Positions 1 through 35,439 of a DNA stretch of 35,439 nt are shown piece by piece. The notes beneath the pieces were generated by a model that was not told the DNA's origin, searched no databases, and saw only the letters and a program-made list of their open reading frames with translations. The first letter of the stretch is position 1, and every line of letters begins with the position of its first letter. A program made the position numbers and the translations under genes. Source of the DNA: an uncultured Planctomycetaceae bacterium (GTDB lineage: Bacteria > Planctomycetota > Planctomycetia > Planctomycetales > Planctomycetaceae); assembly GCA_903858815.1 (NCBI GenBank), contig CAIOKE010000277.1, positions 1 to 35,439 on the forward strand, in the 5' to 3' direction.

Positions 1-129
1 AGCCCATGCCTCAGCCTGTCAATCCTCACGAAGGTAAGACCATCAACCGGAGAGCCGGATGCGGGAGATCCGCCAGTCCGGTTCGGAGGGAGGGGGGAGC
101 CGAACTCAATCGGTCCTCCCTACCCCTAT
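1..129 (+). mobile_element. 3' end of a group II intron (domains V and VI)
   Basis: Bases 52-84 fold as a group II intron domain V. An 8-bp lower stem pairs 52-59 with 77-84 (one G-U pair) and starts with the AGC catalytic triad. An upper stem pairs GCGG 61-64 with CCGC 70-73 under a GAGA-type loop, and there is a 3'-side bulge at 74-76. Directly downstream, 88-93 (GGGAGG) pairs with 115-120 (CCTCCC), with an inner stem of CCGA 100-103 and TCGG 110-113, as expected for domain VI. A122 is a candidate branch-point adenosine, which would put the intron end near T129. The intron-encoded reverse transcriptase would lie upstream, outside the window, so I cannot say whether the intron is full length. 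The exact 3' boundary is inferred. Confidence 0.72.
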
Positions 130-312
130 CCTTTTTGTCCTTTGCGTCAGGAATGCTCGGGCTACCTTTTTGTGCTCGGCGTCAGGATGGCGAGGGTTAC
201 GGTGAAGGGAATGGTGCCAGGGTTACCATAGAGTTGTGTCAGATTCCTTCGATGCAGCGTTTCAGAGCATCGTCGCGGCAGCACGTGGTACCAGCAAGGG
301 GCACATGGCCGG
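130..312. other. Non-coding stretch between intron end and the DUF1501 gene
   Basis: No gene, RNA or repeat that I recognise. Open frames crossing it on either strand show no domain or credible start context. If the intron call is right, this is 3' exon or flanking DNA next to the insertion site and the tail side of the minus-strand DUF1501 gene. Confidence 0.4.
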
Positions 313-1776
313 TCAGGACATAATTCCGTGAACCAGTTGACCGTGTACATCGGTCAGGCGATAGCGACGGCCCTGGAACTTCCAGGTCAGGCGTTCGTGG
401 TCAATTCCCAGCAGGTGCAGCATCGTTGCCTGCAGATCATGAATGTGGACTCCGTCTGAAACGACGTTGTATCCAAACTCGCACGTTTCGCCGTACACTG
501 TGCCTGCTTTGATTCCACCACCTGCCAGCCAGATGCTGAAGCAGCGAGGATGGTGGTCGCGTCCGAAGTTGGCCTGAATTCGGCCCTGACAATAATTTGT
601 TCGACCGAATTCACCACCCCAGACGACCAGAGTCTCGTCCAGCAGGCCCCGAGCTCGCAGGTCACGGATCAGGGCGGCCGCCGGCTGGTCTGTTTCCTGA
701 CATAACTTCGGCAGCGCACCCGGCAGGCCACCGTGGTGGTCCCAGTCCTGGTGATACAGCTGAATGAATCGCACTCCCCGTTCCGCCAGTCGGCGAGCCT
801 GCAGGCAATTTGCAGCGAATGTGCCTGGCGTGGAGACATCGGGGCCGTAACTTTCCAGCACATGTTTTGGTTCTTCCGCCGTCCCGGTCGCTTCAGGCAC
901 ACTGGACTGCATGGCATAGGCCATTTCATAGTGATCAATCCGTGATCGGATTTCAGGATCCGGCAGCTGCTGATACTGATGCTCATGCAGTTCCCGCAGC
1001 CGATCCAGTAAACCACGTCGACTGGCGGCATCAATTCCCGCTGGATTCCCGAGGTACAGGACGGGATCCTGAGCCGCTCGAAACAGGACTCCCTGGTGAC
1101 GGGTCGGCAGGAACCCACTGCCCCACAGATGAGCACCCAGTGGCTGGCCGCTTTTGTCTCGCGTAATGAGGACGACAAAGGCCGGCAGGTTCTGATTGTC
1201 CTGTCCAAGGCCATAGCTGAGCCACGCTCCAAAACTGGGGCGACCGGCAATCTGCGTTCCTGTCTGGAACATCGTGACTCCGGGGCCGTGATTGATAGCT
1301 TCCGTATACATCGATCGAATGACGCACAGTTCGTCTGCAACTTTGGCCGTGTGGGGCAGCAGATTACTGAACCACGCACCACCACTACCAGCCTGGCGAA
1401 ATTCGAATGGTGAACCGACCAGCGGAATTGAAGACTGATTGCCCGACATCCCGGTCAGTCGCTGACCACCTCGCACCGAATCCGGTAATTGTTCCCCATG
1501 CCGCTGTTTCAGCAGCGGTTTGTAGTCATACAGATCCAGTTGTGATGGACCTCCGGACATAAACAGATAAATGACACGTTTTGCGCGCGGGGCAAAATGT
1601 GTGAGACCGGGAATTCCTGAGTCGATCGTAGCGGCAGTGTCTGCGACCTGCGGCAGCTTAGGATCGGCCCCATGAGCTTCCCGCGACAGCAGATCTGCCA
1701 GGGCTATGGAACCGAGTCCCATGCCACTGTTGGACAGAAAGGTCCGCCGATTCAGCGATAACAGTTGTGACTGCAT
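313..1776 (-). CDS. DUF1501 domain protein with Tat signal
   Basis: 487 aa. The N-terminus has a twin-arginine signal (NRRTFLSNSG, about residues 9-18, followed by a hydrophobic stretch), so export by the Tat system is likely. The family motifs are visible: GGPSQLDLYDYKP near residue 75, VVWGGEFGRT and GRDHHP in the C-terminal third, and a late AGTVYGET block. DUF1501 proteins have an alkaline phosphatase/sulfatase-like fold, are massively expanded in planctomycetes, and are usually encoded beside a PSCyt1/PSD1 protein, as here: the partner ends 60 bp upstream, so one operon is likely. The substrate is unknown; a role in extracellular polymer use is only an inference. The ATG at 1774-1776 is preceded by a GGAG box at good spacing. 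Confidence 0.92.
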   Translation of the reverse strand: MQSQLLSLNRRTFLSNSGMGLGSIALADLLSREAHGADPKLPQVADTAATIDSGIPGLTHFAPRAKRVIYLFMSGGPSQLDLYDYKPLLKQRHGEQLPDSVRGGQRLTGMSGNQSSIPLVGSPFEFRQAGSGGAWFSNLLPHTAKVADELCVIRSMYTEAINHGPGVTMFQTGTQIAGRPSFGAWLSYGLGQDNQNLPAFVVLITRDKSGQPLGAHLWGSGFLPTRHQGVLFRAAQDPVLYLGNPAGIDAASRRGLLDRLRELHEHQYQQLPDPEIRSRIDHYEMAYAMQSSVPEATGTAEEPKHVLESYGPDVSTPGTFAANCLQARRLAERGVRFIQLYHQDWDHHGGLPGALPKLCQETDQPAAALIRDLRARGLLDETLVVWGGEFGRTNYCQGRIQANFGRDHHPRCFSIWLAGGGIKAGTVYGETCEFGYNVVSDGVHIHDLQATMLHLLGIDHERLTWKFQGRRYRLTDVHGQLVHGIMS

Positions 1777-1836
1777 GAATTGTCTCCGACTTTCACTCAG
1801 GCCGAAGGCCCCACACCGGGTTCGTGGATTCAGACT

Positions 1837-4800
1837 TCAACGTCGCACGACACATTCGTCGTAATTCAGCAAGGCCTGCGCAAGTACCGTGGCGGCTGCC
1901 GCCTGAGCAGCCGACAGCTCATTTGAAGGTGGTTTTTGACCTGTTTTCAGCAGCTCGGCCGCACGTTCCGGTCGCTCTGTGAAATGTTGCAGCTGCTCGG
2001 ACCAAAGCCGCTGCAGAATGCCCAGTTCGGTGGCATCCGGCTGGCGACTCCAGCAACGCATGCAGCCTTCGCGAATCATCGATTCCACAGAATCCCTGTT
2101 GCTGCGATATATTTGTTCTCCGAGGACCCGAGCAGCTTCCACATACTGCACGCCATTCAGCAGAATCAGCGCCTGCAGTGGTGAATCCGTACGTTCTCGT
2201 TTCGCAGTACAGACGGCGCGTCGCGGAGCATCGAATGCCAGCATTGCCGGAGGTGGACTGGTGCGGCGCCAGTTCGTATACAAGCTGCGCCGATATACTC
2301 CATCGCCGCCGCTGATGCCCGCGGGCTTGAACGCTTCTGTCATTTCGTAGGGGTTTACCGGAGGTCCGCCGATCTGCTCTCGAAGCAGTCCGGCAGCTGC
2401 CAGAGCATTGTCGCGAATCATCTCTGCCGGTAAGCGAAACCGCGGACCTCGAGCCAGCCACTCATTGTCCGGATCATCCTCCATCTGTACCGCCGGTCCA
2501 ACACTGTGCTGCTGATATGTCTCCGTCAGTACAATAGCTCGCACCAGCCCCTTCACATCCCAGCCCGATCGGATGAAGTAGTCGGCCAGAGTATCCAGCA
2601 CTTCCGGATACAGCGGACGACTGCCCTGACTGCCAAAATCCTCCGCTGTCCGCACCAGCCCGCGACCGAACAATGACTGCCAGATGCGATTGACCGTCAC
2701 TCGCGCAAGTAAAGGATGCTGCGGACTGGTCAGCCACTGCGACAGCCCAAGGCGATTTCGCGGTGCCCCTTCAGGGAAGGCAGACAGAGCTGCCGGAACG
2801 CCCGCCTGGACCTCTTCGCGACGCTGGTTGTACTCGCCGCGAAACAGCACCCACGCCGGCTTCGGCTGTGCCATTTCACGCATCACCATGATTTCTTTCA
2901 GACCCTGAAAATACCGGGCTTCAGCCTGCCGAGCCTGCTGCAACTGCTGCAGTTTCGCCCGGTATTCCCCGTCCTGACGCAGCAGATACCACTGCAGAAG
3001 CTGACTGCGGACTTCGTCTGACAGATCACGCTGTTCCCTGCTTTGTGCTGCTTCGCTGAGTAAACTGCGAGCAGCAGCCTCGTTATAAACGGCCAGACAC
3101 TCCAGTGGTGTCAGGCCCGTATCAAAGACTCGCACGTCATCCACAAGACCATCCTTGAAGCCACGATCCCGAAATCGCTCGCCAAGGGCAATATTGTCAC
3201 CGCCACCACCAGTGATTTCGCGAGTCAGTGAGTCACGAATGACCTGCGTCTCCGCACGTTGACCGTTCACATAGATTGCCAGTCCGGCCGCTTCACTGCT
3301 GCCATCCGAGATCACTGTGACGTGTACCCACTGATGCAGCGGCAAAGGTTCACGCATCGCGACTGAGGCAGCATTCCCCGGCCAGAAATGAATCAGAGAC
3401 CACTTCAGGCAACCATCCTCAATCAGCAGCTCATACCCCCGGCTGGCCGCGTCTGTCCATGCTCGTGAGCGATGCATGACCACCGCTCGCTGTTTTATAT
3501 CCGGTGTCTGCAGCCACAGTGAAACACTGAATGGCTGGTGCCGTTGAAAATTGCCCAGCGGCAGGTCCACCGGATCATCGCCCGAGAATTGTACCGCCTG
3601 TCCTGAGTGACCCGCTGTCAGACGATTCTCGCCACGAATTGTGGCCGGCTGATCCGCACGCAGCGTGTTGGCCAGCTGCTCACCATTCTGCTGGTCAAAT
3701 GAAAAGCGGGCCTGTTCACCGGAAAACAAAGGCAGCTCAGTCAGTGCTGCTGTTCCCAGCCAGTCAGCAAATCGCTGTTCCGCCAGCACCCGCTCGGAAG
3801 CCAGTGCACTGTGAGCCTGAGTGATCTGAGTTCGCAGTTCTGCCAGTTTTGCAGTGGAATCCGCCGTTGTCATGGTCAGCGTCGGAGTTGGCGGGGAGGG
3901 TGTGAAGTACGAGTACAATCCAGCCTCGTCAATGTTCTGAAACATTGCAAACAACTGGTAATACTCGCGCTGGGTGATGGGATCGTACTTGTGGTCGTGA
4001 CAACGCGCACATTCGAATGTCAGGCCCAGAAAAGCGGTGGCAAAGGTCTGCACACGATCACTGACGTACTCAACGCGATACTCTTCTTCAACACTGCCAC
4101 CCTCTGCTTCCTGCTGATGCAGGCGGTTAAAGGCTGTGGCCAGAATCTGCTGCTCGGTGGCGTCCGGCAGCAGGTCCCCGGCCAGCTGCCATGTGACAAA
4201 CTGATCAAACGGAAGATTCTGATTGAAGGCATCAATCACCCAGTCACGCCACGGCCACATCTCACGCTCACGGTCCACCTGAAAACCAAAGCTGTCCGAA
4301 TAGCGCGCCACATCCAGCCAGTCCACCGCCATCCGTTCTCCGTATCGCGGGGATGACAGCAGCTGATCCACCAGCCGACTGACAGCCTGAGGATCCGTAT
4401 CGGCGGAAAACCTGCGTACAGCATCCGGAGCGGGTGGTAACCCCGTCAGATCAAAACTGAGCCTGCGAATCAGCGTTTCACGTGCAGCAACAGGCTGCGG
4501 CTGCAGACCGCGAGCCCTTAGCTGACCGCGAATTAACTGATCAATCCGGCCACTGATCGTGGCCGCTGTGGTGTCACCGGGCTGCACCGGAAGGAATGAC
4601 CAGTGCCCCTGATACTCGGCACCTGCCCGAATCCAGTCCCGCAGCAGCTGCACTTCGGAAGATGTCAGACGCCCCAGTTTGGCGTGTGGTGGAGGCATCA
4701 CGGAATCGGCGTCGTCACTGACGATTCGCTGGATTATCGCACTGTCTTCAGGACGACCCGGCACGATTGCCCCCGCTGCTATGGCTGCCGCACGGTCGTC

Positions 4801-5004
4801 CAGACGCAGGTCGGCTTTCCGTTCAGCACTATCAGGACCATGACAGAAAAAACACCGATCCGACAGCAGTGGACGAATGTCGCGATTGAACGTCGGAACA
4901 GGCCCCTGCACCGGGGATGAAGTCGGTACGGAAGATTGCTGGGAATACGCAGGGGCTGCGTAAAGACTGAGCCACAGGACCAGCGTCGGCAGAACAGATC
5001 GCAT
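1837..5004 (-). CDS. Planctomycete cytochrome c-like PSCyt1/PSCyt2 (DUF1549)/PSD1 (DUF1553) protein with LamG-like domain
   Basis: 1055 aa from the ATG at 5002-5004. I prefer this to the upstream TTG because a Sec signal peptide (MRSVLPTLVLWLSLYAAPAYS) starts there and an AAAGG box precedes it. Order of parts: signal peptide; PSCyt1 with haem-binding motif CFFCH at residues 51-55; PSCyt2/DUF1549 with a second CxxCH-like motif (CARCH) near residue 332; a concanavalin/LamG-like sandwich in the middle (HQPFSVSLWLQTP region); PSD1/DUF1553 at the C-terminus (LARVTVNRIWQSLFGRGLV; SPLQALILLN). The family is planctomycete-enriched and probably acts outside the cytoplasmic membrane with the DUF1501 protein encoded next to it. 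The reaction and substrate are unknown; the LamG-like part suggests carbohydrate binding. Confidence 0.93.
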   Translation of the reverse strand: MRSVLPTLVLWLSLYAAPAYSQQSSVPTSSPVQGPVPTFNRDIRPLLSDRCFFCHGPDSAERKADLRLDDRAAAIAAGAIVPGRPEDSAIIQRIVSDDADSVMPPPHAKLGRLTSSEVQLLRDWIRAGAEYQGHWSFLPVQPGDTTAATISGRIDQLIRGQLRARGLQPQPVAARETLIRRLSFDLTGLPPAPDAVRRFSADTDPQAVSRLVDQLLSSPRYGERMAVDWLDVARYSDSFGFQVDREREMWPWRDWVIDAFNQNLPFDQFVTWQLAGDLLPDATEQQILATAFNRLHQQEAEGGSVEEEYRVEYVSDRVQTFATAFLGLTFECARCHDHKYDPITQREYYQLFAMFQNIDEAGLYSYFTPSPPTPTLTMTTADSTAKLAELRTQITQAHSALASERVLAEQRFADWLGTAALTELPLFSGEQARFSFDQQNGEQLANTLRADQPATIRGENRLTAGHSGQAVQFSGDDPVDLPLGNFQRHQPFSVSLWLQTPDIKQRAVVMHRSRAWTDAASRGYELLIEDGCLKWSLIHFWPGNAASVAMREPLPLHQWVHVTVISDGSSEAAGLAIYVNGQRAETQVIRDSLTREITGGGGDNIALGERFRDRGFKDGLVDDVRVFDTGLTPLECLAVYNEAAARSLLSEAAQSREQRDLSDEVRSQLLQWYLLRQDGEYRAKLQQLQQARQAEARYFQGLKEIMVMREMAQPKPAWVLFRGEYNQRREEVQAGVPAALSAFPEGAPRNRLGLSQWLTSPQHPLLARVTVNRIWQSLFGRGLVRTAEDFGSQGSRPLYPEVLDTLADYFIRSGWDVKGLVRAIVLTETYQQHSVGPAVQMEDDPDNEWLARGPRFRLPAEMIRDNALAAAGLLREQIGGPPVNPYEMTEAFKPAGISGGDGVYRRSLYTNWRRTSPPPAMLAFDAPRRAVCTAKRERTDSPLQALILLNGVQYVEAARVLGEQIYRSNRDSVESMIREGCMRCWSRQPDATELGILQRLWSEQLQHFTERPERAAELLKTGQKPPSNELSAAQAAAATVLAQALLNYDECVVRR

Positions 5005-5138
5005 GGGAAGACCTTTGCGGATCCGAGTCAATCACGGAAGGGCGTGGAGATGCCCCTATCCTACCACGGAAGCGCGGAGCTGACTTCGCAGAATTGCGTC
5101 AGAGCGGGGGGATTCCGGAATTCTCGGTCAGCCACTGT

Positions 5139-6227
5139 TCAGGACGAATATTCGATGATCGTTTTGATCCCCTGAACTTCGCGGTGCTGGTAGTGCCACA
5201 GTGAATCCTGCAGGGAAACCCGGGCTGTAATCAGTGCCTGCAGTTCTGCCCAATGCGTTTTCCGCAGCTGTCCCAGATGAGTAAGAGCATCAATGAAATC
5301 ACGCGGCGCTGAGTTGACGCAGCCGATGTGCAGATGATTGTTCAGCAGGCCATGCAGCATCATACCGGCGACATCCAGCTGCGGTGGTCGTTCAGGCTTC
5401 AGACTGCCCAGCCAGACCATCACGCCACACGACCGCAGGATGTTCGTGGTACGCACCATCAGTTCGTCACTGCCTGTACACTCCAGAATCAGATCCACTC
5501 CATCGCGTTCAGGATCCCTGACCTGCAGCGCGTCATCGGACAATCTCTGATACTGCATGCCGAACCGCTGCGCCAGTGTGGCGCGAAATGTGTCCGGCTG
5601 ATCACGTCCCAGCATGGTGATCGGCCAGCCTCGTGCGATGCAGGCAAGGCCTGCGGCAAACCCGATGGGGCCCATGCCGGTGACGAGGACCTTTGGAGGC
5701 GTTGTGTCCCAGCAGTCTGATCCCAGTCGTGCACGCTGCAGATGCAGGGCTTCATTGACACCCTTCTCTGCGACGGCGAGCGGTTCCGTGAATATGGCGA
5801 TATCGGCCAAATCTGCCGGCACGCGATACAGATGCTGGCTGTGATCCAGCCATAGCGGGACACTGAAGCCGTGCTCAGAAAAAATACCTCGTTCAGTAAA
5901 CCGCCCCAGCGGCAGGTAATCGAGCCGTCGGCGTTCACCGGGCAGACTGCGACGGACTGCCGGCACAGCAAGATCGCCGGGTTTCCAGTCCGTGACATCG
6001 GTCCCGACAGCTTCGACTTTTGCGAGGCATTCGTGGCCGAGCAGCAGGACGGATTCTTCCGGGGGAACCCAGGGCGCAGCGGAATGCAGGATCTCACGGT
6101 CAGTGCCACAGATCCCCAGTTGCAGTGTGCGACAGAGAATCTGCGTGGCCCCCACGGACTGTGGCACTGCCATCTGCACAATCTCTGGAATCACCGAGCC
6201 CGGTCGCGCTGCAATCCCCGACTGCAT
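5139..6227 (-). CDS. Glucose 1-dehydrogenase-like medium-chain dehydrogenase (MDR, zinc type)
   Basis: 362 aa from the ATG at 6225-6227. An AAGGAG box lies 8 nt upstream and overlaps the in-frame GTG at 6236, so I reject the GTG start. The N-terminal GroES-like domain has GICGTDREIL (catalytic zinc Cys) and LLGHE (His-Glu pair). The nucleotide-binding domain has VTGMGPIGFAAG, a GxGxxG dinucleotide loop. The GTDREI wording and the C-terminal part (NNHLHIGCVNSAPRDF) match the glucose dehydrogenase C-terminal family. The likely reaction is NAD(P)-dependent oxidation of an aldose to its lactone; the sugar is not certain. The structural-zinc cysteine cluster of classical alcohol dehydrogenases is not seen. 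It lies 71 bp downstream of rtcB on the same strand and may be cotranscribed. Confidence 0.85.
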   Translation of the reverse strand: MQSGIAARPGSVIPEIVQMAVPQSVGATQILCRTLQLGICGTDREILHSAAPWVPPEESVLLLGHECLAKVEAVGTDVTDWKPGDLAVPAVRRSLPGERRRLDYLPLGRFTERGIFSEHGFSVPLWLDHSQHLYRVPADLADIAIFTEPLAVAEKGVNEALHLQRARLGSDCWDTTPPKVLVTGMGPIGFAAGLACIARGWPITMLGRDQPDTFRATLAQRFGMQYQRLSDDALQVRDPERDGVDLILECTGSDELMVRTTNILRSCGVMVWLGSLKPERPPQLDVAGMMLHGLLNNHLHIGCVNSAPRDFIDALTHLGQLRKTHWAELQALITARVSLQDSLWHYQHREVQGIKTIIEYSS

Positions 6228-6298
6228 CTTCTGCACTCCTTCAGTTAGGTCATCCGGTGTGATCCGGGAGACACAGCGTTCTGCCGCTGCTGTTGGGT

Positions 6299-7789
6299 TT
6301 AATCGTCTGCAGCGTCGCCGTCCTTGATCACAAACCGTGCTTTCAGACGGGCAACTTCGGTTGCGAGGCCGGCGGCCTGGACCGACCGCAGCACTTCATT
6401 GAAGTCCTTGTAGGCGGCTGGAGCCTCATCCCTCGGGTACTGTCGACAGTTGCTGAGAATATCCAGTTCATCAAACGAACGATCAATGGTCTGCTGATCC
6501 AGTTCTCGAATCGCGCGTCGTCGACCCAGCGCGCGACCCGCACCGTGATTGACACTGTAGCAGCTTTGCTGTGCGCCATCATCCGCGACCATCACGCAGG
6601 ATCCTGCCTGGGGATTACCGGGGAGCAGGATCGGGTGTCCGGTGTCATGGTAGATGGTGCCTCGTAATGCGTGGTGTCCCGCGGGGAACGCGCGAGTGGC
6701 TCCTTTACGATGTACCCAGGCCAGCTGGTTGTCCACGACCTCCCGCCGCGCAATATTATGGCTGATGAAATACACAAGCTGCCCCCGCGTGCCCGGCAGG
6801 ACCTGTTGAAAAGCTTCCAGCACCAGCGCATTGATCAGCAGATGATTGAGCGTTGCGAAGTTGGCCCCCAGAGCCATGTCATCGAGATAGGCATTGGCTT
6901 CAGCGGTTCCCAGTGGCGCGTACACAAGTTCGCGATCACCACCGGGCAGGGGAATTCCCCATCGTGCGAACTGTGCCTGCAGCGATTTGAACTGACCGTC
7001 TGCCAGGTTGTGCCCGATTCCGCGGGACCCGCAATGCGACAGAAAAGCCACGTGACCATCACGCAGTCCGAAGACTTCAGCTGCACGTCGAGCGCGAGGG
7101 GTGGTGCCCACTCGCACCTCTTCACACTCACCAAAATGGTTTCCGCCACCATAAGATCCAAGCTGCTTCATTTTCCCCGGAAAGCGGTGTCGGAAAATAC
7201 CCTGCTGCAGGTGCAGATCGAGCCTTGCAGCAAGGGCGTCCTGCGTGTCGTCGTGACCCACATGGACTGCGTCTTCGCAGTACTGGGTCCATTCGGGTGG
7301 GATACCCAATTGGTCGCAGACTGAGGCTGAAGCGCCTTCCACCAGCAACTGACGTCCCAGGGACTCATCGACGTAACGGGACTTTGGAGCACACTGCTGA
7401 CCGCGACCGGCACCGGTTGGAGTGCGTTCGCAGATGGCCTGGATCAGGGCACGGCGAACTTTGCGATCCTGAATCGCTTCGGCAGGAACATCCAGTTGCA
7501 GCAGGCTCATCGAACACTTGATGTCGACACCGACCGGTCCGGGGTAAATGTGAGTGGGCGAGACGAGGACGCAGCCGACTGGTGCTCCGTACCCGCAGTG
7601 AGCATCGGGATTCAGCACCAGCTGGGTGACACCTGGTGCGTTACGGGAGTTGATGGCCTGTCGCAGGCAGGATTCGTCGAAGGTGTCGCGAATGGCTGCT
7701 GTACCGATGACCGTGATGGGCCTGATCGCCCCATCCTGCACGGGCAGGATCCCGGTGGCTTCTCCTGTGGGAATAATTGTGGGCAACAT
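6299..7789 (-). CDS. rtcB: RtcB family RNA ligase (3'-phosphate/5'-OH)
   Basis: 496 aa. RtcB seals RNA 2',3'-cyclic phosphate or 3'-phosphate ends to 5'-OH ends using GTP and Mn2+. Metal-binding signatures are present: PDAHCGYGAPVG (residues 61-72), GVDIKC with Asp89 and Cys92, GGGNHFGE, SHCGSRGIGH, and HNIARRE (His). The histidine that becomes guanylylated sits in VNHGAGRALGRRRA. The C-terminal VIKDGD carries the expected late lysine. GVDIKCSM differs from the common GVDIGCGM, but the ligands are kept. The ATG at 7787-7789 has an AGGAG box 7 nt upstream. No archease gene or rtcA is nearby. The neighbours (dehydrogenase downstream, divergent sulfatase upstream) give no further clue to its RNA target. 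Confidence 0.94.
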   Translation of the reverse strand: MLPTIIPTGEATGILPVQDGAIRPITVIGTAAIRDTFDESCLRQAINSRNAPGVTQLVLNPDAHCGYGAPVGCVLVSPTHIYPGPVGVDIKCSMSLLQLDVPAEAIQDRKVRRALIQAICERTPTGAGRGQQCAPKSRYVDESLGRQLLVEGASASVCDQLGIPPEWTQYCEDAVHVGHDDTQDALAARLDLHLQQGIFRHRFPGKMKQLGSYGGGNHFGECEEVRVGTTPRARRAAEVFGLRDGHVAFLSHCGSRGIGHNLADGQFKSLQAQFARWGIPLPGGDRELVYAPLGTAEANAYLDDMALGANFATLNHLLINALVLEAFQQVLPGTRGQLVYFISHNIARREVVDNQLAWVHRKGATRAFPAGHHALRGTIYHDTGHPILLPGNPQAGSCVMVADDGAQQSCYSVNHGAGRALGRRRAIRELDQQTIDRSFDELDILSNCRQYPRDEAPAAYKDFNEVLRSVQAAGLATEVARLKARFVIKDGDAADD

Positions 7790-8165
7790 CTAGCAACTCC
7801 TGCAAAACGGTGACTGCGAGACGTAACAATACCGACAGGAACAGTGCGGTGGGAGTGCGGACGAAAGCGATCTGATGAAACCGATTCGAAATACTGAGAA
7901 GGCGATGGGGGGCGGCGGTTGGCGGGCTGAAGGCCGTGCGAAAACTCGTATCCGGAATTCTTTTTGGGTCGTGCAACTGACGGCTGGACGGTGGTCGGTC
8001 TGCTGTTGGGGGAGTTCCGGGGGCATTGGTGTCAGCAGCGGACAAACGTGGTTTGCGAACGAGGGTCAGGGGTGTTTGGCGGTTGACATACAGACTGCGT
8101 CAGGGTATCGGTGGGGTAATTCTGCAGTGCTGACAATCACTGATCGTTTCTTTACGGGTTGCCTT
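7790..8165. other. Divergent intergenic region between rtcB and the sulfatase
   Basis: 376 bp, GC-rich. The sulfatase frame stays open upstream to 7875, but that extension has no domain and would bury the signal peptide, so I treat it as non-coding. The only element I can propose is a sigma70-like promoter at 8083-8111 for the plus strand. I see no repeat, small RNA or strong hairpin. Confidence 0.45.
8083..8111 (+). promoter_or_regulatory. Candidate sigma70-like promoter for the sulfatase gene
   Basis: A perfect TTGACA at 8083-8088 is followed after 17 nt by TATCGG at 8106-8111, a weak -10. It would give a 5' leader of about 45-50 nt before the chosen start. Planctomycete promoter consensus is not well defined, so this is tentative. 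Confidence 0.3.
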
Positions 8166-9473
8166 ATGCTGAAGTGCTGCGTCAGTCCGTTGCCCTGCTG
8201 CCTGTTGTTGTGGCTTGGCTGTCTGCTGGCCGTGCCTGTGCCGGGCTTGCATGCTGTCGTCGCTGCTGAACCGCAGTCTGTGGCTCGCCCGAATATCATC
8301 TGGATCCTTGCGGATGATTTTGGTTTGCCGGATGTGGGGTGTTATGGGGGCGTTTACAGGACGCCTGCTCTGGACAGTCTGGCGTCGGGTGGAACGCGTT
8401 TTGACTTCTGTTTTGCTGCTCCTTTGTGCGCGCCGTCGCGGGCAATGTGTATGTTTGGTCGGTATGGTTTTCGTACGGGTGTGCGAGACAACGGGCAGGG
8501 CGCTGCTGCGACTCCGCAGCGCGAAGTCTGCATCGCGAAAGTGCTGAAACAGGCGGGTTATGCCACGGCTGTGGCCGGGAAATGGTCGGATCTCGAATAT
8601 CTCGTGACAGCGGAGGATGGTCGTCGCTGGGGTTTCGATCAGTTTATGATCTGGGGTGAGCGGTGGGAGGAAGGTGGGGGTCGTTCGCGGTATTGGGGTC
8701 CTGATTACAACCACAACGGAGTGATTATTTCTGGTGACAAACGGACATTCGGACCGGATCTGCTGCAGAAGTTTGCGGTGGACTTTATTCGTCAGAATCG
8801 TGAGGGCCCTTTTTTTCTCTACTACCCGACTCCTCTGATTCACTACAAGCTGCAGCGAACACCGGACAGCAGCGGTGGTGAATCGGATCTGCACTCAGAC
8901 AATATTGAATATCTGGACAAGCTGGTGGGACAGCTGGTCAGTGAGCTGGAGAGTCTGCAGTTGCGGGAAAAGACTCTGATCATATTCGTGGGTGATAATG
9001 GCTCGACGAAAGGACAGCATACTGTCCATGGTCGCCGGATTTTCGGGAAGAAGGGTGAATTGAAGGAAGGTGGCTGTCGAGTTCCGCTGATTGTGAACTG
9101 GCCCGGTACAACTCCGGCTGGCAGAGTGAATCAGGATCTGGTCAGCCTGACGGATTTTTTTCCGACGCTGGCGGAACTGGCCGGTGCCCCGCTGCCTGAG
9201 GGTGTGTCGATTGATGGTGTCAGTCTGGCGTCTCGTTTTCAGGGGCGGTCCGGTCAGTCGCGTGAGTGGGTGTATGTGCAGCTGCGTGAGGAGTGTTATG
9301 TCCGTGATAGGCGGTGGAAGCTGACTGGTGCCGGGGATTTGTTTGACATGCGTGAGGCTCCGTGGCAGGAGATTGCTGTTGCTGCCGATGCGACGGATCC
9401 GCTGGCTCAGCAGGCGCGTATTCGCCTGCAGACCGCTCTGGACGGTATGGCTGCTGCGGCTGCAGGGCAATAG
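8166..9473 (+). CDS. Sulfatase (formylglycine-dependent, exported)
   Basis: 435 aa from the ATG at 8166, chosen because the Sec signal peptide (hydrophobic CCLLLWLGCLLAVPVPG, with AVVAAEP near the cleavage site) begins there; the Shine-Dalgarno match is weak. The mature part opens with RPNIIWILADDFG (Asp pair for Ca2+). The modification site is CAPSRAMCMFGR with Cys88, the C-x-P-S-R...G-R sulfatase signature, so anaerobic-type or FGE maturation to formylglycine is expected from a gene elsewhere. IIFVGDNGSTKGQH carries further metal/sulfate residues. It hydrolyses sulfate esters, probably of polysaccharides, in the periplasm or outside. Sulfatases are very abundant in planctomycetes. The exact substrate cannot be read from sequence. 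Confidence 0.93.
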   Translation: MLKCCVSPLPCCLLLWLGCLLAVPVPGLHAVVAAEPQSVARPNIIWILADDFGLPDVGCYGGVYRTPALDSLASGGTRFDFCFAAPLCAPSRAMCMFGRYGFRTGVRDNGQGAAATPQREVCIAKVLKQAGYATAVAGKWSDLEYLVTAEDGRRWGFDQFMIWGERWEEGGGRSRYWGPDYNHNGVIISGDKRTFGPDLLQKFAVDFIRQNREGPFFLYYPTPLIHYKLQRTPDSSGGESDLHSDNIEYLDKLVGQLVSELESLQLREKTLIIFVGDNGSTKGQHTVHGRRIFGKKGELKEGGCRVPLIVNWPGTTPAGRVNQDLVSLTDFFPTLAELAGAPLPEGVSIDGVSLASRFQGRSGQSREWVYVQLREECYVRDRRWKLTGAGDLFDMREAPWQEIAVAADATDPLAQQARIRLQTALDGMAAAAAGQ

Positions 9474-9609
9474 CGAGCCGTAAAGCGGGCGGTTTGCAGT
9501 GGGTGGGTGGTGGGTTGTGAATGTTTGACCAACGCTGGGTCGCAGGATTAGACTGCTGGCCAGCAGTGTGGCCTGTGCACCGGAGTATTTCTGAAGAGAG
9601 GATCAGCAG

Positions 9610-9828
9610 ATGCGATTTGGGCTTCTGGCACGTCGAGGTGGTTTTTTTGGCGAGTTGATCAGCTGGATGATTCGGGTGGTGATTTATGACATCTGCATCA
9701 CGACGATTTCGGAAGTGCTGGGTGTTCCTCGGTTCGTGGCTTTGCTGATTTTCCTTGGAATTCTGGCAGCGATTTCCTTTGCCGGCTATTACGTGAAGCA
9801 GCGGAATGCATCGGGGTTTGAGGATTGA
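9610..9828 (+). CDS. Small membrane protein, unknown function
   Basis: 72 aa. There are two hydrophobic segments: about residues 17-36 (ISWMIRVVIYDICITTI) and 44-62 (VALLIFLGILAAISFAGYYV), with a positively charged start (MRFGLLARRGG). An AGAGG box lies about 9 nt before the ATG. I do not recognise a family. It is followed 49 bp later by the AIM24-like gene on the same strand and probably heads that transcript. It could be a membrane accessory of the M48 protease or AIM24-like protein, which is inference only. Confidence 0.7.
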   Translation: MRFGLLARRGGFFGELISWMIRVVIYDICITTISEVLGVPRFVALLIFLGILAAISFAGYYVKQRNASGFED

Positions 9829-9877
9829 CCTCGGGGGTGATCAGTAACCTGGTGAGCTGCCGGCCGGAGAGTGGGGA

Positions 9878-10567
9878 ATGAACTTCCAGATTCAGAATGC
9901 TCCGGCGTTCAGTGTGATTGAATTTCAGCTGAGTGCCGGCGAGGCCGTTGTGGCACAGCCGGACAGCATGATTTCGATGACATCAGGGATGCGCATTCGT
10001 GCTGCGACCGGGAATGGTGAGCCTGGACGTGGCTGGGGTTCAGGTTTCCGAAGTCTGCTGGGGGGCGAATCATTTTTTCGGGCTGTGTTTGAGGCCAGTC
10101 GTGACGAGCAGGCATTACTGCTGGCGCCGGACAGTTATGGCGAGATCCTGGCAGTTTCGTTGGCAGCTGGTGAGCGATTATATCTGACGCGCGGCGCCTA
10201 TCTGGCACATACAGGTGGTTGTCAGCTGGACGTGCGATATGGCGGGATGAAGGGAGTGATGTCGAAGACGGGTCTGTTTCTGCTGCAGATTTCCGGACCG
10301 GGGACATTGTTCTGTCAGACCTATGGTGCGATTCGCGAGCGTGTGCTGGGTGAGGGTGAGCGATTTCTGGTGGATAATCGCTATGTCGTCGCGTTTGCGG
10401 ATACTCTGAGTTACGAGTTGGTGCGTTCGAGTCGCAGGCTGACGGATGCCTTTTTTTCCGGCGAAGGGTTCATCAATCGATTCACGGGTCCGGGTCGTCT
10501 GGTTTATCAGACGCGGGTGCGTCCCGGGGTGGGCATGCTGCGTTATCTGTTTAATGCGGTGACCTGA
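9878..10567 (+). CDS. AIM24 / TIGR00266 family protein
   Basis: 229 aa. Recognised by the family layout: an N-terminal block with AGEAVVAQPDSMISMTSGMRI, a glycine-rich middle including a LLGGESFFRAVFEA segment, and a repeated beta-sandwich pattern ending with FFSGEGFINRFTGPGRLVYQTR. The fold resembles tryptophan RNA-binding attenuator-like beta rolls. In yeast the relative AIM24 is mitochondrial; in bacteria the role is unclear, though it is often encoded beside membrane or stress proteins. The next gene, an M48 protease, starts 3 nt after the stop, so translational coupling is likely. Confidence 0.88.
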   Translation: MNFQIQNAPAFSVIEFQLSAGEAVVAQPDSMISMTSGMRIRAATGNGEPGRGWGSGFRSLLGGESFFRAVFEASRDEQALLLAPDSYGEILAVSLAAGERLYLTRGAYLAHTGGCQLDVRYGGMKGVMSKTGLFLLQISGPGTLFCQTYGAIRERVLGEGERFLVDNRYVVAFADTLSYELVRSSRRLTDAFFSGEGFINRFTGPGRLVYQTRVRPGVGMLRYLFNAVT

Positions 10568-10570
10568 GCG

Positions 10571-11842
10571 ATGGTCACAAGTCCGGGTATTCCGCGGCGT
10601 GAAGATTTGCTGACACAGTATCGTCAGGCAAGGCGTCTGGCGACCTGCTGGATTGGCGTGCAGGTCGTGTTGAGTTTGACGGCTGCGTTGCTGATTGACT
10701 GGTTGCAGGTGTTGCAGTCGCCACTGGTGACGACAGTGGTGGTGGCAGCGCTGGTGAGTGGTGAGTTGTTTTCTGTACTGAGGCTGGCAGCGGTTCAGAA
10801 GGTTGAGATTGGGCGTCTGAAGGAGACGACTCGATTTGGGGTTTATGACCGTCATCGGCTGCGTGAGCTGGTGGACGCCGTGCTGGATCGAATGGAGGTT
10901 CCGCTGCCGGGTCCGCAGGTGTATGTGACCGCGGATCGGACAGTGAATGCTGCGGCGCTGCGTCTGGGGATCAGCGGGCTGCTGCCGCGGATGAATGGAA
11001 TCTACCTGCATCGGCAGGTGCTGCATCGACTGAATCCGGCAGAGCTGCAGGATCTGATTGCTCATGAGCTGGGACATTATTATCGCTATCCGCAGGTGCT
11101 GCATCGTTTTACGGAGGTGGGTCTTGTTCTGGGTGTGCTGGCAGGTCTGGCGGCGCTGCAGAATTTTGATCTGGAAAGTTATCTGAGTCTGCTGGCGATC
11201 GTGGGCTGTGGCTGGGCGATTCGCTCTGTGACAGGGTTCCTGCAGTCATCGCCCTCGGTGGCGATCGAGTATCTGTGTGATGAGCTGGGTGCTGAGATGC
11301 ACGGTGTTGTGACATCGGTGAATGGCTTGTTGAAGGTGGGGGCGGATTCTGAGCTGCAGCTGGCGCTGCAGCAGCAGGAGTTGGGTAATCGGCGGTATGG
11401 GAATCTGCGTGCTGAGGAGATTGTGGAATCGATCAGTACGGCGATCCCATATGGGCACAGCAGTCGTGAGCAGATACAGCAGGTGGTAACGGATTCGCTG
11501 AAGCGGCGCGCGCAGCAGAAGCGTGGGTTATCGCTGGGTGGATTTCTGGCGCATGCGTGGTGGGGCGAAGAGAACCTGGCGGTGGACGAGCTGGTGGCTG
11601 ATCTGGGGAAGCTGCAGCAGCTGCCGCGTCTGGACTGGGAGTCGCTGCTGGAGCGTCCCGGTGAGATAGCTCTGGATGAGTCGGGCGTGCGGGCACTGGC
11701 GGAGCTGCTGGAGCAGCGTCCGGATCTGCTGTTGTTTCGGCTTCCGGAGGAGCTGGATTCTGTGCAGCTGAGTCATCCCTCATTTCGGCGTCGGATTCTG
11801 TATCTGTGGAAGAACCGTGAGTCGATTGAGGCGGCGTGTTGA
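10571..11842 (+). CDS. M48 family (Ste24/HtpX-like) membrane metallopeptidase
   Basis: 423 aa. The zinc motif is HELGH at residues 165-169, and the third ligand is expected at Glu233 in EYLCDELGAEM. Hydrophobic segments flank the catalytic part: about residues 25-45 (CWIGVQVVLSLTAALLIDW), about 52-68, and around 180-210. HtpX/Ste24-type proteases cut membrane or misfolded proteins at the cytoplasmic face. The C-terminal half, after about residue 290, is a helical extension with no match I recognise. The gene follows the AIM24-like stop by 3 nt and its own stop overlaps the possible early GTG start of the SNF2 gene, so all are likely in one operon. Confidence 0.9.
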   Translation: MVTSPGIPRREDLLTQYRQARRLATCWIGVQVVLSLTAALLIDWLQVLQSPLVTTVVVAALVSGELFSVLRLAAVQKVEIGRLKETTRFGVYDRHRLRELVDAVLDRMEVPLPGPQVYVTADRTVNAAALRLGISGLLPRMNGIYLHRQVLHRLNPAELQDLIAHELGHYYRYPQVLHRFTEVGLVLGVLAGLAALQNFDLESYLSLLAIVGCGWAIRSVTGFLQSSPSVAIEYLCDELGAEMHGVVTSVNGLLKVGADSELQLALQQQELGNRRYGNLRAEEIVESISTAIPYGHSSREQIQQVVTDSLKRRAQQKRGLSLGGFLAHAWWGEENLAVDELVADLGKLQQLPRLDWESLLERPGEIALDESGVRALAELLEQRPDLLLFRLPEELDSVQLSHPSFRRRILYLWKNRESIEAAC

Positions 11843-11898
11843 GTGAGGGCCGGTGTGAGGCTGGAGTCCGGAAGCAGCGGGGAGCGAGTGCAGCGTTC

Positions 11899-14619
11899 AT
11901 GTCAGACACGACTTTTGCGATTGCGATCAGCCCGGACGGCCGTTTGCGACTGAGCAGCGAAGAGGGCCTCGGAGGGGAACGCGTTTCCAGCGAGCAGTTT
12001 GAGCGTTTGCGCAGCGAGCTGCTGCGTTCGAATGCGGCTGGTCTGGTGGATCTGTCGTCGGTTGAGTGGCCGTCTGTGTTACCGGCCTCGTTGTCGTTCT
12101 GGCGTGACTTTGTGCGTCAGTTTTTCCGGACGTTGTGTCATGCAGATGTGCTGCCGGGCATGGGTTGGGCTGATTTGCCGAGTCCTGAGCAGTCAGAGTT
12201 GCAGGAGCTTGTCAGGGCAGCTCCGCCGATGACCGGGCTGGAGTATCTGTCGAGCAGTTTACTGGAGCGGTTGTGGGGTGAGTTGTGTGAGTATTCAGCG
12301 GAGAGTGCAGAGCTGGAGCGAGGTGGTCCGCAGGCGTGGTTGCGGCGACTGAATCCGCTGGCACATCTGGTGGGTCGAGTGACATTTCATCTGGCGGAGA
12401 ACAAGCGTGATGCGGAGCGTCCGTTTGCGTTTCTGGCAACGTATTCGCATCGCGTGTCGGCACAGGCGAAGCCGGTGCATCGGCCACTGGCTGAGGCATT
12501 GAAGCAGTCGGTGGCGGAGGGTGATGGTGGTCAGCTGGAGCGATTACTGGAACCGGTCCGTCGTGCGGCGAGTGAATCCGGTCTGGTGTCTGAGCTATTG
12601 CGGTCGAAGCGTCTGTTTGCTCCCCAGGCGTGGACTGCTGCGGAGGCATATCAGTTTCTGCAGCAATCGGGGGTGATGGAATCGGCGGGAGTGGTGATTC
12701 GCCTGCCGAACTGGTGGGCAGCGCGTCGGCGTACGCGGCCACAGGTGCAGGTGAAGATTGGTAACACTGCACCATCTCAGGTGGGTCTGGAAAGTCTGCT
12801 GGATTTTCAGCCGGAGGTGGTGATTGACGGCCAGAGTTTATCGAAGTCTGAGCTGGAGCAGCTGATGCGGGGTGCAGAGGGGCTGCAGTTGATTCGAGGC
12901 AGCTGGGTGGAAGTGGATCAGGAGCGGATTCGGGAGGCATTGAATCACTGGAAGAAGGTGCGGGCATCGCATCCGGATGGGCTGGAGCTGGTGCAGGGGA
13001 TGCGTCTGCTGGCGGGAGCGACGATTTCGAGTGAGGAGCAGTCGCTGGGTGGTTCTCTCGAGTGGACTCGATTTGAGGCTGGCAGCTGGCTGCGTGAGAC
13101 GCTGCAGCGGATGCGATCGCCGGACGGTGTGCTGGGGTGTCAGCCGGGGCGTGATCTGCAGGCCACGCTGCGTCCGTATCAGGTCCGCGGGGTACAGTGG
13201 CTGTGGTTCATGACAGAGCTGGGTCTGGGGGCCTGTCTGGCGGACGACATGGGTCTGGGCAAGACGATCCAGATTCTGGATCTGCTGTTGCAGCGGAAGC
13301 GTCAGTCGGGTGAGCATCGGCGTATTCCGAGTCTGCTGATCGTGCCGGCTTCGCTGCTGGGTAACTGGCGTCAGGAGGCCGCGCGGTTTGCACCGAGTCT
13401 GCGGGTGTGTGTGGTGCATGGATCAGAGATGACGGCGGAGGAACAGGAGCGTCGGTCAAAGGATCCGGGGTCGGGTTTTGCAGATTGTGATCTGGTTGTG
13501 ATCAGTTATGGGATGGTGCGTCGGCAGGCGTGGCTGAAGCAGGTGCGATGGTCCTTGATTATTCTGGACGAGGCCCAGGCGATCAAGAATTCGGAGACTG
13601 CGCAGACGAAGGCTGTGAAGAGTCTGAAATCTGAGCGGCGACTGGTCATGACGGGGACACCGATTGAGAATCATGTGGGTGAGTTATGGTCGTTGTTTGA
13701 TTTCTGTTCGCCGGGTTTGCTGGGTGGAGTAACGGAATTTCGGCGGTATCTGAAGCGGCTGAGTGAACAGGGTGATGGTCAGGCTTACGCGGGGCTGCGT
13801 CGTCTGGTGCAGCCGTACATTCTGCGTCGTCAGAAGACGGATCCGGAGATTTCGCGGGATCTGCCTGAGAAGATTGAGATGCGTGCAGAGTGTGGTCTGA
13901 CGGCTCAGCAGGCATCGCTGTATGCGGGAGTGGTGCAGGATCTGAAGCGGCAGTTGAAGCAGGTGGACGGAATCCAGCGTCGTGGGTTGGTGTTGTCAAC
14001 ACTGTTGCGATTCAAGCAGATCTGCAATCATCCCGCGCAGTTTCTGGAGTCCGGGGAGTATTTACCGGAGCAGAGTGCCAAGTTTGAACGGCTGCGACAG
14101 TTGTGTGAGCCGATCCGAGCGCGGCAGGAGAAGGTGCTGGTGTTTACTCAGTTTCAGTCAATGTGTGAACCGCTGGCGGAATTCCTGAGAGAGGTGTTTG
14201 GCCAGTCGGGGCTGGTGCTGCATGGTGGCACTGCAGTGAAGCGTCGCAGTGAACTGGTGAAAGAGTTCCAGGGTGATGTGACCAAACCGTTTTTCGTGAT
14301 TTCGCTGAAGGCTGGTGGCAGCGGTCTGAATCTGACGGCGGCTTCGCATGTGGTGCATTTTGATCGCTGGTGGAACCCGGCGGTGGAAAATCAGGCGACG
14401 GACCGAGCGTTTCGAATTGGTCAGCAGAGAAATGTGCTGGTGCACAAGTTTGTTTGTCGCGGTACGGTTGAGGAGCGGATCGACGAGATGATCAGTGACA
14501 AGCGGCAGCTGGCATCGCAGATTCTGGATGGTGAGGGTGCGGTGAAGCTGACCGAGATGAAGGATGATGAGCTATTGAAATTTGTGTCGCTGGATCTGGA
14601 GCGAGCTGCGGTAGTTTGA
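11899..14619 (+). CDS. SNF2 family (HepA-like) DEAD/DEAH-box ATPase/helicase
   Basis: 906 aa from the ATG at 11899; a GTG at 11836 overlapping the M48 stop is possible and would add 21 residues. The N-terminal ~400 residues correspond to the bacterial SNF2-associated region. The SNF2 core follows: Walker A DDMGLGKT near residues 448-455, Walker B variant DEAQAIKN near 557, motif III TGTPIENHVGELWSLFDF, and the C-terminal helicase lobe with SLKAGGSGLNLTAASHVVHFDRWWNPAVE split over motifs V and VI, ending with DRAFRIGQ near 835. It is an ATP-driven translocase on double-stranded DNA or transcription complexes. The next gene encodes a SWIM zinc-finger protein, a recurring SNF2 partner in bacteria, which supports a chromatin- or repair-like role. 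Confidence 0.95.
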   Translation: MSDTTFAIAISPDGRLRLSSEEGLGGERVSSEQFERLRSELLRSNAAGLVDLSSVEWPSVLPASLSFWRDFVRQFFRTLCHADVLPGMGWADLPSPEQSELQELVRAAPPMTGLEYLSSSLLERLWGELCEYSAESAELERGGPQAWLRRLNPLAHLVGRVTFHLAENKRDAERPFAFLATYSHRVSAQAKPVHRPLAEALKQSVAEGDGGQLERLLEPVRRAASESGLVSELLRSKRLFAPQAWTAAEAYQFLQQSGVMESAGVVIRLPNWWAARRRTRPQVQVKIGNTAPSQVGLESLLDFQPEVVIDGQSLSKSELEQLMRGAEGLQLIRGSWVEVDQERIREALNHWKKVRASHPDGLELVQGMRLLAGATISSEEQSLGGSLEWTRFEAGSWLRETLQRMRSPDGVLGCQPGRDLQATLRPYQVRGVQWLWFMTELGLGACLADDMGLGKTIQILDLLLQRKRQSGEHRRIPSLLIVPASLLGNWRQEAARFAPSLRVCVVHGSEMTAEEQERRSKDPGSGFADCDLVVISYGMVRRQAWLKQVRWSLIILDEAQAIKNSETAQTKAVKSLKSERRLVMTGTPIENHVGELWSLFDFCSPGLLGGVTEFRRYLKRLSEQGDGQAYAGLRRLVQPYILRRQKTDPEISRDLPEKIEMRAECGLTAQQASLYAGVVQDLKRQLKQVDGIQRRGLVLSTLLRFKQICNHPAQFLESGEYLPEQSAKFERLRQLCEPIRARQEKVLVFTQFQSMCEPLAEFLREVFGQSGLVLHGGTAVKRRSELVKEFQGDVTKPFFVISLKAGGSGLNLTAASHVVHFDRWWNPAVENQATDRAFRIGQQRNVLVHKFVCRGTVEERIDEMISDKRQLASQILDGEGAVKLTEMKDDELLKFVSLDLERAAVV

Positions 14620-14653
14620 GCAGGTATTGCTGATTCAGAAAGGAGAGAGTGTG

Positions 14654-15733
14654 GTGTCGCGGTATGACCGAGGGCGTGATTACTGGGGGCGTGGTGGCTG
14701 GGGGCCTTACGTATCAGTGGCTGAAAAGAAGGAGCTGGGTCGAAAAGCGGCGGCGGCGCTGGCAAAGAAGGAGAATCGTGAACCCTGTCCGGTGCAGGCC
14801 CTGGGGCGTGATCTGGCGAAGACGTTCTGGGGGAAGAAGTGGTGTGAGAATCTGAATCGGTACAGTTCGATCGCCAATCGTCTGCCGCGGGGGGCGACGT
14901 ATGTGCGGAACGGTTCGGTGGCGGATCTGGTGATTGAGAGTGGGCGAGTGCGGGCGATCGTGGGTGGCAGTGAGGCCTACACGGTGACGATCAAAATCGG
15001 CACTTTGAACAGCAGTAAGTGGCAGTCGATTCTGACGGACTGTGCCAGCGGTATTGAGACGCTGCTTGAGCTGCTGCAGGGGCGTTTCAGTACGCAGGTG
15101 ATGACTCGACTGACGCAGGAGAAGGGAGGTTTGTTTCCGGAAAAGGGTGAGATCTCGATGAAGTGCAGCTGCCCCGACTCGGCCGGGGTCTGCAAGCATA
15201 TTGCGGCAGTGTTTTATGGTGTCGCGGTGCGTCTGGATCAACAGCCTGAATTGTTGTTTCGGCTGCGGAATGTGGATCATCTGGAGTTGATTGGTCGAGC
15301 TGGCACGGCAGCTGCTTTGGATGAGGCGCTTGGTATTCCGGCGCAAGCGGAGTTTGCGGGCGAAGATTTGAGCGGGATTTTCGGAATTGATCTGGAGCTG
15401 GCTGGTGCGGGTGATTCAGTCAAAGCGTCTGAATCGAAAGTCAGCCGGAAAACAGCAAAGAAGTCGGTAAAAAAGCCGGCAGACAAGGCTGTGGAAAAGG
15501 AGGTCAGACAGGCCAGTCGTGCGGGCACCACGAAAGCTGCAAAAAAAGTGGTCAAAAAGACCGCAAAAAGGGCTGCAGAGCAGGCTGTGATCACGGCGGT
15601 CAGGAACGCGGTGAAAAAGTCTGCAAAGAAAGTTGTGAAAAAGGCTGTGAAGAAAACCGTCAAAAAGGCTGTTCAGGATGTTGGGCAGAAGCCGACGGGA
15701 TCGGGTGGCAGAAAGGGGCGGACTGGTGGTTGA
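14654..15733 (+). CDS. SWIM zinc-finger protein with histone-H1-like lysine-rich tail
   Basis: 359 aa from GTG 14654, which lies 8 nt after AGGAG; GTG 14651 is an alternative. The first ~250 residues form the SWIM-associated region. The zinc motif CxCx(n)CxH appears as CSCPDSAGVCKH at about residues 171-182. From about residue 255 to the end the protein becomes a low-complexity Lys/Ala/Val tail with repeated KKxVKK and KKAVKK blocks, like histone H1 or AlgP-type tails, which would bind DNA non-specifically. The SWIM domain usually mediates DNA or protein contacts; the adjacent SNF2 ATPase (34 bp upstream) is the obvious partner. The combination looks like a DNA-tethering subunit for the SNF2 motor (inference). 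The stop overlaps the GNAT start. Confidence 0.9.
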   Translation: MSRYDRGRDYWGRGGWGPYVSVAEKKELGRKAAAALAKKENREPCPVQALGRDLAKTFWGKKWCENLNRYSSIANRLPRGATYVRNGSVADLVIESGRVRAIVGGSEAYTVTIKIGTLNSSKWQSILTDCASGIETLLELLQGRFSTQVMTRLTQEKGGLFPEKGEISMKCSCPDSAGVCKHIAAVFYGVAVRLDQQPELLFRLRNVDHLELIGRAGTAAALDEALGIPAQAEFAGEDLSGIFGIDLELAGAGDSVKASESKVSRKTAKKSVKKPADKAVEKEVRQASRAGTTKAAKKVVKKTAKRAAEQAVITAVRNAVKKSAKKVVKKAVKKTVKKAVQDVGQKPTGSGGRKGRTGG

Positions 15734-16226
15734 GTTACGGTTGGTGCAGCCAGCGGATGTGGGCGAGTTTCTGCGTGTGTCGGAGGGCAGTGGCCTGTTT
15801 CGGTCGGAGGAATTACCTGCGGTTGAGAGTATGCTGTCAGTGCATTTCGCTGCGGGTGATTCCAGTGAGCAGACCATCATGGTCAGTGAATCTGAAGGTC
15901 GCCTGACGGGAGTAGTGTGTTTTACAGAGCGACCGTTTGCGGACCGCGTGTGGGAATTGCAGATGATCGCGGTTGCGGGTGATTTGCAGGGTCGTGGCAT
16001 CGGTTCGCAGCTGCTGCGTGCAGTGGAGTGTGTGGTGCGTGATCATGGTGGACGATTGCTGTTGATTGAAACCAGTGATCAGGGCCGTTTTGAGCGGACT
16101 CGCAGGTTTTATCGTCGGCACGGTTATGACGAAGTTGCGCGGATACCGGATTACTTTTCCGATGGAGACGGCAAGGTGTCATTTGTGCTGCGGATAGCTG
16201 CAGCTGCGACGAGCGCGGGTGGGTGA
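15726..16226 (+). CDS. GNAT family N-acetyltransferase
   Basis: 166 aa from GTG 15726, which overlaps the SWIM gene stop by 8 nt and has an AAAGGGG box just upstream; an earlier in-frame start would lie inside the SWIM tail and adds no domain. The acetyl-CoA pyrophosphate loop is QGRGIGSQLL inside motif A (LQMIAVAGDLQGRG), followed by LLIETSDQGRFERTRRFYRRHGY, typical of motif B. Substrate unknown. The overlap with the lysine-rich SWIM protein invites the idea that it acetylates that tail or another cluster protein, but nothing in the sequence proves this. Confidence 0.88.
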   Translation: MVELRLVQPADVGEFLRVSEGSGLFRSEELPAVESMLSVHFAAGDSSEQTIMVSESEGRLTGVVCFTERPFADRVWELQMIAVAGDLQGRGIGSQLLRAVECVVRDHGGRLLLIETSDQGRFERTRRFYRRHGYDEVARIPDYFSDGDGKVSFVLRIAAAATSAGG

Positions 16227-16339
16227 GCTGCGGCAGAAACTGATCTGGGCAGACGCAGGCGATTTTCAGTAAATTTCCGGCAACAGCAGCTTGCGGGAGG
16301 CTGGTTTGCGGGTGTGTACTCAGGGAGGGGGAAGTTCCG

Positions 16340-17230
16340 ATGGAACTGGTATGTCCGATACTTGGTCGAGTCACTCGAGTGCGTCCGACGGCTTTTCGTT
16401 CGGGTGAGTGGCAGGTCGTACGATGTGAGGAAACGGGTTTTGTATTTTTGGCGAATCCGCCGTCGTACGAGGCTTTGACCAGTGAGCATGCGTGGGAAGT
16501 GACATCTGCGGCTGAAAAGGAGCGGCGGAAGTCGGCGGAGCCAATGCTGTCGAAGCTGTCGCTGGCAGCAGCTCGGATGAAACTGCGGCTGTTTCCTCGC
16601 CGCAATCGTTTCTTCACACTGGCGCAGCAGCTGTGTGGTGTGCTGCCGGCTGATCGGTCGATTCGCGTGCTGGACATAGGCTGTGCAGCGGCCGATCTGC
16701 TGCAGGATCTGCAGGGGCGTTTTGCGGCGGTGGGGAGGAACATTATTCCGCTGGGAATTGAGGTCTCCGCACACCTCGCTCGCCTGGCCCATGAAACATG
16801 TGCTGCGATGGGTGGTCGTGTGGTGTTTGCCAATGCGGTGGACGGTGCCGGGCAGTTTGGCGCAGAGACCGTGGATCTGGTGATTATGTCGTCATTTCTG
16901 GAGCATGAGGCCCAGCCACTGGTGCTGCTGAAGAAACTGCATCGAGTGTTGTCGGCGGATGGGATTGTGGTTCTGAAGGTCCCAAATTTTGCGTGTGTGA
17001 ATCGAGTTCTGCGAGGCGGTCGCTGGTGTGGATTCCGGTATCCTGATCACGTCAACTATTTTACTCCGAAGACCCTGCGACTACTGGCGGGCGGAGCTGG
17101 TTTCGAGGTGTCTCAGGGGATGCTGGATTGTCTGCCGACGAGCGACACGATGTATGCGGTGCTGCGGAAAGTGGCTGTTGCGAATGCAGAGTGTGTTGTC
17201 TCTGCGGGCGGACTGCGTAAGGCGGCGTAA
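16340..17230 (+). CDS. Class I SAM-dependent methyltransferase (Methyltransf_23 type)
   Basis: 296 aa. The SAM-binding motif I is VLDIGCAAADLL near residue 112, and the post-motif block is VDLVIMSSFLEHEAQP. The C-terminal PDHVNYFTPKTLRLLAGGAGFE segment is typical of methyltransferases in surface-polysaccharide loci. The start begins MELVCPILG with a short N-terminal region that retains only single cysteines. An AGGGGG box precedes the ATG. It converges on the SGNH gene with only 24 bp between stops. It could methylate a glycan of the locus; that link rests on position only. Confidence 0.86.
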   Translation: MELVCPILGRVTRVRPTAFRSGEWQVVRCEETGFVFLANPPSYEALTSEHAWEVTSAAEKERRKSAEPMLSKLSLAAARMKLRLFPRRNRFFTLAQQLCGVLPADRSIRVLDIGCAAADLLQDLQGRFAAVGRNIIPLGIEVSAHLARLAHETCAAMGGRVVFANAVDGAGQFGAETVDLVIMSSFLEHEAQPLVLLKKLHRVLSADGIVVLKVPNFACVNRVLRGGRWCGFRYPDHVNYFTPKTLRLLAGGAGFEVSQGMLDCLPTSDTMYAVLRKVAVANAECVVSAGGLRKAA

Positions 17231-17254
17231 GGTGTCTGGTGGTCGGAGGGGTGA

Positions 17255-18448
17255 TCAGGGATAGACTTCCAGTGCACTGGGTGCCGCTGCAAGGTCCCTT
17301 GTAAGCTGTGCGGTGTTGCAGCAGTCATTCAGTTTCGAGCCCTGCTGCAGCATTCTGAGCAATTGCCTGAGTGTGGCTTTCTCGCCGGCGTGGAAGCCAT
17401 CGATGGCTTCGTTGTCATCGGCTTCACAGTCGGCAAGTGCGGGGAAGCAGTGGAGTTCGTGTGGCGTGCCGCGGAACACGTCCTGCAGTGTGTCGGGCAA
17501 CACCTGCAGGTACTGATGTCGACCTGAATCCTGCAGTGCGGTGGCAACGGCATTGGCGAATGGGGGCAGGCAGGCCACAACGTGGATCTGCTGTTCTGAG
17601 CAGGTCTGCAGCAGGGCGCGGAGCTGTTCGACCGTGGCCGCATCCGGTGATTCGCCGAAGGCAAAGCGATCGCGACCGGTGGCCACTCGCTGCAGTGTGC
17701 TGGAAAACTGGAAATCGGGTGTTGCGGGATCCTGTGTGAGTCTCTGCTGAATCTGCCGACCGTAGGCGAATGAGCCGTCGGGGCGAAATCCTTTGGTGTT
17801 CTGCCACGCATTCAGTCCCCATGGCGCGTCATTTCGCTGTTGTGTGAGGCTGCTGACACTGATGCGGCCGCGGATGAGATCGAGCAGAACATCGGGCAGC
17901 AGTCGGAGTCCTGTCTGCAGGCTGAATGACGGGTTCTGTGTCCAGTGTGCAGGCGCTGTATCCATCGTCGACTGGCGCCAGTTGGAATTGAACATCCATT
18001 GATCGAGGGTGATCAGCAGAATTCGTGGTCGTTTTTCTGCAGGCAGTGTTGACAGAAATGTTCTGAAGTCGGCGACGGTGACGATGGTATATCCGGCATT
18101 CCAGAACGGGCAGTTGAACATTTCGCGGCGAAACTGGAGTACGCGTGATGATCCGAGTGCGAGGATCTGCAGTGGGGGCAGTTGCAGTATGGCCTGTCGT
18201 TTCATCCACGGATAATTCTGTTCGTTCCATGCGAATCCGATCAGGCCCTGCTGCTGCAGCAGCGATTGCTGAAGGACTGGTTCCAGGTCCCGAAAGGCTT
18301 CTCCGGAGAGTGCCAGGACTGCGACTGGCGGTGCAGTGATCAGCAGCAGTGGCAGGGCGAATAAGAGCAGTCGCAGCAGAAACAATCGCAGCTGGGTGCG
18401 ATTCTGTGCAGTGACAGTCCTGTGGAATTCCGGATCCGTATTGGCCAT
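17255..18448 (-). CDS. Membrane-anchored SGNH-hydrolase-like protein, partner of MBOAT
   Basis: 397 aa. One N-terminal transmembrane segment at about residues 20-48 (leucine-rich LRLLLFALPLLLIT). Block I of the SGNH fold appears as ILALGSSRVLQFR with the nucleophile Ser, and the C-terminal DGFH supplies the Asp-x-x-His pair of block V. Such proteins next to an MBOAT gene (AlgJ/AlgX, DltD and PatB style) complete transfer of acyl groups to extracytoplasmic glycans. The gene begins 9 nt after the MBOAT stop and is the last gene of the minus-strand operon. Overall similarity outside the catalytic blocks is not one I recognise, so the subfamily is open. Confidence 0.8.
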   Translation of the reverse strand: MANTDPEFHRTVTAQNRTQLRLFLLRLLLFALPLLLITAPPVAVLALSGEAFRDLEPVLQQSLLQQQGLIGFAWNEQNYPWMKRQAILQLPPLQILALGSSRVLQFRREMFNCPFWNAGYTIVTVADFRTFLSTLPAEKRPRILLITLDQWMFNSNWRQSTMDTAPAHWTQNPSFSLQTGLRLLPDVLLDLIRGRISVSSLTQQRNDAPWGLNAWQNTKGFRPDGSFAYGRQIQQRLTQDPATPDFQFSSTLQRVATGRDRFAFGESPDAATVEQLRALLQTCSEQQIHVVACLPPFANAVATALQDSGRHQYLQVLPDTLQDVFRGTPHELHCFPALADCEADDNEAIDGFHAGEKATLRQLLRMLQQGSKLNDCCNTAQLTRDLAAAPSALEVYP

Positions 18449-18457
18449 GGGTGTGGA

Positions 18458-19891
18458 TCAGAACTGGAAGTAGATAAAGTCCTGCTGTTCCCCGCTGTAT
18501 TTCAGCAGCAGGAACAGGACGGAGTAGCAGATGAGCCAGCGTGAGACGCGTGGCACATTTGAGCTGGAAAAGTCGAGTGCGTGTGTACGTCCGCGCTGTA
18601 TCCACTCTGTGACAAGGAACCCAGCGACGAGGGCCCAGACGTAGCCGGGAACGGGCAGAGGATGACCCTGCTGCAAAGTGAAAATTCTCTGCAGGATCTG
18701 TGTGGCCTGTGTCAGTGACGCTGCACGAAAGAAGGTCCACGAAAACATTGTGAGGAGGAAAGTGCAGAGGATCTGCAGAGCTTCGCGAGGTGCGGGCAGC
18801 AATGGGGCACAGGGGGGAACAGGGCTGAATCGACGATTATTTCCTGCAAGCTGCAGGGGCAGGAACCAGACGGCATTCAGCAGGCCCCAGGCGGGGAATG
18901 TCCAGTTGGCACCGTGCCACAGGCCGCTGACGAGGAAGACGATGGTGGTGTTGCGAATCATGAGTGGTCGGGAGACGCGACTGCCGCCCAATGGCAGGTA
19001 CAGGTAATCCCGAAACCACGTGGATAATGAGATATGCCAGCGTCGCCAGAATTCCGCAATGTCTCTGGAAAAGTACGGGAAAGCGAAGTTCTGCATCAGA
19101 GAGAAGCCGAACAGCCGGGCGACTCCTGTGGCGATATCTGAGTATCCGGAAAAGTCACAGTAGATCTGGATTGTGAACAGGAATACGCCGGCCAGCAGAG
19201 CTGTGGCTGAGGCGGCATCAGAGCTGCCGAAGGCCTGGTTGGCGAGGGCTGCACAGTTGTCTGCGATGACGACTTTTTTGAACAGGCCCCAGAGGGCCTG
19301 ACGGCAGCCATCAACAGCGGCCGGCATACTGAAGCGACGGCTGGTCAGAAACTGGGGCAGCAGGTGCCCTGCCCTTTCGATCGGCCCGGCAACCAGCTGC
19401 GGAAAGAATGTAATAAAGGCCAGCCACGCGATGAAGTTGCGAGTCGGCTGAAGCTGACCGCGATAGACATCAATTGAGGCACTGACAGTCTGGAATGTGT
19501 AGAAACTGATGCCCACGGGCAGTACGACATCGAGGCGAGCGAGGGCCGGGCTGAATCCGGCGAGTGTCAGGGCTTCATTAAGTGATGTGATGAAGAAGTT
19601 GCAGTACTTGAAGACGGCCAGAATTCCGAAATTGATGATCAGACTGCAGGCCAGCAGGGCTTTGCGAGCAGTGGGTTGGCGGGTGTTGTGGATGAGGTTG
19701 CTGACCGCGAAGTCGAGAGTGGCGGAAAACAGCATGAGTCCGAGAAAGCGGGGATCCCACCAGCCGTAGAAGACAAGGCTGCCGGCGAGCAGCAGCAGGT
19801 TCTGCAATTGCCATGAACTGCCGCAGGCGTACCAGCAGGCGAAGAACATGATGGGCAGGAAGATGGCAAATTCGAAGGAATTGAAGAGCAT
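18458..19891 (-). CDS. MBOAT family O-acyltransferase (AlgI-like)
   Basis: 477 aa polytopic membrane protein starting MLFNSFEFAIFLPIMF, the usual N-terminus of this family. The conserved signature FWRRWHISLSTWFRDYLY carries one essential His, and GLWHGANWTF the second. About ten or more hydrophobic segments are visible. AlgI-like MBOATs move acetyl or other acyl groups from the cytoplasm to a partner that modifies surface polysaccharide; the SGNH protein encoded 9 nt downstream is that partner. In this operon the target could be the legionaminic-acid-bearing glycan. The 63-bp spacer upstream contains six perfect copies of an 8-bp repeat and no clear Shine-Dalgarno box. Confidence 0.94.
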   Translation of the reverse strand: MLFNSFEFAIFLPIMFFACWYACGSSWQLQNLLLLAGSLVFYGWWDPRFLGLMLFSATLDFAVSNLIHNTRQPTARKALLACSLIINFGILAVFKYCNFFITSLNEALTLAGFSPALARLDVVLPVGISFYTFQTVSASIDVYRGQLQPTRNFIAWLAFITFFPQLVAGPIERAGHLLPQFLTSRRFSMPAAVDGCRQALWGLFKKVVIADNCAALANQAFGSSDAASATALLAGVFLFTIQIYCDFSGYSDIATGVARLFGFSLMQNFAFPYFSRDIAEFWRRWHISLSTWFRDYLYLPLGGSRVSRPLMIRNTTIVFLVSGLWHGANWTFPAWGLLNAVWFLPLQLAGNNRRFSPVPPCAPLLPAPREALQILCTFLLTMFSWTFFRAASLTQATQILQRIFTLQQGHPLPVPGYVWALVAGFLVTEWIQRGRTHALDFSSSNVPRVSRWLICYSVLFLLLKYSGEQQDFIYFQF

Positions 19892-19897
19892 CTCGGA

Positions 19898-19945
19898 GGG
19901 AGTGAGGGAGTGAGGGAGTGAGGGAGTGAGGGAGTGAGGGAGTGA
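19898..19945. repeat. Octanucleotide tandem repeat, (GGGAGTGA)x6
   Basis: Six perfect copies of GGGAGTGA (TCACTCCC on the coding strand of the flanking genes) fill most of the 63-bp gap between the stop at 19955 and the MBOAT ATG at 19891. The repeat ends about 7 nt from that ATG, so copy-number change would alter the leader length, not the reading frame. Confidence 0.95.
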
Positions 19946-19954
19946 GGTGGGGGG

Positions 19955-20986
19955 TCAGGCGGCGTGTGCGGTGGGGTCGGGTGGTGTATGGGTTTGTGGC
20001 AAGCCGTTGTGGGGTTGGGGCAGGATGACAGCGCCGGCGTGGCTGAAATCGGCGTATGTGGCGTCAAGTTCGCGGAGGTAGTCGGAGTTGGTGGTATTGG
20101 GCAGCAGTGGCCGGATATCGAAGCAGGTGACGGGTCGTCCGTAGATGGCTGGCAGACTGCGGGCAACGGAGGACATCCACGTGGCGAAGGCGATGGGCAG
20201 ATAGCCTTCACGGAGTCCGAAGAATTCGGCGAGGAACGGCAGTTTTTCTGCGCCTGCGGGTCCTTTCGTTTCGCGGGGGTGAAGGATCCAGCGACAGCGT
20301 GAGGCCTTGTGGTGCTGCAGGACGGCAGCAATGGTGGCGTCAATATCGATGTTCAGTCCGAGGTCGCGTTGCAGGGGCTGTGAGAAGAAGACGACTTCAT
20401 CGCGGACGGGCAGTTTTCCGGAGACCTGTGTTCTGAAGATGCGATAGTCGTTATGAATGATGGATTCGGTCGGTACATCGAGTGAGTAGCTGGTGAAGAA
20501 TCGCGCCCTGCTGAGATCGGGGAGGCTGGTATTCTGTCCGGGGATCAGTTGTTTGAGTCCGCGTCTGCGGGTGCCCTGAGTGCGCCATGCATTGACGGCA
20601 GTCTGGAGGACTCCGGCGCCGCCATCAAACACGATCAGCTGCTGATGTGGAATGGAGTGCAGCAGGTGTCGTTGCTGCGTCTGAAAGCCACCAGTGTAGA
20701 GGCACTGGCAGAGCCCGATCTGTTGTCTGAGTCGGTTGGCGGTGAAGGGGAACAGCAGCTGTGACAGGCGAGTGAGTTTCAGGTTCCAGGTGCGTGTCCA
20801 GCGTGAATCGATGGCGTCGTCTGCCAGTTCTGCCAGCCGGGTTTGTTTTTTTGCGGAGCGTGGGCTGTGGAAGACGACGAGAAAGTTGTCATCATCGGCA
20901 TGAAACCGATCGCGAGCTTCAGCGGCGTTGAGTACCTGCAGTGGCGTGCAGGCAAGGAACAGGTTGACGGGCCGTGATGGCTGCAT
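19955..20986 (-). CDS. Putative nonulosonic acid transferase (bacterial sialyltransferase-like, GT52-type motifs)
   Basis: 343 aa from the ATG at 20984-20986; a longer frame to 21229 overlaps the upstream GT9 gene and is rejected. The N-terminus NLFLACTPLQVLNAAEA resembles the opening strand of GT52 and polysialyltransferase proteins. Three motifs occur in the order known for bacterial sialyltransferases: a D/E-D/E-G-like element FDGG with Asp121, an HP element ILHPRE with His236-Pro237, and a Ser-Ser element WMSSVARS with Ser272-Ser273. Those families bind the CMP part of CMP-sialic acid with these residues. Because the same locus makes a CMP-nonulosonic acid, this is the best candidate for the transferase. 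The DGG rather than DDG form is unusual. Similarity is by motif only, so the family is tentative. Confidence 0.62.
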   Translation of the reverse strand: MQPSRPVNLFLACTPLQVLNAAEARDRFHADDDNFLVVFHSPRSAKKQTRLAELADDAIDSRWTRTWNLKLTRLSQLLFPFTANRLRQQIGLCQCLYTGGFQTQQRHLLHSIPHQQLIVFDGGAGVLQTAVNAWRTQGTRRRGLKQLIPGQNTSLPDLSRARFFTSYSLDVPTESIIHNDYRIFRTQVSGKLPVRDEVVFFSQPLQRDLGLNIDIDATIAAVLQHHKASRCRWILHPRETKGPAGAEKLPFLAEFFGLREGYLPIAFATWMSSVARSLPAIYGRPVTCFDIRPLLPNTTNSDYLRELDATYADFSHAGAVILPQPHNGLPQTHTPPDPTAHAA

Positions 20987-21011
20987 GAGTGCGGCGGTAT
21001 CCTGGGGCTTA

Positions 21012-21989
21012 TCAGGCAGCAATTCGCTGGCTGTGGGCCGGATTGAGCATTTCGAGTGCTGCCTGCAGGACGGTGCTGACGGGCAGTCTGGTGAGATCAC
21101 CATCGGGAGCTTCGAGGAAGCGGTTTCGTGGTTCTTCGGGAGGAAAGGCGCCGAATCGATCGGGGCTGGTGGGTCCGAACAGTGCAAGTGTGGGTCGTCC
21201 GAGTGCGGCGGCCATATGCAGAGGGCCACTATCGTTGGCGATCACAAGGTCAGCGCGTCGCAGCAGTTCAATCAGCTGTGGCAGGGACGATCTGCGAGTG
21301 AGATTGACGAATCGATCCGGGTCGCGGAGTTCCGGTGAGTCCCACGGGAGGTGGCTATCCCAGACGACAGTGGAGTGTGGATCTGCCCTGAGCAGTTCAC
21401 AGGTGAGTTCGCGGAAGCCGCGCCATTCCTTATGAGCGCCGCGGCTGTTGGGAATCATTACGACGAGTCGAGGGCGCTGCAGTCGATGATCGAGAGTATC
21501 GGGCGAATCGCCATTCATGACGACGGGTGAGAACAGTCGAGGCTGCAGGCCGATCTGGGGCAGGAACTGCAGCAGTTTACGGACAGCGTGAGAGTTTTTT
21601 CCGGTGGGTGGCAATGGTGCGATGTGGCTGCAGGCGAGGCGACTGCCTTCGCGAGCATCGGCGATACCGACTTTGAGGGGGGCATTGGCGGCCCATGTCA
21701 TGAGGCCGGATCTGAGCAGTCCCTGAAAATCGAGCACAGCATCATAGTGTCGGGCTCGCAGCGTTTTCATGACGCGTGCGATGGCCAGCAGACCGCGCAG
21801 TCCAGGCGCGTGCTGGAATTCGATGATTTCGCCATTGACGGTCGGGCAGCGCCGAACGATGTCGGCGAAGCGGGACTTCACAACCCACGAAATCTGAGCG
21901 TCAGGCAGTTGATCCCGGATGGACTGAGCCACGGGGAGTGAGCAGATGATATCGCCGAGAGAGCTGGGTTTGATGATCAGCAGTCGCAT
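21012..21989 (-). CDS. Glycosyltransferase family 9 (heptosyltransferase-like)
   Basis: 325 aa from the ATG at 21987-21989, where the canonical GT9 N-terminus MRLLIIKPSSLGDII begins; the 18-residue upstream extension is rejected. GT-B fold signs: LGDIICSLPVAQSIR near the start, YDAVLDFQGLLRSGLM in the first lobe, and ANDSGPLHMAAALGRPTLALFGPTSP (donor-binding loop) in the second lobe. GT9 enzymes transfer heptose or related sugars from ADP-heptose to lipopolysaccharide core. No heptose biosynthesis gene is in the window, so the sugar is open. It sits 26 nt upstream of the candidate nonulosonate transferase. Confidence 0.92.
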   Translation of the reverse strand: MRLLIIKPSSLGDIICSLPVAQSIRDQLPDAQISWVVKSRFADIVRRCPTVNGEIIEFQHAPGLRGLLAIARVMKTLRARHYDAVLDFQGLLRSGLMTWAANAPLKVGIADAREGSRLACSHIAPLPPTGKNSHAVRKLLQFLPQIGLQPRLFSPVVMNGDSPDTLDHRLQRPRLVVMIPNSRGAHKEWRGFRELTCELLRADPHSTVVWDSHLPWDSPELRDPDRFVNLTRRSSLPQLIELLRRADLVIANDSGPLHMAAALGRPTLALFGPTSPDRFGAFPPEEPRNRFLEAPDGDLTRLPVSTVLQAALEMLNPAHSQRIAA

Positions 21990-22050
21990 ACGGTCGGTTA
22001 CCCTGAAGAATCCGGCGGTCGGTCGGCGACCGTGCGATCGCAAACAGAAC

Positions 22051-22626
22051 TCAGGCTGCGCGACGCAGCTGTGGGTTCAGTTCCGTATCATTATACATTT
22101 TGAACTGGAAGTAGACACGGAAGCTGCGAGTCCCCTGCTGGACTTCGCTGAGCAGATCGGAGAGGGCCGAGGCCAGGTCCTGAATCTGGCGACAAATCAC
22201 ATTGAGCTTTGTGGTGCAGCGTTCGCGATGTTCAGGTGGAGCATCAAACCGCTGTGTTTCCTCGCGCATGTGATATTCCTTGAGGGCCAGAATGGACAGT
22301 CGATCGACCATCATGCCGGGCGTTTCGGAATTGAATGGACAGCCGGAATCGCGTGGCTGCAGCAGCTGCACAAGGTGTCTGTCGATCTGTTCGACAAGGT
22401 CATTACGTCGCTGATTGTGTCGGTCAATGGTCCGTTTGGCCTGACGGATCCTTTCAGGGCCAAGGTCATCGCGGCGAGCGATGTCTTCTTCGTGCCAGAG
22501 CGAGAAGTTTTCAAAGTGATTCTGTCGGACCAGTGCCAGCAGTCCGGCTTCTGTGGCTGCGGGCTGTGCCTGATGCCAGTCAGCGGTCCAGATGGCGTGA
22601 GCAGCGAGGATTTCCTGAACGTTCAT
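22051..22626 (-). CDS. DUF4254 domain protein
   Basis: 191 aa from the ATG at 22624-22626. The diagnostic block is NHFENFSLWHEEDIARRDD near residues 36-54, followed by IRQAKRTIDRHNQRRNDLVE (in two parts), the DUF4254 signature. The protein is all-helical, charged and lacks a signal peptide, so it is probably cytoplasmic. The family is found almost only in surface-polysaccharide loci but has no established activity. It lies between a capsule-type glycosyltransferase and a GT9 enzyme and may assist one of them. The frame remains open upstream to 22740, overlapping the previous gene; that part is not conserved-looking. Confidence 0.88.
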   Translation of the reverse strand: MNVQEILAAHAIWTADWHQAQPAATEAGLLALVRQNHFENFSLWHEEDIARRDDLGPERIRQAKRTIDRHNQRRNDLVEQIDRHLVQLLQPRDSGCPFNSETPGMMVDRLSILALKEYHMREETQRFDAPPEHRERCTTKLNVICRQIQDLASALSDLLSEVQQGTRSFRVYFQFKMYNDTELNPQLRRAA

Positions 22627-22700
22627 GACAGGTACCTGAAGACCGGGAGAAAGGGGGGGATCATGGAGTGACGGATGCAGGGACTGAGTCCTGAGACAAT

Positions 22701-24149
22701 TCAGGCGGATTTCCTTCTGCGGGCTCGATGTCCGGCCCACATTTTAATGACGTTGCAGATCAGGTCATCGGTTGTGCGTGCCAGTTGTCCCAGCCATGGC
22801 AGTCGGATGGTGAAGCCATTTTCGACCATGGTGCGACCGGTGTGACGTACGTATTTCAACTGGTCCTGGTCAAACATACGGAAGCAGGCATAGCGTGCGG
22901 CGTTGTCGCGGCAGCCCGGCTGCAGTTCTGTCCTGAGCAGTCTGACAAACTCATCGACTGTGGGTGGAGTGTAAGCGAACTTCAGATTGTCGAAGTAAGA
23001 AGGACCGAGTGTGATGACGGGTTTGCCGGCCCAGCAGGCTTCTACGGTGATGGTGGAGCCGAAGGTGACTACCACATCACTCCATTCCATAATGCTGTAG
23101 GAATTGACGGGTTCTTCGGCATAGTGGATGCGGACGTTGGGCAGTTCAGCCGTTTTTTTGAAGGGGGTCAGCAGATCGCCGGCCATATCAGCCTGATTGG
23201 GATGGAAGCGGACGACGAAGAACATGTCGGGGTTTTCGCGGCAGGCTCGTTCCACGATGGGACCGTAGTCCAGAAAGGGTGAGACCCAGTCCTTACCGAG
23301 CGAGGCGAATTCGTCCTGGCTGCTGAGAAAGATGCTGACTTTGCGAGTTCCGGGGGCGGTCTGTGGTGGGACGAATTCGGCGCCGTGTCGTTTGGCGTAT
23401 TTGTTGGTACGGGGTTTTCGATTGGCAGCAAACCAGCCTGCTGCGGCTTCGTAATCGGCAGGTTGCTGAAGGATGCGTTCCTGAATCCGCAGTCGATCAT
23501 GGACCATGTAACCCGGGCAGATGAAGGGGTGCTGTCGAGCACTGACTTCGAGGGTGGTGAAGTCGATACCGGCTGAACGTGCGGCGATGACAGCGAACTT
23601 CGAGCAACCGTGTCGGCCGTTGAAGACTTCGACTCGCTGAGGTTTCAGGTTCTGCACGACTGCCTTCATGGATTTCAGCAGGCGGGAGGAATTCGTGAAG
23701 TAGCGACGTTTGATGCCGCGGATCAGTGGTTCGCGGCGAGCGGTTTCCGGGAGGGTGCGGAACGTCGAGATGACTCCACTCTGCACGCCTTCCACGAGGG
23801 CACGCTGTTCGCTGAACGGCAAAGCTGGCTGCTGCTGATCGACGGATGCTGCAACAGACAGCGGGATAGTCTGTAAGCCCAGTCCGGCGGCCGTCTGGCA
23901 CACACGATTCCGGCAGATCAGGCAGGCGGCCGGATTTCCGGCATAGTTGGCGGCGCACGTACCGGCAGTCGCGTCGCAGTAAGTGACTGCAACCTGCTGT
24001 CCGTTGTCCTGCAGCTCGCGAGCCCGGGCCATGGTGACCAGCAGATGCTTCCGCCAGAGCGGATAGGCGGCGTGCACGAGGACCGGCCCGCTGCCGGAAG
24101 GCTCAGCGGGGGACGTCTGCGTGAACTTCAGTATGTGCTCGCCTTCCAT
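22701..24149 (-). CDS. Capsule-polysaccharide-type glycosyltransferase (GT-B fold)
   Basis: 482 aa. The first lobe carries a cysteine-containing stretch (AACLICRNRVC) and a glycan-locus type segment VEVFNGRHGCSKFAVIAARSAGI near residue 190. The second lobe has VVRFHPNQADMAGD, then MEWSDVVVTFGSTITVEACWAG, a nucleotide-sugar binding arrangement typical of capsule synthesis and polysaccharide transferases. No membrane segment is seen. An AGGAG box lies 7 nt before the ATG at 24149. It starts 38 nt after the amidotransferase gene, in the same operon. Donor and acceptor are unknown; it could also be the enzyme that uses an amidated sugar. Confidence 0.82.
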   Translation of the reverse strand: MEGEHILKFTQTSPAEPSGSGPVLVHAAYPLWRKHLLVTMARARELQDNGQQVAVTYCDATAGTCAANYAGNPAACLICRNRVCQTAAGLGLQTIPLSVAASVDQQQPALPFSEQRALVEGVQSGVISTFRTLPETARREPLIRGIKRRYFTNSSRLLKSMKAVVQNLKPQRVEVFNGRHGCSKFAVIAARSAGIDFTTLEVSARQHPFICPGYMVHDRLRIQERILQQPADYEAAAGWFAANRKPRTNKYAKRHGAEFVPPQTAPGTRKVSIFLSSQDEFASLGKDWVSPFLDYGPIVERACRENPDMFFVVRFHPNQADMAGDLLTPFKKTAELPNVRIHYAEEPVNSYSIMEWSDVVVTFGSTITVEACWAGKPVITLGPSYFDNLKFAYTPPTVDEFVRLLRTELQPGCRDNAARYACFRMFDQDQLKYVRHTGRTMVENGFTIRLPWLGQLARTTDDLICNVIKMWAGHRARRRKSA

Positions 24150-24187
24150 GCGACTTCTCCTGAGCCCGGACGGCTCTGTCTGCGGCG

Positions 24188-25459
24188 TCAGGCCGCCCGA
24201 GCTGGCGCGTCGGCGACGTGTGTGGTTGCCTGATCATCAGCGCCATTGCCACCAACTCGATGTCGCAGGTGCCAGCGTCCTGCGTCATCCTGTTTCCAGA
24301 GATGTGGAGAACGGAAGCGGTCTGTGATGGTGTGGAAGTGATCGGGCGACATGCCGATGTAATCCATGACTTCACGGAAGTAGCGGTCCGGGAATTCGCC
24401 ATCAAAGCGATTCACCAGAGCGACTGCTTCGTCGCGTGAAATGTGGCCATTGCGGATTTCCTGGGACGCATCGTAGGTCGCTCGGCCAATGCCGAACTTG
24501 ATCCACGTCGTGTAGTAATGCAGGTCATCGATTTTATCGTCGATGCTGTTGTACTTGCTGTAGGTGCCCTGCGTACGGAAGGGGCGAGCCTTGAAGCCAC
24601 AGTTCTCAACCGCGTAGTAGTAGACTTCCTGAGGTGTCCACTTCAGGTAATAACCAAGGTAGTGCACCTGGACGTCGATCTTCTGCAGCTCGGCTTCACG
24701 CGGGGGCAGGAAGCAGGCCAGATCGCCCTGCTTAACGCCATAACGCTCCGTCAATTCCCGCACAGAGACACCGGCCAGATACATGTCCTCCAGATTGTCA
24801 TAGGTGTGGAACGACTTGTCCCGCAGGCTGGATGTCGTGTCGGCAATCGGATTGCCGTACTCGGCCTCGTTCTCGCCGTAGAACACCAGCGGAATTCCCA
24901 GCTGAGCGGCCAGTCTGGGGCCAAGGTTCTTCTGGCCAAGGATGAATGTCTGGAAGGGATGGAACAGATTCTCAATGCTCAGGCGTGTCAACAGCTTCAT
25001 GACTCGCCCGTTGCGAGTGAACGACAGATTGTCGAAGCCGCCGACGTCGATCCAGTTCTTCCAGTTCTGATAGCCATAATCCGTGTACAGGATCGGAGGC
25101 CATGTGACGGTGAGTGGATTCATGCCGTATTTGTATTTCAGCACATGAGCCTGATAGGCGCTGTCCTTGCCACCACTGCCCGGCACAAGGCAGTCGTAGG
25201 AGCCATCCTTGCTGCGATACTGGCTCAGCAGCTCCAGCAACTGCTCTTCACGCGCCTGCCAGTCAATGGTCTGCTTCTGTTCGGCCACGCGACAGGCGTC
25301 ACAGATTCCTTCCGCATCGATGGCCAGCGTCTTCTTGCGAGATTCGATGGTGTGGCGAAATTCCACAGCGGATGCCGGACGCTGATTGGACATGACACAG
25401 CGTTTGCAGAAACGAACGTCTGCAGGCAGGCCGTAATACGCCGGAAGTTTCCCATCCAT
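24188..25459 (-). CDS. N-acetyl sugar amidotransferase (WbuX/PseA/WbpG family)
   Basis: 423 aa. It opens with a CxxC-type pair (FCKRCVMSNQRP) and a second pair (GICDACR), probably one metal site. The ATP PP-loop SGGKDSAYQAHVLK follows near residue 106, then YGENEAEYGNP, all family hallmarks. These enzymes use ammonia delivered by HisH/HisF-like partners and ATP to turn an N-acetyl group of a sugar into an acetamidino group (PseA for pseudaminic acid, WbpG for an amidino uronic acid, PtmG for legionaminic acid). The HisH-like gene lies 26 nt upstream. In this locus the likely substrate is legionaminic acid or one of its precursors, which is inference. It is not part of histidine or tRNA metabolism. 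Confidence 0.9.
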   Translation of the reverse strand: MDGKLPAYYGLPADVRFCKRCVMSNQRPASAVEFRHTIESRKKTLAIDAEGICDACRVAEQKQTIDWQAREEQLLELLSQYRSKDGSYDCLVPGSGGKDSAYQAHVLKYKYGMNPLTVTWPPILYTDYGYQNWKNWIDVGGFDNLSFTRNGRVMKLLTRLSIENLFHPFQTFILGQKNLGPRLAAQLGIPLVFYGENEAEYGNPIADTTSSLRDKSFHTYDNLEDMYLAGVSVRELTERYGVKQGDLACFLPPREAELQKIDVQVHYLGYYLKWTPQEVYYYAVENCGFKARPFRTQGTYSKYNSIDDKIDDLHYYTTWIKFGIGRATYDASQEIRNGHISRDEAVALVNRFDGEFPDRYFREVMDYIGMSPDHFHTITDRFRSPHLWKQDDAGRWHLRHRVGGNGADDQATTHVADAPARAA

Positions 25460-25485
25460 GAGTCAGGTTCCGAACAGATCAGGAG

Positions 25486-26157
25486 TTATTGTTGATGGGG
25501 CAGGTGTGTTGAAGACAGCCCGGTGGCCCAGTGTTTGAGGAAAGCAAGACCGTGGTGCGCACTGCGTTCAGGGTGAAACTGTACGCCCGTTACGTGCCCA
25601 CGGCGAATGGCAGAGCAATACCGAATACCTTCGTAATCTGTCAAGGTCAGCACATCACCGGCTTGTTCGGGGGTGGCTGCGAAGGAATGCACGAAATACA
25701 TCCATGTTCCATCGGGCAGACCGGAATTGAGGTCAGGCTGTGAGCGTTGTGGATTCAGGGAAATCCGATTCCAGCCGACGGCCGGGATTCGGCGAACGCT
25801 GCCATCGGGACGCAGCTCAGGCAGTTTTCGAACGATTCCGGGAATCAGTCCCAGTCCTTCGTGCAGACCGAATTCTTCGCTGGCATCGAGCAGCAGCTGC
25901 ATGCCGAGGCAGATCCCGAGGAGTGGCGTGCCGGCATGGACGGCCGTGAGCAGGGGTGTCAGCAATCCGCGTGAGCGGAGGGTGTCCATCGCATGTCCGA
26001 ATGCGCCGACACCTGGCAGGATGATGCCGGTTGCCTGCAGGAGTGAGTCGGGGCTACTGGTGATTTCCGCATCGATACCGCAGTGGCGGCAGGCGTGTCG
26101 GATGCTGAACAGGTTTCCGAGTCCGTAATCGACGATCAGAACGCGTGCCTGCGTCAT
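25486..26157 (-). CDS. hisH: HisH-like glutamine amidotransferase subunit (WbuY type) for sugar amidation
   Basis: 223 aa class I glutaminase. The nucleophile is Cys83 in GICLGMQLL; the His-Glu pair is in VQFHPERS at the C-terminus; the N-terminus VDYGLGNLFSIRHA and the PGVGAFG loop are HisH features. It releases ammonia from glutamine for the HisF-like partner. Its start overlaps the hisF-like stop by 4 nt (ATGA), indicating coupled synthesis. No other histidine gene is present, and a WbuX-type amidotransferase follows, so this is the surface-glycan paralogue rather than histidine biosynthesis. Confidence 0.9.
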   Translation of the reverse strand: MTQARVLIVDYGLGNLFSIRHACRHCGIDAEITSSPDSLLQATGIILPGVGAFGHAMDTLRSRGLLTPLLTAVHAGTPLLGICLGMQLLLDASEEFGLHEGLGLIPGIVRKLPELRPDGSVRRIPAVGWNRISLNPQRSQPDLNSGLPDGTWMYFVHSFAATPEQAGDVLTLTDYEGIRYCSAIRRGHVTGVQFHPERSAHHGLAFLKHWATGLSSTHLPHQQ

Positions 26158-27014
26158 GGTGTGTGCTCCATGCGACAGGTGGCTCCGGCCTGCAGCAGAC
26201 TGTGTTTCAGCTGCTGCATGGTGCAGGGCTGCACGTGAGAAACCGAGCGTCCGCTGTGGAGGAATTCGCGATTGCCTTCAGTGGTACCGTTGGCGCTGGT
26301 CTGGATGGATCGGATTGCTTCGTAGTGCAGCAGACTGCTGACAGCGACGGCACTGACGTGGCACTGCTGTACGACATCCACGACGTGCTGTGTTTTTCCG
26401 GGTCCGCCGTGAGCGATGACGGGAATGCGGACTGCAGCCGTCATTTTGCGGCAGAGCTCAAGGTCGAAGCCTTCTCCGGTGCCTTCGCGATCGATGGAAG
26501 TGGCAAGGATTTCACCGGCTCCCAGCTGTTCGGCCTGCGCTGCCCACTGCAGGGCATCGACGCCGGTATGTTCGCGTCCGTTATCCGTGAAGGCCAGCCA
26601 TGATCCATCGGGTTGTCGTCCGGCTTCGATGGCGACGACGATGGTGGAGGACCCGAAGCGGCGGGAGGCTTCGCGGATGAGGCCGGGGTCACTGATGGCG
26701 GCGGTATTGATCGCCACCTTGTCAGCTCCGGCCGCGAGCACAGCGCGAATATCTTCGAGTGATCTCAGTCCGCCTCCGACAGTGAGGGGGATAAAGACTT
26801 CGCGGGAGGTTCGGGAGATGATTTCGCAGAGGCTGTTGCGGCCGTAGAGACTGGCGACAGCATCCTGATAGATCAGTTCGTCGGCTCCGGCTTCGTAGTA
26901 GTGGCGAGCGAAGGCTTCGGGGTCCCCGAGGACACGAAGTCCTTCGAGGCGAATGCCTTTGACGAGACTGGGTCCTTTGATATCCAGTCGAGCGATGACA
27001 CGAACCATGGACAT
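26154..27014 (-). CDS. hisF: HisF-like cyclase subunit (WbuZ type) for sugar amidation
   Basis: 286 aa from ATG 27014 (ATG 27008 would give MVRVIARLDIKG and 284 aa); the frame stays open to 27467 but that part is non-coding. Eight-fold barrel features: IARLDIKGP with the first catalytic Asp, LIYQDAVASLYGRN, TVGGGLRSLEDI (phosphate binding), SIDREGTGEGFD, and IAHGGPGK. LDIKGP in place of HisF's LDVKDG and the DAVASLYGRN wording match the polysaccharide-locus subfamily. The second catalytic Asp of HisF (VVAID) reads VVAIEAGR here, Glu for Asp. A C-terminal extension of about 40 residues is longer than usual. First gene of the minus-strand operon; it probably channels ammonia to the WbuX-type enzyme. 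Confidence 0.88.
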   Translation of the reverse strand: MSMVRVIARLDIKGPSLVKGIRLEGLRVLGDPEAFARHYYEAGADELIYQDAVASLYGRNSLCEIISRTSREVFIPLTVGGGLRSLEDIRAVLAAGADKVAINTAAISDPGLIREASRRFGSSTIVVAIEAGRQPDGSWLAFTDNGREHTGVDALQWAAQAEQLGAGEILATSIDREGTGEGFDLELCRKMTAAVRIPVIAHGGPGKTQHVVDVVQQCHVSAVAVSSLLHYEAIRSIQTSANGTTEGNREFLHSGRSVSHVQPCTMQQLKHSLLQAGATCRMEHTP

Positions 27015-27352
27015 AAGTAATGGGCATCCATGCCGGGCGTTTGCGAGATCCTTCTGCGGTGTGGAGGATAGTGGAAGGGGAGTGGGCGAGTAAAGGCAGG
27101 AGGTGCTGCAGTGTGAGATCAGGTGGCGATTGATTTGCAAGGAAAATCGGCTCGTTTTTCTGCCCACCAGCGAGGTGGTGGCGTTTTTTGCGTTTTTTTC
27201 GTGTTTTTCGGGGGTTTCGGGAGTCTGGAAATCGCTGGACTTGACCGCTGTGGGGAGGGTGGAATATAAGCGGTGCGGGCAGGTCAGCTTGCAGGAAACA
27301 CGATGTTTCCACAGAGCGTGCTGGGGAATTGGCCGGACAGGGAGGCGGGTCA
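27015..27352. promoter_or_regulatory. Divergent control region between the two glycan operons, with phased T-tracts
   Basis: 338 bp without a gene. T-tracts at 27155-27159, 27184-27189, 27193-27199 and 27204-27208 stand out in GC-rich DNA; the last three are spaced by about one helical turn, which predicts a bend. They end 32 bp upstream of the plus-strand promoter at 27241. A 5-bp hairpin at 27164-27178 precedes the tracts. No clear minus-strand promoter was found; TTTACT and TATCCT with an 18-nt gap near 27068-27097 is the best weak candidate for the hisF side. Confidence 0.5.
27241..27270 (+). promoter_or_regulatory. Promoter of the legionaminic-acid operon (sigma70-like)
   Basis: TTGACC at 27241-27246 and TATAAG at 27265-27270, 18 nt apart, each one mismatch from consensus. 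The start would lie about 75 nt upstream of the first gene. It is the only good plus-strand pair in the divergent region. Confidence 0.55.
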
Positions 27353-28090
27353 GTGACACGGATACTGAGTTGCACGTTTGCGCGGGGTGGTTCGAAGGGC
27401 GTTCCGGGCAAGAACATCCGGATGCTGTGTGGTCGGCCGTTGATTGGGTGGGCGGTGCAGGCGGCACTGGGCAGTCGTTACATCTCGCGGCATCTTGTTT
27501 CCACGGACGATGAGTCGATTGCGGCGACGGCCTGTGCGTGGGGCGCAGAAGCTCCTTTTCGGCGTCCTGCCGAGCTGGCCACGGACACGGCTGCAGAGCG
27601 ACTGGCGTGGCGACATGCGATTACGACGATGGAGCAGCTGGAGCAGACGCGATATGACGTACTTGTCAGTGTCCCGGCGACATGTCCGTTGCGTGCCGCG
27701 GTGGATATTGATCAGTGTGTCGAACTGCTGTTGAATTCCGATGCCGACATTGTGGTGACGGCGACGGAGGCGGCGGCGAATCCGTACTTCAATATGATCA
27801 CGATGGATGCTGAGGGTGGTGCAAGGATTGCTGTGCAGCCTCCGGGGAATGTCGTACGACGCCAGGATGCTCCGGATGTTTTTGAGCTGACAGCCGTAGC
27901 GTATGCCGCTCGGCGGGACAGTGTGATGAATCTGGATTCGATCTTTGCGGGTCGCGTTCGGGCGGTTCTGGTACCGCGTGAGCGAGCGGTGGATATTGAT
28001 ACTCCGCTGGATTTCGACATGGCGGAATTTCTGATGCAGCGACGACTGAAATCCGAGGGTCAGCCGCAGATTCTGCGGCGGGCAGGCTGA
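27353..28090 (+). CDS. legF: CMP-nonulosonic acid synthetase (acylneuraminate cytidylyltransferase, LegF-like)
   Basis: 245 aa from GTG 27353, with a GGAGG box 7 nt upstream. The nucleotide-binding signature FARGGSKGVPGKNIR is at residues 8-22. Further landmarks: VSTDDESIAATA, the VSVPATCPLR segment that contacts the sugar, and ERAVDIDTPLDFDMAE at the end, where the Asp pair binds metal. It activates a nonulosonic acid with CTP to the CMP-sugar. The next genes encode NeuB- and NeuC-like enzymes, so legionaminic acid is a better guess than KDO. First gene of the operon, 55 nt before legI. Confidence 0.92.
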   Translation: MTRILSCTFARGGSKGVPGKNIRMLCGRPLIGWAVQAALGSRYISRHLVSTDDESIAATACAWGAEAPFRRPAELATDTAAERLAWRHAITTMEQLEQTRYDVLVSVPATCPLRAAVDIDQCVELLLNSDADIVVTATEAAANPYFNMITMDAEGGARIAVQPPGNVVRRQDAPDVFELTAVAYAARRDSVMNLDSIFAGRVRAVLVPRERAVDIDTPLDFDMAEFLMQRRLKSEGQPQILRRAG

Positions 28091-28145
28091 GTTCCGAGTG
28101 TTATGCCGTCAGCGGGCTGCTGGAACGGCAGAAGGAGAATGCGGA

Positions 28146-29207
28146 ATGGAGACGGCCCTGCAGACAGTGCTGGCTGGCGAGCGAGTGGTGGGAACCGGTC
28201 AGCCGTGTTTTGTGATTGCGGAAGTGGGAGTGAATCACAACGGCAGTCTGGACCTGGCGCTGCGTTCCATTGATGTCGCTGCGGACGCGGGCGCTGATGC
28301 GGTTAAGTTCCAGACATTTCGAGCCGAGAAGCTGGTGACTCATACTGCGCCAACTGCCCGATATCAGGCTGAGAATACGGGCAGGCAGCAGACTCAGTTT
28401 CAGATGCTGAAATCTCTGGAACTGAGTGAATCGGATCATCAGGTGATTGTGGAGCATTGTCGATCGCGGGGCATCCTGTTCATGTCGACACCGTTTGATG
28501 AGGACAGTGCGACGCTGCTGAATTCGCTGGGGATGACCATTTTCAAGGTGCCTTCCGGTGAGCTGACAAATCTGCCGTTGCTGCGGCAGATTGCAGGATT
28601 TGGTCGACCGCTGGTGATTTCGACGGGCATGAGTAATCTGGGTGACGTGGAAGCGGCGGTGGCGGCGGTGGAATCCGCGGGAAATCGGCAGATCATCCTG
28701 CTGCACTGTGTCAGCAATTATCCGGCAGCTGCGGCTGATGTGAATCTGCGAGCAATGCTCAGTATGCGTGCGGCGTTTGGTCTGCCGGTGGGTTATTCGG
28801 ACCATACACTGGGCATCGAAGTGTCTCTGGCGTCGGTGGCGCTGGGGGCCTGTGTGGTGGAGAAGCATTTTACTCTGGACCGTAATCTGCCGGGACCTGA
28901 TCATCGGGCATCGGCGGAACCTGAGGAGTTGCGGCGTCTGATTACGGGGATTCGAACAGTGGAGGCTGCGCTGGGTACGGGGCGGAAGGCACCGGTGGCG
29001 GCTGAGCTGGATACAGCGAAGGCAGCGCGCCGCAGTCTTGTGGCGGCTGCGGATCTGCCGGCGGGCACGATACTGACGGATGAATTGATCGCGATTCGGC
29101 GTCCGGGGACGGGACTGCCTCCAGCGATGAAGCCGTGGCTGATTTCGCGAACGCTGCGTGTGTCGCTGTCTGCCGGCGCGTTGCTGCGGCTGGAGGATGT
29201 CGGATGA
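28146..29207 (+). CDS. legI: N-acetylneuraminate/legionaminate synthase (NeuB/LegI family)
   Basis: 353 aa from the ATG at 28146, with AGGAG 8 nt upstream; the frame extends to 28098 without a domain. Barrel features: FVIAEVGVNHNGSLDLA, DAVKFQTFRAEKLVT, FMSTPFDEDSA, VPSGELTNLPLL, and EKHFTLDRNLPGPDHRAS split between metal- and PEP-binding residues. The C-terminal ~60 residues are the SAF (antifreeze-like) domain that covers the partner's active site. It condenses PEP with a 6-carbon 2,4-diacetamido sugar to a 9-carbon acid. The stop overlaps the next start (ATGA). Confidence 0.95.
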   Translation: METALQTVLAGERVVGTGQPCFVIAEVGVNHNGSLDLALRSIDVAADAGADAVKFQTFRAEKLVTHTAPTARYQAENTGRQQTQFQMLKSLELSESDHQVIVEHCRSRGILFMSTPFDEDSATLLNSLGMTIFKVPSGELTNLPLLRQIAGFGRPLVISTGMSNLGDVEAAVAAVESAGNRQIILLHCVSNYPAAAADVNLRAMLSMRAAFGLPVGYSDHTLGIEVSLASVALGACVVEKHFTLDRNLPGPDHRASAEPEELRRLITGIRTVEAALGTGRKAPVAAELDTAKAARRSLVAAADLPAGTILTDELIAIRRPGTGLPPAMKPWLISRTLRVSLSAGALLRLEDVG

Positions 29208-30391
29208 GGACCGTGTGTGTGGTCACGGTCGGGCGTTCAGACTGGGGCCTGTATCTGCCGATTCTGCAGTGTCTGCGGGCGGAACCCGGGATGCGGCTGC
29301 ATCTCGTGGCTGCCGGTGCTCATCTGGCTGCCGGTCATGGTCGTACGGATGCAGCAATTCTGCGCGACGGTTTTGAGATTCAGGATCGTGTTCCGATGCT
29401 GCTGGCGGCGGATGATGCGGTCAGTATTGCCATGTCGATGGGTCTGGGAACGATCGGTTTTGCGCAGGTTTATGAGCGAGTGCGACCGGATCTGCTGCTG
29501 GTGCTGGGTGATCGGTTTGAGATGCATGCTGCCGCGGCAGCTGCGGTGCCATTTCGCCTGCCGACGGCTCATGTCCATGGGGGTGAAGTGACGGCTGGGG
29601 CGATTGACGACTGTTTTCGGCATGCGATTACAAAGTATTCGCATCTGCATTTTGCGTCGACGGCTGAGCATGGTCGGCGGATCGTGCAACTGGGTGAGGA
29701 GCCGTGGCGAGTAACGATCAGTGGAGCGCCTGGTCTGGATCATGCGGGTCGGGTGCAGCTGCTGAGTCGTGACGAGTTGTCAGCTCGAGTGGGCCTGTCT
29801 CTGACGCAGTCTCCTGTGCTGGTGACGCAGCATCCCGTGACGCTGCAGTCGGAACGTGCTGGTGAGCAGACTGATGCACTGCTGCGGGCCCTGGATACGG
29901 TGGCGGGCCATCCGATTGTGATGACTCGCCCGAACGCTGATACTCGGAATACGGACATCCTCGAGCGTCTGGAGCGGTTTGCAGCCGACCGTCCGCACGT
30001 AAGGCTGGTAAGCAATCTGGGTACGCAGGCCTATTTCAGTCTGATGAGTCAGGCGGCGGTGATGGTGGGGAATTCGTCGAGTGGGATCATCGAGGCTGCG
30101 TCATTTCAATTGCCGGTCGTGAATATAGGGCTGCGTCAGGAGGGTCGTCCGCGTTCCGGGAATGTGGTGGACTGTGATGACAGCGCAGCGGGGATTGAGG
30201 CGGCTTTGAGGCGGGCGTTGTCGGTCGAGTTTCGCGAGTTCTGTCGTGGTGTGCGGAACATTTACGGGGATGGTGATGCGGCGGCGCGGATCGTGAAAGT
30301 GCTGCGGACGGTGGAATTGAGTGAGCGATTGCTGATCAAGCGATTTGTGGATTGCGAGGGGGGAATTCCGGAGCTTTCGAGTCCTTTTTGA
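29204..30391 (+). CDS. legG: UDP/GDP-sugar hydrolysing 2-epimerase (NeuC/LegG family)
   Basis: 395 aa from ATG 29204, which overlaps the legI stop by 4 nt and has GGAGG upstream. GT-B-like epimerase motifs: VTVGRSDWGLYLPI at the N-terminus, LVLGDRFEMHAAA near residue 99, HVHGGEVTAGAIDDCFRHA and ITKYSHLHFAS, and MVGNSSSGIIEAASF with LRQEGRPR in the C-lobe. It inverts C2 and releases the nucleotide, giving the free sugar that LegI uses. The GDP rather than UDP donor is suggested by the PtmE- and LegB-type genes in the operon, not by this sequence itself. Confidence 0.94.
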   Translation: MRTVCVVTVGRSDWGLYLPILQCLRAEPGMRLHLVAAGAHLAAGHGRTDAAILRDGFEIQDRVPMLLAADDAVSIAMSMGLGTIGFAQVYERVRPDLLLVLGDRFEMHAAAAAAVPFRLPTAHVHGGEVTAGAIDDCFRHAITKYSHLHFASTAEHGRRIVQLGEEPWRVTISGAPGLDHAGRVQLLSRDELSARVGLSLTQSPVLVTQHPVTLQSERAGEQTDALLRALDTVAGHPIVMTRPNADTRNTDILERLERFAADRPHVRLVSNLGTQAYFSLMSQAAVMVGNSSSGIIEAASFQLPVVNIGLRQEGRPRSGNVVDCDDSAAGIEAALRRALSVEFREFCRGVRNIYGDGDAAARIVKVLRTVELSERLLIKRFVDCEGGIPELSSPF

Positions 30392-30402
30392 GGTGTTGAC
30401 TG

Positions 30403-31068
30403 GTGGGCGAGGTGGGGACGAACAGACTAATCCTGATTGGTGCTGGCGGGCATGCTCGAGTACTGGCCGATGCGTTGCATCTGGTGGGTCGTGCCGAGGG
30501 TGCGGTGGTGCTGGATGCTCAGGCTGACCTGCACGGGACGGCCCTGCTGGGTCTGCCGATCGTGGGTGGTGACGAGTTGCTGGCGAGTCTGCGTGGTGAG
30601 GGTTTTGGTGAGTTTCTGGTGGCAATTGGGGGGATTCGGGGGTTTGGGCTGCGTCGTCGTTTGTTTGATCGAGCGGTGCAGCTGGGATTGCGTGCAGCGA
30701 TATTGAGGCATCCGGCGAGTGTGGTGGCGGAATCGGCGGTTTTGGGTGCTGGCAGTCAGGTTCTGGCGAGTGCGGTGGTGAATGCGTGCGCGGAAATCGG
30801 GGAAAATGTGATTTTGAATACGGGTTCGATTGTGGAGCATGACTGTTGGGTGGGTGCGGACTCGCACATTGCCCCGCGGGCCTGTCTGGCGGGGGGTGTT
30901 CGGATTGGGCGGCAAGTCCATATTGGAGTTGGCGCAACAATCTGCGAGAATCTGCGTATCGGCGACCGGGCAATTGTGGGCGCCGGTGCTGTGGTCATCA
31001 GGGATGTACCGCCGGAGGCGGTGGTGGCGGGCGTGCCTGCCAAAGCGATACGGAGATCGGGTCCATGA
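30403..31068 (+). CDS. legH: PglD-like sugar O/N-acetyltransferase (LegH-like)
   Basis: 221 aa from GTG 30403 (GTG 30412 is also possible). An N-terminal Rossmann-like sugar-nucleotide part (LILIGAGGHARVLADA) is followed from about residue 110 by a left-handed beta-helix of hexapeptide repeats (VVAESAVLGAGSQV and onward, to VGAGAVVIRDV). EHDCWVGADSHIAP holds the catalytic His equivalent to that of PglD. It would acetylate the 4-amino group made by LegC. The C-terminus VPAKAIRR is typical of the family. The stop overlaps the next start (ATGA). Confidence 0.92.
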   Translation: MGEVGTNRLILIGAGGHARVLADALHLVGRAEGAVVLDAQADLHGTALLGLPIVGGDELLASLRGEGFGEFLVAIGGIRGFGLRRRLFDRAVQLGLRAAILRHPASVVAESAVLGAGSQVLASAVVNACAEIGENVILNTGSIVEHDCWVGADSHIAPRACLAGGVRIGRQVHIGVGATICENLRIGDRAIVGAGAVVIRDVPPEAVVAGVPAKAIRRSGP

Positions 31069-32142
31069 GTGGTCGGGAAGCCATCTCGATTCTTGAGCGG
31101 CTGTTGATTCATGCATCGGCCACGGTGCAGGATGCGATGGCGGCGATAGATGCGAATTCGCGCGGTGTGGTGCTGCTGGTTGATGAGCAGCACAGATTTC
31201 TGCGCACGATCACGGACGGCGATCTGCGTCGTGCCATTCTGAAGGGGCACGCGCTGGGTACGTCATTGAGTGTGGCGATTGATATTCAGGGAAAAAAATC
31301 CACGACAGCTCCGGTGGGTACGTCTCGCGAGGAGCAGTTGTCGATGATGGCGCGGGCACAGATTCGTCATCTGCCGCTGCTGAAGCCTGATGGAACAGTG
31401 GCCGAGTTGTCCTGTGCGGATCTGGTGCGTGAGGATGTGTTGCCGCTGCAGGCCGTGATCATGGCGGGCGGTTTTGGAACTCGACTGCGACCACTGACGG
31501 ACGATACTCCGAAGCCCATGCTGCCGGTGGGTGGACGTCCGCTGATGGAGCGTACGATCGAGGGTTTGCAGCGAGCCGGCATTTCACGAATCAACGTGAC
31601 GACGCACTACATGCCTGAGAAGATCATTCAGCACTTCGGAGGTGGTCAGAAATTCGGTGTGGATCTGAACTATGTGTCAGAAGATCAGCCGCTGGGGACT
31701 GCGGGAGCGCTGCGTCTGATCAGCGAGGTGGACGAGCCATTGCTGGTGATGAATGGGGGATATTCTGACGAACGTTGACTATCGGGCGATGCTGAAGTTT
31801 CATCGTGAAAACCGGGCACAGCTGACGGTGGCTCTGCGGCAGTATGAGATGCAGGTGCCGTATGGTGTCGTGGAAGCGACGGATGGACTGGTGAGTGAGC
31901 TGCGAGAGAAGCCGCGGATTACGTTCCTTGTGAATGCCGGGATTTATCTGCTGGAGCCGACGGTATTGAAGCAGATTCCGGATGCGGGGCGTTATGACAT
32001 GACGGACCTGATCAACCGGCTGCTGGCTCAGGGTGAGCGAGTGGTTGGATTCCCGGTGATGGAGTACTGGCTGGACATCGGTCGGCTGGATGATTTTCAG
32101 AAGGCACAGGAAGACGTGGAGCGAGTCAGGTGGGCAGCATGA
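31065..32142 (+). pseudogene. ptmE: CBS-domain sugar-phosphate nucleotidyltransferase (PtmE-like), frameshifted
   Basis: Start ATG 31065, overlapping the legH stop. Two CBS motifs cover about residues 1-120 (ITDGDLRRAIL; QIRHLPLL). The nucleotidyltransferase follows with MAGGFGTRLRPLT and TPKPMLPVGGRPLM, the glucose-1-phosphate nucleotidyltransferase signature. As read, the frame ends at 31778 after VMNGGYSDER, about 237 aa. Removing one G from the run at 31755-31759 restores VMNGDILTNVDY and a complete C-terminal half to 32142 (358 aa in total). In relatives this protein supplies GDP-GlcNAc to the legionaminic pathway. The break removes the catalytic NGD Asp. It is either a sequence error or a true loss of function; the gene's position in an otherwise intact operon favours an error. 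Confidence 0.9.
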
Positions 32143-33122
32143 GCTGGACGGGCAGGCGTGTACTGGTAACGGGTGCAGGCGGTTTTATTGGCAGTCATCT
32201 GACGGAGGCGCTGGTGCGGGCCGGTGCCAGTGTCCGTGCGATGGTGCGATACAATTCCGGTGGTCGGCGTGGCTGGCTGGATGAGTCTGCGCTGCAGAGG
32301 GACATGGAGATTGTGGCGGGTGACATCACCGACAGTGGATCGGTGGCGTCAGCGATGCAGGGGCGTGAGGTGGTGTTTCACCTTGCGGCCCTGATTGCGA
32401 TTCCGTACTCGTATACTGCGCCATTGTCCTATGTGCAGACAAATATTGTGGGGACGCTGAACGTGCTGGAGGCAGCGCGGCGTCTGGGCACAGAGCGGAT
32501 TGTGCAGACATCGACGAGTGAGGTGTACGGGACGGCGTTGTTTGTGCCGATCTCAGAGACTCATCCGCTGCAGGGGCAGTCGCCCTACTCGGCCAGCAAG
32601 ATTGGTTCGGACAAGCTGGCGGAGTCGTATTATCGGTCGTTTGGATTGCCGGTGGTGACGGTGCGACCGTTCAATACGTATGGTCCGCGTCAATCAGCGC
32701 GAGCGGTTCTGCCGACGATTATCACTCAGTGTCTGGCGGGTCAGACGGTGCGTCTGGGCAGTCTTACGCCGACTCGGGATCTGAATTATGTGGCGGACAC
32801 GGCGGCGGGTTTCATGGCCTGTGCGGCTCATCCGGACGCGGTTGGCAAGACGCTGAACATTGGTTCGGGGCGTGAAATCAGTGTGGGTGATCTGGCTCAG
32901 CTGGTGGCGACGCTGGTGGGTACGAACGTGCGAATTGAGTGTGACGAGCAGCGTTTGCGGCCGGCGGCCAGTGAAGTGGAACGGTTGCTGGCGGACAATC
33001 GGCTGGCGGCAGAGACGGTGGGCTGGCGTCCTGCGGTTTCGCTGGAGGATGGTCTGCAGCAAACGATTGCGTGGTTCCGTGAGAATTCAAAGGGTTATCG
33101 AGCCGATGTCTACAACGTCTGA
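32139..33122 (+). CDS. legB: NAD-dependent sugar 4,6-dehydratase (LegB family, extended SDR)
   Basis: 327 aa from ATG 32139, which overlaps the nucleotidyltransferase stop by 4 nt. NAD-binding loop GAGGFIGS near residues 10-17; active-site TSTSEVYG (Thr/Ser and acidic residues); catalytic YxxxK as YSASK in SPYSASKIGSDK; VRPFNTYGPRQS afterwards. The 4,6-dehydratase of the legionaminic pathway turns a nucleotide-activated N-acetylglucosamine into the 4-keto-6-deoxy sugar. Its stop lies 17 bp inside the legC start region, so the two genes overlap and are probably translated together. Confidence 0.94.
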   Translation: MSWTGRRVLVTGAGGFIGSHLTEALVRAGASVRAMVRYNSGGRRGWLDESALQRDMEIVAGDITDSGSVASAMQGREVVFHLAALIAIPYSYTAPLSYVQTNIVGTLNVLEAARRLGTERIVQTSTSEVYGTALFVPISETHPLQGQSPYSASKIGSDKLAESYYRSFGLPVVTVRPFNTYGPRQSARAVLPTIITQCLAGQTVRLGSLTPTRDLNYVADTAAGFMACAAHPDAVGKTLNIGSGREISVGDLAQLVATLVGTNVRIECDEQRLRPAASEVERLLADNRLAAETVGWRPAVSLEDGLQQTIAWFRENSKGYRADVYNV

Positions 33123-34305
33123 CCAGAGTGGGGAGCGTTTTCTGCCATTGAGCGAACCCTGTCTGCAGGGGAATGAGTGGCAGTACGTCAAGGAATGCCT
33201 GGATTCCGGCTGGATTTCATCTGTCGGGGCGTTCGTCAATCGATTTGAGCAGCGAGTGGCGGAATATGTTGGTGTGAAGCATGCGGTAGCAACGGTCAAC
33301 GGGACGTCGGCGCTGCATGTGGCGCTGCTGACGGCGGGTGTTGAGCCGGGTGATGAGGTGCTGGTTTCGACACTGACGTTTATCGCGACGGCGAATGCGA
33401 TTCGGTATGCGGGAGCGCATCCTGTACTGATTGATTCGGAGTCGCAGTGGTGGCAGATGGATCCGCAGTTGGTGCGGGATTTCCTGCACCAGCGGTGTCG
33501 AGTCGAGAACGGTGAGCTGCGGAATCGTGGAACGGGTCGTCGAGTCAGGGCGATCATGCCGGTGCATGTGCTGGGGCATCCCGTGGATCTTGTGGCGATC
33601 ACCGAGCTGGCGGCAGAGTCTGGTCTGCGTCTGATAGAGGACGGTGCGGAGTCACTGGGGGCTTCACTGAACTGGAAGAAGGTTGGTGCAACGAGTGATC
33701 TGGCGTGTGTCAGCTTCAATGGCAACAAGACCATCACGTGTGGTGGTGGTGGCATGCTGCTGACGAACTCGCAGCGGGATGCAGATCGGGCTCGTTATCT
33801 GACGACGCAGGCCAAGGACGACGCGGTCGAATACATTCATAACGAGGTGGGTTATAACTATCGCATGACGAATGTGCTGGCAGCGATCGGTCTGGCTCAG
33901 CTGGAGCAGCTGGATGGATTTGTCCAGCGTCGTCGTGAGATAGCGGAGTATTATCGAGAGCATCTGAGTGGCTGTGGTCTGACGTGGCATATGGATGCCC
34001 CGGGTGCTCGTTCGACCAGCTGGCTGTCGACAGCGCTGGTGGATCCGCTGCAGTGCGGAGTGACGGCGTGTGAACTGCGAGACGAATTGCAGAAGGCGAA
34101 GATTCAGACGAGACGCTTGTGGCAGCCGATGCACCTGAGTCCGGCGCACCGGGATGCTGAGGCGGTGTTGAACGGAACTGCGGACCGATTATTTGAGCGA
34201 GCGTTAAGTTTTCCATCGACGCCGAATCTGACGGAAGCCGACCTGCGGCGTGTAGTGGAGGCAACAGAGGGCGTGCTGCGGTCGCGGAAGCGGCGTGCGG
34301 CGTGA
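33106..34305 (+). CDS. legC: DegT/DnrJ/EryC1 PLP-dependent aminotransferase (LegC-like)
   Basis: 399 aa from ATG 33106 inside the end of legB; the frame is open to 32860 but that part duplicates legB in another frame. N-terminal landmark GNEWQYVKECLDSGWISSVG, then ATVNGTSALHVAL. The PLP lysine lies in SFNGNKTITCGGGGML, and EDGAESLGA supplies the Asp that contacts the pyridine ring. It puts an amino group at C4 of the LegB product. A 60-residue insertion around residues 115-150 is as in LegC-type members. Last gene of the operon; a strong terminator follows 13 nt after the stop. Confidence 0.94.
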   Translation: MSTTSDQSGERFLPLSEPCLQGNEWQYVKECLDSGWISSVGAFVNRFEQRVAEYVGVKHAVATVNGTSALHVALLTAGVEPGDEVLVSTLTFIATANAIRYAGAHPVLIDSESQWWQMDPQLVRDFLHQRCRVENGELRNRGTGRRVRAIMPVHVLGHPVDLVAITELAAESGLRLIEDGAESLGASLNWKKVGATSDLACVSFNGNKTITCGGGGMLLTNSQRDADRARYLTTQAKDDAVEYIHNEVGYNYRMTNVLAAIGLAQLEQLDGFVQRRREIAEYYREHLSGCGLTWHMDAPGARSTSWLSTALVDPLQCGVTACELRDELQKAKIQTRRLWQPMHLSPAHRDAEAVLNGTADRLFERALSFPSTPNLTEADLRRVVEATEGVLRSRKRRAA

Positions 34306-34318
34306 GGGTTGGGCTATC

Positions 34319-34353
34319 AAAAAAAACGCGACCGAGGATTCTCGGTCGCGTTT
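34319..34353. terminator. Bidirectional intrinsic terminator
   Basis: Perfect 10-bp GC-rich stem (34327-34336 with 34341-34350), GATT loop, A8 on the left and TTT on the right (A-T pairs extend the stem to 13 bp). The plus strand ends the legionaminic operon; the longer T8 on the minus strand would end the minus-strand genes to the right. Confidence 0.93.
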
Positions 34354-34421
34354 CTGATTGGTGCAGCGAATGAGTCTGCGACCTTGTCAGGGGCATGCGA
34401 GGGATCAGGCCGGCGGCAGGC

Positions 34422-34920
34422 TCAAATTTTGGGGGTCGTTCCAACGTAGTAGAACAGATCCCTTCCCAACCGATTTCCGTTGTTCGTCCGGTTGCCGTCG
34501 CTGGAGGTTTCTTCGTAATCCGCAAGGAAGCCGACGTAGTAGCCTTCAGCGCTGTCGATGAGGGACTGTGGTATGCTGCTTCGATTCACGTCAAATTGAA
34601 CCGTGGTGGGGCGGATTGCTTTGCCTGCGAGGGGTTTGGAAGCCACAAGCAAATCATCAGCAGTGATCTCAGCATCCTCGCTGATGAAGAGACCCAGTTC
34701 AGCAGACTCAACACCGGAGATCTGAGCACCTGTTGGTGGCGTGGCGATGCTGATATAGTCGCGGCCTGCGCCACCGGAGACTGTAATCTGGCGCCCCGAC
34801 AGTCACATCGTCACCCAGAGCGACACGGTCGCTGGCGCCCCCGAGAATCATGGTCGGGTTTCCACCGACACCAACGCTGCTGGCCGCAACGAAGTCATTT
34901 CCCAGTTTCGCCGCAGAATC
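34422..34920 (-). pseudogene. Beta-roll (calcium-binding repeat) protein fragment, frameshifted
   Basis: The minus frame ends with FYYVGTTPKI at 34422 and reads back to about 34800 as acidic beta-rich sequence (VSGGAGRDYISIATPP; ISEDAEITADDLLV). Upstream, another frame continues the same protein: KLGNDFVAASSVGVGG and ILGGASDRVALGDDVTV. Dropping one base from the C-run at 34794-34797 joins them as DDVTVGRQITVSGGAG. GGxGxD-type turns suggest an RTX/haemolysin-like beta roll. I see no start codon with a Shine-Dalgarno box; before 34920 the frame becomes Cys/Thr-rich and unlike the family. It is probably a decayed C-terminal piece, or part of the larger gene to the right. Confidence 0.6.
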
Positions 34921-35071
34921 GCAGTGTGTCTCTGTGCATGTGTCTGATTCAGTACCTCGTGTGCACTGCCGGAGTGCGGTTCTGTCGGGACGACGAGTGA
35001 AAACGAAAGTGGCCGAGCACTGCGATATGCGTGGTCGCTGATGCTTCAGGGGTTGTTCGGCTGGTACGGGA

Positions 35072-35439
35072 TTACGTGGCCATTATGCTGAATGTCATTT
35101 GGGGTGAGGCGGCGAGCGTCCCGGCGAGCAGTTCGAGGCTTTCGGAACTGGTGAGGGTGGGGGTGATGCGTCGGTAGAAGAAGCCGAAGCGGATTGGTCC
35201 GATGGAGACGCGATTGGTTCCGGTACCGCCTTCGACGACAGCGAAGGTGCGAGTGGTGAGGTTTTCGCCGAGCGTCAGGCGGTCATTGCCGGCGGCGAGA
35301 TCGATGTCGAGGCGGGTGGCAGTGATGCGTTCGAGATCAAGCGTGTCGGCAGCCGCGGTACCGCGGATGGCAAGCTGAATGGTGGCGGTGCTGTTTTGGA
35401 GTGCGGCGGCTTCAGCATCGGAGAAGCGGAGGCTGCGTG
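35072..35439 (-). CDS. C-terminal part of a large beta-roll/surface repeat protein (5' end outside window)
   Basis: The reading frame enters at the right edge and stops at TAA 35072-35074, about 122 codons. Visible text includes LAIRGTAAADTLDLERI, NDRLTLGENLTTRTFAVVEG and TNRVSIGPIRFGFFYRR: beta-strand-rich, with N-D-R-L-T-L-G turns like the fragment at 34422-34920. No signal, anchor or catalytic motif lies in this piece. Such proteins in planctomycetes are commonly very long and exported. The end MTFSIMAT lacks a PEP-CTERM or sorting signal. Confidence 0.6.
   Translation of the reverse strand, partial: RSLRFSDAEAAALQNSTATIQLAIRGTAAADTLDLERITATRLDIDLAAGNDRLTLGENLTTRTFAVVEGGTGTNRVSIGPIRFGFFYRRITPTLTSSESLELLAGTLAASPQMTFSIMAT

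Follow-up and report, generated by a model that had tools for sequence, protein, structure and literature searches.

The described enzymes closest to the protein analysed here are the GT38 polysialyltransferase SiaD of Mannheimia haemolytica (PDB 5wc6/5wcn; Pfam PF07388) and the GT52 LOS sialyltransferase NST of Neisseria (2yk4/2yk5/2yk7). In PmST1 and MhPST the general base is proposed to be the second acid of a D-D-G or E-E-G motif, and enzymes mutated there are almost inactive (PMC2169525, PMC5517516), with a 20,000-fold loss in PmST1 D141A (PMC2169525) and a fall in kcat/Km from 117,488 to 0.01 in MhPST E153A (PMC5517516). The histidine of an HP motif and a Ser/Thr pair hold the phosphate in the same two enzymes (PMC2169525, PMC5517516). 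A (K/R)xHP motif is described as common to sialyl- and Kdo transferases and is reported for GT99 and GT107 (PMC12887879). CMP-ulosonate donors are also used by retaining transferases of the PF05159 type, including KpsC (GT107), WbbB (GT99) and KpsS1 (GT118), the last being the pseudaminic acid (Pse) transferase on which GT118 was founded (PMC12887879). For legionaminic acid (Leg), PMC6388019 describes predictions of transferases as unavailable and itself proposes TFUB4_00887; this protein and GtfS, both of Tannerella forsythia, are implicated there in the addition of Leg and Pse derivatives, respectively, within nonulosonate-bearing glycosylation clusters. GtfS and TFUB4_00887 are 445 and 442 aa long and are described with a TagB domain (PMC7439481), and Maf4 is named as a putative legionaminyl transferase in the title of a later paper (PMC9298399).

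The window, the whole stretch of DNA that was analysed, is 35,439 nucleotides of a contig from an uncultured Planctomycetaceae bacterium (Table 1). As originally predicted, the minus-strand operon containing the gene under study faces CMP-nonulosonate genes: a plus-strand cluster of legionaminic type in which NeuB and LegC score over their NCBIfam cut-offs and LegB falls just under, with the start of the gene under study ~6 kb from the point of divergence. No Kdo gene is identified among the operon and cluster genes scanned with Pfam and NCBIfam. The nucleotidyltransferase-like gene of the cluster is split into two overlapping plus-strand frames (30846–31778 and 31753–32142) that align one after the other along the same models, and a frameshift or an assembly error may account for the split. 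HisF2-like ORFs are also seen by eye in two other loci (L078 and L079).

Table 1. Features of the window (forward-strand coordinates).
Feature	Coordinates	Strand	Evidence and remarks
Conserved 397-aa partner gene after MBOAT	17255–18448	-	No family over cut-off; kept in both orthologous loci
MBOAT O-acyltransferase	18458–19891	-	PF03062 E 1.1e-25
Protein under study, predicted GT-B sialyltransferase-superfamily glycosyltransferase	19955–20986	-	343 aa; D121-G122-G123 loop, H236-P237, S272-S273
GT9 heptosyltransferase-family glycosyltransferase	21012–21989	-	PF01075 E 2.8e-30; ATG start as in orthologues
DUF4254 protein	22051–22740	-	PF14063 E 2.2e-52
PF05159 (KpsC/KpsS-like) glycosyltransferase	22701–24149	-	PF05159 28.1 bits, cut-off 20; RFHP motif R314-F-H316-P317
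WbuX-type N-acetyl sugar amidotransferase	24188–25459	-	TIGR03573 359.3 bits, cut-off 203.2
HisH-type glutamine amidotransferase	25486–26157	-	PF00117; TIGR01855 over cut-off
HisF2/WbuZ-type glycosyl amidation protein	26154–27014	-	TIGR03572 260.8 bits, under cut-off 299.7; start inferred from orthologue
CMP-nonulosonate cytidylyltransferase, NeuA/PseF-like	27329–28090	+	PF02348 E 7.3e-17; TIGR03584 PseF 139.7 bits, under cut-off 205.7
NeuB/LegI-type nonulosonate synthase	28098–29207	+	TIGR03569 444 bits, cut-off 399.65
NeuC/LegG-type UDP-GlcNAc 2-epimerase	29135–30391	+	TIGR03568 409.6 bits, cut-off 235.9
NeuD/PglD-type acetyltransferase	30403–31068	+	TIGR03570 217.5 bits, cut-off 160.8
LegB-type 4,6-dehydratase	32130–33122	+	TIGR04180 463.5 bits, just under cut-off 475
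LegC aminotransferase	33112–34305	+	TIGR04181 445.4 bits, cut-off 420; exact start unsure

The gene under study is an intact ORF, with an ATG at 20986 followed by a full reading frame and stop codon on the minus strand. Two genomes of the same genus contain orthologues with 77–78% identity and the same neighbouring genes, and the three sequences are referred to here as the window clade. The three pairwise dN/dS values of 0.18–0.23 indicate purifying selection, although they are higher than those of three neighbouring genes (0.03–0.12); with two orthologues, conserved neighbours and these dN/dS values, the gene is real. A perfect 8-bp tandem repeat, GAGGGAGT, is present in 6.5 copies at 19896–19947 between its stop codon and the MBOAT gene, and the length of this repeat could vary.

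The FDGG, HP and SS motifs are present in the order given in the original prediction (residues 120–123, 236–237 and 272–273). Motif order alone was ruled out as proof of family membership by a control in which the loose pattern D/E-(x)-G...HP...[ST][ST] matched 15.7% of 20,000 shuffles and 52 of the 232 ORF proteins of the examined loci, a set that includes family members. The tight spacing of the original prediction is rare (0.5% of shuffles and 4/232 proteins, three of the four being the 343-aa protein and its two orthologues). Because the loose pattern is so common the motifs by themselves are weak evidence, and it is on homology that the case for a predicted kinship with sialyltransferases rests.

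No Pfam or NCBIfam model scores over its cut-off against the 343-aa protein. Its only relevant Pfam match is to GT52 (PF07922; 14.5 bits, cut-off 26.1, E 0.022), and this weak match recurs in all three window-clade members (best E 0.022); PF07388 gives no match even at E≤10. As a single query against genome contigs the protein gives no match, while the three-row alignment of the window clade recovers both orthologues and a relative with 28% identity in a Marinobacter metagenome-assembled genome (MAG). Within the gammaproteobacterial family of Marinobacter, 32 of 163 genomes contain relatives at E≤1e-4; a sample of 398 genomes from its phylum yields three carriers, counting the Marinobacter MAG itself. 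The three-row profile finds this genome only among 392 genomes of the planctomycete's own phylum, and a 27-row profile finds only the three known window-clade genomes among 170 of the same family. The family was not found in viral contigs or PHROGs, nor in plasmids searched with the Marinobacter relative as query. A GT52 Pfam search over the same 170 genomes yields one sub-cut-off match (in G002); its misses mean little since the 343-aa protein itself is missed. Two further matches at E≤0.001 were dropped as chance, one (L004) lying in the frame of what we read as a regulator-like ORF and the other (L005) containing two stops. Among the titles listed in literature searches on planctomycetes with nonulosonic acids and Marinobacter with sialyltransferases, none concerns this family.

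The 35 remote relatives and the three window-clade sequences give an alignment of 38 rows. A profile of 30 relatives built without the window clade scores the window clade at ~90 bits, and HHalign of the window clade against all 35 gives E 4e-24. PF07388 is matched at E≤1 by 22 of 27 family members (best 8.5e-8) and GT52 by 18 of the 27 (best 3.8e-5). Seven relatives were also scored singly: three pass the PF07388 cut-off of 23.3 (L043, 23.9; L014, 26.0; L036, 32.5), one (L055) has a GT52 match under cut-off, and L044, L010 and L054 have no sialyltransferase match in Pfam, L044 and L010 including a pse-linked member. None of five relatives scored with NCBIfam has a match. The distant GT52/GT38-type kinship that had been proposed is upheld by these profile scores together with the fold comparison below. 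The accompanying proposal of a new subfamily agrees with the failure of the 343-aa protein to pass any Pfam or NCBIfam model, although some relatives do fall under PF07388. The window clade branches on a long stem (4.04 changes per column, support 100/100), and its place among the other long branches is unsure.

An AlphaFold model built from a four-row alignment has two domains, with a mean pLDDT of 61.5 and a pTM of 0.52; confidence is concentrated in the C-terminal domain, and residues 121–182, from the DGG loop on, have pLDDT <50. A single-sequence model (pLDDT 37.3) was set aside. Five sialyltransferase entries top the Foldseek comparison with the PDB: GT38 polysialyltransferase 5wc6/5wcn (E 1.1e-7 and 1.3e-7) and then GT52 NST 2yk7/2yk4/2yk5 (E 2.0e-7 to 6.0e-7), followed by UDP-GlcNAc 2-epimerases (4.5e-6) and the Kdo transferase WaaA (5.8e-4). 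TM-scores are ≤0.50, so the overall placement of the domains is unsure, and with a moderate model and low pLDDT at 121–182 the fold match may therefore rest mainly on the C-terminal domain. In a viral fold search, 11 of the 50 matches listed are named glycosyltransferases, none of them a sialyltransferase. The predicted fold is thus GT-B, as the original prediction required, and closest to the solved sialyltransferases, on a moderate model that is weakest from the DGG loop onwards and needs confirming.

A profile search of the PDB likewise ranks SiaD first, at only E 0.1, and the EEG, HP and ST motif columns correspond in the resulting alignment. Unlike SiaD, with which it shares 14–15% identity in the fold alignment, the 343-aa protein has DGG in place of EEG, no Lys or Arg before HP and no PF07388 match. 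The same two motif differences separate it from NST, to which the TM-score is ~0.3. Compared with the PF05159-type enzymes, a member-like protein of which is encoded in the same operon, it has no PF05159 match and its fold search places sialyltransferases first.

Five positions (D121, G123, H236, E254 and S272) are identical in all 38 aligned rows, and position 273 is kept as Ser or Thr. S272-S273 aligns with S-[ST] in 35/35 relatives, and a weak profile alignment pairs this family column with the MhPST ST. The 343-aa protein has the HP and the Ser/Thr pair of known sialyltransferases and lacks both D/E-D/E-G and the basic residue of (K/R)xHP, which is I234 here and is Arg in one of the 35 relatives. 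All 35 remote relatives have D-D-G and H-R where the window clade has D-G-G and H-P, with three MAFFT modes in agreement. The unusual DGG loop that had attracted attention is therefore more telling than was appreciated, and the general-base position is Gly in most alignments. The loop is covered by 101 of 105 pairwise alignments; the second acid is matched by G122 in 86 of them, by D121 in 12 and by neither in three. A BLAST alignment with one relative (L008) that also puts D121 at the second acid was passed over in favour of the majority register, and this other register is possible. On the majority register, the phosphate site of the window clade is intact and its base site altered. The alignment suggests a divergent subfamily with DDG...HR-x-E...S[ST]A as its signature.

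The explanation we favour, and hold to be somewhat better supported than not, is that the 343-aa protein is an accessory CMP-ulosonate transferase, probably with a legionaminic-type donor, from a divergent lineage within the sialyltransferase GT-B superfamily (GT52/GT38/GT80-like). Its donor would be a CMP-activated ulosonate, here probably a legionaminic-type sugar, possibly amidinated, made by the neighbouring genes, and its acceptor a surface glycan assembled in part by the operon's GT9 and PF05159-type enzymes. By analogy with PmST1 and MhPST, H236 together with S272/S273 would hold the phosphate of the leaving CMP, and D121 (in a D-G-G loop that is D-D-G in relatives) would need to act as the general base of a presumably inverting reaction, or stand in for it.

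The main competitor for this role lies in the same operon. The PF05159-type protein (KpsC/KpsS/GT118-like, perhaps retaining) both passes the PF05159 cut-off and contains the (K/R)xHP motif, and could be the nonulosonate transferase of the locus, with the 343-aa protein transferring something else or modifying the glycan in another way; we regard this as a serious possibility, though not a probable one. The PF05159-type protein is found in 10 of 170 same-family genomes (E≤1e-20), compared with 3/170 for the 343-aa protein. Seven of the ten lie outside the window clade, and four of these (G101, G018, G099 and G100) encode it in a region with nonulosonate genes but lack the 343-aa protein; in G099 and G100 the gene adjoins one of NeuB/PseI type. 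R-F-H-P is invariant in 8/8 aligned members. Against this, the remaining three of those seven (G121, G124 and G125) have the gene with DUF4254 and GT9 genes and no nonulosonate genes within the stretch examined around it (<9 kb for two of them), and its PF05159-type kinship is by domain, the best match of its profile in the PDB being KpsC 6mgd at E 0.0068. The family of the 343-aa protein adjoins neu and pse genes elsewhere, and a single glycan could receive ulosonates from both enzymes. The NF046086 model of the BFO_1060 domain, BFO_1060 being, at a guess, the orthologue of the Leg transferase under a name that none of the papers listed uses, matches the PF05159-type protein far under its cut-off of 200 (45.7 bits, E 4.6e-12) and not the 343-aa protein, which differs in this from the T. 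forsythia enzymes. The presence of the 343-aa protein in only 3/170 genomes makes it accessory and its neighbour the better candidate for core transferase. The original prediction that the 343-aa protein is the nonulosonate transferase of the locus is weakened accordingly: the core enzyme is more likely the PF05159-type neighbour, and the 343-aa protein is probably a second, optional nonulosonate-attaching enzyme. Its proposed specificity for legionaminic acid likewise overreached.

Several further features of the PF05159-type proteins were observed. Four Cys near the N terminus (58, 65, 76 and 79) are invariant in 8/8 rows and perhaps form a metal site. One relative (L079:8573-10009) scores just under the PF05159 cut-off (19.4 against 20), and the nonulosonate cluster of G018 also encodes a 777-aa protein with PF05159 and sulfotransferase domains (L079:10346-12676). 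The pse-like operon of G669 ends in another PF05159-type gene (L044:15081-16625), so that a gene of this type and one of the family under study occur together near nonulosonate genes there too; its product and the PF05159-type protein of the window are only weakly alike.

The genomic context of the remote relatives bears on the donor. In the family of Marinobacter, NeuB is present in 29/32 genomes that carry a relative compared with 57/131 that do not (Fisher p 8e-7, uncorrected for phylogeny), the carriers lacking it being G609, G633 and G670. In three carriers a family gene neighbours neu or pse genes: it adjoins neuA-neuB-neuC in G555, is convergent with a pse-like operon in G669 (operon names assigned partly by eye), and is a contig-edge fragment convergent with a NeuB/PseI gene in G534. 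The 29/32 co-occurrence and these three arrangements support a CMP-nonulosonate donor for the family. In 26 of the 29 genomes with both, the family copy is on another contig or >1 Mb from NeuB, and the five of these that were opened (G676, G588, G622, G610 and G637) show LPS-core-like clusters by eye.

Such surroundings fit a protein that transfers Kdo (from CMP-Kdo) or another CMP-ulosonate, rather than a nonulosonate, to an outer-membrane glycolipid core. Most of the opened regions of relatives (ten, plus that of L008) look LPS-core-like, with KdtA-, acyltransferase- and heptosyltransferase-like genes recognised by eye. Two KdsB proteins score over cut-off in the planctomycete genome (G000), making CMP-Kdo also available, a finding that does not settle the donor of the 343-aa protein. 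In G633, one of the carriers without NeuB, the family gene has an HMGL-like aldolase and a further cytidylyltransferase nearby. This reading is nevertheless unlikely, given the NeuB co-occurrence and the nonulosonate pathway and amidation genes within and opposite the operon of the window. The aldolase and cytidylyltransferase pair of G633, with a pair of similar appearance seen by eye in G637 (L051:12542-14882; L052:4599-6939), is possibly another route to CMP-ulosonates.

It is quite unlikely that the window clade has lost transferase chemistry and acts as a binding or scaffold pseudoenzyme for other transferases, as Gly in place of the Asp of 35/35 relatives, the severity of general-base mutations in MhPST and PmST1 and the raised dN/dS might suggest, since D121, H236, P237, E239, E254, S272 and S273 are invariant across the clade, P237 matches the classic HP where 35/35 relatives have Arg, and 12/101 alignments place D121 as the base.

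An accessory CMP-ulosonate transferase, the reading preferred here, also admits a bolder form, which we think rather unlikely. The window clade would be an active CMP-nonulosonate transferase with a moved general base, in which the acid of DDG has become Gly with D121 or another residue acting instead, and the Arg after His has become Pro; with its relatives it would form a new glycosyltransferase family using Leg, Pse or related CMP-ulosonates and including the Leg transferases that have been sought. A clade that has Gly where the general base is expected, yet retains the remaining motif residues, would probe the rigidity of the sialyltransferase mechanism. Little is known about the enzymes that transfer legionaminic acid, and this locus and its relatives offer two candidate families in one operon.
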